A stretch of 58,285 nt of DNA, taken from IMG/VR virus record IMGVR_UViG_3300050190_000052, positions 1 through 58,285 of that record; one strand, written 5' to 3'. Both the position numbers and the translations under genes were made by a program. The notes under the pieces are model-generated. The model was not told where the DNA came from and searched no databases. It saw only the letters and a program-made list of their open reading frames with translations. Of the stretch, positions 1-58,285 are shown piece by piece; positions within the stretch are counted from its first letter, which is position 1; the number at the start of each line of letters is the position of its first letter. The stretch is from a virus.

Positions 1-32
1 AGGGTTATGATCTTGACGAAAGGAGAAAGATA

Positions 33-416
33 ATGAGCGAACACACACTCGCCCCGGGATATTGCACCGGGGCCGCCGTAGATGGCGCCTGGCAGCGCGG
101 GTTTGACCTGTCAGGGGCGGATTGGCGCGCGGTATTCCTGGCGATCACTGATCATTTTGCAACAGATGGAAAACGTTGCGATCGAGATCATGTCGCTGCT
201 GAATATGTTGGACAGATACGCGACGGCATGGAGCGTTGGACGATCAGCTTTTCTGGGCGGCAGTTCGACGCGCTTTACGACCCTTTCCGGGCTGTCGTTT
301 ACCGGGTCGTCGATGGAGCCCAGCCTTTACAAACCATGATTGACGCCCAACCGCCACCAGACCCTCCGTCGCTGTCGGCAGAGGCGTCTTCCGCTTCTTT
401 GGTTTTTTCGGCTTAG
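33..416 (+). CDS. Hypothetical protein, 127 aa
   Basis: Unrecognised protein. The start is supported by an AGGAG-type ribosome binding site at about 20-25 and a TTGACG element just upstream. The first ~100 residues look like a folded domain (motif WTISFSGRQFDALYDPF). The last ~30 residues are Pro/Ser/Ala rich and lie antisense to the convergent minus-strand gene ending at 244, so either the 3' part here or that gene's tail may be non-functional. It is the first gene on this contig and may continue the small-gene operon at the right-hand end if the genome is circularly permuted (inference). Confidence 0.55.
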   Translation: MSEHTLAPGYCTGAAVDGAWQRGFDLSGADWRAVFLAITDHFATDGKRCDRDHVAAEYVGQIRDGMERWTISFSGRQFDALYDPFRAVVYRVVDGAQPLQTMIDAQPPPDPPSLSAEASSASLVFSA

Positions 417-825
417 GTTTGCGGCCGACCTTGCGGAGTTTGCCGGCGTGATCCGGCGGCACAGGTTCGTACGCATACATGGGTTGAGGTTGGGGGCCTC
501 GGTTGCGCACCCGCAGAGCGATCGTGGCGGCGTCCATTTTCCTGTTGTTCGCGGCAAATGCGCGGCTGTCTGGCGGCCTGCGCAATCCTAAGTGCGATGC
601 CATCATCCGGCACTGCCATTCGGTCACCAGTTTTGGCGCGGGGAACGCATTGATCCGGTCGATGATGTCCCAGCAGGGTTTATGGGAACCCCAATGGCGC
701 CGAAGAGATGCTACCCTTTGGCCGCCCGGCCAGTAATTATCGATGACGAACGGGGTGATGCGCCGCGGCTTGCGCCGGTAGCCGCCCTTTGACCGCGTGA
801 CAGGCTTCGGAACGATCCTTGTCAA
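244..825 (-). CDS. Hypothetical basic protein, 193 aa
   Basis: Minus-strand gene 19 bases downstream of the winged-helix gene, probably in one operon with it. The start appears to be TTG with AGGTAG upstream. The centre (WDIIDRINAFP...ASHLGLRRPPDSR) resembles the small helix-turn-helix-like segment found in many phage proteins of unknown role. The tail is very rich in Lys, Arg and Pro (GRKPKPKKPKKRKTP), as in nucleic-acid binding tails. It overlaps the convergent gene at 33-416 by about 170 bases. DNA binding is inferred from composition only. Confidence 0.55.
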   Translation of the reverse strand: MTRIVPKPVTRSKGGYRRKPRRITPFVIDNYWPGGQRVASLRRHWGSHKPCWDIIDRINAFPAPKLVTEWQCRMMASHLGLRRPPDSRAFAANNRKMDAATIALRVRNRGPQPQPMYAYEPVPPDHAGKLRKVGRKPKPKKPKKRKTPLPTATEGLVAVGRQSWFVKAGLHRRPGKRQPGKGRKARRTAAQKS

Positions 826-844
826 ATGACTACCTGAAACGCCT

Positions 845-1186
845 TCACCGCAGCCCGCGCCGGCGTTTCGGTGATGCCTTCTCGGGTTTCGCGGGTTCGC
901 CCAGAACGCTCTGGATCAGCCGATGCCCGGCGTCCGTCACCGTGAACACGGATGTTCGGCGGTCTCCGGGGATCTGACTGCGTTTGATCAACCCGTCATT
1001 CGACATTTTCAACCCCGCCCGCGAGATTACCGGCCGGAACCAATTGAAGTGGATGGCGAGTTCGCGCACCTGACGATCACGATCCAAGGTCGTCACGGCG
1101 CAATGAAACAGGATCGCAGCCTGCCGAAGGGTCATATCCGGACACGCTTCTGCAAGAACGTTGAAGCCTTCGGTAATCGTATGCAT
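845..1186 (-). CDS. MarR-like winged-helix DNA-binding protein
   Basis: A 113-residue protein with the layout of a MarR-type winged helix: a recognition-helix region (LAIHFNWFRPVISRAGLKM) followed by a wing with basic residues (GDRRTSVFTVTDAG) and a basic tail. The start at 1186 is preferred over 1237 because GGGAG sits 10 bases upstream. MarR-family proteins usually act as dimeric repressors; here the likely targets are the promoters in the 200-base gap before the plus-strand gene at 1387. Nothing in the sequence indicates its ligand. Confidence 0.7.
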   Translation of the reverse strand: MHTITEGFNVLAEACPDMTLRQAAILFHCAVTTLDRDRQVRELAIHFNWFRPVISRAGLKMSNDGLIKRSQIPGDRRTSVFTVTDAGHRLIQSVLGEPAKPEKASPKRRRGLR

Positions 1187-1386
1187 TAATGTCGGTCTCC
1201 CGTGTGATGATGATAATTCTATACGGTCGAAGTTCATAACCGCAAGAGGATGATTGACAGAGGGACGTCGCCTGGATCACTGTCCGCCTGTTCCTTTCCC
1301 GGAACACATCTGAACCTTGGCCGCGCCGTCAGACCAACCCAATGTGCCAATGGACGAGGCGGCGCGGTCCTTTCATCGGATAAGAT
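1187..1386. promoter_or_regulatory. Divergent intergenic region
   Basis: 200 bases between the minus-strand winged-helix gene and the plus-strand structural block. A TTGACA box lies at 1254-1259 on the plus strand but has only a poor -10 match 17 bases later. The minus strand has an AT-rich TATAGAATTAT stretch near 1213-1223. A GC-rich imperfect inverted repeat (CCGCGCCG against CGGCGCGG) spans about 1321-1370. No firm promoter can be assigned. Confidence 0.3.
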
Positions 1387-1626
1387 ATGGCGAATGGCCC
1401 CTACAGCCGGATCGTGATCAAGCGGGCCAATGGCCGCACCGAGATTATCGGTCGAGCCGGACACCTGGATCCCAACCGTATGGTCCGTGAACTGGCGCCC
1501 TTTGGCGACGTGCTCGCCGTCCGTCACGAGCAGGCCGAAGGGAACGGGCCGCCGACGACGGTAGCCATCCATACCATCCGGCTTACTCCAGCGCAGATCA
1601 AACAGCGGGCGAAGGGCAACGGTTGA
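1387..1626 (+). CDS. Hypothetical protein, 79 aa
   Basis: Small soluble protein, first of a tight run of plus-strand genes leading to the terminase. The ATG follows GGATAAGAT. The sequence is mixed alpha/beta with a basic C-terminus; no family recognised. The stop overlaps the next start (TGATG), indicating translational coupling. Confidence 0.65.
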   Translation: MANGPYSRIVIKRANGRTEIIGRAGHLDPNRMVRELAPFGDVLAVRHEQAEGNGPPTTVAIHTIRLTPAQIKQRAKGNG

Positions 1627-2123
1627 TGCCATTGACATCTGGCACCTCAGGCCGAACTCGTAGTAAGAATATTGCCGAGATGATCCGGGCGGGTCACCCG
1701 GCGAAGCAAGCCGAGGCCGCCGCCTACCGCGAGCAGCGGGCAAGCAAATCAAAGGTATCCCACAGGAGTTCCAAAATGCCCGAGAATTCAAGTCACGCGC
1801 CCGGCCGGGAAATCAGCGGAGAAGGCGGCGCGGTCCGCCAGCGCCACCGTATGGGTGAAGGAGAAGGAGCCATGAAGGGCGAAAACTTCGGCGTCGGCTC
1901 CATGCCGGGGACGCATATCGTCGGCAACCACGGCGACCACATGCCCCATGACGGCATGCACCTGGCCGACGAACACCGCTCCGGACCGCCCGCCCTCGAC
2001 CAAGGGAAGGGAATGATGGGAGCAACAGCCCATTCGCATCACGGCCCTCATCATCATCACAGCGACAAGATGTCCGAGGAAACGCGGCCGCATCACATCG
2101 ACGGCAAGAAGCACAGCAAGTAG
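1626..2123 (+). CDS. His/Gly-rich small phage protein
   Basis: 165-residue protein coupled to the upstream gene through TGATG. The N-terminus holds the motif SKNIAEMIRAGHPAKQAEAAAYREQ, split here as SKNIAEMIRAGHP then AKQAEAAA; it matches a short conserved segment common in phage proteins near terminase genes. The C-terminal half is low complexity and His-rich (HSHHGPHHHH), suggesting metal binding or disorder. Function unknown. The unusual composition could reflect a structural or assembly adaptor role, but that is inference. Confidence 0.65.
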   Translation: MPLTSGTSGRTRSKNIAEMIRAGHPAKQAEAAAYREQRASKSKVSHRSSKMPENSSHAPGREISGEGGAVRQRHRMGEGEGAMKGENFGVGSMPGTHIVGNHGDHMPHDGMHLADEHRSGPPALDQGKGMMGATAHSHHGPHHHHSDKMSEETRPHHIDGKKHSK

Positions 2124-2126
2124 CCG

Positions 2127-2339
2127 ATGGCAAAGCCCGAGGCGCCCGCCGAGAAAGTCAGAGTCCGAAGGATCGATAACGGCTTCCTGGTGACGCGGGC
2201 TGGCGTGACGCCTCGCGGCAAGGTCTACCACCGCGAGGAATACGCGGCCGAACGGCCCGGAACCAAGCCGGCCGCCGCCGCCGCCCCGAAAGGCAAGCCG
2301 CCGGCGCGCGAAGTGGGCTTCCTGAAAAAAAGGAGTTGA
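2127..2339 (+). CDS. Hypothetical protein, 70 aa
   Basis: Small basic protein starting three bases after the upstream stop. The N-terminal part (VRVRRIDNGFLVTR) is beta-like; the C-terminal half is Ala/Pro/Lys rich and probably disordered. Member of the same operon as its neighbours; no family recognised. Confidence 0.65.
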   Translation: MAKPEAPAEKVRVRRIDNGFLVTRAGVTPRGKVYHREEYAAERPGTKPAAAAAPKGKPPAREVGFLKKRS

Positions 2340-2341
2340 CG

Positions 2342-3091
2342 ATGGTTGACGAACCCGTGCTGGCCCCGGTCCCGAACATCACCTTTCACGCGCTGTCCGA
2401 TCAGCCGACCAAGGTTTTCGTCCACCTCGGAGACAAGATCCGGACGTTCACCGAAGGTAGCATCGCCCGGTTGCGAGTGACGCTGAAAAACGTTCTGATC
2501 GCTGAGTTCGGCATGCAACAAGACAATGCCGAGAGTTACGCCAATGAGGCCGTTGACGCCGATGGCATCAAAGCAGCCGAGCCCGACCATATCGCGCTGC
2601 TCCAGGAACAGCTCGCCGATACCGACAAGCAGTTGACCGACATGACCGCGGCAAAAATGATAGCTGATGCCAATCTCAGCCAGATGCGGGACGAACTGAA
2701 GGTTGCCCGGAACGACATCGCCGGCATGAAGGCCGAGATGGTCAAGGTGGAGCACGACACAGAAGATGCGGCTCAGCCGGGGGGTGTCATACTTCCGCCG
2801 CCTGCGACCGATCCGCCCCAGATACCGGCAGCCGCGATGAGGACGGCGGCTACCGGCGGCGGCGGGTCCGCTTCAACGCCCGTGCCTGTCCCGGCCGATG
2901 TCGCAGCGCTGATGCCAGTCGGGGAAACGCAACCGCACGATCCGCGGGGACCCCACGTTCCAGGCGCGGAAGCCGCTTCGGTGTTCGCTCGGGAGCCTCC
3001 GGTGATGCTGGCCCCGCCGCCGCCGGCGCCAGACGTTTCGGTTACGAAGCCATCCGACAGTGCAAAGGGAACGGAAAATGGCCAGGACTGA
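2342..3091 (+). CDS. Coiled-coil hypothetical protein, 249 aa
   Basis: The start at 2342 is set by a strong AAAAAGGAG site about 7 bases upstream. Residues 1-75 form a compact N-terminal domain, residues ~85-135 a coiled coil (heptads around LLQEQLADTDKQLTDMTAAK), and the remainder is Pro/Ala/Gly rich and probably disordered. Its position ahead of the terminase suggests an assembly or packaging accessory role (inference). No homologous family recognised. Confidence 0.65.
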   Translation: MVDEPVLAPVPNITFHALSDQPTKVFVHLGDKIRTFTEGSIARLRVTLKNVLIAEFGMQQDNAESYANEAVDADGIKAAEPDHIALLQEQLADTDKQLTDMTAAKMIADANLSQMRDELKVARNDIAGMKAEMVKVEHDTEDAAQPGGVILPPPATDPPQIPAAAMRTAATGGGGSASTPVPVPADVAALMPVGETQPHDPRGPHVPGAEAASVFAREPPVMLAPPPPAPDVSVTKPSDSAKGTENGQD

Positions 3092-3257
3092 ATCAAAGCA
3101 CGCCGATCCCCGGATGGCCCATCATTCCGGGGCGCATGCCCACATGCCGCCAATGCAAGCGGCGCCACCGGTGATGATGCCGCCCGCCGCCGCGCCCGCC
3201 GTCGCCGCACCGGATCCAACTTTGCCGGCCGCGCCCGTCGCGCCACAAGGAACCTGA
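3078..3257 (+). CDS. Pro/Ala/Met-rich small protein
   Basis: 59-residue low-complexity protein (repeated PP, MMPP and APAVAAP stretches) starting inside the end of the upstream gene after AGGGAACGG. Low complexity makes the coding call weaker than for neighbours, but the ribosome binding site and tight spacing (4 bases to the next start) support it. Function unknown. Confidence 0.5.
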   Translation: MARTESKHADPRMAHHSGAHAHMPPMQAAPPVMMPPAAAPAVAAPDPTLPAAPVAPQGT

Positions 3258-3261
3258 TCCC

Positions 3262-3447
3262 ATGGCCACCAACAATGCCGATTACGCGTACCATCCGCCG
3301 TCCGGCGCCGCCTACAAGCCGCCAGACGCTGATCCAACAATGGAGGGGCAGCCGCCCAATCAGGACGCCGAGACACACGACGTTGTTCGTGATCAGAGTC
3401 GACTCGGCGGCGTGCGCGCGCTGAACCTGCCAGATCGAGGAGCCTGA
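3262..3447 (+). CDS. Hypothetical protein, 61 aa
   Basis: Small hydrophilic protein rich in Pro, Asp and Asn. The start region AAGGAACCTGATCCCATGGCC is nearly the same as that of the next gene (GAGGAGCCTGATCCCATGGCC), so the two initiation regions look duplicated. No family recognised. Confidence 0.55.
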   Translation: MATNNADYAYHPPSGAAYKPPDADPTMEGQPPNQDAETHDVVRDQSRLGGVRALNLPDRGA

Positions 3448-3451
3448 TCCC

Positions 3452-3679
3452 ATGGCCAAGAAACACCCCGGCGACGACGGCGATTGGTGTCTCGACTCGG
3501 CCTCGCCTGAGCCGATGACCATCCGCGAACGCCTCAACACGCTGCTGACGCCGCCCGATCCCGGCTGTGTCCGCGTGATGGAGGCCGAGGAAGCGTTCCT
3601 CCGCTCCGTCAAGCCGTTCACCACGAAACGGTTCACCGACCGCCGGCCGATCCCGGGCCGTGACAAGCTGATCCCGTGA
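3452..3679 (+). CDS. Hypothetical protein, 75 aa
   Basis: Small charged protein beginning 4 bases after the previous stop, with GAGGAG upstream. The centre (MTIRERLNTLLTPPDPGCVRVMEAEEAF) is predicted helical. Its end overlaps the GTG start of the next gene by 4 bases. No family recognised. Confidence 0.6.
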   Translation: MAKKHPGDDGDWCLDSASPEPMTIRERLNTLLTPPDPGCVRVMEAEEAFLRSVKPFTTKRFTDRRPIPGRDKLIP

Positions 3680-3888
3680 AGAAAGAGGACACGGCCACGG
3701 CGGCGCGGCACGCCATCTACAAAGCTGGAACGGCGACCCGCCAACAGGTGGCAGACGGCACGATCGGCGAGGAGTCACTGAAGGCCAAGGGGTTTGTGAA
3801 GAGCCCCGAGACCGGCGACTGGCGCCGGTTGCCTGCCGTGAAGGTTGATGCGCAGACCTTATTCGAATGCCTCTTGGTCGGGTTCTGA
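3676..3888 (+). CDS. Hypothetical protein, 70 aa
   Basis: Starts at GTG overlapping the upstream stop (GTGA). Lys/Ala-rich N-terminus followed by a short segment GFVKSPETGDWRRLP. Operon position just ahead of the terminase; function unknown. Confidence 0.55.
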   Translation: MKKEDTATAARHAIYKAGTATRQQVADGTIGEESLKAKGFVKSPETGDWRRLPAVKVDAQTLFECLLVGF

Positions 3889-3935
3889 TGCCAATAACCA
3901 CTGGCAATGCACCGAAGGCGCTTAGCGGAGGTACC

Positions 3936-4127
3936 ATGGCAACGCAGCCGAAGAAGTGGATGGCCGGGGTCGTAAAGCATCCCGGCGCGCTTCATGCCGC
4001 CCTGGGCGTAAAACAAGGCCATAAAATTCCAGCCAAGAAGATGGCCGAGGCCCGGCATTCCAAGAGCCCGCGCGTCCGTAAAATGGCCGGTCTGGCCAAG
4101 GCATTTGCGCACGCCCATCATCCGTAA
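3936..4127 (+). CDS. Small basic pre-terminase protein
   Basis: 63-residue protein starting at MATQPKK after GGAGGTACC. It carries the segment KHPGALHAALGVKQGHKIP followed by AKKMAEA and a Lys/Arg-rich tail, a pattern seen in small conserved proteins of tailed phages often coded near terminase or capsid genes. Its stop overlaps the terminase start (TAATG). Role unknown; it is basic enough to bind DNA, but whether it serves as a terminase partner is speculation. Confidence 0.7.
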   Translation: MATQPKKWMAGVVKHPGALHAALGVKQGHKIPAKKMAEARHSKSPRVRKMAGLAKAFAHAHHP

Positions 4128-5617
4128 TGGCGATCTACAACTGCTCCGACATGCCGACCATCGGAGCTTTTTTCGACTCGGACGCATTTATCAGGGGCCT
4201 ATCGGGGCCATTTGGCTCCGGGAAAAGTTCAGCGTGCGCGATCGAAATAGCCCAGAGGGGCGTAGCCGTTCCACGCGGGCCGGACGGTGTTCGGCGCAGT
4301 CGGTATGCTGTCGTGAGGTCGACCAGCAAGCAGCTGGAGGACACCACCGAGCGTACATGGCTGAGTTGGTTTCCACCCCACCAGTTCGGCGACTGGACAC
4401 CATCGAAGCACAATTACACGATCCGCAACCTGAAAGGGGAAGGTGACGACCGGGGCGCCGAGGTCGAAGTGCTCTTCCGCGCGCTGGACCGGCCCGACCA
4501 GATCCGCGATCTTCTGTCGCTCGATCTGACCGGCGCCTGGGTGAACGAAGGGCGCGAGACGCCCTGGCAAATCATCGACGCATTGCAGGGGCGCCTTGGC
4601 CGATATCCCCGCCGTCAGGACGTTCCGGTGTTCTGGTCCGGCTTGTGGATGGACACCAATCAGCCTGACGTTGACTCAGAATGGTTCAAGTTTTTCGAGG
4701 AGACCGACCATTCCGAGGCGGTCGCGAAGTTGGCCAAGGTTCCGGATTTCACGGGTCTGACCGTCGAGACGTACCGGGCGTTGTTCAAACAGCCATCCGG
4801 CCTGTCTGCCGCGGCGGAAAATCTTCGGAACCTGCCGCCCGGGTATTATGAACGTCTCGCCATTGGGAAGAGCCCGGAGTGGATCCGGATCTACATTCAC
4901 GGCGAATATGGCTTCGAGATGGACGGAAAGGCCGTCTGGCCGGAGTATTCGGATGATATTCATTGCCCGGAGAAGAAGGAAAATTGGCCAAAGCCGATCA
5001 GGAATCTGCCGATCGTCCGTGGCTGGGATAGCAGCGGCCTGACGCCGGCATGTGTGTTTACCCAGATCACGCCGCGCGGCCAGTGGATCGTTTTTGACGA
5101 GATCGTGGCTACTGAGATGGGCGCTACCACGATCGGTGAGGCGGTGCTCGACCATAGCGCGCGGTATTATCCGGGCTTCGAGTTCTGGGACGTTGGAGAT
5201 CCGGCGGGTATGTCGCGCTCGCCCACCGACATGCGGACCTATTTCGACGTGCTGCACGCGCTCGGCATTCCGATCGAACCGGCCATTCAGACCCTGGAGA
5301 TCAGGCTTGAGTCAGTTCGTAAGCCGCTCCGTATGCTGAAAGAGGGGCGCCCGCAATTCGTGCTGCACCCGCGCTGCAAGATTCTTCGGAGAGCCTTTCT
5401 CGGTGGATATCACTACAGAAAACTTCGAATTACCGGCGATCGGTTCACGACGGTCCCAGACAAGAATTCATTTTCTCATGTGGCGGACGCGCTGGGATAT
5501 GCCGCCACCCGGGTGTTCGGCTCCGGCATCCTGACTGGGCCGCAGTTTGATGCGGCACGGCAGAGAGATTACGAAGGAATATCAGCGGGCCGACGCTCGA
5601 CTGTCACGGGATATTAG
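4127..5617 (+). CDS. terL: Terminase large subunit
   Basis: 496-residue DNA-packaging motor. The N-terminal ATPase has a clear Walker A (GPFGSGKSS, residues ~25-33) and continues through a RecA-like fold with an acidic strand near LLSLDLTGAWVNEGRE, the likely Walker B/catalytic region. The C-terminal nuclease half has the typical acid-containing strands (VRGWDSSGL and later FWDVGDPAG; DALGYA near the end). It cuts concatemeric DNA and drives it through the portal coded just downstream. Start is coupled to the upstream gene by TAATG. No small subunit was recognised. Confidence 0.93.
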   Translation: MAIYNCSDMPTIGAFFDSDAFIRGLSGPFGSGKSSACAIEIAQRGVAVPRGPDGVRRSRYAVVRSTSKQLEDTTERTWLSWFPPHQFGDWTPSKHNYTIRNLKGEGDDRGAEVEVLFRALDRPDQIRDLLSLDLTGAWVNEGRETPWQIIDALQGRLGRYPRRQDVPVFWSGLWMDTNQPDVDSEWFKFFEETDHSEAVAKLAKVPDFTGLTVETYRALFKQPSGLSAAAENLRNLPPGYYERLAIGKSPEWIRIYIHGEYGFEMDGKAVWPEYSDDIHCPEKKENWPKPIRNLPIVRGWDSSGLTPACVFTQITPRGQWIVFDEIVATEMGATTIGEAVLDHSARYYPGFEFWDVGDPAGMSRSPTDMRTYFDVLHALGIPIEPAIQTLEIRLESVRKPLRMLKEGRPQFVLHPRCKILRRAFLGGYHYRKLRITGDRFTTVPDKNSFSHVADALGYAATRVFGSGILTGPQFDAARQRDYEGISAGRRSTVTGY

Positions 5618-5803
5618 GAACCTCGTCCAAATTCCCCGTGAAGGCGAGCTGCGGCCTATGTTCAGCGTGTGCCATGCGTTGAATGTGCGCAGAAACCGGA
5701 AGTCTGACTTTGGTCTGGGCCACCAAAAAAGCTCACCCGTCTCTGAGTTGTATTCGAGACGGTTGCGTAGGTCTTCCTGAGAAGGTAATGATCGGACAGC
5801 CAT
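5582..5803 (-). pseudogene. Truncated HNH homing-endonuclease remnant
   Basis: On the minus strand, a GGAGGAAAAG ribosome site precedes an ATG that opens with LPSQEDLRNRLEYNSETGELFWWPRP, given here as LPSQEDLRNRLEYNS then ETGELFWWPRP. This is the typical N-terminus of phage HNH endonucleases, continuing to FNAWHTLNIG. After that, family-like sequence stops and the frame ends in residues resembling nothing, without the HNH catalytic region. It lies opposite the direction of the terminase operon, in the gap after terL. Best read as the 5' relic of a freestanding homing endonuclease removed by deletion. Confidence 0.65.
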
Positions 5804-5907
5804 CTTTTCCTCCAGGCAAGGAATTCGTGGTCAGGGGCGGTCTGGCGGTTGCACGCCGGGCCGTCCTGCATTCTACTACGAAAACGATACCGAACAAGGA
5901 TGAACTG

Positions 5908-6207
5908 ATGCCTGATGAAATCGAAGACGAGCCGTTGAACGGTCTGGGCACCCTGGCCCCGGTAAAGTCCAGTCTTTTGCTGTTCAAGGCGCGCGGCACA
6001 TGCGCCGGCTGTGAGTTCAGTGCCAAGGAAGGCGTCGATCGCGTCTGCCGGTTCGAGCCGCCTGAGGTCTTCATGTTTCTGGTCCCAACGATGGTGCCCG
6101 GGACGCGTGGGCCGCAACAAGGTCTCTCGCCGCAATCGTTCACGCAATTTCCCATCGTGCAGGATGGCCAGTGGTGCGGTAGGTATGAGGACAGGGCGTT
6201 GCGGTGA
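5908..6207 (+). CDS. Four-cysteine small phage protein
   Basis: 99-residue protein; start at 5908 after AAGGATG. It contains CAGC, a later single Cys (RVCRFEPP) and WCGRYE near the end, a Cys pattern typical of small zinc-ribbon-like or cysteine-rich phage proteins found near terminase and portal genes. Structural or regulatory role unknown. The stop overlaps the next gene's start. Confidence 0.65.
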   Translation: MPDEIEDEPLNGLGTLAPVKSSLLLFKARGTCAGCEFSAKEGVDRVCRFEPPEVFMFLVPTMVPGTRGPQQGLSPQSFTQFPIVQDGQWCGRYEDRALR

Positions 6208-6674
6208 TCATGGTCCCGCGCATCACCGGTGAACTTGTGCGGCTGCGCCAGGCCAATGCGGCGACTGCCGGCGGACCGCTCGCTGAAGTACCGATTGACG
6301 TTGAACTCACTGTGTTCGAGCAGTACCCGCCGGCACTGCGGTGCGCGTTCAATGAAACCGCGACCAAGGTGAATTGCCTCGCGTTCGTCGACCACTACAA
6401 CTGGGCGGTCCGGCAGGGCTTCAGTTATGAGCCGACGTTGCGCAAACTCCACGATATGGAACGGAACGAGATTGCGGTGTTTGCCGGCCAGTTCCGCGCT
6501 CAGCATAAGTGTGATCTGCCTCACACTGCCGCTGGCGCCACGGTGCAGCGTTACGGCGACCTTGGGCCGAGCCGTCATCCGCCGCGGCGAACCGGAAAAC
6601 CGATCCTTCAAAGGCGCGCCAGAAAACGCCGCTTTCGGAACTATGTCCCGGCTGTGATAGAGATGTCGGCCTGA
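6204..6674 (+). CDS. Hypothetical protein, 156 aa
   Basis: GTG start overlapping the upstream stop. The middle region is helical with conserved-looking motifs (ALRCAFNETATKVNCLAFVDHYNWA), written here as ALRCAFNETATK and VNCLAFVDHYNWA. The C-terminus is strongly basic (RRARKRRFRNY). Located between the cysteine-rich gene and the portal. No family recognised; the coding call rests on operon packing and a well-formed central helix. Confidence 0.55.
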   Translation: MIMVPRITGELVRLRQANAATAGGPLAEVPIDVELTVFEQYPPALRCAFNETATKVNCLAFVDHYNWAVRQGFSYEPTLRKLHDMERNEIAVFAGQFRAQHKCDLPHTAAGATVQRYGDLGPSRHPPRRTGKPILQRRARKRRFRNYVPAVIEMSA

Positions 6675-6693
6675 CCACGGAGGTCTACCGCCG

Positions 6694-9600
6694 ATGAGTG
6701 CCACGCTCGCCCCACCGCCGCCGCCGAACGGCATATCCTCTATCGCGGCCCTCGCCGGCGGGACCGGTGCGTCCCCGCCCATCTCCTCTGAGCCTGATGA
6801 TCATCCCAATCCAGAGTTACGCGATCAACTGACGCGCTGGGTTGGCATGAAGAACATCGCGGCCGATCCCGACGACAATATGGAACCGAACCCGGAGATC
6901 GGTGACGATATCGCGCGCATCGCGGCCCGGGTGCGCTCTGACTATGACATCGACGAACTGAGCCGGGCCGACTGGCGCGAGAAATATCGCAAGTGGCTGG
7001 ACTGCGCTTTGCAGGTCACTGAGCACAAAACCTATCCATGGCCTGAGGCGTGCTTTTCACTCGATACCGATGTTCTGACCGATTCGGGTTGGAAGCCAGT
7101 CGCCGAGATCGCCATCGGTGAAAGGGTCCTCAGTCGCGCGCCATCCGGTGCCGCGGCATTCTATCCGGTGACCGAGCGCCATCGGTTCACGGCTCTGTCA
7201 ATGGTGCATTTCACCGGTAAGAGCATCGACCTGATGGTGACGCCGAACCACAGGATGTTGGTCGAGAGCAAGTTCGGCAAGCGGAAGAAGCAGCATTTCA
7301 TCGAGGCGGGGCGGTTCTTGGAGGAGCGTCTGGCATTTCGATACATCCCGCTTACGTCGCAGTGGACGGGCGACCCCCTGTCGGAGATCCATGGGGTAAG
7401 TGCGGAGGCGTACGCGCGATTCCTGGGTTGGTACATCTCCGAGGGCTCGGCCTTCACTGGACACAATACCCACACATTGAAGGATGGAACTTTCAGGGAT
7501 TATGGAAAGAGTCCGAGCAGCTTCGCTATCGCGCAGAGCCAGACCGCCAACCCCGTAAAGTTCGAACGCCTTCGGCACGACATCGAAGCCTGTAGGTTCA
7601 CCTGTAAAGCCACGCCCACCGGTTACATCGTTCATGCCAGGTCGATGCCCAATGCTGCGAAAGACGAACTTAGATCGCTTGGTTTATCACACCAGAAACA
7701 TGTGCCTGATTACCTGCTGACAGCGTCCGTTCCGGTACTCAAGGCCCTCCTTGATGGCCTGATGGCCGGTGATGGCTGCATTCGGGAACGCAATGGAAAG
7801 GAGGAAAGCTGGTCCTATTCTACTGTTTCCCGCCGGTTGTCCGACCAGATGCAGGACATATGTCAGAAGATTGGCTGGCGCGCGACCGTGGCGGAAAGAG
7901 CGGCGGTCGTCGGAGGGGTAATCAACGGGCGGCAAATCACCGGGGCTCAAACTTGCTACCTGATCGCGATCAACCGCAAGTCCCGTATCCAGGTCGTTAA
8001 AATGGACCGGCAAGCGGTCTTTGGACCATGCGAGGTCGCCTGCGTCACCGTCGAACCGCACCACACACTCTATGTGCGCCGCAACGGCAAAGCCCTCTGG
8101 TGCGGCAACTCCAATGTCATATATCCGCTGATGACGACGGCGGCCATCCAATTTGCCGCCCGCGCTTACCCGGCGATCATCCGAGATCGCAACGTCGTCA
8201 AGGGCACCGTCATTGGCGACGACAAAGGCGTGATCAATCCGGCGTTTGTGCATCTGCTACAAGCCGCGCACGCGCATGATCAGGCGATGGCGCAGCAGCA
8301 ACAGCAGGGAGGGCAGCCACCGCCGGGCGGCCCGCCTCCTGGCGCTCAACCCCCAGGCCCTGGTCCTATGCAGCAGTCAGGACCGGCCGCGTCGCCTCAG
8401 CCGGGTCCCGGAATGCCGCCGCCAGGACAGGCCGGCCCCGGTATGGGGCTCCCGGCGGGGATGCCGCGGCAGTGGCTGGAAGAGCCCGGGGCAAAGCAAA
8501 AGCGAGCGCTCCGCATCGGCCGGCACATGAGCTGGCAGCTTCTGTTCGAACAAGAGGAATGGGAACCGCAGACCGACACGCTTCTGGTGGCACTCCCGAT
8601 CGTCGGCACGTATTTCCGCAAGTCCTACTACGATCAAAGCCTCGGCCGGAACGTGAGCGAGACTGTCGACGCACTGGCGCTATGCGTGAATTATTACGCC
8701 AAGAGCTTTGAGACATCGCCTCGAAAAACAGAGTCGATCCGGATGTACCCGGACGAAATCGAGACAGCGATCCGCTCCGGTCTGTTCATTGATTGGGACG
8801 GTGACGGTGCGCTGGCCTATGGCCATGACAGCGGCGTCACCATGGAGGACGAGAAGCGGCGCGATCCCAATAGCCAGCAGGACGAGGACGCGGCGGTCAC
8901 CTTCCTGGAACAGCATCGGCGCTGGGATCTGGATGGCGATGGCTATCCCGAGCCGTACATCATCACCGTGGCGCGCGACAGCGGCAAACTCGCGCGCATC
9001 GTCGCCGGCTTCGAAATGGATGGGGTGCATTTCAACCGGAAGGGCCAGGTTCGGAAAATCGACGTCGTCGCTGTCTATACGAAATACGGGTTCATCCCGA
9101 ACCCCGACTCCAAGGTCTACGATCTTGGCTTCGGGCATCTCCTGTTTCCGATCAACGAAGCGGTGAACACCACCATAAATATGATGATCGACTCCGGGCA
9201 CCTTCAGATCGTCGGCGGCGGTTTCATCGGGTCCGGGCTGTCGATCAATACCGGCACGGTCCGGTTCACCCATGGCGAGTACAAGCCGGTCAACACGTTC
9301 GGCGGGAACATCCGCGACAACATTTACCAGATACCGTTCCCTGGCCCCAACCCGATCCTGATGCAGTTGCTGCAATTCCTGATCGAATCTGGCGAACGTG
9401 TCGCCTCCGTGAAGGACGTCATGGTCGGCGACATGCCGGGCGACAACACCTCAGGCATCACGACGCTGGCAGTGATCGAGCAGGGCCTGAAGGTGTTCTC
9501 CGCGATCTACAAGCGGATCCACCGCTCGCTCGGCTACGAGTTCAAAAAACAATACCAGCTGAACCGAAAGTATAGCCGTAAGGAATCGCAGTACCAGGAA

Positions 9601-10125
9601 GGCGGCGACTGGAAGACGATCACCAGGGAAGATTACGAAAAAGGCGCCGGCGTCGAGCCGATCAGTGATCCGCAGATGGTTACCGACATGCAACGCCTCG
9701 GCAGGGCACAGTTCCTGCTGACCTTCAAGGATGATCCTCGCGTCAAGGGGGAGAAAATCATTCTCGACGCGTTCACCGCGGCGATGATCCCGGACGCTGA
9801 AAGCTACATGACAGAGGCGCCGGCGCAGCCTGATCCAAAGATTCTGCTGAAAAGCCGCGAGCTGGATATCCGCGAGAAACGGGAGATGATCGAACTGATG
9901 TTGCGCCACGAACATGACAAGGCGCTGATCATCGGGGAGATATGCAAGGCCGAATTGGCGTTGGCTCAGGCGAGGAAGCTTGACAATGACGCGCAACTGG
10001 GGTGGGTGGAGCAACATATTGAACACCTGAAAGCACAGGTCGATGCCATTGCCACCCTATCGCCCCCGCCAGCCGGTCCCACCGCCGATGCCGGGGGAGG
10101 AGCGAGTCCCCCCGCTTCTCCGTGA
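6694..10125 (+). CDS. P22-like portal protein with in-frame intein
   Basis: 1143-residue precursor; removal of the intein (residues 120-472) leaves a 790-residue portal, near the ~725 of P22 gp1. The join reads PWPEA + SNVIYPLM, continuing TTAAIQFAARAYPAI, a hallmark of this portal family; WDLDGDGYPEPYIITVARD is another. The portal forms the dodecameric ring through which DNA enters. A Pro/Gly/Gln-rich linker (about residues 530-590) interrupts the clip/wing region. The start is supported by GGAGG about 10 bases upstream. The C-terminus is a long helical segment, as expected for a barrel or crown. It sits directly after the packaging genes and before capsid genes. Confidence 0.93.
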   Translation: MSATLAPPPPPNGISSIAALAGGTGASPPISSEPDDHPNPELRDQLTRWVGMKNIAADPDDNMEPNPEIGDDIARIAARVRSDYDIDELSRADWREKYRKWLDCALQVTEHKTYPWPEACFSLDTDVLTDSGWKPVAEIAIGERVLSRAPSGAAAFYPVTERHRFTALSMVHFTGKSIDLMVTPNHRMLVESKFGKRKKQHFIEAGRFLEERLAFRYIPLTSQWTGDPLSEIHGVSAEAYARFLGWYISEGSAFTGHNTHTLKDGTFRDYGKSPSSFAIAQSQTANPVKFERLRHDIEACRFTCKATPTGYIVHARSMPNAAKDELRSLGLSHQKHVPDYLLTASVPVLKALLDGLMAGDGCIRERNGKEESWSYSTVSRRLSDQMQDICQKIGWRATVAERAAVVGGVINGRQITGAQTCYLIAINRKSRIQVVKMDRQAVFGPCEVACVTVEPHHTLYVRRNGKALWCGNSNVIYPLMTTAAIQFAARAYPAIIRDRNVVKGTVIGDDKGVINPAFVHLLQAAHAHDQAMAQQQQQGGQPPPGGPPPGAQPPGPGPMQQSGPAASPQPGPGMPPPGQAGPGMGLPAGMPRQWLEEPGAKQKRALRIGRHMSWQLLFEQEEWEPQTDTLLVALPIVGTYFRKSYYDQSLGRNVSETVDALALCVNYYAKSFETSPRKTESIRMYPDEIETAIRSGLFIDWDGDGALAYGHDSGVTMEDEKRRDPNSQQDEDAAVTFLEQHRRWDLDGDGYPEPYIITVARDSGKLARIVAGFEMDGVHFNRKGQVRKIDVVAVYTKYGFIPNPDSKVYDLGFGHLLFPINEAVNTTINMMIDSGHLQIVGGGFIGSGLSINTGTVRFTHGEYKPVNTFGGNIRDNIYQIPFPGPNPILMQLLQFLIESGERVASVKDVMVGDMPGDNTSGITTLAVIEQGLKVFSAIYKRIHRSLGYEFKKQYQLNRKYSRKESQYQEGGDWKTITREDYEKGAGVEPISDPQMVTDMQRLGRAQFLLTFKDDPRVKGEKIILDAFTAAMIPDAESYMTEAPAQPDPKILLKSRELDIREKREMIELMLRHEHDKALIIGEICKAELALAQARKLDNDAQLGWVEQHIEHLKAQVDAIATLSPPPAGPTADAGGGASPPASP
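7051..8109 (+). other. LAGLIDADG intein inside the portal gene
   Basis: 353-residue insertion that keeps the portal reading frame. It starts with Cys (CFSLDTDVLTDSGW, splicing block A), has block B with TPNH (MVTPNHRML), two dodecapeptide-like endonuclease motifs (FLGWYISEGSAF and LLDGLMAGDGCI), then block F (EPHHTLYVRRNG) and ends WCGN, followed by Ser as the +1 residue. The penultimate residue is Gly instead of the usual His, a known but less common variant. Both acidic residues expected in the LAGLIDADG pair are present (E in ISEG, D in AGDG), so the homing nuclease may be active. Confidence 0.93.
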
Positions 10126-10387
10126 ACTCAGCCCCGAGCAGTGGGCTATGTGGAAACGCCATCCGGTCACCGACCTGATATTCGGACGGTATCTCCCGGA
10201 CTTCCGCGCATCGCTCGAACGCCAGATTCTGGAAGCGTGGCTGGTGAACGGCGCCTCGCTCGCGCAGCAAGAGCAGGTCAAAGGCCACTTGCTCGGCGCG
10301 CATCAGATGGAGGCTATGACGTTGGATCAGTTGCGGCTGTTCTATGATCTGGATCTGCCCGATAGCCTGAAGCCATATCGGGCATGA
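10043..10387 (+). CDS. Hypothetical head-module protein, 114 aa
   Basis: Starts inside the 3' end of the portal gene (overlap of 83 bases); a later start at MPGEER (about 10088) would shorten the overlap. The core LSPEQWAMWKRHPVTDLIFGRY resembles small helical phage proteins that follow portal genes, split here as LSPEQWAMWKRH and PVTDLIFGRY. Its stop overlaps the next start (ATGA). Function unknown. Confidence 0.7.
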   Translation: MPLPPYRPRQPVPPPMPGEERVPPLLRELSPEQWAMWKRHPVTDLIFGRYLPDFRASLERQILEAWLVNGASLAQQEQVKGHLLGAHQMEAMTLDQLRLFYDLDLPDSLKPYRA

Positions 10388-10860
10388 CACCAGAAGAAGC
10401 CGTTTCGAAAATTAACGCCACATTCACGGTGCATGAAGAGCGCGGCATCGCGACCGGTTGGACCGATCAAAACGACAAAGTCATGGGCATGGGCGCGCGC
10501 GACATGGATACGGCGCCGAACGGCGAGCCGTACGAAGTCGTGACCAGCTATGGCCTCGGCGCGCGATTGCCGAAGGATGCCCTGGTCATGTTCCAGAGCG
10601 AAAGCCTCGCGGTGCGATGGTGGTTCGATGAGGTCGAGGATTGGGCTTCCAGCCTGCGCTCGGGCCGCGAATATTGGAAGCGCCTCAATCTTTACTGGCG
10701 TGACAAGCCAACGTTTCATACCACGACCTATCTGGCGATGGATCAAGGGGGTCTGTTTCGCACCTCCTCCCCGCTGGCGGCCATTCACCAAATCGACCTT
10801 GGTTTCGTGTGGTCGCGCTTGCTGATCAGCACGATCGGCCCCAACGGAGAGGAGACCTGA
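10384..10860 (+). CDS. Hypothetical head-module protein, 158 aa
   Basis: Coupled to the upstream gene by ATGA. Mixed alpha/beta sequence with aromatic-rich segments (LYWRDKPTFHTTTYLAM). No family recognised. Placement between portal and co-chaperonin suggests a head-assembly or completion role (inference). Confidence 0.65.
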   Translation: MTPEEAVSKINATFTVHEERGIATGWTDQNDKVMGMGARDMDTAPNGEPYEVVTSYGLGARLPKDALVMFQSESLAVRWWFDEVEDWASSLRSGREYWKRLNLYWRDKPTFHTTTYLAMDQGGLFRTSSPLAAIHQIDLGFVWSRLLISTIGPNGEET

Positions 10861-10864
10861 AAAT

Positions 10865-11329
10865 ATGGCCATCGGCCCCGAGGCACTGAACGATCTGCCG
10901 CCGCGGTTCATCCCGACGCAATTTGGCTCGTACAGCATGGTGGAATGGTCTGGAAGCAACACTTCCGGCCTCCGCGCGCTGTGCGATAAGGTTGTGGTGT
11001 TCCCTGACCAGGTGCCGAACATGACCGAGGGCGGGATCATCTTTCCCGATTCGATCAAGGAAAGCATGGGAGCATCGGCGACGACCGGCATTCTGGTCTC
11101 AGTCGGGCCGCAGGCGTTCGCTTATGACAGCGACCGGCTGGTGAAATGGGTCGGCGAGCGGCCAAAGGCCGGCGATCGGGTGTACTTCCAGAAATACGTT
11201 GGCCAGGAACACAGCGGACGCGACGGCATGCTGTACCGGATCATGCAGGACAAATCGATCGCCTGTATCGAAGAGCCGCCCGGGATTGCCGACTATCCCA
11301 ACAGGGATCCCGCCATCGCTGCCGGCTAA
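10865..11329 (+). CDS. GroES-like co-chaperonin (Cpn10 fold)
   Basis: 154 residues with a GroES-like core from about residue 37: LRALCDKVVVFPDQV (start of the barrel), GGIIFPDS in the mobile-loop position where GroES uses a GGI[VL] tripeptide to bind GroEL, GILVSVGP, AGDRVYFQKYVGQE and a closing YRIMQDKSIACIEE strand. A ~35-residue N-terminal extension and a short insert separate it from bacterial GroES. Phage co-chaperonins such as T4 gp31 replace host GroES for capsid folding. The location between portal and scaffold/capsid genes fits that job. Confidence 0.82.
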   Translation: MAIGPEALNDLPPRFIPTQFGSYSMVEWSGSNTSGLRALCDKVVVFPDQVPNMTEGGIIFPDSIKESMGASATTGILVSVGPQAFAYDSDRLVKWVGERPKAGDRVYFQKYVGQEHSGRDGMLYRIMQDKSIACIEEPPGIADYPNRDPAIAAG

Positions 11330-11380
11330 AGCAGGAGAATTCCTGGCACATCCCGCGAATGCACCAGGAGCGCACACCAA

Positions 11381-12328
11381 ATGTCAGGAACGCAAGCCGC
11401 AGGCGATGATGGAGACGGAGTTCCGTCCCAGAGCCAGGATGACGATGAAGTCGAGCGCATCGCCCGGGCCAATGGGTGGAAACCGAAAGAGGACTTCCGG
11501 GATCAAAGCAAATGGGTTCCGGCCGCCGTGTTCGTGGCGCGCGGCCTCGATAACCCGGCGATCCTCGCGGACAGGAACAATACCCTGTCGCGCCGACTGG
11601 ATGAGTTGCAGCGCGCCTCGGCGACTGAGGGCCGCGAACTGAGGGGCCGGCTCGATACCGCGCTGGAGTCGCTGAACGCCGTTACCCAGATGACGCGCAG
11701 CGCGGAGACGCGCGCTTATGACCGCGCCCGCCGCGAGTTGCGGGAGCAGGCAGCGACCGCTGTCTCTAACGCGGACACGGTTGCATATCAGCGAGCCCAG
11801 ACCGAACTCGACGAACTCGACAGGACGAAGCCCGCCCCGGCGCCTCCGTCTCGTCCGGATCCCGTGTCGCAACCCGTCAATCCGGGGCCGCCGCCCGCCG
11901 CCGCCGCATTCTTCTCGCGCAATCCCTGGTACCAGCAGGACTCTGAATTACAGATGGAGGCCGACATCATCCATACCGGCCTCAGTACCAAACGCCCCGA
12001 ACTCAGTCTTGAGCAAAACCTGGCTGAGGTCGAACGCCGGATGAAAGCGCAGTTCCCGGATCGCGTCGGCGCCCCGCGCCGCCCGCCAGCGCGTCAAGAG
12101 AACGACGATCCCGATGACGATCCGCCAGGTAGGCAGACCGTGACAGCAAGCTCCGCCGCCGCCGTGCCGCGCCGCGCGACCGGTCGCCGGACGTTCGACG
12201 CGATGCCGAAAGAGGCCAAGGACGCATACGCGAAATATGCGAAATTGCTCGAAGGGAAAGGCGCTCCCTTCACAAAAGAAGAGTACTCAACCAATTACTG
12301 GGATCAATTCCAGGATGATGGAGCCTGA
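11381..12328 (+). CDS. Putative scaffolding protein
   Basis: 315-residue acidic, helix-rich protein: acidic N-terminus, long coiled coil around residues 70-150, a Pro-rich hinge, and a C-terminal helical segment (AMPKEAKDAYAKYAKLLEG) that in scaffolds binds the capsid. Small upstream gap with CAGGAGCGC before the ATG. Scaffolds of P22-type phages chaperone procapsid assembly and exit before DNA packaging. The call rests on composition and position rather than a diagnostic motif. Confidence 0.7.
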   Translation: MSGTQAAGDDGDGVPSQSQDDDEVERIARANGWKPKEDFRDQSKWVPAAVFVARGLDNPAILADRNNTLSRRLDELQRASATEGRELRGRLDTALESLNAVTQMTRSAETRAYDRARRELREQAATAVSNADTVAYQRAQTELDELDRTKPAPAPPSRPDPVSQPVNPGPPPAAAAFFSRNPWYQQDSELQMEADIIHTGLSTKRPELSLEQNLAEVERRMKAQFPDRVGAPRRPPARQENDDPDDDPPGRQTVTASSAAAVPRRATGRRTFDAMPKEAKDAYAKYAKLLEGKGAPFTKEEYSTNYWDQFQDDGA

Positions 12329-12330
12329 CC

Positions 12331-12978
12331 ATGGCATTACGTGATGTTCTCGCCGGCGAAGATAACGACATGACGCGCGCCGCGGATGCCGCCGCGCACG
12401 GACGCTCACTCACCGGGCTGTCGGGTCGCCAGACGGAGACCAGATTCGGCAATCGTGATGATGTGTTCGGCGACCAGAACGCCGCACCACAGTCGCCCGA
12501 GCCAGTTATGGGCGAACGTGTGAAGGGGCGACGGATCGATCCAATGTTTCCTGAGGGGAACGACGAGGCCGCGCGAGACGACGATCCGCTGTTCCGCCGG
12601 AGCGGCGCGGCGGTTGTCGATCGTGTCCCGTTCGGCGATCAGGAACAGACCCTCGCCTATACGGCCCGGCCCGGGTATCGCCCGTACTGGTTTTCCGACA
12701 TACCCGGCCGTATCAACAGAGCCAAACGCGCGGGCTATGCGCATGTGATCGATCCCGACACCGGGGAGTCCATGAATCGCATCACCGATCGCGCCGATGG
12801 GCGGGGACGCGCAAGCTACTTGATGGAAATACCAATGCGGTGGTATCAGGAAGATAAGATGCGGCAAGCAGTCGCACTTGACCACCGGCTACACGATATC
12901 CGCTCAGGCAGAGCAGGCCCCGGCGCAGACGACAATCGGTATATTCCCCAGACGGGAATTCATATTACCGGACGCTAA
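12331..12978 (+). CDS. Conserved structural-region protein, 215 aa
   Basis: Follows the scaffold gene by 2 bases. The C-terminal half (YRPYWFSDIPGRINRAKRAGY, shortened here to PYWFSDIPGRINRAKRAGY, then YLMEIPMRWYQEDK) matches a recurring phage family that sits next to capsid genes, with a Trp-rich 'W-F-D-x-PGRI' motif. Exact role unknown; possibly a minor head or decoration component. Confidence 0.7.
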   Translation: MALRDVLAGEDNDMTRAADAAAHGRSLTGLSGRQTETRFGNRDDVFGDQNAAPQSPEPVMGERVKGRRIDPMFPEGNDEAARDDDPLFRRSGAAVVDRVPFGDQEQTLAYTARPGYRPYWFSDIPGRINRAKRAGYAHVIDPDTGESMNRITDRADGRGRASYLMEIPMRWYQEDKMRQAVALDHRLHDIRSGRAGPGADDNRYIPQTGIHITGR

Positions 12979-13140
12979 GCCGACCGCGCCAGGGAACAGA
13001 AATCGCCCGGGCCACCAGGATAAAGCGAGCCGAAGGGGCAAGCAGCCCAGACCCAACGATCCGATTCGCACGCCTGGCCAGTTCATGCCGGCTGCCGCTC
13101 CCTTCCGTTTCACAATCCCACATCCTGAGGGTCACGACCC

Positions 13141-13746
13141 ATGGCAAACGCGAATTCCCCACGCGGCCTACAGCCTTATTCGTATCGTTCCGGTGCTCCC
13201 TGGGGGGGCGCGGTGCGCACGTACTATGTGCCGGTAGGCAACGCGACAGCGCTTTACCTCGGCGATCCCGTCATCACCGTGACCAACAGCTCCGATGGAA
13301 ACGGCATTCAGACGGTTGGCATCGCCACGGCGGCTAGCACGAACTCGATCCTTGGCGCGTTTATGGGCCGCTCCAACAACGCCGGGCAGGCCACGATCCC
13401 ACTGCTCCAAAGCAACAGCGTCTACCTGCCAGCCTCGACCGCCGCATACATCTACGTCTGCGACGATCCGGAACTGCTCTACTGTGTTCAAGAAGACTCC
13501 GTTGGCGGCTCTATGGTCTCAGGCGTATCCGGCCAGAACGCGTCCATGGTCGCCGGAAGCGGCAACACCGCGTCCGCGATGTCCGGCTGGATGCTCGACA
13601 GCTCAACCGTCGCGACCACCGACCTTCAGTTGCATATCATTCAGGGACTCCAGGAGGTGGATAACACCATCGGGTCCGCTTACGCGAAGTGGCTGGTAAC
13701 GCTGAACTTCGGCATCCACCCATGGAACAACAGCACTGGCATCTGA
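13141..13746 (+). CDS. Putative head decoration protein
   Basis: 201-residue, Gly/Ser/Ala/Thr-rich, beta-type protein directly upstream of the major capsid gene, the usual place for decoration proteins. The N-terminus (MANANSPRGLQPYSYRSG) and VGNATALYLGDPVI resemble capsid-surface proteins of related phages. A 160-base gap before it contains no recognisable gene. Assigned by position and composition. Confidence 0.6.
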   Translation: MANANSPRGLQPYSYRSGAPWGGAVRTYYVPVGNATALYLGDPVITVTNSSDGNGIQTVGIATAASTNSILGAFMGRSNNAGQATIPLLQSNSVYLPASTAAYIYVCDDPELLYCVQEDSVGGSMVSGVSGQNASMVAGSGNTASAMSGWMLDSSTVATTDLQLHIIQGLQEVDNTIGSAYAKWLVTLNFGIHPWNNSTGI

Positions 13747-13791
13747 TGACCGCGCTCGCCCTACAGAAACAGTCCAACGGAGTAGGATAAT

Positions 13792-14700
13792 ATGGCCATA
13801 ATCACTACAGGCTCCCATCCCAAGGCGCTCTGGCCGGGGGTCAAGGGGTGGTGGGGACGGAGTTACAGCGAGCACGTTCCCGAGTACCCCGATCTGTTCG
13901 AGATCGACACTTCGGACAAGGCGTATGAGGAAGAGCCGGAGATCACCGGCTTTGGTCTCGCGCCGGTGAAGCCGCAGGGCCAGCAGATATTCTACGACGT
14001 TGAGGCGCAGGGGCCGGTCAGCCGCTACACGCACGTTGCCTACGCTCTGGGCTACATCGTGACGTTCGAGGAGTTGAGAGACGACCTCTACGAGGTGGTG
14101 TCCCGCCGCCGGGCGCAGCAGTTGGCCTTCAGCATGCGTCAGACCCAGGAAAACATCCTTTCCGCCGTCTACAATCAGGGGTTCAACTCTGGCTACCTGG
14201 GCGCCGATGGTGTGTCGCTGTTCTCGACGGCGCATCCGACGTTGTCCGGCAATCAGAGCAATCTTCTGACCACGGCCGCCGACCTTTCTGAAACCGCGGT
14301 CGAAGACCTTTGCATCCAGATCATGCAGATGACCAACAACCGCGGCATGAAAATCTCGGGCTTGCCGCAGTCGCTGAACATCCCGCCGTCGCTTTGGTTC
14401 GAGGCGAACCGGATCTACCATTCGGTTCTACAGAACGACACTGCGAACAACGCGATCAACGTGCTGCGGGCGACCGGCGCCTTTCCGAAAGGGATCAAGG
14501 TCAACCACTACTTCTCAAGCAGCACGGCGTGGTTCGTCAGGACGAACATCCCGCGCAGCCTGCAATACTTTGATCGGGACAAGATCACCTTCGATCAAGA
14601 CAACGACTTCGACACCAAGAACGCGAAGGCTGCTTGCTACCAGCGGTACTCGGCGTTTTGGTCAGACTGGCGTGGCGCTTTCGCAACTCCGGGCGTGTGA
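13792..14700 (+). CDS. Major capsid protein
   Basis: 302-residue protein with an HK97-type capsid layout: N-arm, E-loop-like acidic segment (EEEPEITGFGLAP), a long spine helix (SRRRAQQLAFSMRQTQENIL), and a beta-rich C-terminal P-domain ending SDWRGAFATPGV. It resembles Mu gpT-like capsid proteins ('FSTAHPT' strand motif). A good GGAGTAGGATAAT site precedes the ATG. Many copies would build the head around the scaffold coded two genes upstream. Confidence 0.85.
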   Translation: MAIITTGSHPKALWPGVKGWWGRSYSEHVPEYPDLFEIDTSDKAYEEEPEITGFGLAPVKPQGQQIFYDVEAQGPVSRYTHVAYALGYIVTFEELRDDLYEVVSRRRAQQLAFSMRQTQENILSAVYNQGFNSGYLGADGVSLFSTAHPTLSGNQSNLLTTAADLSETAVEDLCIQIMQMTNNRGMKISGLPQSLNIPPSLWFEANRIYHSVLQNDTANNAINVLRATGAFPKGIKVNHYFSSSTAWFVRTNIPRSLQYFDRDKITFDQDNDFDTKNAKAACYQRYSAFWSDWRGAFATPGV

Positions 14701-14736
14701 GCTACCGAGAATTCACCTTTGGAAGGAATTGGTACG

Positions 14737-14853
14737 ATGGCACGCAAGGCGGATGAGTCGAAGAAGGCCGAGGAGCGCAAGGCCGGACGCAAGGGAGCCA
14801 AAAAAGAGGACCACAAGCGCGAGAAGAAATCCGAGCGCAAAAAGAAGAAATAG
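14737..14853 (+). CDS. Very basic 38-aa peptide
   Basis: Tiny gene (38 residues), more than half Lys, Arg or Glu, ending in KKSERKKKK. A GGAAGGAATT ribosome site and its place right after the capsid gene support translation. Likely disordered and nucleic-acid or capsid associated (inference). It could be an assembly cofactor. Confidence 0.6.
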   Translation: MARKADESKKAEERKAGRKGAKKEDHKREKKSERKKKK

Positions 14854-14919
14854 CCGTTTGACGAAATGATCGCCGACCGTCATGTTGCGGGTACTCTCCC
14901 AGAAGCGAGGTTGTCGGCG

Positions 14920-15378
14920 ATGCCTATCCAATCCCTCTACATCGTGAAGCTGTTTCTCAGGACCGGTCTGGTGATCGATTACAACTTCACCGACGCCGGC
15001 CGCGCTGTCGTCGTGAAAGACACCTGCGCCCATGCGATGTTCGCCGCGCGCGAGGCTCCGAAGCAGCCGCGCACCGCCGCCAATCCAGGGGCCGAAGCGT
15101 GGACACCACCAGCCATTTGCAAGTTCATCGACGATGCGCGCCGCGAGGCGCACTGGTGCGGCAAGGACATCATCGGCGTGCAGATGACCGACCTGCATGA
15201 GGATATCGAGATGGGCGTGCGGACCTCGATTACGATCAAGCGGTACACCGAGGAACTGCTACGCCGGGCCGGCGAGATGCCAGAGCCGCAGGCAAGCCAC
15301 GCGCCATATCAGGATGTCTCTCCAAACGATCCCGCGCCGCGCGCGCCGGTCGATTCGATTGCGCGGTTTTCGACCTGA
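14920..15378 (+). CDS. Hypothetical protein, 152 aa
   Basis: The start at 14920 (MPIQSLYIVK) is chosen for the GAGG 9 bases upstream; an earlier ATG lies at 14866. Mixed fold with motifs AWTPPAICKFIDDARREAHW, of unknown family, then a Pro-rich tail. Probably a head-completion or connector gene by position. Confidence 0.6.
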   Translation: MPIQSLYIVKLFLRTGLVIDYNFTDAGRAVVVKDTCAHAMFAAREAPKQPRTAANPGAEAWTPPAICKFIDDARREAHWCGKDIIGVQMTDLHEDIEMGVRTSITIKRYTEELLRRAGEMPEPQASHAPYQDVSPNDPAPRAPVDSIARFST

Positions 15379-15488
15379 GGCGCATGCTTATTGCCCAAGG
15401 ACGCCATATCCCGTATCGTTGAACTCAGCGGCCAGTAGCCGACACCCATCTGCCCGGCCCAGCGGGGCCCAGATCAGGAGTTTCGGCT

Positions 15489-16406
15489 ATGGCTCGTACC
15501 GCCTTTTGGGGACCAGCGCACCGCGTCATGCAGAGAATGACGCTGGGATCGAGCGGAGGGCCGCCCAACGCCGCTCCGTCGCTCGACATGGGCGGGTCCG
15601 GCATTCAGGACTCCCGCCTCCTTTACAACTCAGCGAACAGTTCCACCGGGGCGCAGGTCATCGGCTGGATGGATGCGAATTGCCCATTCCTTGATTTCGT
15701 CCCGTCTACCCTGAGCGCCGTGGCGATTGCCGCTGCCCAGGCCGGGGTCGCTGGAACGGCTCTGACATTGCGGGCCGCGACCGGCGCCGGCATCACGGTA
15801 TCAGCCGCGCCTACGCTGATGCTGGGTTCACAAAACATCATCCCGACCGGCGCGCGGTTCATTGATTCGATCCCGGTGTATCAGCGCTTTGGGGCATCTG
15901 ACTTCACGGTGCTCTATGATGCCGCGACGATGGGCGCGCGCTGTCTCACGATTACGAGCGCCGGCGACGACCATCTCGGGACATTGGCGCTCGTTGGCTT
16001 CGACGCTTATGGCTATCTGTTGCATGAGACTGTCACGCTGGCCGATGCGACCACAGCGCAGAGCGTGAAAGCCTACAAGGGGCTGATCAGCGCAACGCCG
16101 GGTGGCACCCTGTCAGGCAGCAACATTTCGATCGGCCAGAGTGACACCTATGGGCTCCCGATGTACGCGGCGGCGGCCAGTTCGGTGTGGGGTTTCTGGA
16201 ACAGCCTGATTGTCACCGGAACGGGCACCTTCACCGCGGGCGTGACGACAACGCCATCGGCGACCACCGGCGACGTGCGCGGCACGTATCTGGTCGGCTC
16301 AGCGTCGGATGGCACCAAGCGCATGACGCTCTGGCAACATCCGGTTTTGCCGGCGATGATAACGAGGGGGATCAACGCGGGATTGTTCGGCGCGGCCCAG
16401 TTCTGA
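15489..16406 (+). CDS. Putative structural protein, 305 aa
   Basis: Strong CAGGAG site before ATG. Gly/Ala/Thr/Ser-rich, beta-repeat-like protein without Lys-rich regions, typical of virion surface components. No domain recognised. It begins the block of low-charge beta proteins leading to the tailspike. Confidence 0.6.
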   Translation: MARTAFWGPAHRVMQRMTLGSSGGPPNAAPSLDMGGSGIQDSRLLYNSANSSTGAQVIGWMDANCPFLDFVPSTLSAVAIAAAQAGVAGTALTLRAATGAGITVSAAPTLMLGSQNIIPTGARFIDSIPVYQRFGASDFTVLYDAATMGARCLTITSAGDDHLGTLALVGFDAYGYLLHETVTLADATTAQSVKAYKGLISATPGGTLSGSNISIGQSDTYGLPMYAAAASSVWGFWNSLIVTGTGTFTAGVTTTPSATTGDVRGTYLVGSASDGTKRMTLWQHPVLPAMITRGINAGLFGAAQF

Positions 16407-16416
16407 GGAGAGCGCC

Positions 16417-16716
16417 ATGCGTCCGGTTACCGTAGTTACCACGGGCACAGAAGCCAGTCCCTGGATTATGCTGGATTATCTGGCCTGCCCGTTCGATGTT
16501 GGCATTGGCTGCGTTGTCACGGGGACGGTTGTTTTCGCGGTGGAGCATGCTTTCGAATCTCCTCCGACAACTGCTTTCCCGGATGCCACGATCGTAACGG
16601 CTTCCGCGAACGCGGCGACAAGTTATACGACTCCCATTCGCGCGGTACGTCTTAACCAGGCGTCGGGCTCGGGCACCGTGACGATGACGGTTCTTCAGGG
16701 CAGCAATTCAGGGTAA
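16417..16716 (+). CDS. Putative minor structural protein, 99 aa
   Basis: Beta-rich 99-residue protein (motifs WIMLDYLACPFDVGIGC, VTMTVLQGSN), 10 bases after the upstream gene with GAGGAGAGCGCC before the ATG. Its strand pattern resembles small head or tail surface proteins; function unknown. Confidence 0.6.
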   Translation: MRPVTVVTTGTEASPWIMLDYLACPFDVGIGCVVTGTVVFAVEHAFESPPTTAFPDATIVTASANAATSYTTPIRAVRLNQASGSGTVTMTVLQGSNSG

Positions 16717-16739
16717 TCCGGCGACACAGGAGCACCAGC

Positions 16740-19229
16740 ATGGCGGTTCGGCCGGTTCAAGGCACCACAGACGTCCTCCAGGCGTCTGACAACAATAATG
16801 TGGTGGCCTACTTCAGCGGATCTTCCGTCGCGGTCACACTGCCGGGCGGCCTTCCAAGGACGTTCCGCACGACGCTGCTCCAGATAGGGGCCGGCCCTGT
16901 CACGATCACGGCCGGCTCGGGTGTGACAGCGAACGGTCTCAGCGGCGACCTCGCGACGACAGGCCAGTACGGCGAACTTGTCATTACTGCCTATGGCGCG
17001 AACCTGTTCACTGTCGCTCCTGAATCGGCGGCCCTCCCGCTGGCGGGCGGCACCATGACGGGCGCCGCTATCTTTGACGCTGGGAATGTCGTTCCTGGAT
17101 CGATTTACGACGCTCTGGCCTACAGTTGGAACTCGGCAGGTGATGTTGGCCCGTCTATCCAGGCGGCGATCACTGCGGCAACGGCAGCGGGCGGCGGAAC
17201 GGTAATTGTTCCGGCTGGCACATACAATATCGCCACGGCTCTGGTCATCAACACGGCGGGCGTGAAACTGCAAGGCGCAGGCCGCGGCATTCCGCGCGAC
17301 AACGCACCGACGATTTTCTACGCCGTGACCCGGCTTGTGTGGACGGGCGCCGGCGGGGCCACGATGCTTACGGTTACTCCCGGAGGCACCCAGTCGCTCT
17401 ACCAAAACGACATCACCGGCATCGTCTTTGATGGCGCCAGCCTGGCGGATGTGTGCGTCCAGCTAACTGAGGTATCTTTTTCCAACTTCGAGGTTGGCGT
17501 CTCCGAACCGCGGCAGGTCGGTTTTTGGATGAATACCTGGGCTGGATCGGGACAGGATAGCCCCGGCTGCCAGTTTAACGTCATTGATGTAAACTCCCGC
17601 TCAACATCTGGCACCTACAGCCCGACTGGCATCCTGTTTGACAGCGGGTCCGCTGCCAGCACGTTCAACGTCAGCTACAACCAGATGCGGAACCTGACGG
17701 CTTGGTATGCCAAAGGTGACGGGATCGTGTTCGGCAACTCTGACAATAACCTGATTTTCGAAGCGACCAGCTCGGTGGACCCCACCAACAAGGGCGGTAG
17801 CCCGATCGTCTTCGCTAATACCGGCTATATCATGCCAAACGGCCTCCAGGTTCAAGGCCCGGCGTATAGTCAACGCGTTATCAAGGGAGGCTTAGCGGTT
17901 GTCCAGGGCTACAACTCTGGCCTTACATTCACCTTGGGCGCCGGAAACACTGGAACCACCGCCTTACATCCCGTGACGATCAACACAAGCGCCACTGCGG
18001 GGTTTCGTGGTGTTTCGCTATCCTTCGCGTCCACTACAGGTGTCGCGGTGGGGATGACCGCTTCAGCCGGAGGCTACTATACGGGCATCCCGAACAACTT
18101 CCATTGCTCGGGCGTAACAGGAACAACGGTATCGTTTCCCCAGGGTTTTGTCGCTGCGGTCGCAATCGCGCTTCCTGTGACGTTCTCACTTGGCGCTACA
18201 AACTCCGCAGTGGCCGGAACATATCTCTTGACGGCGGTTGACGGCACGCACTGGACCACGACCACGGTTCCCTCTGGTGGCCACGTCCAGACCGACATTG
18301 CTGTTTCCGGTGGCGTCCTGGCGCTAACCGATCTGGTTATCCCATTGACCGGCACCCCGGTTGCTGGCGACACCATTACGATTGTTGTCCCGTCCCCTGC
18401 CTCAAACATAACGATTGAGCATATCGATCAAGCGAACTCTTTTCCATTACCGACTGTGGAGCCGGGGGCAAACGGCTGGTATACGCTATCAAATAACCCC
18501 TACCCGGTTCCGTTTGGTGGAACGGGCAACATCAATATTCTGTCGGGACCAACCACCACCTCTGGCGTGGTAGAGATCGGCGGCTCCAATAGTGGCGCGT
18601 CCGGCTTTGCCTCGGTGCAAGTTGGAGGCGCGGCGGTTTTTGTAGCAAGCTTCGGTGGCGGTAGCGTAGGCGGACACAATACGCTAAATACCGGCACTTA
18701 TGCCTTCGCCGCGGCTGGTGACTTGTGCAGCATCACCGGCTACGCATCTGTCGTAGGCGGGTCACGCGCTACTGACCGCGGCAGACCGGCGCTTATCCTC
18801 GGAGGCAATACATTATCGGTTGGGCAGTTCCAGTCTTCCCGTATGGTACTCTCTGGCACCACGACCGGAGCATCCGTTCGGCTGTTTGCAACCTCCGCGA
18901 CCACAGCGACCACAACCTCGATATGCAATATGCCGATCAATTCCGCGGCGCACTTCTCGATTAAGGTTCACGGGCGCAACGCGACCACCTCCGGGACCGA
19001 CTATGACTGGACCGTCGAGGGTATGATTTCCGTCGATGGAACGCTCGCGACCACGGCCCTCGCGCTCGGCACGCCCGTCGCACTCACAAGGGGCACCGTC
19101 ACCGGAGCTGCGGTTTCTGTCACCGCCGACACCACCAACGGTGGCTTCAACATCACCTGCACAAACCCCACCGGGAACTCGTCCGCATGGGATTGGGTAG
19201 CGGTGCTGGATATGGCCGAGGTAGCGTAG
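16740..19229 (+). CDS. Tailspike-like protein with pectate-lyase beta-helix
   Basis: 829 residues. Residues ~130-400 match the pectate-lyase-3 entry motif of phage depolymerases: VGPSIQAAITAATAAGGGTV followed by IVPAGTYNIATALVINTAGV, then stacked short strands. The N-terminal ~125 residues form a beta-rich virion-attachment region, and the C-terminal ~400 are Gly/Thr/Ser beta repeats ending in a jelly-roll-like region. Such proteins bind and often cleave surface polysaccharide. Catalytic residues cannot be assigned by eye. Confidence 0.8.
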   Translation: MAVRPVQGTTDVLQASDNNNVVAYFSGSSVAVTLPGGLPRTFRTTLLQIGAGPVTITAGSGVTANGLSGDLATTGQYGELVITAYGANLFTVAPESAALPLAGGTMTGAAIFDAGNVVPGSIYDALAYSWNSAGDVGPSIQAAITAATAAGGGTVIVPAGTYNIATALVINTAGVKLQGAGRGIPRDNAPTIFYAVTRLVWTGAGGATMLTVTPGGTQSLYQNDITGIVFDGASLADVCVQLTEVSFSNFEVGVSEPRQVGFWMNTWAGSGQDSPGCQFNVIDVNSRSTSGTYSPTGILFDSGSAASTFNVSYNQMRNLTAWYAKGDGIVFGNSDNNLIFEATSSVDPTNKGGSPIVFANTGYIMPNGLQVQGPAYSQRVIKGGLAVVQGYNSGLTFTLGAGNTGTTALHPVTINTSATAGFRGVSLSFASTTGVAVGMTASAGGYYTGIPNNFHCSGVTGTTVSFPQGFVAAVAIALPVTFSLGATNSAVAGTYLLTAVDGTHWTTTTVPSGGHVQTDIAVSGGVLALTDLVIPLTGTPVAGDTITIVVPSPASNITIEHIDQANSFPLPTVEPGANGWYTLSNNPYPVPFGGTGNINILSGPTTTSGVVEIGGSNSGASGFASVQVGGAAVFVASFGGGSVGGHNTLNTGTYAFAAAGDLCSITGYASVVGGSRATDRGRPALILGGNTLSVGQFQSSRMVLSGTTTGASVRLFATSATTATTTSICNMPINSAAHFSIKVHGRNATTSGTDYDWTVEGMISVDGTLATTALALGTPVALTRGTVTGAAVSVTADTTNGGFNITCTNPTGNSSAWDWVAVLDMAEVA

Positions 19230-19289
19230 CGTCCGCCCCGGCACGCTTATCGCAATTCCTTTTCGCGGGATAACCAGGAGGGTAGTGTC

Positions 19290-19763
19290 ACGGCTGATGA
19301 TCGGCATTACATAGGCGGAGATAACTATATTTTAGACGACCTGAGCGGCTTCAAAATCCGCGCGTCGAAAGCCCGCATCATTCCTGGCGGCCAGACGGGC
19401 AATCTGGCGGTGGCTCCGGACCGGTGGGAACCGCAGCAACCCCAGGATTTCGTAACTGGCGTACGAGACGATCAGGTGGCCCAACTCGTACGGCCGCGGC
19501 AGGTCAATCAGTTCGTCATCCTTGGCACCTTCGTGACCGCCCCGTCCGCGCGTCAGTCGAGCGCCATCACCGTAGACTCTACTGTCGGCTTCTCGATCGG
19601 CAATCGCATCCAGATCATGTTGGATAGCGGCGAGAATTTTCTGACCCATATTGGCGGAATTTCCGGGTATATCTTCACATTGGCCACACCGCTTCCCGCA
19701 AGTGTGGGGTCGCTCTTCGGTGATCCGATCGAGAACTCGGTGCTTCAACTGAGTCTGACCTGA
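19290..19763 (+). CDS. Conserved tail-region protein, near-cognate start
   Basis: Conserved phage-type protein: YIGGDNYILDDLSGFKIRAS then KARIIPGG near the start, QPQDFVTGVRDDQ, and a C-terminal beta repeat (VDSTVGFSIGNRIQIMLD). The coding signature begins well before the first ATG/GTG (19410), and no ATG, GTG or TTG is in frame upstream. AGGAGG at 19276-19281 stands 8 bases before an in-frame ACG (19290), the best start candidate; CTG at 19341 is another. The frame is also continuous with the tailspike frame beyond its TAG. Confidence 0.6.
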   Translation, partial: TADDRHYIGGDNYILDDLSGFKIRASKARIIPGGQTGNLAVAPDRWEPQQPQDFVTGVRDDQVAQLVRPRQVNQFVILGTFVTAPSARQSSAITVDSTVGFSIGNRIQIMLDSGENFLTHIGGISGYIFTLATPLPASVGSLFGDPIENSVLQLSLT

Positions 19764-19764
19764 A

Positions 19765-21168
19765 ATGGCGAATTTTCAGGTCTGGTTTCGACTGAACAAC
19801 GGCGAATGGAACGGCAGCCCGTCCGCCGATCCGGTTGCCAACGTTGGCGGCATCGACATTTCGGCGATGGCTGGCACCACGATGTTCCCGACAGTCCAGG
19901 CGACCGGCGATGCCGGGATCACCTGTAATTTCGGCGCGACGGGGTTTTCATTCTCCGTTCCCTCTGGATACACCGCCGGCTGGCCGCATGTCGGCGGCGG
20001 CTTCACCACGCTCGATCCGACCAAGCTCTATGGCAGTGCGTCGATAAGCGGAGCGGACCTTGCTTGCTCCTTTCCGACTGCTGCCGGAATGGCGCAGGCG
20101 GTCGATGGCTACGCGACCGGCCAATACTATTTCGAGTTGGTCAATCCAACGGCTGATATCTTCTCAGCCTGGTGGGGTGGCGGCGTCGCTGCCAATTTCG
20201 CGGCCGGCGGCAATTATAATTACTGGATGGTCGGCGCCGCATTCAGCGGGTCCAGCAATCTGGGCGGCGCGCAAGTATCCGGCCAGGGCCTCGCGCACGA
20301 ACTTTCGTCCTTGATAGCGCTTGGATCGGCGGTTGTCCGGGATGTGTTCGACTTCGCGGCTGGAGTGGGAAACGTCGTTGGTGTCGCGGTATTCCTGACG
20401 GCGATCCCCTTACAGCCGGGTGTTCCAGCCCCATTCTGCGGCGACACGCATACCACCTCCAGCTTTACAGCCTCCTGGACACCGGCCGGCGCCGCGGCGA
20501 CATCCTACACGTTGGATTATCGCAAGGTGCTCGATGTCTCCTTCACTGAGATAACGGGGATTACCGGGACCAGTCAGGTTATTACCGGCCTTGACCGGGG
20601 CACTGCCTATGAGTTCAAGGTCAATGCCATCAATGGCGCGGGTGACAGCGGCTTTTCTGCCCTCACGCAATGCTCTACCAGCACGGTTTTCGCGCCCGTC
20701 AGCGCCGGGGCCACGCTCTGCGGCTGGCGCGGCCTGTGCGGCATCAACTGGCACGGCATGGCACTTGTGGGCGACAAGTTCAGCAACGTCATCGGCCTGT
20801 CGGACTTCACCATTTTCAAGGAATACAGCAACCCGATGCGGATGCTGGTGACATCCCCCCCGATGCACGATGACCGCAAGCGCATCTTCGTTCCGAGGTT
20901 CGAAATCGAGGTTGAGGCAGGGCTCGGACTTCCCAACGCCCCGGAGACCGCCCCAATCATGGTGCTCGACATATCGAAGGACGGCGGCGTGACGTGGCAA
21001 CCGATGCAGAAATTCCGTTCCATGGGAGCCGCCGGGGAGTATCGCAAGCGCTTGCGGTGGCTGGCGCTTGGTCACGCCAGGCAGTGGATATTCCGGCTCA
21101 CCTATTCGGACGCGGCACGGCCTGCCATTATCGGCGCCTATGGAGATTTCAATAAGGGGCTCGGTTAA
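19765..21168 (+). CDS. SPRY-like/FN3 protein with gp10 C-terminal domain
   Basis: 467 residues in three parts. Residues 1-~205: beta sandwich resembling SPRY-type phage domains (GFSFSVPSGYTAGW). Residues ~215-305: fibronectin type III (SFTASWTP...YTLDYRKV...ITGLDRGTAYEFKVNAINGAG). Residues ~318-467: the C-terminal half of P22 gp10-like DNA-stabilisation proteins (GWRGLCGINWHGMALVGD, KRIFVPRFEIEVEAGLG, DISKDGGVTWQ, RKRLRWLALGHARQWIFRLTYS shortened to LRWLALGHARQWIFRL). The matching N-terminal half is a separate gene at 23139. Overlaps the next start by one base. Confidence 0.75.
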   Translation: MANFQVWFRLNNGEWNGSPSADPVANVGGIDISAMAGTTMFPTVQATGDAGITCNFGATGFSFSVPSGYTAGWPHVGGGFTTLDPTKLYGSASISGADLACSFPTAAGMAQAVDGYATGQYYFELVNPTADIFSAWWGGGVAANFAAGGNYNYWMVGAAFSGSSNLGGAQVSGQGLAHELSSLIALGSAVVRDVFDFAAGVGNVVGVAVFLTAIPLQPGVPAPFCGDTHTTSSFTASWTPAGAAATSYTLDYRKVLDVSFTEITGITGTSQVITGLDRGTAYEFKVNAINGAGDSGFSALTQCSTSTVFAPVSAGATLCGWRGLCGINWHGMALVGDKFSNVIGLSDFTIFKEYSNPMRMLVTSPPMHDDRKRIFVPRFEIEVEAGLGLPNAPETAPIMVLDISKDGGVTWQPMQKFRSMGAAGEYRKRLRWLALGHARQWIFRLTYSDAARPAIIGAYGDFNKGLG

Positions 21169-23135
21169 TGGCAGTCCTCACCACCAGCGGAACCTACACC
21201 TACTCAGCATCGGCGATCAGCCTTCTGACGGCGGCGCTCCGTATTTGTCAGGCCATCGGAGAGGATGAGACGCCCGCTGGCGTCGAACTTCAAAATGGCC
21301 TCGACGCGTTCAATCTTCTGGTCAAAAACATCCAGGTCTCTGGCGCGCATGTCTGGATCCAGGAGGAGGCAATTCTGTTCCTGCAACCGGGGCAGTCGCG
21401 CTATCAGCTTGGCGCCGGTAGTCCTGATAACGCGTGCCTGTTCGCTGATCTCACGACGACCTCGATCACGGTCAATTCGACAGGCACCACAGCGACCGTC
21501 GCCTCGATTGCAGGGATCAACAGCGGCGACACGATCGGCATTCAACTCGACGTCGGCTCGATCTTCTGGACCACCGTAGACGGCGCTCCATCGGGAGCAA
21601 CCATCACGCTGACCGCCGCACTTCCTTCGCAGGCTTCATTGACCAATCTGGTCTTCGACTTTGCCGCGCCGTTATCCAGACCGCTGAAAGTGCGCGGCGC
21701 GCGGCGCTTCACATATGCGACGCAGTCCGAGACGCCCTTGATCCCGATGACGCGGCTCGATTACGCGAACCTGTCGACGAAACAAGCGACCGGCATCGTT
21801 CAGAACTTCTTCTTCGATCCGCAGACTGGCCAGGGTGCCTACGCCAATTTGATCGCGGTCATGAGTTTTTACCCGGCGGCGCTCAACGACACGATGGCTG
21901 TTCGGTTCACCGCGCAACGGCCGATCCAGGACTTCGCCACGCTCGCCAACATCCCGGACTTCCCGGCGGAGTGGTTGGCCGCGCTCAAATGGATGCTCGC
22001 CGCCGAGATCGGGCCCGAGTATGGGGTTCCCCCTACGATCATGGAGATCATCAAGGGGCAGGCCGGGCCGAAGCTGGAGATGCTGATTGCCTGGGATAAA
22101 GAGGATACCGGGACCAGCACGCTGCCATTCGTCCAGCCGGTCTATCAACTGATCGCACGCGCGTTGCGAATCTGTAACGCCATCGGGCCGCAGGACGTCC
22201 CCGCGCTTGGCCTGGTGAACAACGGCATTATCGCGCTGAACGCGTTGATCCAACAATGGCAGGCCAGCGACATCCATGTTTGGTGTGAGGAAGAGGCGAT
22301 CCTTTTCCCTCAGCCAGCGCAACCGCGCTATTCCATAAGCAGCGCCAGCACTGATCATGCCACGTTGTTCAACACGCTCATTCAGACCACGCTGGCGGTC
22401 ACCGCGGCGGCCGGCGCCGGGACGATCACACTCACGTCCGCCTCCGGCGTGCAGAGCGGGGACAACATTGGGATCCAGCTCGACCTGGGTACGAATTTCT
22501 GGACAACCGTGAACGGTGCGCCGGCGGGTAATGTCGTGACGCTTACGAACTCGGTCCCGTCTCAGGCCAGCGCGCCGGCGATCGTCTTCGACTACACGAC
22601 GCCGTTGATCCGGCCGCTCCGGGTCTACGGCGGCAGACGATACAATTATCTGAGCCGGATCGACACGCCGATGCAGATGTGGGCGCGGCTCGATTATCAG
22701 CAGCAACCGAACAAGAACACGACCGGCGTGCAAACGGCCTTCTTCTACGATCCGCAGACCTCGCCAACGCCGTTTGGCTCATCTCAGCTTGGCTCAGCAC
22801 TGCTCAACCTATGGCCGAGCCCGTCGAATAATCAGTTCGGGTTCCGGTTCACAGCCCAGAGGCCGATCGCGCTGCTGACGGACCTTACCTCTAGCGCGGA
22901 TTTCCCGGTCGAATGGCAGAACGCCATTGCCTTCAACCTGGCACTCGAACTCTGGCCGGAGTACGGAAAGGAACCTGAGACCGGCGTCGGTTATGGCGCG
23001 ATGGCACGGATCAGCGCATTCCAGGCAGTGGGGATGCAGGCGGCCGAAAAGCTCCGCATGGCCCAGGGATGGGATCGGGAACCTGAGTCGGTAATGTTCG
23101 GGGTTGCCATGTACCCCGGCGCGCGGCGAGGATAG
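21168..23135 (+). CDS. Tandem-fused gp4-like tail accessory protein
   Basis: 655 residues made of two homologous halves (about 1-325 and 326-655). Matching landmarks: ALRICQAIGEDETPAG / ALRICNAIGPQDVPAL; HVWIQEEAILFLQPGQSRY / HVWCEEEAILFPQPAQPRY; GDTIGIQLDVGSIFWTTVDGAP / GDNIGIQLDLGTNFWTTVNGAP (last pair 22 residues long; each given here as GIQLDVGSIFWTTV / GIQLDLGTNFWTTV); FRFTAQRPI in both. Each half resembles P22 gp4-type adaptor proteins that plug the portal ring. A fused dimer would need half the copies per ring (inference). Confidence 0.8.
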   Translation: MAVLTTSGTYTYSASAISLLTAALRICQAIGEDETPAGVELQNGLDAFNLLVKNIQVSGAHVWIQEEAILFLQPGQSRYQLGAGSPDNACLFADLTTTSITVNSTGTTATVASIAGINSGDTIGIQLDVGSIFWTTVDGAPSGATITLTAALPSQASLTNLVFDFAAPLSRPLKVRGARRFTYATQSETPLIPMTRLDYANLSTKQATGIVQNFFFDPQTGQGAYANLIAVMSFYPAALNDTMAVRFTAQRPIQDFATLANIPDFPAEWLAALKWMLAAEIGPEYGVPPTIMEIIKGQAGPKLEMLIAWDKEDTGTSTLPFVQPVYQLIARALRICNAIGPQDVPALGLVNNGIIALNALIQQWQASDIHVWCEEEAILFPQPAQPRYSISSASTDHATLFNTLIQTTLAVTAAAGAGTITLTSASGVQSGDNIGIQLDLGTNFWTTVNGAPAGNVVTLTNSVPSQASAPAIVFDYTTPLIRPLRVYGGRRYNYLSRIDTPMQMWARLDYQQQPNKNTTGVQTAFFYDPQTSPTPFGSSQLGSALLNLWPSPSNNQFGFRFTAQRPIALLTDLTSSADFPVEWQNAIAFNLALELWPEYGKEPETGVGYGAMARISAFQAVGMQAAEKLRMAQGWDREPESVMFGVAMYPGARRG

Positions 23136-23138
23136 GCC

Positions 23139-24359
23139 ATGGCTGAACTTCAGTTCGCAGCCCAGAGTTATCAGGCCAGAAGCATGCAACTGCTCGCGCA
23201 GCAGTGCATGAACGCCTTCGTCGAGCCGACACCGAAAGAAGGCAAGACCCAAATGCCGATCTATGGCATTCCCGGGCTCAACCTGTTCTCTCGGTTCGGC
23301 AACGGGCCAGTGCAGCAGATGCACATCATGCTGGATACCCTGTATGCGATATCTGGCGGGGAGCTTTGGTCCATCAATTACTCCGACGCGCTCAATGCCC
23401 CGGCGGGCACGTCGGTGCCGGCAACATTCTGGGGCGAGACGTCGATTGGAGGACTCTATGTTTCCATGGCGGACAATGCCAACCAGTTAGTCATGGTCGA
23501 TGGCGACGTGGCCTGGATCTTTCAGTGGGGCGGTCTCAATCAGGTGACGACGGCGACTCAGGAAGCTGGCGCCACTTTCGTCGAAGCGAATATCATAGGG
23601 ACGATTACCAGCGGCGACACGATCTTCATAGCACTCGACAGCGGCGCGACGTTGACCACGACGGCAACAGTGACTGTGGGACCGTTGGATCTCGGTATCG
23701 CGTTTGCTGATCCGCTTCCGGCAGTCCTCACCGCGGGCGCCATTATCATCGATCCGTCCAATACGCTGGCGGCGATCACCGCTCCGTCCTTCCAGCCGGC
23801 GACAACGGTTCGCTACTTCGACGGTTATTTCGTCTTCAGTGCGAAGAACACTCGGCAGTTCTTTCTGTCTTCGATTAACGATGGAACGCAATATTCTGGT
23901 TTGGACTTCGCTACCGCCAGTTCGGGCAGCGATTTCATTCAGGCCGTGGAGATATATCATGAGCAGTTGCTGTTGTTTTGCCGGACCTATACGGAAATCT
24001 GGTGGGACTCGGGAGCCGTGACATTCCCGTTTCTGCGGTATGACGCAGCGCAAATTGCCCGTGGTCTGGCGTCGCCCTATGCGGTGTGCTCAGAGGACAA
24101 TACGGTTTTCTGGATCGGCGAAGATGGGATCTCCTACCGCCTGAATGGGTTTCAGCCCACGCGAATAAGCACCTTTGCGATGGAGCACGCATGGGCACAA
24201 TATCCATTGAAGTTCAACGACGTCAGCATGTTCGTTCTCGACCAGGAGGGACATAAATTCGTGGTTTGCAATTTCTTCAGTGGATGCGCCACATGGGTGT
24301 ACGACATCGGAAGCACCCTTTGGCATGAACGACAGAGCTTCGGGACGCCCTGGGTTTAG
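23139..24359 (+). CDS. gp10-like DNA-stabilisation protein, N-terminal half
   Basis: 406 residues. It opens with QSYQARSMQLLAQQCMNAFVEP and YGIPGLNLF (in two pieces: SMQLLAQQCMNAFVEP), the N-terminal signature of P22 gp10-like tail-hub proteins, and runs through a beta-propeller-like body to YDIGSTLWHERQSFGTPWV. Family members normally continue after the WHER segment into the domain found here in the gene at 19765. So this is the N-terminal half of a split hub protein. It should sit below the gp4-like ring and close the DNA channel. Confidence 0.78.
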   Translation: MAELQFAAQSYQARSMQLLAQQCMNAFVEPTPKEGKTQMPIYGIPGLNLFSRFGNGPVQQMHIMLDTLYAISGGELWSINYSDALNAPAGTSVPATFWGETSIGGLYVSMADNANQLVMVDGDVAWIFQWGGLNQVTTATQEAGATFVEANIIGTITSGDTIFIALDSGATLTTTATVTVGPLDLGIAFADPLPAVLTAGAIIIDPSNTLAAITAPSFQPATTVRYFDGYFVFSAKNTRQFFLSSINDGTQYSGLDFATASSGSDFIQAVEIYHEQLLLFCRTYTEIWWDSGAVTFPFLRYDAAQIARGLASPYAVCSEDNTVFWIGEDGISYRLNGFQPTRISTFAMEHAWAQYPLKFNDVSMFVLDQEGHKFVVCNFFSGCATWVYDIGSTLWHERQSFGTPWV

Positions 24360-24376
24360 ATGGGGAGCCACTTAAA

Positions 24377-26914
24377 ATGTCTGGTAGCAGCAAAAACAGT
24401 TCCGTAGCGCCCACCAAACTCACACCGATGGCGATGGATCAGCCGATCGGTCAGACTGGCGACGGCCAACCGATCCTTGCGACCAGTTATTTCGGCCAGG
24501 TGATAACGCGGATACTGGCGTACCTCGGACAGCCCGCGCCGGCCAGTGCGAGTGGCGGCGGCGGCAGCGGAGGCAACAATCTAACCATATCGGAACAGAT
24601 CAGCCAACTTAATACCTCGATAACCGTGCTCCAGGCTGCTGGATCTTCATCATCCGGGATGTCCGGTCGCATATCGGGGATCGAGGAGGCCCTTCAAAAA
24701 ATCCGGCCCTGGGTTCCATCCGCGCCAGCCATGCCGGGCGCCGCGGGAGCGGCTGGACTGACAGGACTGCGCGGGGCACCTGGACTACCTGGATCAAACG
24801 GCCTGCCCGGGCCGCCAGGACAACCCTCCGAGTGGAGCGGTGGGACGGTGTCGGCAGTCGGCACATCGCTCGCCATCACCTCCGGGACCATCAACCTCGG
24901 CACTGTGGCGGCCGGAAACATCCTGGGTAACTCAGGCAGCGTGGGGGCAATACCAACAGCAACGGCGATCGGAGCCAATCTGACGATCGCGGCAGGAACC
25001 CTGAGTGCCAGCGCGGGAGGGTCGACAACGACGATAATCGCTGGATCGAACCTCAATGTTGGCGCGGGGCCGGGTGGGACGATAACGACCAGCGGAACCC
25101 TCAATCTACAGAACTCGCCGACGATCTCAGTGTCCTCGACGTTCCCGATGGTCCTGGACGGCGGAACGGTTGTCTCCGCAAGCCCCTTGCCGAGCGGGAC
25201 GCTTCTGCAACTGAGCAATATCAACGGCCAAAACACACGTATTCTGCTTGATGCTTTCGGCCACAATTCCGGGCGACTTTCCTCCCGTCAGGCAAATGGG
25301 ACCAGTAGCGTTCCGCTCGCGAGCTCTTCTGGATATGCCAATTGGACTGCGGACGGGCTGGCGTTCGACGGCACGAATTACGTTGCAAATGCGAGTATAA
25401 CCTTTTTAACGGCCGAGAACATTACGCCCACGGCAAATGGCGGCCAGATGCAATTTGCGGTTTCACAAATCGGATCTGTTACTTCTGTGACCCCTCTTAC
25501 TATCGTGGGTAATGCGAATGGCGTTGTGCTTGTGGGTAATGGCGCGACGGTATCAGGGACCGACGTACTTCAGGTCACCGGTGGAACGGCAACCGACAAC
25601 CTGGGCGTCTCGGGGACACTTTCTGCCTTTCCGTTTGGCGCCGGCCTGACACTGACGGCGGGCTCACTCGCGGCCACTGCCGCCGCGCCAGAGTGGACGG
25701 CCGGCACAGTCACGGCCATTGGGTCCAATGTCACACTGACCGCCGGGACTCTCTCGGCTACGGCGCCGGGGACCGGCACGGTCACCAACATTGCTACCTC
25801 GGGCGCGGGGATCACGGGCGGTCCAATCACCACGACAGGCACGCTCGCCGTCGAGTGGAATGGCGGCACGGTGGCATCACTCGGAACCGGGCTGTCGCTC
25901 GTGGGAACGGCGCTCACCCCCACCTATCAGGCCGGCTCTCTCACTGCGTTTCACGCCGGGCTTACTCTGGCCACGGGGACGCTAACGCCCGACTGGAATG
26001 GCGGTGTGGTGACCGCGATTGGGTCCAACGTCACCTTGACGTCAGGCACGCTCTCGGCCTCAGCTCCCGGCACTGGCACCGTGACGCAACTCGTCGCTGG
26101 ATCGAACCTCACCGGTGGGACGATCACCGGGTCGGGGACGGTCGCGATCCAGTCAAGTCCAACCTTCGCGGCGGCGGCGGGATATGCCCCAGTTGTAGTC
26201 AATGCCAATAGCATCATACCGTCCGTCCCGACCCACAGTGGTACGGTAATCCAACTTGTCGGAGCGCCTGCGGCAAACTCCAGGTTCTTGATTGACGCCA
26301 TCGGCGGAAATCCTGCTTACTCAGGACGGCGAGCGGATGGGACCGCTGGTACGTTGAGTGCCGTTTCTTCCGGCGAAAACCTTACGACATTCTCGGTGGC
26401 AGGCTACGGCGCGACAAATTACGGAACGAACCAAACTTTTCTACAGGTCACCACTTCCGAGAACTATACTGACTCCGCCCAAGGCTTCGGTATCTCTTTT
26501 AGCACCGTCGCGAATACAACGGTTACGCTTACGCAACGCGGAACGATAACAAACGATGGCATACTGGTCTGGGGCGCGACCACGGCCACCGGCGCCGCTA
26601 AACTTCAGGTCACCGGTGGAACGGCAACCGATACGCTCATCCTGAATTCAGCGACTGTCCTCCCGGTCCTGACAGGCACCACGGGCAGCATCGGGGGTTC
26701 GGCTCTTCTCGCTGGCCAGGACGCAACGGGGACGGTGGCCATCGCCGGGGTCACAACGGCCATGGCGGTAGATGCGTCGCCGGTCACCTATCCTGGGGCC
26801 GGGGTGTTCTGGAACGGCTACGTGTCGTCGGCGGGAACGGTCACGGTTGCCGTGGGAGCGGCCATAGCGCTGACTCCTGCGGCCTCGAATTATAACATTC
26901 GCGTTACTCAGTGA
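24377..26914 (+). CDS. Tail fibre with coiled coil and collagen-like triplets
   Basis: 845 residues: short N-terminal attachment region, Gly-rich linker, a coiled coil (~70-110), then a short collagen-like Gly-X-Y run (GLTGLRGAPGLPGSNGLPGP), followed by ~600 residues of repeated beta motifs. The repeats read roughly 'GTVTAIGSNVTLTSGTLSA...GTGTVT' and are visible in DNA too: a ~30-base segment near 25570 recurs near 26609. This is typical of trimeric fibres. The C-terminus ends in a small beta domain. It follows the hub gene and likely attaches to it. Confidence 0.72.
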   Translation: MSGSSKNSSVAPTKLTPMAMDQPIGQTGDGQPILATSYFGQVITRILAYLGQPAPASASGGGGSGGNNLTISEQISQLNTSITVLQAAGSSSSGMSGRISGIEEALQKIRPWVPSAPAMPGAAGAAGLTGLRGAPGLPGSNGLPGPPGQPSEWSGGTVSAVGTSLAITSGTINLGTVAAGNILGNSGSVGAIPTATAIGANLTIAAGTLSASAGGSTTTIIAGSNLNVGAGPGGTITTSGTLNLQNSPTISVSSTFPMVLDGGTVVSASPLPSGTLLQLSNINGQNTRILLDAFGHNSGRLSSRQANGTSSVPLASSSGYANWTADGLAFDGTNYVANASITFLTAENITPTANGGQMQFAVSQIGSVTSVTPLTIVGNANGVVLVGNGATVSGTDVLQVTGGTATDNLGVSGTLSAFPFGAGLTLTAGSLAATAAAPEWTAGTVTAIGSNVTLTAGTLSATAPGTGTVTNIATSGAGITGGPITTTGTLAVEWNGGTVASLGTGLSLVGTALTPTYQAGSLTAFHAGLTLATGTLTPDWNGGVVTAIGSNVTLTSGTLSASAPGTGTVTQLVAGSNLTGGTITGSGTVAIQSSPTFAAAAGYAPVVVNANSIIPSVPTHSGTVIQLVGAPAANSRFLIDAIGGNPAYSGRRADGTAGTLSAVSSGENLTTFSVAGYGATNYGTNQTFLQVTTSENYTDSAQGFGISFSTVANTTVTLTQRGTITNDGILVWGATTATGAAKLQVTGGTATDTLILNSATVLPVLTGTTGSIGGSALLAGQDATGTVAIAGVTTAMAVDASPVTYPGAGVFWNGYVSSAGTVTVAVGAAIALTPAASNYNIRVTQ

Positions 26915-27027
26915 GCGGCGACATCTGCCGCGGATGCGGATAACTTGCGGGAGTGAGTGTTTTCCTGTTACCTGCGTAATGCGGGCCCAGAAGCGCCTCC
27001 CATCGAGCAACAGGATGTGGAATTCGC

Positions 27028-27369
27028 ATGGCACCGCCGGTTCAGCAGATCATCGAGACCCAACAGCTCGGCAGCAGCGCCGGGCTGCTTTACACATCCC
27101 CATCGAACGTCTGGACGCAGATCATCGCATTGACCGCGGTGAACACGGACACGGCGACCCGCACGATTACGCTCTACATCGTGCCAAGCGGTGGATCGGC
27201 CGGCGCACCGACCGAAAGCACGCCTCCTCGCGCGCTCCTCGCCGGCGGCGGCTACAATGGCCAGAACGAGTATGGGATGGTCCTCAATCCCGGTGACGCG
27301 ATATGGGGCGTTGCCGACACCGCGGCGAAGGTGAACGTATTCGCCTCTGGCCTGTTGAACGTGTCCTGA
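27028..27369 (+). CDS. Small structural protein, 113 aa
   Basis: Beta-type protein (LLYTSPSNVWTQIIALTAVN, ITLYIVPSGGS, LNPGDAIWGVAD), resembling small fibre-associated proteins that follow tail-fibre genes. The ATG follows CAGGATGTGGAATTCGC, a moderate ribosome site. Function unknown. Confidence 0.6.
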   Translation: MAPPVQQIIETQQLGSSAGLLYTSPSNVWTQIIALTAVNTDTATRTITLYIVPSGGSAGAPTESTPPRALLAGGGYNGQNEYGMVLNPGDAIWGVADTAAKVNVFASGLLNVS

Positions 27370-27370
27370 G

Positions 27371-27925
27371 ATGGGGCATTTCACCCTCATCGCCAAGGAT
27401 ATAGACGTCGCGCCATTGCTGGCCGAGATCGACGCCAATCCTGGACTCTGGAATGACCGTCCAGAGCGGCGTGCGGGCAATTCGCCGCATCGGGAGACAT
27501 CGGACCTCTGGATCCGGTATGCCAGCAAAGAAGAGATGCGCGGGCCGGGATTTATGCAACGGGAACACCAATCGGTCTGGTGGCCGGCCTTTCATGTGCT
27601 CCTTTCGCTACCGTCCATAATCGTGCAGTTCATGCGATTGGTGAGTCCGGTGCGAACCGGCGGCATCCTGATGACCCGCATCCCGCCCGGTTGCCAGGTC
27701 TATCCGCATGATGACCGGGGAAGCTGGCACTCAGAGTATTACACCACCAAGGTCTGGCTTGTGCTCCGGGGGAATGACCGGTGCGTGAACACCGTCGAGG
27801 ACGAGGAGATGGTGTGGAAGCAGGGAGAGGCATGGAGCCACGATAATCTGATTACGCATTCAGTGCGGAACGACGGCGACTCCGAGCGGATTGTTCTCAT
27901 AATGTGCTTCAGGAGGGACGAATGA
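27371..27925 (+). CDS. AspH-like Fe(II)/2-oxoglutarate oxygenase
   Basis: 184 residues with the core of the aspartyl/asparaginyl beta-hydroxylase family: GGILMTRIPPGCQVYPHDDR and GSWHSEYYTTKVWLVLRGN, a distal WSHDNLITHSVRNDGD that should supply the second metal His, and a final RIVLIMCFR strand. His in YPHDD and His in THSV are the probable Fe(II) ligands. Placed in the tail module with a cupin gene overlapping its end. Possible substrates are a phage tail protein or a host surface/ribosomal protein; the sequence does not say which. Confidence 0.75.
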   Translation: MGHFTLIAKDIDVAPLLAEIDANPGLWNDRPERRAGNSPHRETSDLWIRYASKEEMRGPGFMQREHQSVWWPAFHVLLSLPSIIVQFMRLVSPVRTGGILMTRIPPGCQVYPHDDRGSWHSEYYTTKVWLVLRGNDRCVNTVEDEEMVWKQGEAWSHDNLITHSVRNDGDSERIVLIMCFRRDE

Positions 27926-28287
27926 TCCGGTCCGTTCTTGAACCGTTCGCCATGGCGTTTCCGGCCGACAATATCCGACATCATTTTGTTGGTCAGGACG
28001 ATGCGAAGGGCATCTACGCGAAGGAGTTGCGCATTCCCGCCGGCTTCGTTCTGGTGTCTCATGAACATGATTACGACCATCTGAGCATTCTGGCCTCTGG
28101 CACCATCCGGCTGATGATCGACGGTGCCACATGGCTTTACCATGGACCGATCGCGCTGCCGATCCGGAAGGGTCAGCCGCACACACTCACCGCGGTAACC
28201 AATACCGTATGGTTCTGCATTCACCCGACCGACGAGACTGACGAGGCGAAGGTCGATGATGTGATCCTGTCGAAGGAACTGAGATAA
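27922..28287 (+). CDS. Cupin-like small beta-barrel protein
   Basis: 121 residues; starts at ATGA overlapping the upstream oxygenase. The sequence AGFVLVSHEHDYDHLSILASG fits the first cupin motif (given in two pieces: GFVLVSHEHDYDH, LSILASG) with His residues able to bind a metal; PIRKGQPHTLTAV fits the second. Coupled translation suggests the two proteins work together or on the same target. Confidence 0.68.
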   Translation: MIRSVLEPFAMAFPADNIRHHFVGQDDAKGIYAKELRIPAGFVLVSHEHDYDHLSILASGTIRLMIDGATWLYHGPIALPIRKGQPHTLTAVTNTVWFCIHPTDETDEAKVDDVILSKELR

Positions 28288-28360
28288 TGGTTAATCCTAA
28301 CCTCCTGTCCGGCAAGCGGCGCCCTCGCGCGGCTTTGTCGGCGACCCAGGAGTAAAGCCG

Positions 28361-29233
28361 ATTCCGTGGGCCGCGGCCGGAGCTGCTATCAGTGCAGTCG
28401 GATCGATTGGGGGTTCTCTCCTCGGATCCAATGCTGCCAGTAGTGCCGCAAAGGCGCAGGAGCAGTCGCAGCAAAATTCGCTCGACTGGATAAAGCAGAA
28501 CTATGGACAGACCCAATCCAACCTTCAGCCTTATATGAGCGGCGGGACTTCGGCGCTTGGCTCATTGCTCAGCCTGTATGGACTACCAGGCGGCACGGCC
28601 GGCGGCGGAAGTGCAGGGGGCGCGGTGGGGGCCGGTGGCACTGGTGGGCCTCCAGGGTCCGCTCTGGGAGGAGCCGCCGGGGCGTTTGCTCAGTTCCAAA
28701 GCACTCCGGGCTATCAATTCCCGTTGCAGCAAGCAAACCTTGCGACCAATCGCGCGCTCGCCAGTTCCGGCCTCACCGGCAGCCCGGGTGCGATCGGTCG
28801 AGATATTGGGCAGTTGAACGCTGGATATGCGAGCCAGGGCTTCAATCAGTATACGAGCGGGTTGACCGGCCTCGCCAGTTCAGGCCAGAACGCGGCTTCA
28901 TCGCTCGGCAGCATCGGCCTTGGAACCGGAGCACAGATCGGCGCCGCCAATACGAATTACGGCAATGCCGCCGCACAGGGCATCATGAACAGCGCCAGCG
29001 CGACCAATCAAGGAATTGGCCAAACCGGCGGCTCGATCGGCAGTGCGCTCAATAATCCATCTGTGCAGAATGGCCTTAGTAACCTTTTCGGAATGGGCCA
29101 GTCGTCTTACGCATCACAGATCGCCAATCCCAATACGAACTATAACGCTGCCACGAGTTCATTCATTGGAGCGAATTCGTCCGCCACCAGTCCACTGGCC
29201 GCCTCGGACGCCACATTTAGTTTCGGTACATAG
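28361..29233 (+). CDS. Ejection/internal virion protein, apparent ATT start
   Basis: 290 residues, Gly/Ala/Ser/Asn rich. Frame and composition extend 58 codons upstream of the first ATG (28535). The proposed start is ATT at 28361, preceded by AGGAG (28348-28352) with 8-base spacing, giving an N-terminus (M)PWAAAGAAISAVGSIGGSL typical of this DNA-transfer protein type, then an amphipathic stretch QNSLDWIKQNYGQTQSNL. No ATG, GTG or TTG lies in this frame between the preceding stop and 28535. A 22-codon ORF (28287-28355) ends inside the AGGAG. Confidence 0.6.
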   Translation: MPWAAAGAAISAVGSIGGSLLGSNAASSAAKAQEQSQQNSLDWIKQNYGQTQSNLQPYMSGGTSALGSLLSLYGLPGGTAGGGSAGGAVGAGGTGGPPGSALGGAAGAFAQFQSTPGYQFPLQQANLATNRALASSGLTGSPGAIGRDIGQLNAGYASQGFNQYTSGLTGLASSGQNAASSLGSIGLGTGAQIGAANTNYGNAAAQGIMNSASATNQGIGQTGGSIGSALNNPSVQNGLSNLFGMGQSSYASQIANPNTNYNAATSSFIGANSSATSPLAASDATFSFGT

Positions 29234-31363
29234 ATGTCCGGTTCCATCATGCAATTCGCTCCGGTCGCCGCGCCGGATATCGTTGGCCAGGAACAGAAAT
29301 GGGCCGGGTTGGGGCAGACTCAGGCGCAAACCGGGCTGATCGGGGCACAGGCCGCGCTCACATCCGCACAAGCCGGCGGGATCCCGTCCGAGATCGCGCT
29401 TCGGCAGGCTCAGGCCGGGCAAGCTCAGGCGCAAGCGGGGCTGATCGGGGCACAAGCTGGCGCAATTCCGTCCGAAATCGGATTGCGCGGGGCTCAGGCC
29501 GCACAAGCGAGTGGAGCAGCGGCGAGTTCTACTGCGACCGCAGCACAAACCGGACAGGATACTTACGCCAAGCGTTTGCAAAACCTCCTGACAGGCTCAG
29601 CTATAAATCAGTCAGGTGTGATTGGTCAGGTGCCTCCTCCGCCGGATGGAAGCGGTCCCCGTCTTCCGATCGGCCCAGCGGTCGATCCGTCTGCGGCGCC
29701 CTACATTCCGCCCGAGGGCCAAGGCTTGTTGCGTGCCTTGTCACCATCCGAGTCTCCATCGGCGAACGTGCGATATGTGCCGCCGCAGAGCGGACGATCC
29801 CCAACATTTGACACGTCGCAGGGCCATCCTGGCGCGGGAGCAGCCGGACTTTACCAGTTCGAGCCAGCGACATGGAAAACGGCGTCGGCTGGCGCTGGCG
29901 TAGATCCGAACAACATGAGCCAAGGCAATCAGGATCGCGCCGCATGGTGGCTCGCACAGAAAACCTACAATGATCAAACTGGACAGGATCTCGACACTGA
30001 CCTCAAAGCTGGTGGTCATGAGGCGCAGATCACTGCCGCCCTTGCTTCTCAGTGGCCGTCCATCACCGGAGGTTCGCAACAGAACAAAACCGGCGAATCG
30101 TTCATGCGACGACTTCCTCTGACGGTTGCCCATGAAACGCAGCAAAGTGGGGTAGCCGATCCAGGCGGCCATACGGGACCAGACACGCGCGCCAATGTTC
30201 CGACGACAGCGGGCGCCACGTGGCCACAGCCGCCATCAGCATCGACCGCATCCGCTCCAACACCGTCGCCAACAGGCGCAACGCCCATTCGGCCGGTGAT
30301 GATCCCAGGCATGCCGGGACCCTCTCCTGGCACGCTTGCCATGCAGCCGGGTGGCCTGATGGGATCGCCCGAACAAAGGACTCAGTTCCAAACGCAGCGC
30401 GCGAATAATATGGCCACGATCTTCAGCAGTCAGCCGGACGCGCCGACCGGAATTCAGGCGCTGTCGGATGGTGGTTACATCACGCCGGCGCAGAAGCAAA
30501 CGCTTCTGGCAAATCCAGACAGCGCGCGGAACTTCATCGCCCAGCAACTGCCAATCGCCAATCAGCCGACGCCTGGTATCAAGGCGCAGATCGAGCGCGA
30601 CACGCCTCTGATGGCCTCCGATCTCTCGAAGAATGAAGCGAATGTTGATGCTGGAATGAAAGCTGCGACCGACCAGTACAATCTACAAAACATCAAGGGA
30701 ATGGTCGCTGGAACGCCGGATGATCTTCTCGGGGCCGGGAGTGATACCAGACTGGCCATTGCGGCATACGCCAAGGAATTCGGAGGCTCCTGGTCTCAGG
30801 GCATAGCCCAGCATTTGACGGGCGTTGGCCCCATGGACGTCTCTCAGCTTCAGGACTTGCAGAAGTCATTCCTGAGCAACGTCATGTCGAACGAACGGAC
30901 GCAGGGCGTTCAACGTATCGGCGCGATGTCTACCCAGTATTTCGCGAAGGCCAGCCCCTCGATCGACATGACCAAGCCGGCGGTCCAGCAGATCACGAAC
31001 CTTGGTCAGGTCGCCCAGCAGATGACGCGCGACTTTGCTGACGCCTCCAATGACTTCTATTCGACGCAACGGGACGCCACGAACGACTCTTTGGTCTCGG
31101 GACCGTATAAGCGATATCAGCCGATGACGGCGTTGGAGAAGCAGTGGCTGTCTCCGGACTCGCCGCACGGCCCGGATGTCTACGCCGCCGCGGCCAATCT
31201 GATGAACGGTATGCCGCCAGCAAAGGCGTTCGCGACATTCGGCCCGGGCACGGACGCTAAGCCGAACCTCGTCAACCGCGCCAAGCAACAAGAGGCGGTG
31301 GCTATCATCAAACGGGTTGATCCAAACGGTCTGGCTCACCTTGGTTACCAGGCCGCGCAGTAG
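29234..31363 (+). CDS. Ejection protein with degenerate muramidase-like domain
   Basis: 709 residues. N-terminus has amphipathic tandem repeats (QAGLIGAQAG.IPSEI.LR.AQA, repeated at DNA level near 29334 and 29438). Residues ~195-290 resemble the second half of a phage muramidase/transglycosylase domain (GAGAAGLYQFEPATWKTA, NQDRAAWWLAQKTYN, FMRRL); the upstream part that normally carries the catalytic Glu is not evident, so activity is doubtful. The remainder is helical. Such proteins enter the cell envelope with the DNA. Confidence 0.68.
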   Translation: MSGSIMQFAPVAAPDIVGQEQKWAGLGQTQAQTGLIGAQAALTSAQAGGIPSEIALRQAQAGQAQAQAGLIGAQAGAIPSEIGLRGAQAAQASGAAASSTATAAQTGQDTYAKRLQNLLTGSAINQSGVIGQVPPPPDGSGPRLPIGPAVDPSAAPYIPPEGQGLLRALSPSESPSANVRYVPPQSGRSPTFDTSQGHPGAGAAGLYQFEPATWKTASAGAGVDPNNMSQGNQDRAAWWLAQKTYNDQTGQDLDTDLKAGGHEAQITAALASQWPSITGGSQQNKTGESFMRRLPLTVAHETQQSGVADPGGHTGPDTRANVPTTAGATWPQPPSASTASAPTPSPTGATPIRPVMIPGMPGPSPGTLAMQPGGLMGSPEQRTQFQTQRANNMATIFSSQPDAPTGIQALSDGGYITPAQKQTLLANPDSARNFIAQQLPIANQPTPGIKAQIERDTPLMASDLSKNEANVDAGMKAATDQYNLQNIKGMVAGTPDDLLGAGSDTRLAIAAYAKEFGGSWSQGIAQHLTGVGPMDVSQLQDLQKSFLSNVMSNERTQGVQRIGAMSTQYFAKASPSIDMTKPAVQQITNLGQVAQQMTRDFADASNDFYSTQRDATNDSLVSGPYKRYQPMTALEKQWLSPDSPHGPDVYAAAANLMNGMPPAKAFATFGPGTDAKPNLVNRAKQQEAVAIIKRVDPNGLAHLGYQAAQ

Positions 31364-34029
31364 TGGCTGACGCGGCAACCACATTCGATCCATTTGCCGC
31401 CAACGGCTTTGTCCCGGTCAATGACAATGGACAGAAGCCCGGGCTCTCGCCAGTAATCGATATCGGCGGGGAAACCAACATTGATCCGGCGGCTCAGCCT
31501 GGAACGGCCGGCTCTGGCACCATCGCATCTCAGGTCGGCGGCCCGCCGACACCGAACCCGGCGCCGCTGACCGTTCCTCCAGGGACGCCGATACAGCGGA
31601 TCACGCCAAGAACTGACCCGGTCGAACTCGGTCTCCTCAATGACACGCTGGACGCTTCGCCCGGCGCGCCAGCAGCGCCATCAGCGACGGCGCCTGAACC
31701 AACCAAAACGACCGCCTTCGATCCCTTCGCCGCCAATGGGTTTGTCAAGTCTGACACCACTCCAGCGACTGTGCCGGCTACGTCCGAAACATCCACGACG
31801 GCGCCGGCTACCGCTCCTCCGACCGATCCCGTCGTCAAAATGCTTGGTGGCCCATATCCGCCATCGACATCGCCGGAGTTCGCCGCGCTTCCGTGGGACC
31901 AACGTTTGAAGGCAAGTTTCGTCGATGCTTTTCTGGACCCTGCCAACACACGCCTTGCCGCGGGCCAGTCTGCATCGCATGGCGCTACGATGGGGTACGA
32001 CGAGGATGCAGTCCCAGCGGTATCGGCCGCGATCGACAGCCTGACAAAGGGCGTTCCTTTCGCTCCGGCTTATGATCAGGCGCGGCAGGAAATGAAGGCG
32101 AACCGTATCGCTTTCGAGAAACAGAATCCAGTTACTGGAACCGCTCTTGAGCTTGCCGGCGGACTTGCCTCAACCCCCGTGACCGCTCCGCTGTTCGGCC
32201 CCGGCGCGAGTTTTATGGGAGTCGGACGTAATATCATCGCTGGCGCCGGGCTTGGAGCCGCGGCCGGCTTTGGTCAAACCGAAGGGGATACGTCGCAGCG
32301 TCTGCAAGGCGCTCGGCAGGGCGCTGAAATGGGAGGCGTTCTATCCGCCGCCGCACCGACGATCGGCGCCGTTGGCACCAGACTGAATACAGCCTTGCGG
32401 CCGAACGCGGCAATTGACAACCTGGCGGGCGGCGCGTTGCGAGACGCCGCCGGACTGAGCCCAACCGACGCGGTACCGACGCCAACCCCATCCCCATTGC
32501 CGAACATGCCAATCGGTGTGGCTGGTGGCTTCAATTCACCGGGACTCGCCTCGACCGAACGGTTGCTGAACACAACCGACAATACCGGCGCGTTGGTTGA
32601 GAGGACTGCGCAGAATCAGGCGATCCAGACGGCAGCGACAGGAACCGTCCCAGGGCTGCCAAGACTGGCCGAACCGGCAACGGTATCCGACGCGGCGACC
32701 GAGATGACCAACGCGATGCAGGGCGCACACGGCGTTTTGCGTGATGAAGAACGCCGGCTCTGGACCACACAGCCAATGCAGACCGTGCAACCGGATATCC
32801 CAGCAGCGGTGGCGCGGGTGCAGAGGACGATCGGTGGACTTCCGGCGCGCTTCCAAAACGCCATGACGCGCAATGCGGACGTCTACAACGCGTTGCAGGA
32901 CTTCTATAATCTGCCGAAAAATGCATCGCTGCACGACATGAACTCGGCGCGAAGCGACATCCTCGCCGCCGCGCGCGGGCTGCCGGCCAGCGAGCGGTTT
33001 GCCCGCACAGCCGCGACCTCGGCGGGCGACGCGATCCTGGATGCGATCGAAAGCAATCCAGGTCTGCGTGCCAATCCACAGGCCCTCTCCGATTACCGGC
33101 GCGCGCGGACTTACTCGCGTCGTCTCAATGACGCGTTCGAAAAGCCGCAATTCCAGGCAATGGTGAACGCACAGCCCGGCAATCGCAAAGGGCTCGACCC
33201 GGCGGTGGTCGGGCGCAAGGCTTTCAATTTAACGACAGCGAGTGAGAAAACCCCGGGCGGTGTCAATCATATCCTAGGCATGCTGGATGATCTCAGGCGT
33301 ACATGGGGGAGCCTCGCCACTGCGAATGCAGGGATGCCATTGCCCGGCTTGAGTCCCGCCGCCGCATTCGGAGCGCGCGCCGAGTTGGCGCAGGGATACC
33401 GGAACGTCATTATCAACTCGATGCTCGATGCCGCATCGTCTACGGAGCGTGATCTATCCGGCAAGCCGAACATCATCATGAACCGGCTCTCAGAAACGAT
33501 CGACAGCAACCGCGGGTGGATCCAGCGTAGTGGCGCGATGTCGCCGGCACAGATGGACGTCGTGGACGCGATACGAGATGCCGCCGTGATGGCCGCGAAG
33601 CGTGAGGCTCTACGCGGCGGTCGCGGCAGTGAGACATTTGAGCGTCTGATCGGCGACCGTTATCTGGATGTGTTCCTGGGCCCCGTTCTGAGCCGGGTGC
33701 TTCCTCGCGTAGGCGGCGCGATCGGCGGGGCGATTACCGAGCATGTCGCGCCGGGGTTTGGCATTGGCGCGCTGATCGGCATTGAACTGGCGGGCGCTGG
33801 CCACAGCACGACAACGGCGCTACAGAGCCTCTATGCGATGCCGCGCGCTGCCCTGCGCCAACGACTGAACGAAGCGATCAGAGATCCAGCCATTGCCGCT
33901 GACCTCATGCGCCGTGCGGGTAGCAGCGTCAGTCCTCAGACCAAGCAATGGGCCAGGTCCCTCCTGGCAATGGAACCGGCCGCCACAGCCGCGCGCACGC
34001 TTGGTCCAACTCAGGGAGCCACACAATGA
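31363..34029 (+). CDS. Large ejection/internal virion protein
   Basis: 888 residues; GTG start overlapping the upstream stop. The N-terminal ~150 residues are disordered and carry the motif FDPFAANGFV twice. A hydrophobic Gly/Ala-rich region (~residues 255-310, ELAGGLASTPVTAPLFG onward) could insert in membranes; the C-terminal ~500 are helical with another hydrophobic Gly-rich stretch near 790-815. The layout is like P22 gp16/gp20-type DNA-transfer proteins. Third of three consecutive ejection-type genes. Confidence 0.68.
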   Translation: MADAATTFDPFAANGFVPVNDNGQKPGLSPVIDIGGETNIDPAAQPGTAGSGTIASQVGGPPTPNPAPLTVPPGTPIQRITPRTDPVELGLLNDTLDASPGAPAAPSATAPEPTKTTAFDPFAANGFVKSDTTPATVPATSETSTTAPATAPPTDPVVKMLGGPYPPSTSPEFAALPWDQRLKASFVDAFLDPANTRLAAGQSASHGATMGYDEDAVPAVSAAIDSLTKGVPFAPAYDQARQEMKANRIAFEKQNPVTGTALELAGGLASTPVTAPLFGPGASFMGVGRNIIAGAGLGAAAGFGQTEGDTSQRLQGARQGAEMGGVLSAAAPTIGAVGTRLNTALRPNAAIDNLAGGALRDAAGLSPTDAVPTPTPSPLPNMPIGVAGGFNSPGLASTERLLNTTDNTGALVERTAQNQAIQTAATGTVPGLPRLAEPATVSDAATEMTNAMQGAHGVLRDEERRLWTTQPMQTVQPDIPAAVARVQRTIGGLPARFQNAMTRNADVYNALQDFYNLPKNASLHDMNSARSDILAAARGLPASERFARTAATSAGDAILDAIESNPGLRANPQALSDYRRARTYSRRLNDAFEKPQFQAMVNAQPGNRKGLDPAVVGRKAFNLTTASEKTPGGVNHILGMLDDLRRTWGSLATANAGMPLPGLSPAAAFGARAELAQGYRNVIINSMLDAASSTERDLSGKPNIIMNRLSETIDSNRGWIQRSGAMSPAQMDVVDAIRDAAVMAAKREALRGGRGSETFERLIGDRYLDVFLGPVLSRVLPRVGGAIGGAITEHVAPGFGIGALIGIELAGAGHSTTTALQSLYAMPRAALRQRLNEAIRDPAIAADLMRRAGSSVSPQTKQWARSLLAMEPAATAARTLGPTQGATQ

Positions 34030-34196
34030 AACTGCCATCGATGAAGCCAATGAAGATGCCGATGCCGCCCGGCGGTCGCGCACTCGAAGCCGGCCAGAAA
34101 GTGCTTGCTGCGTTCGCACACCATGCCCCGGCGAACATGAGGCTGAACCCACGCATGGACCGGCCAGGGAAGCCGAGCGGCCCGCGCAACGGATGA
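34026..34196 (+). CDS. Hypothetical 56-aa basic protein
   Basis: Starts at ATGA overlapping the ejection gene's stop. Met/Pro/Lys-rich N-terminus (MKLPSMKPMKMPMPPGG), then a short helix. The stop overlaps the next start. Function unknown. Confidence 0.5.
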   Translation: MKLPSMKPMKMPMPPGGRALEAGQKVLAAFAHHAPANMRLNPRMDRPGKPSGPRNG

Positions 34197-34336
34197 GCGC
34201 CTTATGGTTCGTCCTGACGCTCGGGACAGCATGGGCCATGATCAGACTCCGTGTTGACCCCACACAGGGCCGCCAGGAAGACCGTCAGATCGCGGAACGT
34301 GAGCGGCTAAGAGCCCGGCATTATCCACACCTTTGA
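34193..34336 (+). CDS. Hypothetical 47-aa membrane-anchored peptide
   Basis: Overlaps the upstream stop by ATGA. The N-terminus is hydrophobic (ALWFVLTLGTAWAMIRL) followed by a charged tail, a single-pass membrane topology. Function unknown. Confidence 0.5.
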   Translation: MSALWFVLTLGTAWAMIRLRVDPTQGRQEDRQIAERERLRARHYPHL

Positions 34337-34414
34337 TCGGCTGGTGTAAGTCGGAGTTTCTGTCTACGATGACGCACGGGCCAGCAGCCCAGCTATTCAT
34401 CTGGAAGCGCTGGC

Positions 34415-35323
34415 ATGGCTATTGGTGTTCGGTATTATACGCCCGACGCGTTTGAGATCACGCCAACCGGTGTGCCATACGCCGCTGCTCGGCTGTTCTT
34501 CTACCTGACCGCGACAGCGACGCCGCAGGACACGTTCCAGGATGTGGCCCTTACGACGCCCAACACGAACCCGGTTGTAGCCGACGCCAACGGTCGGTTC
34601 GGCAGCATCTTTCTCGGTACGACAGAAGCCTATCGGGTCCAGTTTTGGACGCCGTCCACAACCGATGATCCGACCGGCGCGCAGATTTGGTCCTTTGATG
34701 ACGTCGGGCCGGCGGCGGGCGGCGCGGTCACCAATGTCGCCGGCATCGTTGGCGAAGTCCGTCAGTTCGCCGGCATCTCTTCGGCGATCCCGGCAGGATG
34801 GTATCAGTGCTTCGGCCAGGCGGTCAGTCGCTCGACCTATTCCGCGTTGTTTGCCGCGATCGGAACGACATGGGGCGTCGGCGACGGATCGACGACGTTC
34901 AACGTGCCTGACCTACGTGGTCGCGTGACGGTTGGGCTCGACAACATGGGAGGCACGCCGGCGAACGTCGTGACAGCAGGGGTCTCGGGGATCGCAGGCA
35001 CCACGCTGGGCGCGCACGGCGGTAATCAGGCGCTGCAAACCCACACGCACGCGCTCAGCGATCCGACCCATACGCACGCCTATACGGACCCTGGCCATGC
35101 CCACGTGATCCAGACCGTGACGAATGGTGGCGGGACACCGATCGGCGAGGTCACAGGCGTGTCGGGAGCGTCAGCCCCGAATGGCACCACCCAAACGGCT
35201 GTGACCGGCATCACCATCACCGCGGCGGCGACCGGCATCACCATATCGAACACGGGAGCCGGATCGTCCCAGAACATGCCGCCGGCAGCTATGGTCTACA
35301 GCATAATTTACGCAGGCGTCTGA
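34415..35323 (+). CDS. Collar-domain tail fibre protein
   Basis: 302 residues. Residues ~110-190 carry the phage Tail Collar domain signature (AIPAGWYQCFGQAVSRSTYS, LFAAIGTTWGVGDGSTTFNV, PDLRGRVTVG). The following His-rich 'HTHALSDPTHTHAYTDPGHA' stretch is the typical metal-binding triple-helix segment of such fibres. The N-terminus is the attachment domain. Likely a receptor-binding or receptor-adjacent fibre. Confidence 0.82.
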   Translation: MAIGVRYYTPDAFEITPTGVPYAAARLFFYLTATATPQDTFQDVALTTPNTNPVVADANGRFGSIFLGTTEAYRVQFWTPSTTDDPTGAQIWSFDDVGPAAGGAVTNVAGIVGEVRQFAGISSAIPAGWYQCFGQAVSRSTYSALFAAIGTTWGVGDGSTTFNVPDLRGRVTVGLDNMGGTPANVVTAGVSGIAGTTLGAHGGNQALQTHTHALSDPTHTHAYTDPGHAHVIQTVTNGGGTPIGEVTGVSGASAPNGTTQTAVTGITITAAATGITISNTGAGSSQNMPPAAMVYSIIYAGV

Positions 35324-35335
35324 GGAGGGACTTCC

Positions 35336-35389
35336 ATGTCTATTGGACTGCTGTTTTGGATTTTGATGGTGCTTTGGGTGGTCTTGTGA
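35336..35389 (+). pseudogene. 5' fragment of a small membrane-protein gene
   Basis: AGGAGGGACTTCC then ATG codes MSIGLLFWILMVLWVVL before a stop. This closely resembles the first transmembrane segment of a small phage membrane protein family that normally runs ~70 residues. The TnpB element begins right after, so the gene was probably interrupted and its distal part lost. Confidence 0.5.
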
Positions 35390-36757
35390 ACACTCCGTCA
35401 GCTAAAGCAGACGGCTTCTCAGGCAAGCTATGCGGCAATCCGCTGGCTTGGCGCCTGAAGGCTAGTTCCTGGCCCGAAGTTCGCCCGCATGAGCACGATG
35501 CGCGCAGCCGCTACGTCGCGGTCGGCATGATACCCGCAGTCGCAGGTATGCCGCCGATCGGCGAGCGTCTTACGTCGGATCGTGCCGCATTCAGGACACG
35601 TCTGGCTTGTGCCGCGAGGACTGACCAGTTTGAGCACGCCACCAGCATTTTCGGCTTTGTAGGCGATCTTCTGGACGAGACTGTTCCACGCGGCGTTATG
35701 CACGGACTTGGCGAGCATTCCCGCCGCCAGTCCTTTGATGTTCAAGTCCTCCATTGCGAGGTGCGAGAAGCGGTCTACCAGCGACCGGGACAGCTTATGC
35801 GACGTATCCCGCCGTTGATTGGCCGTCTTGGCGCTATGTCGGGCAACCCGCAGCTTGGCCTTTGTGAGTCGCTTACTGCCACGCTTGCAGCGCGAGACGG
35901 CACGTTGCAGCCGGCGCAACCTCTTGGCGGCGGCTCGCGTATGCTGCGGTGTCGGCACGGTCTCGCCATTGGACAGCGCCACCAGAGACGTGAGGCCAAG
36001 GTCGATACCGACCGGGGTGAACGGCCGCTCTATCGGTTCGGCATCGGCCAGCGTGATCTGGAAATAAACATACCATTTACCGCACGAGCGGCTGATGATG
36101 GCCGCGCCAACCTTGGCCCCCGGTGGCAAGTCGCGGTGCCAGCGGACCTTGATTTCGCCCGGTATGCCGACCATGCCGAGGCGCTTGCTCTTGCGGATCG
36201 TCAGGCCATCACCGACCCGAAAGTCCGCACTGTCGAACATCGACTTGGCGCGGAACCGAGGGAGGCCAGCTTTTCCGCCCCTCTTGACCCGACCGAAGAA
36301 CGCCGAGAACGCCCTATCGAGACGGCGCAACACCTGCTGTTCGGCGGAGAAGCTGTATCCCGCCAAACGCTCATCCGCGACGCGGATGGCCTTCAATTCG
36401 GCGGCCTGATTGCCGTAACGCAGGTTGATCCCGCGACGCTGGTAGGCTTCAATCCGCTGTTGCAGACAGGCGTTGTACAGATCGCAGAACGCGCCGAGCA
36501 TGTCGGTCAATGCGGTTTCCTGCGCGCCCGTAGTGAACAGGCGAAACTTGAAGCTGCGGACCTGGGGCGTTACGATTTGGTCAGCCATGTTGAGGTTCAA
36601 TCTCGACTGGTCAGAGGTGTCGTCAGTGTTTCCAGCACTGGCGGCATCTCGTCTTATACCCCAGTTCATTACCCAGTTCAACGGCCGTGTGCCACGCTGT
36701 CGCGCGGCCCGGCTTTCCTCCGTCGCCTGAAGGCGACGGTTCACTGATGGAGGCGTG
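35390..36757 (-). mobile_element. IS1341-type element carrying TnpB (element 1)
   Basis: TnpB-only element on the minus strand. Ends are marked by DNA hairpins: CCGTC-loop-GACGG at 35395-35414 (right end, after tnpB) and CCGTCGCCTGAAGGCGACGG at 36720-36739 (left end). Both have counterparts in element 2 with compensatory base changes. No TnpA gene is present, so movement would need a transposase in trans. The omega-RNA scaffold should overlap the tnpB 3' end and right-end hairpin (about 35390-35550, minus strand), with its guide read from the flank just below 35390 (inference). Boundaries are approximate. Confidence 0.75.
35428..36588 (-). CDS. tnpB: TnpB RNA-guided nuclease (element 1)
   Basis: 386 residues from the start at 36588. 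RuvC residues are all visible: Asp in VGIDLGLTSLVAL, Glu in LAMEDLNIKGL, Asp in the closing HADRDVAAA. The zinc ribbon is CPECG...CDCG. The N-terminal wedge-like region begins RSFKFRLFTTGAQETAL. The usual TnpB length is ~350-420. TnpB proteins cut DNA guided by omega-RNA and help retain their element. All key residues are intact, so it is probably functional. Confidence 0.88.
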   Translation of the reverse strand: MADQIVTPQVRSFKFRLFTTGAQETALTDMLGAFCDLYNACLQQRIEAYQRRGINLRYGNQAAELKAIRVADERLAGYSFSAEQQVLRRLDRAFSAFFGRVKRGGKAGLPRFRAKSMFDSADFRVGDGLTIRKSKRLGMVGIPGEIKVRWHRDLPPGAKVGAAIISRSCGKWYVYFQITLADAEPIERPFTPVGIDLGLTSLVALSNGETVPTPQHTRAAAKRLRRLQRAVSRCKRGSKRLTKAKLRVARHSAKTANQRRDTSHKLSRSLVDRFSHLAMEDLNIKGLAAGMLAKSVHNAAWNSLVQKIAYKAENAGGVLKLVSPRGTSQTCPECGTIRRKTLADRRHTCDCGYHADRDVAAARIVLMRANFGPGTSLQAPSQRIAA

Positions 36758-36759
36758 CC

Positions 36760-36933
36760 GTGCTTTTGGTAATTTTGGTGGTGATCTTGTTGTTCGGCGG
36801 ACTTGGCGGCGGTTATTGGGGCCAGTCGCGAGGCTACTACGGTGGCGGCGGCTTTGGCATCATCGGGCTCGTGGTGATCGTCCTGGTCATCGCGATGCTG
36901 TTTGGCGGGTTCGGACACGGCCTGAGATACTGA
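36760..36933 (+). CDS. 57-aa two-helix membrane protein (DUF3309-like)
   Basis: GTG start just beyond the left end of element 1. Two hydrophobic helices (LLVILVVILLFGGLGGG and FGIIGLVVIVLVIAMLFGG) are joined by a Tyr/Gly-rich loop, the layout of small DUF3309-like membrane proteins common in alphaproteobacteria and their phages. The original start could have been affected by the insertion. Confidence 0.6.
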   Translation: MLLVILVVILLFGGLGGGYWGQSRGYYGGGGFGIIGLVVIVLVIAMLFGGFGHGLRY

Positions 36934-36940
36934 CGTTGCT

Positions 36941-37024
36941 GTGACCGACCACGCCACGCTCATCGACGCGCTGGTCATCGCAGTGGCGATCGTGAAGCTG
37001 CTGTGTCTCGTGGCAGAGGGGTGA
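36941..37024 (+). CDS. 27-aa hydrophobic peptide
   Basis: GTG-initiated, one hydrophobic helix (LIDALVIAVAIVKLLCLV), lying between two membrane-protein genes with tight spacing. Weak evidence beyond composition and packing. Confidence 0.35.
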   Translation: MTDHATLIDALVIAVAIVKLLCLVAEG

Positions 37025-37028
37025 TTAG

Positions 37029-37793
37029 ATGACAACGCCGCGAAGATCATCCGAAGTGCTGCCAAACCCCGACCCGTCCCTGATTACCAACGCGGCGATC
37101 GATCGCGAGTCGCGGAGCCTTGAACAACGGGTCTTCGCTCGCATCGACGGCATAGAAAAAGCCATCGAGGTCCAGCACGCGGATATGGTTCGGGCTCCGA
37201 CTGAACTTGCCCGCGCGTTGCAGGCACAGCGGGATCTTTTCATATCGGATATGAAAACCTTCGGCGCCTCCATGGGGAGCCTGCAAAAAGAAGTCGATGG
37301 TATCACGAACTCGACGTTCATCACGGTCAGTAATCTGAAGGATCTTGTTTATAGCAAGATCGCCGAACTCTCTTCCGTAACGATAGAAAAGTTTGCCGGG
37401 GTTAACTCACAGTTTGAAGAGCGCGATACCCGGACCGACCAACGGGCCGGAGACACAAAACTTGCGGTAGATGCCGCGTTCGCCGCCGCCAAGGAGGCCA
37501 CTGCCAAAATCGAGGCTGGTTTCACCAAGCAAATCGAAAGCATGGCCGATCAGATCGGGACCATTGTGAAAAACGCTGATGACAAGGTTGGCGACCTGAA
37601 AGACCGGATCACCGCTATGGAAAGCCGCACCGCCGGGATGCAAAGCCAGACCACGGAGCGGCGGCTTGATGGCGGCGCAATGGTTGGCCTCATCGTCGCC
37701 GGTATGATGGCGATCTCCGTGACTATCAGCGTGCTCGGATATGCTGCGCTGCACACTGTCCCAACGGTCATTGTCGGTAAGCCAACACCATGA
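37029..37793 (+). CDS. Coiled-coil protein with C-terminal membrane helix
   Basis: 254 residues: long charged helical coiled coil (~30-215) and a single C-terminal membrane segment (GAMVGLIVAGMMAISVTISV). Tail-anchored coiled-coil proteins of this sort often sit in phage lysis cassettes as holin or spanin-like partners. The start follows GGGGTGATTAG. The stop overlaps the next ATG. Confidence 0.68.
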   Translation: MTTPRRSSEVLPNPDPSLITNAAIDRESRSLEQRVFARIDGIEKAIEVQHADMVRAPTELARALQAQRDLFISDMKTFGASMGSLQKEVDGITNSTFITVSNLKDLVYSKIAELSSVTIEKFAGVNSQFEERDTRTDQRAGDTKLAVDAAFAAAKEATAKIEAGFTKQIESMADQIGTIVKNADDKVGDLKDRITAMESRTAGMQSQTTERRLDGGAMVGLIVAGMMAISVTISVLGYAALHTVPTVIVGKPTP

Positions 37794-38011
37794 GCTACAT
37801 CGCCGGGATCGGCATCCATCCCGAGAGTGGACCCCCGACCGTCCGGGTGCAGGTCGGGCGGCGCACCATCCGTCTGCGGCTGATCGACTGCCCACAGCAT
37901 GTGCTCCGCGAGTTCACCACGCACCTTCGCGAGGTCGCATTCGAGGACGAGGACGCGCTGCCGGTGATCGTAACGCAGATTTCACAGAGATTCCCAAAAG
38001 CCGCACCGTGA
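37790..38011 (+). CDS. Hypothetical protein, 73 aa
   Basis: Coupled to the upstream gene by ATGA. Beta-type N-terminus (VRVQVGRRTIRLRLIDCP) then a helix; no family recognised. Confidence 0.6.
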   Translation: MSYIAGIGIHPESGPPTVRVQVGRRTIRLRLIDCPQHVLREFTTHLREVAFEDEDALPVIVTQISQRFPKAAP

Positions 38012-38089
38012 CAATCGCAGGGATATGCGATACGGTTTTGATGCCTGGGGCAAAAGCGTCGGGTTTTGGCCAAAAATTGGAGAATGACC

Positions 38090-38182
38090 ATGACAGCAAT
38101 CAAAGTGGGAGGCGGGTTCCGTCTCGGTGGCTTGTTCCGTCTCGGTGGCGGCTTCCGCCTCGGGGGCCTGTTCCGCATCTAA
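38090..38182 (+). CDS. 30-aa peptide of GG-x-FRL repeats
   Basis: ATG follows GGAG by 7 bases. After MTAIKV the peptide is four near-repeats of the GG(x)FRL unit, alternating 'GGGFRLGGLFRL' twice, and ends FRI. DNA repeats match (GGTTCCGTCTCGGTGGC-type units). It is cationic (four Arg) and hydrophobic, so it could act on membranes, but no family is recognised. It may be non-coding repeat DNA; translation is supported only by the ribosome site and intact frame. Confidence 0.5.
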   Translation: MTAIKVGGGFRLGGLFRLGGGFRLGGLFRI

Positions 38183-38218
38183 CTGTCGCTTCCTCTCGGG
38201 TTTCTGATCGTTGACCTG

Positions 38219-38245
38219 CGGCCCTCTCAGAAAACGGGAGGGCCG
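38219..38245 (+). terminator. GC-rich hairpin after the repeat peptide
   Basis: Perfect 8-bp stem CGGCCCTC/GAGGGCCG with an 11-base A-rich loop, in the gap between the 30-aa peptide and the next gene. There is no clear T-run (TACGTTTG follows), so termination would be weak; it could instead protect mRNA ends. Confidence 0.4.
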
Positions 38246-38266
38246 TACGTTTGAAGGAGTGGCCGC

Positions 38267-39031
38267 ATGGCAGCGCCAGGCCCAGATATTCGCTTCTATA
38301 GGTTCTTCCCAGATGCGCCGGCCCCACGGCGAGCTGACAACAGCGGCGCGGGCACCATATCCACCCGGGCGTACCGCTACTGCGAGGCGCTTCGGTTGGC
38401 CTCAGGGTGGGGATATTGGCTATTCGCACCGCTCGCGTTCCAGGTGGTATGGGATGGCCATGAAATCGCCTGGCGCACGGCCGGGATGGAAGAGTGGGAG
38501 CCATTGCAGGACACCGCGATGTTCCCCGGGTTCCCGGAAGCGTGGGATGCGGCCCGGCCTCCCGGTCGAGAAAATGCACTACCGCCGGTTTTCCTGACAG
38601 CGTTCCCCGAGCCGGGCTTGATGCAAATCACGCTTGGCATAGTCCCCACCGTCAATCCCGGGTGGATGCTGCACCTGCGGCCAGTGCCCAATTTCCCCGC
38701 CCCGGCGCATGTCGCCATGTTCGAGGGGCTCGTCGACGGGGAGGCTTATCGATTCGGCCCGCTGTTTGCCAACATCCGCCTGACCGCGACGGACCGGCCT
38801 ATCACCTTCTTGGCTGATCGCCCGCTGATGCAGTTGACGCCGGTGCCGCGGTATCTACTGGACGATGATGCCAAGACAGGGCCGCAAGGCAAGGTAGTTC
38901 CGGTCACCGACCAGGCGGATTGGGGTGACGACCAGTGGTCCTGGTACCACCAGACCATCGTGGAACCAGCATCCAGGCCCGCGCGGATGCACGGCGAATA
39001 TGCCGTCCGGGCAAGAAAGGGGCCGCCATGA
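38267..39031 (+). CDS. Hypothetical protein, 254 aa (DUF6065-like?)
   Basis: Starts after GAAGGAGTGGCCGC. Pro- and aromatic-rich protein with motifs RAYRYCEALRLASGWGYWLF and LHLRPVPNFPAP that loosely recall DUF6065-type proteins; the match is from memory and uncertain. Overlaps the endolysin start (ATGA). Enzymatic role unknown. Confidence 0.6.
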   Translation: MAAPGPDIRFYRFFPDAPAPRRADNSGAGTISTRAYRYCEALRLASGWGYWLFAPLAFQVVWDGHEIAWRTAGMEEWEPLQDTAMFPGFPEAWDAARPPGRENALPPVFLTAFPEPGLMQITLGIVPTVNPGWMLHLRPVPNFPAPAHVAMFEGLVDGEAYRFGPLFANIRLTATDRPITFLADRPLMQLTPVPRYLLDDDAKTGPQGKVVPVTDQADWGDDQWSWYHQTIVEPASRPARMHGEYAVRARKGPP

Positions 39032-39543
39032 CGCCGGATGATTTTCTCACGACCATCCTCGACCCAGGACTGGCCTGGTGTGCTGAGCTGGCAGGTTGGA
39101 ATGCCCTATCCGACGATCGGGCGCGCGTATTGCTTCTCGCCATCGCCGGGCAGGAAAGCGGATGGTCGGAACGTATCCAGGCTGGAAATGGGCCTGCGCA
39201 CGGCTTCTGGCAGTTTGAACGCGGCGGCGTCACGGATGTCCTGACCACTGCGACGACCTATAAAATGGCGATGGCGGCGTGCGCGGCCGCTCAGACGCCG
39301 GCCAATCCGCGCAAGGTGTGGCAGTTGATGGCGACCGTCGCCGGCGATCATCTGGCGGTCGCGTTGGCGCGTTTGCTGCTTTGGTCTGATCCGGCTCCGC
39401 TTCCTGCGGTGGGTTCCGAGCAGATGTCATGGAATTACTATGCCAACAACTGGCGGCCGGGTAAGCCTCGCCCGAACGATTGGCTTGGGATTTATCGGAC
39501 GGCGGTGGATACCGTGGGAAGCGGCAATGCCAAGACAAGCTGA
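39028..39543 (+). CDS. Endolysin, lysozyme/transglycosylase-like
   Basis: 171 residues; start at 39028 overlaps the upstream stop. The N-terminal part has the lytic-transglycosylase-like active segment LLLAIAGQESGWSERIQ with the presumed catalytic Glu, then AHGFWQFERGGV, matching the 'GxxQF' strand that lines the peptidoglycan groove. A Trp-rich end (WNYYANNWRPGKPRPNDW) completes the domain. It would degrade the cell wall at lysis. It is cytoplasmic unless released by a holin; no signal peptide is seen. Confidence 0.78.
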   Translation: MTPDDFLTTILDPGLAWCAELAGWNALSDDRARVLLLAIAGQESGWSERIQAGNGPAHGFWQFERGGVTDVLTTATTYKMAMAACAAAQTPANPRKVWQLMATVAGDHLAVALARLLLWSDPAPLPAVGSEQMSWNYYANNWRPGKPRPNDWLGIYRTAVDTVGSGNAKTS

Positions 39544-39763
39544 TGCCGACATCATCCCGTATGACGTCCAGGAGGTCGCCGAGAAGGCACTCGCCAGGAA
39601 GCGAACCGAAGTGCGGCTGTTGGAGATTGTCGTGGCATGCAACAACGTCATAAGGCAATACCAGGAAACTGGTATATCCGGAACGGTACCCGACATTGAG
39701 CATCATCAGATACGCGAAGAAGCCTTAACCAGACTCAGAGCAATGCAAGAATTGCCTAAGTAA
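39527..39763 (+). CDS. Hypothetical helical protein, 78 aa
   Basis: Overlaps the endolysin end by 17 bases in another frame. Helix-rich, charged (EVAEKALARKRTEVRLLEIV). No membrane segment. Element 2 begins immediately after its stop, so the C-terminus may have been affected. Confidence 0.6.
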   Translation: MPRQADADIIPYDVQEVAEKALARKRTEVRLLEIVVACNNVIRQYQETGISGTVPDIEHHQIREEALTRLRAMQELPK

Positions 39764-40984
39764 TGGACCGCCAGCTAAAGCAGGCGGCTTTGCAAGTGCC
39801 AGGTAGGCTACGCGGCCCTGCGTTCGGCGGCATTACGTTCGCCCAGCCGAGCGATGTTCCCGGCTGCTGTGGTGTCGGACGCGCCAGCATGCGCGCAACT
39901 GATGCACACGAAACGGTCTCGCGTTGGGCGGTTCTTCCGGTCGATACAGCCGCAGGCCGGACAGGTCTGGGATGTATATCTCGGATCGACCGCGATCAAC
40001 GGGACTCCAGCAAGTGCGGCTTTGTAGGTCAGAAACGATCGAAGTTGAGCGAACGACCAACTGGAATGCGCGCGGCGCTGTGGCTTACGAACCGTTATCC
40101 GATCGCGGATGCCTTTGAGATCTTCAACGGCGATACCGCGTCCGGTGTCTTTTGCCTTCCGCACGATGATCTTGCTGATACGATGGTTCACGTTCCGGGC
40201 GAACCCCGCTTCCTTGGCGCGACGGGCCTTAAGCAACCGCCTCGCCGATTTCGTTCCCTTCCGTTGGAGTTTGCGCCGAAGACGGGCGTGGCGCCGTCGC
40301 AGGCTGGCGTTGTGGGCACCACAGAACGTCTCGCCATCGCTGTCGGCCGCGATGTTTCGCAGCCCGAGATCGACGCCGAGGTATTCGGCCGGGTCTCCCA
40401 TCGGCACGTCGCCAACGTCGACGGTCACGTAGAGGAAGAACATGCCGTCGCGGTAGATCAGGTCCGCCTGCCCGCGCGCTCTCTCAAGCGTGGCGGTCTG
40501 GTACGCACCGCACACCCACGGCATGATTTGCCGGCCGTCGTTGGTCAGGATCGAGACCCGATCCGCGCCTTTCCACGACAGGATGCGTTGGTCATAGACG
40601 ATGGCGCCGTGCGGCCGGAACGTCGGCTGGATGTCCTTATCCCGCTTGTATGCCTCAACCACCTTGGCAATGGCGCGCACGGTCATCTGAGCGGCGAGGC
40701 CAAAGTCACGCCGGATGCCGTGGTAGGCGAGTTTCTGCAATTCGAACTTGTTCGCGCATCGGTTGGCGAACGCGACCTCTGCCAAAGCGTCACACGCCGC
40801 GTTGAAACGCTCCATCGTCCGCAGCATGGCATCGGCCTGCGCGGGCAGCGGCAAGAGCTTCAATTGCATGGTCAGGTGCATGGGAAACTATATAACAAAC
40901 GCTCAATAAGAAAGCAAGCCCTGTCGTGCTGCGCCCGACCCGCTATCTGTCGCCTGAAGACGACAGCTTCTCGCGGAGGGCGTG
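39764..40984 (-). mobile_element. IS1341-type element carrying TnpB (element 2)
   Basis: Second TnpB-only element, also on the minus strand. Right-end hairpin CCGCC-loop-GGCGG at 39768-39787 shares the loop AGCTAAAGCA with element 1 and differs only by a compensated base pair. Left-end hairpin CTGTCGCCTGAAGACGACAG at 40947-40966 likewise. The tnpB gene itself is only distantly similar to that of element 1. Omega-RNA expected at about 39764-39900, minus strand (inference). Boundaries approximate. Confidence 0.75.
39808..40881 (-). CDS. tnpB: TnpB RNA-guided nuclease (element 2)
   Basis: 357 residues. RuvC Asp in LGVDLGLRNIAA, Glu in IAVEDLKGIRDRI, zinc ribbon CPACG...CISC, and the final Asp in AGASDTTAAGNIA. 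The N-terminus (MHLTMQLKLLPLPAQADAM) is the typical opening of a different TnpB subgroup from element 1. All catalytic positions are present. Start at 40881; Met-5 is an alternative. Confidence 0.87.
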   Translation of the reverse strand: MHLTMQLKLLPLPAQADAMLRTMERFNAACDALAEVAFANRCANKFELQKLAYHGIRRDFGLAAQMTVRAIAKVVEAYKRDKDIQPTFRPHGAIVYDQRILSWKGADRVSILTNDGRQIMPWVCGAYQTATLERARGQADLIYRDGMFFLYVTVDVGDVPMGDPAEYLGVDLGLRNIAADSDGETFCGAHNASLRRRHARLRRKLQRKGTKSARRLLKARRAKEAGFARNVNHRISKIIVRKAKDTGRGIAVEDLKGIRDRITVRKPQRRAHSSWSFAQLRSFLTYKAALAGVPLIAVDPRYTSQTCPACGCIDRKNRPTRDRFVCISCAHAGASDTTAAGNIARLGERNAAERRAA

Positions 40985-41006
40985 ATGTCGCGGGCGGCGC
41001 TTCCAA

Positions 41007-41294
41007 GTGAAGATACTCAAACGGCCGATCGGATGGCTGTTTTGCGGCGTTGAGGACGGCGGCAAGTATGGAGATCGCTATTTCATGACGGCCAACGTAT
41101 CAATCGGGGATGACAAAATAGCTAACATAACTGGCCTTCTCACGACGCGGACTTATGATGCGGAAATGTCAGAATCGATCAAAGAGGCATGTGCCGAACT
41201 TGGCGCCACAAAGATTCGCATGGTGAGATTCAAGGGCGGCTTGGAGCAGCCCCCGGTTCTGATCTCACTGAAACCACGACCGGCGCGGCCATGA
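41007..41294 (+). CDS. Hypothetical protein, 95 aa
   Basis: GTG start with no clear ribosome site, 23 bases beyond the left end of element 2, so its 5' region may have been altered by the insertion. Mixed alpha/beta with motif YFMTANVSIGDDKIANITGL. Function unknown. Confidence 0.55.
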   Translation: MKILKRPIGWLFCGVEDGGKYGDRYFMTANVSIGDDKIANITGLLTTRTYDAEMSESIKEACAELGATKIRMVRFKGGLEQPPVLISLKPRPARP

Positions 41295-41321
41295 CGGCAA
41301 CGCCAACCAAGGAGACTGAAA

Positions 41322-41537
41322 ATGCCTAAAATGCACACCGTTGCCAACTTCGAAATGGAGGACGCCTCCGCCACGCCGGCCGAGATGCAGAAGCACGAAC
41401 AGTTGATGCGCTCGCCGGAATACGTCGCTGAGGTGCTGAAGTCGATCAATGAGATTGCCAATCGGCATGCTCAGCGCGCCGGCCACACAAGGCCGGTCAA
41501 GATCACCGGCTCGATCGGTGCGGTTACGCACACGTGA
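41322..41537 (+). CDS. Hypothetical protein, 71 aa
   Basis: Good AAGGAGACTGAAA site before ATG. Hydrophilic helical protein (MEDASATPAEMQKHEQLM). Stop overlaps the next gene's GTG. No family recognised. Confidence 0.65.
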   Translation: MPKMHTVANFEMEDASATPAEMQKHEQLMRSPEYVAEVLKSINEIANRHAQRAGHTRPVKITGSIGAVTHT

Positions 41538-42088
41538 AGATCGGACTTCGGATGGCGGGCGCCGTTGCTTTTCTGGTGCCCGCCAGCGCCTTCCTCACGC
41601 CCGCCATCGCCTTCGGGCAAAGCGCGGCTCCCGTCGTTGTCGTGCAGGCACCCTCGACGCTCGTTGACCTGTCCGCCATCGTCCAGCCGATCCTAGCGGT
41701 TATTGGTGCCACGATCGCCGGCCTGATCGCCATCTACGTTCCGAAGGCTATCGCGGCGTTCGAAAAGCGCACCGGCATCGAACTTACCGAAGACCAGCGG
41801 AAGACCATGATTGGAGCGGTACAGACAGCGGCAGGGATGGTCGAGACGAAACTCGACCAGGGCGCGATGCAGCTCGCGCACGTCAATGTGGCGAACCCCC
41901 AGATTAGGGCAGAGGCTACGGCCGCCATAAACGCTGTGCCAGTCGCGGCGGCGGCACTCGGTATGACGGTCGATGGTGTGTCGCGGATGATCGTCGCAGC
42001 AACTGATACAGCGACGCATGGGGTCGTGCCGGTTGTCGCGGGGGCGCCACTTGTGCTACCCTTGGTGCTCGGGCCCGCCGTCGCGTGA
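41534..42088 (+). CDS. Holin-like membrane protein
   Basis: 184 residues, GTG start overlapping upstream stop. N-terminal signal-like hydrophobic segment (AVAFLVPASAFLTPAIAFG), a second membrane helix (IVQPILAVIGATIAGLIAIY), then a charged helical part KRTGIELTEDQRKTMIGAV that resembles the LL-H-type phage holin C-terminal segment. Position after the endolysin supports a holin or holin-partner role. Assignment moderate. Confidence 0.6.
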   Translation: MKIGLRMAGAVAFLVPASAFLTPAIAFGQSAAPVVVVQAPSTLVDLSAIVQPILAVIGATIAGLIAIYVPKAIAAFEKRTGIELTEDQRKTMIGAVQTAAGMVETKLDQGAMQLAHVNVANPQIRAEATAAINAVPVAAAALGMTVDGVSRMIVAATDTATHGVVPVVAGAPLVLPLVLGPAVA

Positions 42089-42207
42089 ACCGTCTCGCGC
42101 TCATCCTGTCAGTCGCGGCATTCGCAATGAGCGGCGCGGCGGTCTGGCGCGAATATCACCGACCTGAGATCATTTGGGCACTCACCCCGGGAGCAACGCA
42201 ACCATGA
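42085..42207 (+). CDS. 40-aa small membrane peptide
   Basis: GTG start overlapping the holin-like gene stop (GTGA); stop overlaps the lipoprotein ATG. One N-terminal membrane helix (LALILSVAAFAMSGAAVW). Could be a short spanin-like component in this coupled lysis run; too short to classify. Confidence 0.5.
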   Translation: MNRLALILSVAAFAMSGAAVWREYHRPEIIWALTPGATQP

Positions 42208-42722
42208 ACCGAAGATCCATCCTCTACACCACGGCCCTCGTCGCCCCGGCGCTCGCCCTCGCGGCATGCACTGCAACTACGGCGACGACCTCGACTACTA
42301 CGGCCCCGACCCCAACGGTGACAACGATCATCGCCACGGCCCAGGCAGTCGTCTCGTCGCTCAGTATCGCGGCGACGGCGCTCGGCGCCAGCCTGTCCAC
42401 GTCGGCCCAAACGGCGATTGCCCAGGTGGTAGCGGCAGCACAGAGCATCAGTGGCGCGGTAACGGCCGGCGCTACAGCGGTGGCGAGCGCAGCATCAGCC
42501 TCCAACATCACCAACCTTGTGATGACCGCCGGAAACATCCTCCTCGGCCTGCTACAGCTCGTGCCCGGGCTCTCGACAATCATTGGGGTGGTTCAGGACG
42601 TGATGACGGTCGCTCCGACGATCATCACCTTGGCCGGGTCGATCCTTCACCCGACTGTCACCGCGGCGATTGTGCTGCCCTATGACGGCGGGGCGGCCAA
42701 GCGCCTTGGTATCATCGCTTGA
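42204..42722 (+). CDS. Small lipoprotein, 172 aa
   Basis: Signal peptide with twin Arg/Asn start MNRRSILYTTALVAPALALAAC shown in parts: SILYTTALVAPA, lipobox LALAAC, with Cys as the acylation site. Mature part is Thr/Ala/Ser-rich with a hydrophobic region near residues 120-145. An outer-membrane lipoprotein in a lysis cassette suggests an o-spanin-like role, though it is longer than usual. Confidence 0.62.
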   Translation: MNRRSILYTTALVAPALALAACTATTATTSTTTAPTPTVTTIIATAQAVVSSLSIAATALGASLSTSAQTAIAQVVAAAQSISGAVTAGATAVASAASASNITNLVMTAGNILLGLLQLVPGLSTIIGVVQDVMTVAPTIITLAGSILHPTVTAAIVLPYDGGAAKRLGIIA

Positions 42723-42871
42723 CTCGTCGCCATGACATCCGGGGGCCGCGTGGGCGGTTCATCCCCGGCTGGCGGCGCCGAATAGCGGCATCGAACTGGG
42801 ATTGGCTCCTCCCCGGCTTCCTGGCGCTATTCGCTGTGATCGCCGCGACACTTGGAGTGATTTACAGATGA
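42719..42871 (+). CDS. 50-aa small membrane peptide
   Basis: TTG start overlapping the upstream stop (TTGA); end overlaps the next ATG. Arg-rich N-terminus then a membrane helix ([21 protein letters not shown]), shown here as [18 protein letters not shown]. Topology N-in positive. The overlaps at both ends support translation. Confidence 0.5.
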
Positions 42872-43272
42872 GTGATTTCAAGCCGACGATCTGCATCGAT
42901 TTTGACGGCGTGATCCACAGCTACGAGCGCGGCTGGCAGAATGGCGTGATCTATGGCGATGTCGTGCCGGGCTTTTTCGAATGGGTAGAACGGGTGCGCG
43001 ATCGGTTCGGACTCGTGATCTATTCGTCACGGTCGAAAACCGACGACGGCGTGCTGGCCATGGGTACGTGGCTACACGAAAAGCGCGATGCTTGGATCAA
43101 AGCCGGTGGGACACGCCATCCAACGGAACCGCTAACCTTTGAATTCTCGCATGAGAAGCCGGCCGCGTGGCTGACGATCGATGACCGCGCGATCCCCTTT
43201 AAGGGCGATTGGTATGCGTCGGAACTCACACCTGACGCCATGCGGGCGTTCAAACCCTGGAACTCAAAATGA
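42868..43272 (+). CDS. HAD-superfamily phosphatase-like protein
   Basis: 134 residues. HAD motif [17 protein letters not shown] with nucleophile Asp and acid/base Asp; motif II Ser in LVIYSSRSK; Lys and final acidic motif in [13 protein letters not shown]. Small soluble HAD enzymes of this kind are frequent in phages, acting on nucleotides or 5' phosphates. Substrate unknown. Coupled to both neighbours by overlaps. Confidence 0.8.
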
Positions 43273-44009
43273 CCGACTGGCAGAGGACGGGAACCCCTAT
43301 GACCATCCCAAACATAGTCGTCGTCACATACACCGGACTGATACCTATCAATCTTATCGAGGCATGGGTCGCCTCAGCGCAGATCGCGCTTACCCGGGAT
43401 TTTGCACCGCACTGGTCCGATGCGAAGTTGCGCTTCGCTCCTCCAGGGACCGCCGTCAAATCAGATGAATGGATCCTGGGAATATTCGACCATACGACCC
43501 AAGCTGGCGCATTAGGATTCCACGACGTAACCGATGCCGGGCTGCCACTCGCCAAGGTGTTCGTTCAGGACTGCCTCGACGATTCCGAGAATTGGAATAC
43601 AACTTGCTCACACGAACTACATGAAATGATCGTTGATCCGAACATCGATCAGACCGTCATATTCGATGGCTTCGAATACGCCAAGGAAACTGACGACGCC
43701 TGCGAAGATGACCAGTTCGCGGTCCGCATCGCTGGACACATGCAAAGCAATTCCGTCACGCCAGCATGGTTCGATCCGGCCGGCGTTGCCCCATACACAG
43801 TCTACCCGTGCGCGGAGATCACGAAGCCGTTCCAGCTCGCCACCGGCGGCTACATAGGGCGCCGACCGATCGGCGGGGCGTGGACCCAACTGATGGCTGA
43901 CAAGCCCGGCCCGCGGCAGATCAAGCGTCGGACGTCGCGGACACTTCGCCGGTTCGCCGCCGGGCTTGCCGCGCCAGCGCGCGCGCTCTACATGCTTGGC
44001 CATGGATGA
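43269..44009 (+). CDS. HExxH zinc metallopeptidase-like protein
   Basis: 246 residues. The segment [18 protein letters not shown] holds an HExxH motif (HELHE) followed by an MxxDP, a pattern of a phage/bacterial metallopeptidase family of unknown substrate. No signal peptide. The C-terminal ~40 residues are strongly basic ([14 protein letters not shown]). The location in the lysis region suggests action on an envelope or virion protein (inference). Confidence 0.7.
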
Positions 44010-44376
44010 CGCTATGAGCGCCTGGGTCACGGAAGCATTCGCCCGGCATCACGCGCCGTTGTGCGAACAACTCGCCCGTATCGAAAATCAACTGGAAAGG
44101 CTTATCGAAATGTCCGGCACAAACACGAACTCCCTTGCCAATCTGCAAGCTGCTGTCGCGGCACAGACCACTGTTGGTCAGAGTGTCATTACGTTGCTGA
44201 CGACCTTGTCCGCGCAACTATCGGCAGCGAGCCCGACCGGCGACAATCCTGCGGTGGATGCCGTTGTCGCGACCATGACGGCGAATTCCGCTGCTCTGAG
44301 TGCGGCGGTTTTGGCTAACACGCCTCCGGTCGTCGCGCCGCCAGTCGTGGCGCCCCCGGTGGCGCCAACCCCGTAA
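44002..44376 (+). CDS. Coiled-coil protein with Pro-rich tail
   Basis: 124 residues beginning in the last codons of the upstream gene. N-terminal heptads (LCEQLARIENQLERLIEM), an Ala/Thr/Ser-rich middle and a PVVAPPVVAPPVAP tail. Last gene before the terminator; probably a structural trimer or a stalk. Confidence 0.6.
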   Translation: MDDAMSAWVTEAFARHHAPLCEQLARIENQLERLIEMSGTNTNSLANLQAAVAAQTTVGQSVITLLTTLSAQLSAASPTGDNPAVDAVVATMTANSAALSAAVLANTPPVVAPPVVAPPVAPTP

Positions 44377-44402
44377 TCTCGCCACGATTGAGACTTCGAT
44401 CG

Positions 44403-44442
44403 AGCCCCATCCTGGTCGCGCGCCGGGGTGGGGCTTTTTTTT
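44403..44442 (+). terminator. Rho-independent terminator closing the late operon
   Basis: Stem AGCCCCATCC ... GGGTGGGGCT followed directly by a run of eight T. This is the strongest intrinsic terminator in the window and ends the long plus-strand structural/lysis transcript. Confidence 0.88.
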
Positions 44443-44472
44443 GTGTCAGCGGAACGACATCAGGGGACAATC

Positions 44473-44688
44473 ATGGCGAAACCGGAAGAAATCAATCTCC
44501 GGCCAGGATGGCTGGAAAACGACGTGAAGCGAGCTAAAAGCCGTCTTGAGCAGTGGAACGGCGCATGGGAACGCGCGAATGCGGTGCTACCGCAGCCAGC
44601 GATCTCCCTCCTCCACCATCCAGACGCCATCGACCCGAACGAACCGATCGCGATCCCGCTTCGGCCGCACGCGGTAGAACGCCCATGA
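44473..44688 (+). CDS. Hypothetical protein, 71 aa
   Basis: Lies just after the terminator. The N-terminal 40 residues (LRPGWLENDVKRAKSRLEQW) resemble a small helical phage protein. The C-terminal third is antisense to the convergent minus-strand gene and less convincing. ATG follows GGGGACAATC. Either end could be mis-set. Confidence 0.5.
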   Translation: MAKPEEINLRPGWLENDVKRAKSRLEQWNGAWERANAVLPQPAISLLHHPDAIDPNEPIAIPLRPHAVERP

Positions 44689-44898
44689 GTCCGGGTCATC
44701 GGCATAATGGGCATCGTCTGGATGCAGCCACGGTACCCGCAAGTGATAATCATCTCCCGGCATACCAAGCGCATTCCACAGCGACTTATGCAGCAACTCC
44801 GCTCGGTCTAAATAAAGGCCACGCCAGTTCGACTTCGCGGTCCAGCGGCCTCCGTTGACGGTGACGGTTTTCGGTCCGATCGGGTGACGGTCAGCCAT
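44587..44898 (-). CDS. Hypothetical protein, 103 aa
   Basis: Trp/Asp/Arg-rich soluble protein (RFVRVDGVWMVEEGDRWLR). Last gene of the minus-strand early operon; its start overlaps the end of the upstream gene by 8 bases. Overlaps the convergent gene at 44473. No family recognised. Confidence 0.6.
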   Translation of the reverse strand: MADRHPIGPKTVTVNGGRWTAKSNWRGLYLDRAELLHKSLWNALGMPGDDYHLRVPWLHPDDAHYADDPDSWAFYRVRPKRDRDRFVRVDGVWMVEEGDRWLR

Positions 44899-45073
44899 CG
44901 GTCTGGTTCTTTACTTCGACCAAACTTATTCGGAGCAGTGACGCCATTTCCTCTAACATCTCAGCGCGAGCAATGAACAGATTTGCCTCACGCCGAAGTA
45001 TCGTTGCCCTGCCCTCCAAATCAGCAGAAAACCTTTTCAGGTCATAATCACCCTTGAATTCATATCTGGGCAT
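44891..45073 (-). CDS. Hypothetical helical protein, 60 aa
   Basis: Short all-helical protein (ADLEGRATILRREANLFIAR), start overlapping the stop of the large upstream gene by one base. Possibly a small regulator or partner of the recombination protein; unknown. Confidence 0.6.
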   Translation of the reverse strand: MPRYEFKGDYDLKRFSADLEGRATILRREANLFIARAEMLEEMASLLRISLVEVKNQTDG

Positions 45074-47031
45074 CAGGCATCGCCTTGCTGAATTTTGGCA
45101 TCATCTTCGCGATGTTCTGTGGCCGCTTTGTGCGCCCTCAGTTTTTCCCGCTGTGCCATGAACGCGTCGCGCAGAGGCTCGATCATCGCGGCCTTGTTCG
45201 ACCTGGTCATCCGCGAGGCAAACCCCTTCACGGCCATGCCATTCTGGAATTCAACAAGCTGATCTTCCGATGTGCAGGACAGCATGTCAGCGATCAGGTT
45301 TTGTTGCGACCGGATATCATCGGCATCGCTCGGGCTTGCCGCGGCGGTCGGTGCGGGAGACACAGGATCCTGTGATGCGGGGGCAATCAACCCAAGTAAT
45401 TCTGCTGGCGCATCAACCCCGAGCGTCTTGCACTGCTCCCGAACCGCCTTGATGCAGAGCGCGCGGAATGACGCCGGAATTTTTCGCAGCTCGGCCATAT
45501 TCAGTGCGACAAAGTCCTGATAGGTGAGCAGAGTCAGCGCATCGACCTCGACCTTGAATTCTTTCAGATGCAACGCGTTCATCTGTTTGCCGCGGTCCAT
45601 CTTAACCTCAACCACGATCGCGCGGGGAGGGTCATAGGCCAGTATGCCGGCCTCTTCCACATGCTTGTGCTCGGGACCGACTGACATCAGACCATCCAGT
45701 AGATGGGAAGCCTCTATGCTCGCTCCTTTTGCGTCCTGAATGCCATCCGCGTTCTGCTCCCAGAGCGCATCCCAATCGTCTAAATCAACCATTACTGCCT
45801 CGGTGAAGACTCTCACGAACACAAGCGGATCTGAGTAGACAATGGGGCTCATCGGATCGCCGTTCCGATCAAGAAGCATCGCCTCGAACGCCGGGGCGGC
45901 GACCGCAGGTTCACGCTCAGCCTCGGCGCGCGACACAGGCGCGGTTGCCAGTGTGGAGTCTATTAGCGGCCTGCCGGCGGCCTCTCCCTCCCAACGATCG
46001 GTCGGAATTTCGTCCAGGTGGTCAGGTGCATCTTTCGATCGCTGGGCTGTCGCGCGGTCGCGGTCTTGTGCCTTCTGGACGTCGGCTGCGCTCGGCGCTA
46101 CGGGCGATGCCGGCGCTTCCTTTGCGGCAGCTTTCCGCGTCGTCTGTCGCGGCTGCACTGCTGACGCCGTTGCCGCGGCGTGTTGCGTCTCGACGGCATT
46201 CCATGTCGCGCTGGCGCCAGTCTCCGGTTCAAACCAATCAGAGGCCGCGCTCATCTCATCCGTCAGAGACGCATAAATCTTGCTCAATTGCACAATGTGA
46301 GCCGGCCGGATCGCCTCCATGCGGCGTTGAATACGCTTCTCCAACATTTGGCGCGTCACGCCCATCCGATCGAATGCCTCGACCATTTTCAGTACCGCGT
46401 CCGGCGAGGTGTCTGCGTTGGCATGAATCGTGCGCTCGCATTCCTGGATAGCCATCTCGATAACGTCGCCAGGGATCACGGCCAGAAGGACGGCGCGCTT
46501 GCGACGCTGGCCAAGATTGAAAATTATTTCGTAGATGTCGCGTTCTTCTTTGAGGGGATGACCTCCCTGTTTTGTGTCGCGCCAGTGGCGAACCTGGAAC
46601 TGCCGTTCGTCGTAATACCCGGACTCCAGATCCCAGGCATAGGCGACGCATTCTGAGTAGCTAGGTCCCCTGCTCAGTTCCTTAATCCCTGAGGCTAGAT
46701 TCCCCCATCGTTGCGCGACCGCCTCGGCCAGGCGAATTGACGGCCCGGTGATATCCTGGCCTCCGCGCGCGTAGCTGTAGAGCGCTTTGGCGGCCAAGCT
46801 CTCCCGCGCACAATCCCGGATGATCTGATCCACTGCCCGGCCAGGATCGCGTGGCATCTGCCGGGCCATGATCATGCGGGCCTGGACCTCGGCGATGGCC
46901 CTCTGCTGCTCCACGGATATCAGCCCTTGCCAGCTGCTTACGGTGGCAAGTTCCTTCCCATTGCCAAACGGGTTTTTCCCGTCCTGGAAGGCTCTCAAGC
47001 GCGGGGCTTCGGGGCGTTCGACGTCACTCAT
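45073..47031 (-). CDS. Large recombination-type phage protein, 652 aa
   Basis: The true start is at 47031 (MSDVERPEAP), with GGAG 6 bases upstream; the frame is open further, through CRISPR repeats, but that part is not coding. The N-terminal ~240 residues belong to a conserved phage family (ALYSYARGGQDITGPSIRLA, EAVAQRWGNLASGI, VIPGDVIEMAIQECE) that I associate from memory with phage recombination regions, possibly single-strand annealing. The C-terminal half is variable, with an acidic linker and a helical end. Bases 45853-45876 match CRISPR spacer 1 (23 of 24, synonymous change). Confidence 0.7.
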   Translation of the reverse strand: MSDVERPEAPRLRAFQDGKNPFGNGKELATVSSWQGLISVEQQRAIAEVQARMIMARQMPRDPGRAVDQIIRDCARESLAAKALYSYARGGQDITGPSIRLAEAVAQRWGNLASGIKELSRGPSYSECVAYAWDLESGYYDERQFQVRHWRDTKQGGHPLKEERDIYEIIFNLGQRRKRAVLLAVIPGDVIEMAIQECERTIHANADTSPDAVLKMVEAFDRMGVTRQMLEKRIQRRMEAIRPAHIVQLSKIYASLTDEMSAASDWFEPETGASATWNAVETQHAAATASAVQPRQTTRKAAAKEAPASPVAPSAADVQKAQDRDRATAQRSKDAPDHLDEIPTDRWEGEAAGRPLIDSTLATAPVSRAEAEREPAVAAPAFEAMLLDRNGDPMSPIVYSDPLVFVRVFTEAVMVDLDDWDALWEQNADGIQDAKGASIEASHLLDGLMSVGPEHKHVEEAGILAYDPPRAIVVEVKMDRGKQMNALHLKEFKVEVDALTLLTYQDFVALNMAELRKIPASFRALCIKAVREQCKTLGVDAPAELLGLIAPASQDPVSPAPTAAASPSDADDIRSQQNLIADMLSCTSEDQLVEFQNGMAVKGFASRMTRSNKAAMIEPLRDAFMAQREKLRAHKAATEHREDDAKIQQGDA

Positions 47032-47061
47032 AGGGGTCTCCACGGTAATAGCGGTTTGGTT

Positions 47062-47273
47062 CGGTTCATCCCCGCGTGTGCGGGGAACGCTCGGAACCCG
47101 GATCTCCGTTCCGATCAAGAAGCGGTTCATCCCCGCGTGTGCGGGGAACGCCGGCATGGCAGGCCGGGCTCGATGGGGAGCTGCGGTTCATCCCCGCGTG
47201 TGCGGGGAACGCACTTCCGGCTGTTCCGGTTCGGCCTCTCCGAACGGTTCATCCCCGCACATGCGGGGAACGC
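47062..47273 (-). CRISPR. Type I-E-like mini-CRISPR array, 4 repeats, 3 spacers
   Basis: Four 29-base repeats at 47062-47090, 47123-47151, 47184-47212 and 47245-47273, spaced by three spacers of exactly 32 bases. Read on the minus strand the repeat begins GCGTTCCCCGC and ends GCGGGGATGAACCG, the type I-E form with a CCCCGC/GCGGGG hairpin. Three copies are identical; that at 47245 differs at three of the four loop bases only. No leader or cas genes are visible; the array lies inside the minus-strand operon and could be transcribed with it. Spacer 1 (47091-47122), 2 (47152-47183) and 3 (47213-47244) each match this phage's own genes at 24/32. Confidence 0.93.
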
Positions 47274-47529
47274 CCATCTCGCAGGCGCGGGCGGTCGCAT
47301 TGTCCGGCTCGGCCTCACCGAACATAAGCTCGGGATCCTCCTCCTCAATTTCTTCCAGCTTAAGTCCCTCTAAGAACGGAATGTCATGCTTCGATTCGAC
47401 AAACCTCCTTTTCAGATCGCCGGCGTATTCAACCCGGCGGCTCCGGCGAGCAATTCCAACCATCTGATATGCGTCCTCGTCTGAGAGCGCCCACTGATTG
47501 TAACCGACGGTAATCACCAGCATTTTCAT
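47188..47529 (-). CDS. Hypothetical protein whose frame runs into the CRISPR array
   Basis: AGGAG 6 bases before the ATG; residues 1-~85 look like a genuine protein (MKMLVITVGYNQWALSDEDA, then an acidic C-terminal helix). No stop is met before the array, so the frame continues through repeat 4 and spacer 3 and ends in repeat 3. The natural C-terminus is probably lost or provided by repeat sequence. Codons just before the array (FGEAEPD) match spacer 3 (FGEAEPE) with synonymous differences. Confidence 0.65.
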   Translation of the reverse strand: MKMLVITVGYNQWALSDEDAYQMVGIARRSRRVEYAGDLKRRFVESKHDIPFLEGLKLEEIEEEDPELMFGEAEPDNATARACEMGVPRMCGDEPFGEAEPEQPEVRSPHTRG

Positions 47530-47544
47530 TACACACTCCTGGGT

Positions 47545-48426
47545 TTAGACGCTGTGAACTTCCTTAATCACCACGCCGGGAACACTGCGCACTTTTTCCG
47601 ATCTCACGGCGTATCCGATGCGCGACGCATTGAATTGCAGGTAAACCAGCAATCTCGGGTCTTTTGCCGCGGCTGCTACCAGATCGGCCAGCTCCGATTC
47701 ATGTTCAATGAATTGCCACGTCGTGCGGCTACTCATCACGCCGCCGTAGACGCCATGCACACGGGTCCGATCGGCTGCCGGTGCGTTTACCGCCGCGTCG
47801 GCCTGCTCGGCCTCCTGATAGGCTGTGGCGGCTTTGTCGAGGGCTTCCGGATCGTCGGATGCCAGTGCCTCGGCTGCGGCAATCTCAGCGGCTGCGCGCT
47901 TGCGCTCGGCCTCCGCCTTCTCGTTCTGTAGTTTTTCGGCGTTGGACCAATCTGTGTACCAAGTGCCCCATTCGATAATGCGGTTGAGCGGGGCGGATGC
48001 TCCACGCTGGACCTTTCCTTTGGCATCGGTGACGACGATCTGGTCAATTAGCGCGTTTTTTGCCCCATCGATCGCCTTTGACGCGCGCAAAACGGGTTCC
48101 TTTTCGAGCACGTGCAACGACAGGATCGTTTTGTGAACCGACCTGAAATCAGCCCGGATGTCGGCGAGCCGGCCGAGCAATTCGTCATCCCACAATTCCA
48201 CGCCCTCCGGCTTCCCCCCAACGGTCGCCGGCTTTGTTAAGGGGTATTGCGCGAGGATGCTGTCGAGCTGCGCCGTCATCGCGACCACACGTTCTGCTGA
48301 TGGCGCCAGCACGCGGCGCATGTGATTATCCCATCCATCAGGAGCCAGGACAATCGTTGGGCCTACAATTTCCTCCGGCGGATGGTTGTGTCCAGGGCCA
48401 GGAACATAGCGCCATTCTTCAATCAT
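47545..48426 (-). CDS. Coiled-coil phage protein, 293 aa
   Basis: Start at 48426 overlaps the upstream stop (ATGA). N-terminus has PGPGHNHPPEEIVGP, a short motif common in phage early proteins; the centre is a long charged helix rich in Ala, Glu and Lys (~180-250). It probably works with the recombination protein downstream. Not assigned to a known enzyme. Confidence 0.65.
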   Translation of the reverse strand: MIEEWRYVPGPGHNHPPEEIVGPTIVLAPDGWDNHMRRVLAPSAERVVAMTAQLDSILAQYPLTKPATVGGKPEGVELWDDELLGRLADIRADFRSVHKTILSLHVLEKEPVLRASKAIDGAKNALIDQIVVTDAKGKVQRGASAPLNRIIEWGTWYTDWSNAEKLQNEKAEAERKRAAAEIAAAEALASDDPEALDKAATAYQEAEQADAAVNAPAADRTRVHGVYGGVMSSRTTWQFIEHESELADLVAAAAKDPRLLVYLQFNASRIGYAVRSEKVRSVPGVVIKEVHSV

Positions 48427-48797
48427 CAAAAATCTTCGCTCCGCAACAATCGCGTGTTGATCGGCTGTGTCGGGTTTACTGACGGGTGGCCCGGCGAATG
48501 GATCTGGGCCCAATCGCGGATTGCGTTTCGATGCGCGTAGACGGCCTCGGTGCATGGCTGGCCGTGGATCAGCAGTTGTGTGATCGGATCGTATCTGTCG
48601 CCGGTCAGCCACCCCGCGACACGTTCGTCCAGATCGTCCGGCGTCATCAACGGATACGCTGTACCGTCGACTTCGAACACGTAGCAGCCGTCCAAAACGT
48701 GAACGCACGCCGGGACTGGCCATCCGCGCGACCGGAGCCGCACGGTATACAGGCCAGGCTCGGGGCGGGAGGCGTTGCGGGGAGGGGGTTTGCTCAT
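48426..48797 (-). CDS. Hypothetical protein, 123 aa
   Basis: First gene of the minus-strand operon; start set at MSKPPPRN. Mixed fold with motifs YTVRLRSRGWPVPACVHVLDG, LMTPDDLDERVAGWL. Weak ribosome site. Divergent from the plus-strand gene at 48881. Confidence 0.6.
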   Translation of the reverse strand: MSKPPPRNASRPEPGLYTVRLRSRGWPVPACVHVLDGCYVFEVDGTAYPLMTPDDLDERVAGWLTGDRYDPITQLLIHGQPCTEAVYAHRNAIRDWAQIHSPGHPSVNPTQPINTRLLRSEDF

Positions 48798-48845
48798 GGG
48801 CCGAATATCCCCGCTATCGCTTCCGGTGTCAAGCACCGTCACCAA

Positions 48846-48874
48846 TTGACAATGGCGGCATGACACTAGATTAT
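48846..48874 (+). promoter_or_regulatory. Sigma70-type promoter for the replication operon
   Basis: Consensus -35 TTGACA at 48846-48851 and GATTAT (4/6) at 48869-48874, 17 bases apart. Predicted transcription start falls at about 48881, the ATG of the next gene, so that mRNA may be leaderless. It lies in the divergent gap between minus- and plus-strand early genes. Confidence 0.6.
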
Positions 48875-48880
48875 ATCCCT

Positions 48881-49192
48881 ATGGCCGACAAACCTAAACG
48901 CAAGGGAACTGCCTTTTGGTTTCCTGACAGCCTGGGAGGCTTGCTACACGCGGTCGCTCACGCTGAAGATCGCACGTTGCCGACAGTTCTGGCGCGCGCG
49001 CTTCAGATCTACGCTTCGACGAGTCCGGAATATCAGAATGCACTCTCACTCTCACAGGAATCCAAAGATGGCGAAATCAGCACCGAAGAAAGCAGCGGAT
49101 CAGACCTCCCCGGCAAAGCCGCGCGGGCGCCCTCCGGGATCGAAAAACCAAAGTGTGTACGCGGGTCCTTTGGCTTCCGCGCCAGAAACTAA
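48881..49192 (+). CDS. Small DNA-binding-like protein, 103 aa
   Basis: Start at MADKPK preferred because the promoter's predicted start coincides; an upstream ATG at 48860 lies inside the promoter. N-terminal 60 residues (GTAFWFPDSLGGLLHAVAHA, then TLPTVLARALQIYAS) look like a ribbon-helix-helix/Arc-type fold; tail disordered. The end overlaps the next gene in another frame by 125 bases. Possibly an early regulator. Confidence 0.55.
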   Translation: MADKPKRKGTAFWFPDSLGGLLHAVAHAEDRTLPTVLARALQIYASTSPEYQNALSLSQESKDGEISTEESSGSDLPGKAARAPSGIEKPKCVRGSFGFRARN

Positions 49193-49688
49193 TGGACCGA
49201 GCGACGACGACATAAAGGGATGGCTCGCTGAGGCCACCGAGATCGAGACCGCGATGGCACGCGTTCGCCAAAAAATGTCCACGCTCAAAAAGGACGTAGA
49301 GGGCGGCGCGGGCGACTGGAAAGCGCTGAAGGCCGCGCTCGCCAGCACGAAACTTTCCAAGGCCGAGGCGATAGCCAATCTCGAAGCCGCCGTCCGTTAC
49401 CACAAGGCAATAAGTGTCCGCGTGTCGTTCGACCCGGACGGACAGGGTACATTTGCCGATCTCGTTGAGGAGACGGTGAACGGGTTCTCTGGCGCAGTCG
49501 ATGAAAAGCTGTCCGCCGCACGGGCAAAAAGCGACGGCTTCAATTCGAGTCGCCTGGGTGGGACACGCGAGGATAATCCGTTCAATCCTGGCTCCTTGGA
49601 ATACGCGGCATGGCAGGAAGGACTGGATCAGGAGGTCCGCGATCGCGGCACGACGATCTTAGCCGAGACCGGCGAAGTCATTCACTGA
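49068..49688 (+). CDS. Helical protein with RMF-like C-terminal motif
   Basis: 206 residues; start at MAKSAPKK after AGGAATCC. Lys/Pro-rich DNA-binding-like N-terminus (AKPRGRPPGSKN), then a charged helical hairpin, and a C-terminal DNPFNPGSLEYAAWQEG segment like the 'NPYxxGSPExxAWxxGW' motif of ribosome-modulation-factor-type phage tails. Bases 49606-49637 align with CRISPR spacer 2 (24/32; AWQEGLDQEV versus AWQAGLDGEL). Confidence 0.65.
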   Translation: MAKSAPKKAADQTSPAKPRGRPPGSKNQSVYAGPLASAPETNGPSDDDIKGWLAEATEIETAMARVRQKMSTLKKDVEGGAGDWKALKAALASTKLSKAEAIANLEAAVRYHKAISVRVSFDPDGQGTFADLVEETVNGFSGAVDEKLSAARAKSDGFNSSRLGGTREDNPFNPGSLEYAAWQEGLDQEVRDRGTTILAETGEVIH

Positions 49689-49705
49689 TGGAGGGAGCCA
49701 TCGCT

Positions 49706-50215
49706 ATGAGCGACGGGGATATCTGGCTCAGCGTTGATCCTGGCCTGTCCGGCGCACTCAGTTGGGTGACCGGAGCCGGGCATCTGATCGAAGTCGTGGA
49801 CATGCCGGTGATCGAAGTTGTCACCAATGGCAAGAAGCGGCGCAAGATCGACGCAGCCGGGCTCGTCGCACTCATGGGCAAGCGGCCGGTGACTGGGATG
49901 ATTGTCGAGGCGGTGATAGCGATGCCTCGACGCGGCCCAGATGGATTGCCGGTGACCATGGGCGCGACATCGTCGAACAGCGCAGCCCGCGGCGCCGGCA
50001 TCCTGGAAGGGATCGCCGCGGCCCTGGGTCTCCCCTACAGCGAAGTTATGCCGCATGTCTGGAAGCGTCGCGCAAGCGTGCCGAAGGACAAAGGCGGTGC
50101 GCGGTTGATGGCACAGCGAACGTGGCCCGGCGCGTTTGCTCTGTTCGCGAGGGTGAAAGACGATGGGCGGGCCGAAAGTGCGCTGCTCGGGAGATGGGCC
50201 GCGCTCGGCAGATAG
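49706..50215 (+). CDS. RuvC-like Holliday junction resolvase
   Basis: 169 residues; GGAGGG precedes the ATG. Opens IWLSVDPGLSGALSWV with the first catalytic Asp, Glu in GMIVEAVIAMP, and the closing KDDGRAESALLGRW with the last acids, the layout of RuvC-type junction nucleases. It would resolve branched DNA before packaging. The middle 'GATSSNSAARGAGILEGIAA' is the DNA-binding loop region (inference). Confidence 0.8.
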   Translation: MSDGDIWLSVDPGLSGALSWVTGAGHLIEVVDMPVIEVVTNGKKRRKIDAAGLVALMGKRPVTGMIVEAVIAMPRRGPDGLPVTMGATSSNSAARGAGILEGIAAALGLPYSEVMPHVWKRRASVPKDKGGARLMAQRTWPGAFALFARVKDDGRAESALLGRWAALGR

Positions 50216-50224
50216 TAAAACCAA

Positions 50225-50248
50225 AACCCCGCCTTGACGGGCGGGGTT
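50225..50248. terminator. GC-rich hairpin with TTGACG loop
   Basis: Perfect 9-bp stem AACCCCGCC/GGCGGGGTT and hexaloop TTGACG right after the resolvase gene. The T-rich side (read on the minus strand) would favour minus-strand termination; on the plus strand no T-run follows. A second hairpin of the same form lies at 52414. Confidence 0.55.
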
Positions 50249-50426
50249 GGCCAGGACTAACCTGAATAGATCGCGAAAGGGGCGGCAAACCCCGATCCCG
50301 GTAGATGGCTGGGAGGACAGCCAGGCGATTTACGCCGACCCGAATATATCTGTTTCGGTAAAAATCGCAATAGCTGCCTCCGAACCATCATATGTTTTTT
50401 TTGTGTGGAACAGGAGGAATAGAGTG
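50249..50426 (+). other. Gene-free gap before the helicase operon
   Basis: 178 bases, AT-richer than the surroundings (ATATATCTG, TATGTTTTTTTTGTG). Frame is open from 50247 but lacks a good start; the AGGAGGAA at 50410-50417 assigns initiation to 50427. Probable promoter region though no clear -35/-10 pair was found. Confidence 0.35.
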
Positions 50427-50885
50427 ATGAATGATATCTTATACTACGAACTCACCAGTGGCCGCAGGCTGCGGCAAGACGACCTAACCCCTGAAAATCT
50501 TGCGCTCGTCCGGTTGGATTCTGGGAACAGTGGCTTCCTGAAAAATCTTATCAAATGCCTACAGGGAAACACTGAGCACCGGGCGGCGCTGATTGAGGAA
50601 GCGCAAGAGGTCATTGACATGGCCCTACGCCTTATCGACCAGACGATGGCGTGGATCGATTGGGAGACGGCTTCTCCCTCTGGCCATAGGCCACCTATCG
50701 ACATATTTGATCAGGACAGACGCCGGTTTCTCGGCGCCTATCGGGACTTTCTGTCTGAAGAAATCTTCTCAGATGGGTTGAAAGCGGAGACGATACGCTC
50801 CACGGAGAATGCTGTTCAGCAGATAGGATATTGCTGCGGACCCGCAAATAGTAAAATGGTACCGGAGGAGAACTCTAATGGCTGA
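50427..50885 (+). CDS. Hypothetical protein, 152 aa
   Basis: Start fixed by AGGAGGAATAGAGTG before the ATG. Mostly helical (NLIKCLQGNTEHRAALIEEA), overlapping the helicase start by 8 bases, so possibly a helicase loader or partner by position. No family recognised. Confidence 0.6.
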   Translation: MNDILYYELTSGRRLRQDDLTPENLALVRLDSGNSGFLKNLIKCLQGNTEHRAALIEEAQEVIDMALRLIDQTMAWIDWETASPSGHRPPIDIFDQDRRRFLGAYRDFLSEEIFSDGLKAETIRSTENAVQQIGYCCGPANSKMVPEENSNG

Positions 50886-52404
50886 GCCGAGATCGCTATC
50901 ACAGGAGGCATTTAGAGCCCCACGCGACATATTCCCCGGCCTTAGTCTACGACACCCACCCCAAAATATCCAGGCCGAGCAAGGACTTCTTGGGGCTCTT
51001 CTCGCCAGCAATGCGGCCTATGCTAAAGTCGCGGACTTCCTTGAACCGAGGCACTTCGCTGATCCGCTTCACGGTCAAATTTACGGACGTATAGCTGAGC
51101 GCATTCTGGGCGGCCGAATAGCGAACGCCGTCGCGATGAAGCTGGATTTTGAGGTCGATCCATTTCCTGGTATGTTGATATCAGTTGACACCTATCTTGC
51201 TGATCTTCTCATCAGTAATCCAGGCATTATTGTCGTCAGCGAATACGGACGCGCGATCCTGGACGCGTGGCAACGCCGTCGCCTTGTCGAGATTGGCGAG
51301 GCCGTCGTCAACAATGCGTTCGGCGCCGATCCTGGTCTGGATGCTGATGGACAAATCCAGGCGGCCGAGCAATCGATCGCCTCCCTGCGGCAGGTAGGTC
51401 AGCGCGGGGACCGTATGTCCAGCGCGGGGAGTCTGGTGAGCGGAGCCATTGCCCAGGCCGAGGCTGTCTATCAGGGCGTTCCCTCCCGCCGGGTGATGAC
51501 AGGGATGCCCACCATCGACCAGGCCATACGATTACTACCCGGAACGCTAACGCTGCTGGCGGGGCCTCCAGGCTCCGGCAAGACGGCGCTCGCAACCCAG
51601 ATCGGGAAGTCAATCGCGAAGAGGCTTTATGCGGACCGGCCATCGTTTAACCAGCCGGGCGTAGCGATCTTTAGCCTGGAAATGTCAGGCGAAGAACTTG
51701 GCGAACGAATCTTGGCCCATGAGGCTGAAATCGCACTGGATCACCTCCAGGATGGCCGCCTCGACGACGCCACTGTAGAGAACCTGATGCGAGCCGAGAC
51801 CGCGCTGCGCCATGTGCCGCTACGAATATGGGATTGCACCGAGACGCCTCTGCGCATGATCCCGCGCAAGATCCGATTACATCTGTCGAATCGTCCGGAG
51901 TCGCTGGTGATAGTCGATCATCTGCACGTTGACGGCGCGGATGGCGATAAGGGGCGTCAGGGAGAAAATCCGAGCGTTAACCAACTCGCCGGCGCGTTCA
52001 AGACGCTTGCCCGTGCCATGGATATCCCGATTATCCTGTTGGCGCATATGAGCAGGCCGCCGAAGGGCGTCGAAGTACGGCGCCCGACGCTATTTGACGT
52101 AAAGTATGGCGGAGAGAGCGCGGCGGACATCGTGATGTTCCCCCACCGACCGATCATGTTCATGGACACAAAGCCTCCGGTGATGAAGGCCAAGGAAACA
52201 GACGATGAGTTCCGTGGCCCCAATGGCACATTCACGCGCTGGCACAACGCGCTTGAGGGGGCACGTGACCTCGCTGAGATTGTGGTGGTCAAGCAGCGAA
52301 GCGGGCGCCCGGGGGTCTATCGGATGCGATTCCATGGCAGTACCACATCGTTTTCCGAGTGGTCTACTGAACTCGATGTGGACGACCCGCAGTGGGAAGA
52401 GTAG
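50878..52404 (+). CDS. dnaB: DnaB-like replicative helicase
   Basis: 508 residues. N-terminal DnaB domain (QNIQAEQGLLGALLASNAAY), linker, then RecA-type ATPase with Walker A LLAGPPGSGKTALA, Walker B-like LVIVDHLHVDG, and IPIILLAHMSRP corresponding to the H3 motif. Ring helicases of this kind unwind DNA at the fork. No polymerase is coded, so the phage must use host enzymes. The neighbouring winged-helix genes probably load it at the origin. Confidence 0.92.
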   Translation: MAEPRSLSQEAFRAPRDIFPGLSLRHPPQNIQAEQGLLGALLASNAAYAKVADFLEPRHFADPLHGQIYGRIAERILGGRIANAVAMKLDFEVDPFPGMLISVDTYLADLLISNPGIIVVSEYGRAILDAWQRRRLVEIGEAVVNNAFGADPGLDADGQIQAAEQSIASLRQVGQRGDRMSSAGSLVSGAIAQAEAVYQGVPSRRVMTGMPTIDQAIRLLPGTLTLLAGPPGSGKTALATQIGKSIAKRLYADRPSFNQPGVAIFSLEMSGEELGERILAHEAEIALDHLQDGRLDDATVENLMRAETALRHVPLRIWDCTETPLRMIPRKIRLHLSNRPESLVIVDHLHVDGADGDKGRQGENPSVNQLAGAFKTLARAMDIPIILLAHMSRPPKGVEVRRPTLFDVKYGGESAADIVMFPHRPIMFMDTKPPVMKAKETDDEFRGPNGTFTRWHNALEGARDLAEIVVVKQRSGRPGVYRMRFHGSTTSFSEWSTELDVDDPQWEE

Positions 52405-52413
52405 AAATGGAAA

Positions 52414-52435
52414 CGCCAGCCTTGGCGGGCTGGCG
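52414..52435. terminator. GC-rich hairpin with TTGGCG loop
   Basis: 8-bp stem CGCCAGCC/GGCTGGCG with hexaloop TTGGCG, directly after the helicase gene. Shape and loop match the 50225 hairpin. No T-run on the plus side. Confidence 0.5.
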
Positions 52436-52447
52436 CTGAATTAACAT

Positions 52448-52511
52448 GGAGTCCGTGGCGCGGGCCACAAGGCGGCTAGCAACTGCTCATGTAGGCCCCC
52501 GCGCGGACTCC
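52448..52511 (+). ncRNA. Structured intergenic RNA element (candidate)
   Basis: Long imperfect stem-loop: GGAGTCCG (52448-52455) pairs with CGGACTCC (52504-52511), and CGCGGG (52459-52464) with CCCGCG (52498-52503), with a 3-base bulge and a branched apical region. It sits between the helicase and a winged-helix gene. Could regulate translation or processing of the operon, or be DNA structure at a replication site. Confidence 0.45.
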
Positions 52512-52531
52512 GTCAATGATGGAGTTGAAAA

Positions 52532-52876
52532 ATGAGCAACGAGGTTCAGGCTTTTGCCATGATTCCGGTCCGGGTAATCAAGGATTTATCTCTGTCCCAC
52601 GCGGAGTTCCGAGCCTTTGCCGCCGTTGCCATGCATCGGCATAATAAGCTCGGCTGGGCGTTCCCAAGTCACGCAACGTTAGCTACGGATCTCGGGTTCA
52701 TGCCTGGGCCAGGAGGAGCTGAACGTGTTCGGCAACTCCTGTGGCCTTCAATCGAGAAAGGCTACCTGGAACGAATATCCGGCTCCGGCAGAACACGCTC
52801 TCGTTACCGGGTGATCCATGACCAACCCGCTCCAACACTGAGAACCTCCCTCGATGATGGAGTGGATTGGTCATGA
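52532..52876 (+). CDS. Winged-helix protein, 114 aa
   Basis: Start after GATGGAGTTGAAAA. Contains the initiator-type segment IKDLSLSHAEFRAFAAVAMH and a helix-turn-helix (FPSHATLATDLGFMPG), as in phage replication initiators. Its end overlaps the next start. Likely part of initiator complex or a regulator of it. Confidence 0.65.
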   Translation: MSNEVQAFAMIPVRVIKDLSLSHAEFRAFAAVAMHRHNKLGWAFPSHATLATDLGFMPGPGGAERVRQLLWPSIEKGYLERISGSGRTRSRYRVIHDQPAPTLRTSLDDGVDWS

Positions 52877-53847
52877 GTTGGAAAGCAATGATTTGGACCC
52901 ATAAACTCAGGGTCCAACTATCTTCCGTTGAATATCGGACGCTGATGGTCCTCGCAGAACATGCCCACGAAGATGGAAGAGGGGCATATCCGGCGGTAAT
53001 GACGATCGCCGAACATGCTGAAATGAGCGTTCGTAGCGTACAGCGTTCACTGAGGGTCCTTGAAAATCGGGATGTGATATCTCTTCAGAACCCGGCGACA
53101 CACAGCAGATCCGCAGTCTGGCGATTAAATATGAGCCTGGATATTGTCGCGTCTGTCACCCCTCCTGCATTAGAACAGGGGTGCCAACTGGTCCATTTAG
53201 GGGTGCCAACTGGTCCATTTAGAGGTGCCAGCGTGGCATCCGAACCAAAGATAGAACCTAAGATAGAACCTAAGCAGCAAGATAGAATACCAAAAGCGGC
53301 TGCGAAGAGAACCCATATCGCGGTAGACTGGACCCCTGGGCCAGCAGATCGGGAGTATGCCGATAACCTTGGCATTCCAGAGTCTCAGGTCAGCGCTTTC
53401 GTCGATTACCATCTTGCGAACGGGACGCTCATGGCGTCCTGGCCTGCTGCCTGGAGGACCTGGTGCCGTAATTGTACGCGGTTCGGGACAGCGACCGGGA
53501 AGCCCAATAAGTCTCAGGAAGAGATTGCGTTCGACGGAAACGATGCGTGGGGAGCCGAGGCATGGGCCGCCTCACTGCCAGACGCAAAAACAGGCAAGCT
53601 ACAGGATGAAACCGAAGTGCTGACTCTGGGTGGCATCGCGGCAGCGTGGACGGCGCGAGACTGCTGTGAGGCGGCAGGGTTCCCCGCAAGCTGGCGCGGC
53701 GACCTGTCACCGGTAGCCCATTGGCTACGTGATCGCCTGGAGCCGGATGAGGTTATCGAGGCGATCCGGACGAGCACGAAGCCGAACAAGCCAGTGTTGA
53801 CATACTTCGATCGACGCGTCCGAGAGAAAGCGAGTGTGCGATTATGA
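52873..53847 (+). CDS. Replication initiator-like protein containing iterons
   Basis: 324 residues; start overlaps upstream stop. N-terminal winged helix (HTH_36-like: YPAVMTIAEHAEMSVRSVQRSL), a central hinge coded by tandem DNA repeats (KIEPKIEPK), and a C-terminal helical helicase-interaction-like domain (SLPDAKTGK, YFDRRVREKA). This gene organisation, with repeats inside the initiator next to a helicase, resembles lambda O/P and its internal origin. Initiator function is inference from fold and context. Confidence 0.7.
   Translation: MSWKAMIWTHKLRVQLSSVEYRTLMVLAEHAHEDGRGAYPAVMTIAEHAEMSVRSVQRSLRVLENRDVISLQNPATHSRSAVWRLNMSLDIVASVTPPALEQGCQLVHLGVPTGPFRGASVASEPKIEPKIEPKQQDRIPKAAAKRTHIAVDWTPGPADREYADNLGIPESQVSAFVDYHLANGTLMASWPAAWRTWCRNCTRFGTATGKPNKSQEEIAFDGNDAWGAEAWAASLPDAKTGKLQDETEVLTLGGIAAAWTARDCCEAAGFPASWRGDLSPVAHWLRDRLEPDEVIEAIRTSTKPNKPVLTYFDRRVREKASVRL
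53177..53287 (+). repeat. Iteron-like repeats inside the initiator gene, candidate origin
   Basis: A 22-base unit (AGGGGTGCCAACTGGTCCAT plus TT) occurs twice in tandem at 53177-53198 and 53199-53220, then a partial copy (AGAGGTGCCA) at 53221. A 12-base unit AGATAGAACCTA follows twice (53249-53260, 53261-53272) and partly at 53280-53287. The second part is AT-rich compared with its surroundings. Iterons beside an AT-rich stretch within an initiator gene is the lambda ori layout. Confidence 0.65.
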
Positions 53848-54143
53848 GCGTCCTCCTGTCGTCGCCCTCCGAATGGCAGCCTATGCGCGTGGATCTGCTG
53901 CGTTGCGACTGCGGATCCGGGGCACAGGTGTTCGCGGTTGTCCCGGGCCAGGATGCGGTCTATGCGGTCGCGCGGAACTTTCTCGGCATCCCGGACAAAC
54001 GGCTGGGCTCAATAATGGTGGCCCGGCCGGTCGCGGATCGTGGGATCTGTGGGGTGTGCTGGAAGAGGAGATACGCTCAGCCGGCGTCGGTGGGCGCGAC
54101 CGGCAAAGGGACTGTGACGATTCGGACCGTGCCGGACTCCTGA
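53844..54143 (+). CDS. Hypothetical cysteine-containing protein, 99 aa
   Basis: Starts at ATGA overlapping the initiator stop. A CDCG pair and a later CGVC pair suggest a zinc ribbon (residues ~22-75). C-terminal 20 residues overlap the convergent minus-strand gene. Function unknown. Confidence 0.6.
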   Translation: MSVLLSSPSEWQPMRVDLLRCDCGSGAQVFAVVPGQDAVYAVARNFLGIPDKRLGSIMVARPVADRGICGVCWKRRYAQPASVGATGKGTVTIRTVPDS

Positions 54144-54265
54144 AGTGCTCGGACCACACGCGCCGCGGTTTCGCCGTAGTGGCCCCAACGTCCGCACCCC
54201 TCGTCGATCAAAACGGCGCGGATGATGGCCGCCGCAAGCCAGTCTACGTCGTCCATTTCTGCCAT
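54077..54265 (-). CDS. Hypothetical protein, 62 aa
   Basis: GGAGGGG precedes the ATG by 8 bases. Helical small protein (VDWLAAAIIRAVLIDEGCG). Overlaps the plus-strand gene at its 3' end. Part of the leftward small-gene operon. Confidence 0.55.
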   Translation of the reverse strand: MAEMDDVDWLAAAIIRAVLIDEGCGRWGHYGETAARVVRALQESGTVRIVTVPLPVAPTDAG

Positions 54266-54507
54266 CGGGAAAACCCCTCCATCGTGAGGCCATATACAGA
54301 CACTCGAAGGTCAGGGCCGGCTCCCACGTCGAGGACTTTTGTTCCGGTCAGCATAATCAGGCCAGCCCCGAGCAGTAGCCTGATACCGGAGCGATTTTGG
54401 TCTGGTCCCGGCATGATGCCGACCGCGATGTCTTCAAAACAACTCTCGGCGGCCATTCCGAGCCCATGGCAGGGATGATCGTTCAAATCGGCAAAATCGG
54501 CAGCCAT
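54244..54507 (-). CDS. Hypothetical protein, 87 aa
   Basis: Small protein with an LIMLTGTKVLDVGAGPDLRV segment, partly hydrophobic. Overlaps both neighbours in the leftward operon. No family recognised. Confidence 0.5.
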   Translation of the reverse strand: MAADFADLNDHPCHGLGMAAESCFEDIAVGIMPGPDQNRSGIRLLLGAGLIMLTGTKVLDVGAGPDLRVSVYGLTMEGFSRWQKWTT

Positions 54508-54800
54508 GGCGTCCGGCCGAGCACCACGAGGGCCATGGTCGTGGCGAGATCGGCCACGTTCCCGGGCACCTCGCTGATATCCATCGGCTTTATCAGAGCC
54601 AGAGGCTCCCCGACGTACCGGTAGCCGGCCCAGATCATCTGGCCGAGCTGGAAATCAAGGCAATACGCGACATTGACGCGTGCCCCGAACGACGCGATCA
54701 CCTGAACGTTGGGACATTCGCCCTGGCGCTCCGCGTGGCCCCCCAGGATGCCCGGGGGACGCCGGTCGCTCGCCACCCATGCAACTTCATTCCGGGTCAT
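54483..54800 (-). CDS. Hypothetical protein, 105 aa
   Basis: Coupled to the upstream gene (ATGA). C-terminal part is hydrophobic (VADLATTMALVVLGRTPWLP), possibly a membrane anchor. Function unknown. Confidence 0.55.
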   Translation of the reverse strand: MTRNEVAWVASDRRPPGILGGHAERQGECPNVQVIASFGARVNVAYCLDFQLGQMIWAGYRYVGEPLALIKPMDISEVPGNVADLATTMALVVLGRTPWLPILPI

Positions 54801-55072
54801 GACAAGCTATCCAGCATGGCCAGAGCTTTGTCCCGCGGTAGGCTCCAGATCGTGAGGCCAAGGGGCGCCAGGATCGCGGCTATTTCGCCTTTCTCCCAGC
54901 CGCCGGATGGTACTTCCAGCCATTCACACATGCGCCTTATTTGCCGCGATCTGTCCGGCTCAGGAAGTCCCATTATCCGCCCTCGCAGGTCCCGCTCGGC
55001 CATCGCCTGGCGTTCGACTTCTCGTTTGGCGCTTTCCAACATCCATTCATGGTCGCGCGTGTATTGGTTCAT
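54797..55072 (-). CDS. Hypothetical helical protein, 91 aa
   Basis: Charged helical protein (EWMLESAKREVERQAMAERD) with a compact C-terminus (GEIAAILAPLGLTIWSL). Start region has AGGATCCCC upstream; overlaps neighbours. Unknown. Confidence 0.6.
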   Translation of the reverse strand: MNQYTRDHEWMLESAKREVERQAMAERDLRGRIMGLPEPDRSRQIRRMCEWLEVPSGGWEKGEIAAILAPLGLTIWSLPRDKALAMLDSLS

Positions 55073-55617
55073 GGGGATCCTCCGCCGGCCGCGCCGGTTA
55101 CTCTGCTGCTCCGGTCGATTTCGCGTTCTGCTGTCGCTTTGGCGATGACTGCACGCGCGGCGACACCAAGCGGCAAACGAGTATGAGCGAAGTGGCTCGC
55201 GACATTTTTGGCAAACGCCAGTAGATCGGCGTTAATCGCGCGCAATGCCGATATTGTCGCGGTGTCCTCCTGCGTCTCGCGTTCTGCTATCGCTTTGGCG
55301 AGGGCCGCGCGTCGTTTCAACCGCGCGTCGTCAAACAATAGGAAACAGGCAGGGCATAATTCTGGAATTCCATGGCCCTCGCATTCCTCGCAATTTGCGT
55401 TGAATGTCTCTGCGTCTTCGATGGCTATGAGAGCAGCAAACATCTCCGGTGCGGCGTCCTCCTGCGCCTTGCGGATCGCGCGTAGTTTCTCCGGGCTCAC
55501 CCATTCGTCGCCGTAGAACGTCTCGCCGGCGGCCATGTCCTGGGCCGCGGTGCGTGGCTCCATCGGCTTTTCCGTGGGGATATCCCGGATCAGTGTGGGG
55601 TATTTCGACATGTTCAT
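55069..55617 (-). CDS. Hypothetical Cys-containing protein, 182 aa
   Basis: Start at 55617, with AAGGAAG upstream. A Cys cluster (CEECEGHGIPELCPAC) suggests a zinc site in a helical protein rich in Ala, Arg and Glu. Overlaps the downstream gene by 4 bases. Unknown function. Confidence 0.6.
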   Translation of the reverse strand: MNMSKYPTLIRDIPTEKPMEPRTAAQDMAAGETFYGDEWVSPEKLRAIRKAQEDAAPEMFAALIAIEDAETFNANCEECEGHGIPELCPACFLLFDDARLKRRAALAKAIAERETQEDTATISALRAINADLLAFAKNVASHFAHTRLPLGVAARAVIAKATAEREIDRSSRVTGAAGGGSP

Positions 55618-55648
55618 CTGCGGTCTTCCTTTGGTTGTTGGGCGTTCA

Positions 55649-56278
55649 CTATTTTGCCATGTGAGCAGCAAGTCTGGCATCGGCATAATCCTCGCGCCTG
55701 TCGCGCACTCTGACGTACGCCCTGGCGTGATGCGTGGGGCAGTAACTGCTCCCGGGAGCCGATAGATCGTCGCATGAGTGGTAGTCTGGCGTCCCGGGTT
55801 CGCCGATCGGCCATAAACATTTGGCAACGCGACCGTAGCGCATCGTGGACAGAGCCGCCGGGGGCGGCGTGGGGGCCGGTCTGGCGACTGGGGGCATTGT
55901 GACCACAGGCTTGATCACGACGGCGTCTGGGGTGGCCTCAGGGAGCGTCGTGACGGGGTCCGCTGGCGCCTCTGAGCGCAGTGGTGGCAAGCCAGGAACC
56001 TTCATTCCGAGAGTTAGACGGTATCGGGCCTGACGTTCTCTCTCCCGGGCCGCCCGTTGCTCGATGTCTTCTGCGGATGGGGTGTGCCATTCGCCGTTGT
56101 CGCGTTTGATCGGCGAGGCGCGTGCGGGAAGGCCAAGGCGGTGCGCGCGTCCAATGCAGGCATTCTTGGTGCGGCCCATACGCAGGCCGATAGCGGATGT
56201 CGAAAGCCCCTCGTCCCAAAGCGTGCGTAGTTGTGCGATATCGTCGGGAGGCCAGTCATTGTGCTGTCTTTGGATCAT
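55649..56278 (-). CDS. gcrA: GcrA-family cell-cycle regulator homologue
   Basis: 209 residues. N-terminus is the GcrA DNA-binding segment: WPPDDIAQLRTLWDEGLSTS, then AIGLRMGRTKNACIGRAHRL; C-terminus has the GcrA signature CLWPIGEPGTPDYHSC...GSSYCPTHHARAY. In alphaproteobacteria GcrA is a transcription factor acting with sigma70, often at CcrM-methylated promoters. A phage copy could take over host cell-cycle promoters or serve its own. The start at 56278 is chosen for GGAG upstream; 56293 is also possible. The middle is Pro/Thr-rich. Confidence 0.85.
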   Translation of the reverse strand: MIQRQHNDWPPDDIAQLRTLWDEGLSTSAIGLRMGRTKNACIGRAHRLGLPARASPIKRDNGEWHTPSAEDIEQRAARERERQARYRLTLGMKVPGLPPLRSEAPADPVTTLPEATPDAVVIKPVVTMPPVARPAPTPPPAALSTMRYGRVAKCLWPIGEPGTPDYHSCDDLSAPGSSYCPTHHARAYVRVRDRREDYADARLAAHMAK

Positions 56279-56282
56279 CTCG

Positions 56283-56483
56283 TTACTCTCCATGTTCCGT
56301 CGCGGCTGATATAATCGCTGCCACATCGACCTGTAAAAGTCTGGCCAGCGGTTCGATTATTTTGACCGGAACGCGCTTTTTCCCTCGGATCATTTCCGAG
56401 AAATGCGATTTGGTCATGCCGATCTGTTTGGCCACCCAATTCTGTTTCAACCCGCGTTCTCGGATCATCGACTGAAGGTTCAT
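56283..56483 (-). CDS. XRE-family HTH repressor-like protein
   Basis: 66 residues from MNLQSMIRERGL. The helix-turn-helix is clear (GLKQNWVAKQIGMTKSHFSE), recognition helix TKSHFSEMI, then a short tail with LARLLQVDVAAIISA. The size and the divergent plus-strand gene at 56641 give a Cro/CI-like switch layout. Lacks a C-terminal oligomerisation domain. Confidence 0.78.
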   Translation of the reverse strand: MNLQSMIRERGLKQNWVAKQIGMTKSHFSEMIRGKKRVPVKIIEPLARLLQVDVAAIISAATEHGE

Positions 56484-56640
56484 GAAAGTCCCGTTCGTAA
56501 TCATTGGCGCAATGTGGCGGAACATAGATTCGCTGTCAATAAACAATTATCTCCATTATCGCGAATATAAAGGCTTGACGCTGCCTTCCATCCCATGCCA
56601 CATGCCTCTGCCCGGAATGGTCCGGCGCGGAGAGAACACC
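56484..56640. promoter_or_regulatory. Divergent control region of the XRE repressor
   Basis: 157 bases between the repressor (minus) and the small-gene operon (plus). AT-rich core 56521-56580. Inverted arms ATTCGC (56528-56533) and GCGAAT (56561-56566) could be operator half-sites. A TTGACA-like box on the minus strand overlaps 56533-56538 region; TTGACG on the plus strand at 56575-56580. Exact promoters uncertain. Confidence 0.5.
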
Positions 56641-56856
56641 ATGGCCCAATCCGTCACCCTGGAAGGGAAAACCTACGAGGTCGTCGTCGACGAAGACGGA
56701 AAACGGGCCGTGATGGTCCACGTCCGCAAATATCTGTGGAGGATGGCGAACGCGCGGCTCACCGAGGCAGTGCTGGCGAGTTTTGACACGGAGGTTATGC
56801 GTCCGTCGTCCATCAGGATCGTTTATGAGCAGCCTCCCAAAAGGAATGGATCGTAA
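56641..56856 (+). CDS. Hypothetical protein, 71 aa
   Basis: GGAGAGAACACC before ATG. Beta-type N-terminus (MAQSVTLEGKTYEVVVDED) and a helix; first gene facing away from the repressor, so perhaps an early antirepressor-like or lytic gene (inference). Confidence 0.6.
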   Translation: MAQSVTLEGKTYEVVVDEDGKRAVMVHVRKYLWRMANARLTEAVLASFDTEVMRPSSIRIVYEQPPKRNGS

Positions 56857-56859
56857 GCC

Positions 56860-57165
56860 ATGACAGACCCTACCGAATGGTCGACCGAAGCACTCGCGGT
56901 CCTCGACAGCCTCTGGCCTACGAAGGAAAGCACTCCCCACATTCAACGCGTCCTGAGGCCGCTCTTGAACCGTCTCCCGTCGCAAGAGGAGTGCCGCACC
57001 GTGGCGACGCGGAACCACGTGCGCGAGGTCGGGCCCTCTGTGTTGGTTATCGGAAAATTAGCGTTACCTGAGCGGCCGCCCGACAATATCCTACATAAAG
57101 TTCCGGCCGGGACGTTCCCGGTCGCGCCCGGAGGATTTCGGATGGGGAAAAGTGGCGATGAATAG
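56860..57165 (+). CDS. Hypothetical protein, 101 aa
   Basis: Starts 3 bases after the previous stop. The first ~50 residues look helical and folded (ALAVLDSLWPTKESTPHIQR), the rest Pro/Val-rich. Overlaps the next start. Confidence 0.55.
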   Translation: MTDPTEWSTEALAVLDSLWPTKESTPHIQRVLRPLLNRLPSQEECRTVATRNHVREVGPSVLVIGKLALPERPPDNILHKVPAGTFPVAPGGFRMGKSGDE

Positions 57166-57343
57166 CCCTGGGCAAGAAGGGTTCATTATGGTGCCAAAAG
57201 AGATGGAGCTTTCCGTTCTGCTTCTCGTGGAGGCTCTAAAGGCAATAGCGCGTGGCCGGAGAGACAACGGTCGTCCCCTCTCGGGGGAGGATAGCCGTCA
57301 GACCGCCCGAAAGGCTCTCGTCGAATGCGGGCTTGATTGGTAA
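57158..57343 (+). CDS. Hypothetical protein, 61 aa
   Basis: ATG at 57158 follows GGGGAAAAGTGGCG; a later ATG at 57188 is possible. Helical (MELSVLLLVEALKAIARG). The stop overlaps the next ATG by one base (TAATG). Confidence 0.55.
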   Translation: MNSPGQEGFIMVPKEMELSVLLLVEALKAIARGRRDNGRPLSGEDSRQTARKALVECGLDW

Positions 57344-57579
57344 TGGTCGCGCCAGTTGTCGGACATGGGATCTGCGCTTTCTGCGGTGGACCGGTCGATC
57401 ACCGAAAAGGGCTGGACCCAACCGTTTCCTGCTCCAAATCTTGCCAGGTCAGGCTTTGGAAGTGCGCGCATCCCGCAGTGAATCGCGAAATACAGAACCG
57501 CTATCGGCGCAGAAAGCGGCTCCGTCGAAGCCTCTACAAGCTCGCCACAGCCGCGCTGGAAATCAGACAGGAGGAATAA
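57343..57579 (+). CDS. Small zinc-finger-like protein, 78 aa
   Basis: TAATG-coupled start. Cys pattern CAFC...CSKSC with a later Cys suggests a zinc-binding knuckle (residues ~12-45), followed by a very basic helix (NRYRRRKRLRRSLYK). Likely binds nucleic acid. Confidence 0.6.
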   Translation: MVAPVVGHGICAFCGGPVDHRKGLDPTVSCSKSCQVRLWKCAHPAVNREIQNRYRRRKRLRRSLYKLATAALEIRQEE

Positions 57580-57583
57580 CGCC

Positions 57584-57763
57584 ATGCGTACCCCGATAAA
57601 CCTGTTTCCCATGGGAATGCCGTACCACGACCGCCGCACGGCGTGGGAAGACCGCACGTCCCGGTACCATTGGCGGCGAGGGTTTATCTGTGGGGTCGTC
57701 AGTTCGGCCGGAGCGCTTTTCTTTGGTGGGCTCCTCGGCTGTATATTCGCGTATCTGGCGTGA
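57584..57763 (+). CDS. 59-aa single-pass membrane protein
   Basis: AGGAGGAATAACGCC then ATG. N-terminal soluble part, then a hydrophobic helix (FICGVVSSAGALFFGGLLGC). Its last 36 codons are identical in sequence to those of the gene ending at 58270 because they lie in the 127-base repeat. Confidence 0.6.
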   Translation: MRTPINLFPMGMPYHDRRTAWEDRTSRYHWRRGFICGVVSSAGALFFGGLLGCIFAYLA

Positions 57764-57778
57764 AAGCTCCACCGCCGC
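57652..57778 (+). repeat. 127-base exact direct repeat, copy 1
   Basis: Starts CCGCACGTCCCGGTACCATT and ends CTCCACCGCCGC; identical to the last 127 bases of the contig. Covers the last 36 codons and stop of the 59-aa gene plus the start of the next peptide. Confidence 0.9.
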
Positions 57779-57870
57779 CCGGTCGCCTGGACTCGTACCA
57801 TGACGCGGTCGAGCTGGCGCGCCGCGGCATCGGTCTGTTTGCTCAATCAGCACTGAAGGAAATCACGTAA
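57760..57870 (+). CDS. 36-aa peptide
   Basis: GTG overlapping the upstream stop; Pro-rich start then a helix (DAVELARRGIGLFAQSALKE). A copy of this gene would start at 58267, where the contig ends. Low confidence as coding. Confidence 0.4.
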   Translation: MKAPPPPGRLDSYHDAVELARRGIGLFAQSALKEIT

Positions 57871-58046
57871 TGAAAGTCGTAACAAACTTCTGGCTCAAGC
57901 CCGTACCTTCCCGCCGCTTCGATTGGTCCGCCATCGATGACGATACCTACGATGGAGCGCCTGACTCCCGCTGTCCAGTTGGATACGGCAAGACCGAGGA
58001 AGATGCCATCGCGGACCTGATGCAACAGATTGAGGATGTGGCATGA
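57870..58046 (+). CDS. Hypothetical protein, 58 aa
   Basis: TAATG-coupled. Trp-containing acidic protein (MKVVTNFWLKPVPSRRFDWS, then DDDTYDGAPD), helical end. Stop overlaps the next ATG. No family recognised. Confidence 0.5.
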   Translation: MKVVTNFWLKPVPSRRFDWSAIDDDTYDGAPDSRCPVGYGKTEEDAIADLMQQIEDVA

Positions 58047-58270
58047 TGCAAAACAGTCGAGACATGCTGCGCCGGCTTGTGGACGTTGCCTGGCAGGCGG
58101 CGACACAATCCACCGAGGTTCCATCAACGAGATTGGCTGACAAGATGATCAACCAGGCCCGCACGTCCCGGTACCATTGGCGGCGAGGGTTTATCTGTGG
58201 GGTCGTCAGTTCGGCCGGAGCGCTTTTCTTTGGTGGGCTCCTCGGCTGTATATTCGCGTATCTGGCGTGA
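58043..58270 (+). CDS. 75-aa membrane protein with duplicated C-terminus
   Basis: Starts at ATGATG overlapping the upstream stop. N-terminal 39 residues are unique (MMQNSRDMLRRLVDVAWQAA); the last 36 are identical to the membrane helix of the 57584 gene, both carried by the 127-base repeat. If the repeat is an assembly artefact, this protein is a chimera and its real C-terminus is unknown. Confidence 0.45.
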   Translation: MMQNSRDMLRRLVDVAWQAATQSTEVPSTRLADKMINQARTSRYHWRRGFICGVVSSAGALFFGGLLGCIFAYLA

Positions 58271-58285
58271 AAGCTCCACCGCCGC
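58159..58285 (+). repeat. 127-base exact direct repeat, copy 2, flush with the contig end
   Basis: Identical to 57652-57778 and terminates exactly at the last base. A length of 127 equals a common maximum k-mer of de Bruijn assemblers, so an assembly-graph overlap is the likeliest origin. A real 507-base tandem duplication is the alternative. Confidence 0.9.

Follow-up and report, generated by a model that had tools for sequence, protein, structure and literature searches.

A probable ATT start behind a small insertion in a phage DNA-ejection protein gene, and a second candidate near-cognate start at ACG

AUU and ACG are weak start codons, and the AUU of infC from Escherichia coli is preceded by a Shine-Dalgarno sequence. 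The accessible part of one source describes that infC, the gene for IF3, starts with AUU and that the GTC start codon of sigR from Streptomyces is repressed by IF3 (PMC5472188). In phages, an AUU start was predicted for orf28 (terS) of the Streptococcus thermophilus phage TP-J34, where AAGGAGGT precedes the ATT and where resequencing excluded sequencing errors (PMC3952083, accessible part), and another phage paper, as far as its accessible part goes, reports one GTC start and two CTG starts that rest on annotation (PMC6389784). Our literature search found no further phage case of an ATT start beyond TP-J34, and a limited search for an ACG start in phages, which proves little, likewise gave no paper.

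The window, that is, the whole analysed stretch of 58,285 nucleotides of viral DNA, contains a gene for a predicted DNA-ejection protein (28361..29233, plus strand, 290 codons) with ATT as proposed start codon (28361..28363) and a gene for an unnamed protein of the virion module (19290..19763, plus strand, 157 codons) with ACG in the corresponding place. Like infC, the ejection gene would use AUU (PMC5472188, accessible part), but infC is a cellular gene autoregulated by its own product whereas here a phage virion gene with no known feedback is concerned. The non-canonical start of sigR has a functional meaning according to the same partial source, and differs in being a GTC in a cellular gene that was tested by mutation, whereas the present starts are predictions. 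With terS the ejection gene shares that it is a phage gene, there of the packaging module, and that the AUU start is a prediction in both; it differs in belonging to another phage and another gene, and the accessible part of the TP-J34 description mentions neither a mini-ORF nor an insertion. The relatives of the ejection gene in family phrog_598 begin with ATG, GTG or TTG and this lineage begins with ATT. Near-cognate starts are a known kind to which the present phage adds a case, two in one phage being unusual; notable are this joint occurrence and the insertion that explains one of them.

The ATT at 28361 is preceded by the Shine-Dalgarno sequence AGGAG (28348..28352, plus strand; duplex with the E. 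coli anti-Shine-Dalgarno about -6.9 kcal/mol) at a spacing of 8 bases (28353-28360) and is in frame with the open reading frame ending at 29233, which is open from 28301 onwards. The first ATG of this frame lies 58 codons past the ATT at 28535, with ATG, GTG and TTG absent between, so that the spacing and the length without a canonical codon were both correctly given in an earlier sequence-only reading; no Shine-Dalgarno sequence was seen before ATG 28535 when the sequence was read by eye. Translation from the ATT yields the N-terminus (I)PWAAAGAAISAVGS. The profile of the DNA-ejection family phrog_598 matches the protein at residues 7-234 with profile positions 8-205 of 240 (E=7.8e-21), which covers most of the family model, and the beginning of the family therefore falls on the ATT reading. 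By this profile match the predicted ATT-started protein is a member of the DNA-ejection protein family, its ejection with the DNA itself being putative. Counting both strands, the window has 3 copies of the motif AGGAG-N8-ATT where shuffling predicts 1.03, and at least 3 copies turn up in 7 of 100 shuffles; as the motif is not above chance, and wider patterns likewise are not, its rarity was discarded as evidence. It is lifted above chance because it coincides exactly with the start column of the homologs. A hairpin predicted over the Shine-Dalgarno sequence and the ATT was no stabler than those of shuffled sequences (z -1.09).

Among 50,697 named phage records, none matched the ejection gene at the protein or DNA level; a distant relative gave two weak hits. 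Relatives with about 50% identity were present in IMG/VR. The comparison of start codons that the sequence-only reading had proposed was carried out on 60 loci picked out of those found in IMG/VR. Of these relatives, 14 align from the first query residue onwards, and 12 of the 14 have a canonical start (9 ATG, 2 GTG, 1 TTG) exactly at the ATT column; the remaining two (L076 and L080) have an ATG 9 codons later. An exact ATG at this column is found in G004, G008, L048, L050, L058 and L064-L067 and, in a second scan comprising some of the same contigs, in L162, L163, L165, L166, L167 and L171. At the start, IPWAAAGAAISAVGSIGGSLLGSNA in the window is aligned with MPWGFAGAAIGAVGAIGSAVIGSNA in L065, and conservation among relatives extends up to the ATT, so that the proposed N-terminus fits its family both by profile and by the relatives' starts. 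With the loose criterion of a canonical codon within -20..+15 codons, 91 of 95 loci have one, one has it further upstream and three have none, while in the second scan of 76 loci the corresponding numbers are 70 near, 3 far and 3 none; in both sets the three loci lacking a canonical codon are records of the same phage. In bacterial genomes, no relative was found by the first scan and 13 loci were obtained by the second (alignment A2). Neither ATT nor ACG was found at the respective start in any relative examined. From a comparison of gene starts in seven phages (101 starts), near-cognate starts amount to 2 of 24 genes in the window versus 0 of 77 in six relatives (p about 0.055 by our own arithmetic), after 5 of 7 flagged genes, one of them looked at individually, had been set aside because their aligned codon lay deep within a longer frame (43 to 171 codons in).

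The second near-cognate start was not named in the sequence-only reading and is taken by us to be the ACG at 19290. It is preceded by AGGAGG (19276..19281, plus strand; about -10.8 kcal/mol), the joint strongest Shine-Dalgarno sequence of 24 starts computed. The claim of two near-cognate starts thus stands, whereas their identical spacing is only loosely so: AGGAGG is 8 bases from the ACG, but AGGAG is 9 bases from it and 8 bases from the ATT. The ACG column holds a canonical codon in all 22 viral loci outside this phage (21 ATG, 1 TTG), two of them being the two ends of one contig, and in all 10 Gluconacetobacter loci (2 ATG, 8 GTG). For both genes the canonical start of the homologs is aligned with the near-cognate codon, a Shine-Dalgarno sequence is at usable distance, and no in-frame canonical alternative exists, the first ones downstream being at 28535 and, 40 codons inside the ACG gene, at 19410. 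When the coding score was followed across the window, coding preceded any canonical codon only in these two genes, and no further near-cognate gene was found in the window in this way. Contig 3300036827_000134 (64,021 bases) carries the start of the counterpart of the ACG gene at both ends (L239, L257), which suggests a circular or terminally redundant genome. Ten genomes of Gluconacetobacter species (L130-L139, L143-L152) contain relatives of both near-cognate genes, suggesting a conserved prophage or a domesticated element.

The region in front of the ATT differs from that of the relatives, which had escaped the sequence-only reading. The upstream gene (27922..28287, plus strand; phrog_12032, phrog_24280) is cupin-like or tail-fibre-adhesin-like, with homologs in G004 and G005 and, more weakly, in G008. 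Relative to the ATG of the ejection gene, its stop begins at -2 to -5 in 10 of the 13 relatives compared, and at other positions in L058 (-12), L166 (-27) and L066 (+1). In the window it begins 76 bases before the ATT, and an ATG at 28287 overlaps it as TAATG; the same TAATG is found in G008 and L162, and TGATG in G004. Nine bases ahead of ATG 28287 lies AAGGA (28273..28277, plus strand), probably an older Shine-Dalgarno sequence, a similar stretch being present in L048, L050 and L064. From this position-equivalent ATG to the conserved codons CCG TGG, the window has about 74 bases (28290..28363, plus strand; 28287-28360 fits equally) that the relatives lack, and no other source of this segment was found among the loci compared. 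ATG 28287 lies in another frame than the ejection gene and opens a mini-ORF of 22 codons (28287..28355, plus strand) whose ATG overlaps the upstream TAA (28285-28287), whose end CAG GAG TAA carries the AGGAG of the ejection gene, and whose TAA ends 5 bases before the ATT. Sequence searches found no homolog of the mini-ORF, and it matched no known gene. The simplest reading of the alignment is that about 74 bases entered between the old ATG and the conserved CCG TGG in this lineage, and the ATT may be either a changed ATG or have arrived with the insert.

The same phage is represented by further records. G001, G002 and G003 (15.8, 45.6 and 19.5 kb) all carry the ATT and are about 99.98% or more identical to the window over the aligned stretches, with 1 to 6 substitutions; position 27034 differs in all three, positions 18102 and 18724 in those that cover them, and positions 16367, 15532 and 19 additionally in G002. 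These substitutions indicate that none of the three is a copy of the window's record. The ACG is also present in G002, G003 and G025, and the phage is nearly unchanged across five records. As the extra bases are present in all four records covering the ATT, they look like a real insertion rather than a base-calling error. The start positions, the extra segment and the agreement of the records are shown by sequence comparison. In G001, 1005 bases (25597-26601; 335 codons, in frame) of a collagen-like gene (24377-26914) are missing, and the junction has a 30-base overlap, which might reflect length variation or an assembly collapse.

Because three further records all carry the ATT, a sequencing error at this codon is unlikely, as judged from assembled records that may stem from linked samples. 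That sequencing or assembly errors produced both start codons, an alternative already raised by the sequence-only reading, appears extremely improbable: these are metagenome assemblies and errors in start codons do happen, but four records agree at the ATT and four at the ACG, the window counted in each case, yet differ elsewhere, and in the start region not just one base is changed but there is a rearrangement of about 74 bases. The same reading had held that relatives starting at the position of ATG 28287, together with an indel error, would speak against the ATT. The first half is borne out in an unexpected way, the relatives' ATG abutting the upstream stop as 28287 does, but the extra segment recurs in all four records and homologous coding begins right after the ATT. 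Translation might begin at ATG 28287 and enter the ejection frame without any start at AUU, either by a -1 frameshift or by a hop across the extra segment. The position of this ATG relative to the upstream stop and a frame open from 28301 are compatible with such a route; we give it little credence, as no canonical slippery heptamer was seen by eye between 28301 and 28352, the predicted N-terminal extension occurs in no relative, and a Shine-Dalgarno sequence rightly spaced from the ATT would be left unexplained.

Loss of start codons in a decaying, non-functional lineage, with the genes made poorly or from internal starts only, would account for two damaged starts in one genome that has also been entered by a TnpB-like transposase gene (35428-37065), but seems very unlikely given that the long structural frames are intact, that 24 genes of the window have alignable starts, that the phage is nearly unchanged in five records and that a Shine-Dalgarno sequence at good distance has been kept in both genes. 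The sequence-only reading had hinted at purposely low or IF3-controlled initiation; selection might instead have kept AUU and ACG for a low or IF3-dependent output of two virion proteins, in the manner of infC. This idea would suit a phage that has two such starts, each behind a good Shine-Dalgarno sequence and each constant in the near-identical records that cover it, as it would the repression of AUU and GUC starts by IF3 documented in the accessible part of one source (PMC5472188). We nevertheless regard it as rather doubtful: the codons are common to no relative, hence no trace of long-term selection is seen, near-identical records say little on selection, and a search of the window, G002 and G004 for an IF3 homolog gave none.

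The reading that we prefer, and consider probable, is that ATT 28361 is the start of the ejection gene following an insertion of about 74 bases, its AUU being fed by the Shine-Dalgarno sequence and by re-initiation, and that a second gene starts at ACG. In the ancestor, the ATG of the ejection gene would have lain across or directly against the stop of the cupin-like gene in front of it, and after insertion the ATG at 28287 would have come to open the mini-ORF. As termination-reinitiation calls for, the TAA at 28353-28355 and the AGGAG at 28348-28352 lie within a few bases of ATT 28361, translation of the mini-ORF being putative. Ribosomes terminating at this TAA would sit over the new Shine-Dalgarno sequence and could re-initiate at the AUU five bases on; alternatively, 30S subunits might bind AGGAG directly. 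The initiator tRNA would then pair with AUU in the P site, held by AGGAG, and the yield per mRNA would be expected to be low and IF3-sensitive. The ACG gene would initiate behind its strong Shine-Dalgarno sequence on its own, no mini-ORF ending at its start. Initiation itself, re-initiation, low yield and IF3 sensitivity are what we infer from this arrangement, and IF3-sensitive regulation of these starts is possible. A weak AUU or ACG start stands against the role of a virion protein, which might be thought to need more. A farther-reaching picture, unlikely in our estimation, is that the phage or its host, probably an alphaproteobacterium, copes with near-cognate initiation well enough for two virion genes to depend on AUU and ACG, and that the leader mini-ORF made by the insertion feeds an IF3-sensitive AUU switch for the DNA-ejection protein. 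No tRNA gene was found in the window.

A gene finder that accepts no start but ATG, GTG and TTG would shorten one virion protein by 58 residues and another by 40. The locus offers a clean comparative example of a phage gene that would have lost its ATG through a small insertion and continued from AUU, and a single genome provides two near-cognate starts that lend themselves to easy testing. Were initiation at them to depend on IF3, phage morphogenesis would be tied to the initiation fidelity of the host.

The ejection gene is followed on the same strand by two large genes (29234-31363 and 31363-34029, phrog_5880 matching the second), which, from gene order, are likely to encode further internal virion proteins. 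G002 matches window positions 1-37212 and runs beyond base 1 of the window, which is therefore probably not the whole genome. The portal gene (6694-10125, 1143 codons) has intein-like Hint_2 and LAGLIDADG_3 matches at about residues 120-402 and its portal match at 606-1094. The head-closure family phrog_578 is split over two separate genes, one half on each (19765-21168, which also has an fn3 domain, and 23139-24359), with another gene between them. The TnpB-like gene, also IS605 OrfB-like, is on the minus strand and has a Cas12f1-like TNB domain. A homolog of the cell-cycle regulator GcrA (55649-56326, minus strand, Pfam 4.3e-23) is also encoded, which we take to point to an alphaproteobacterial host.
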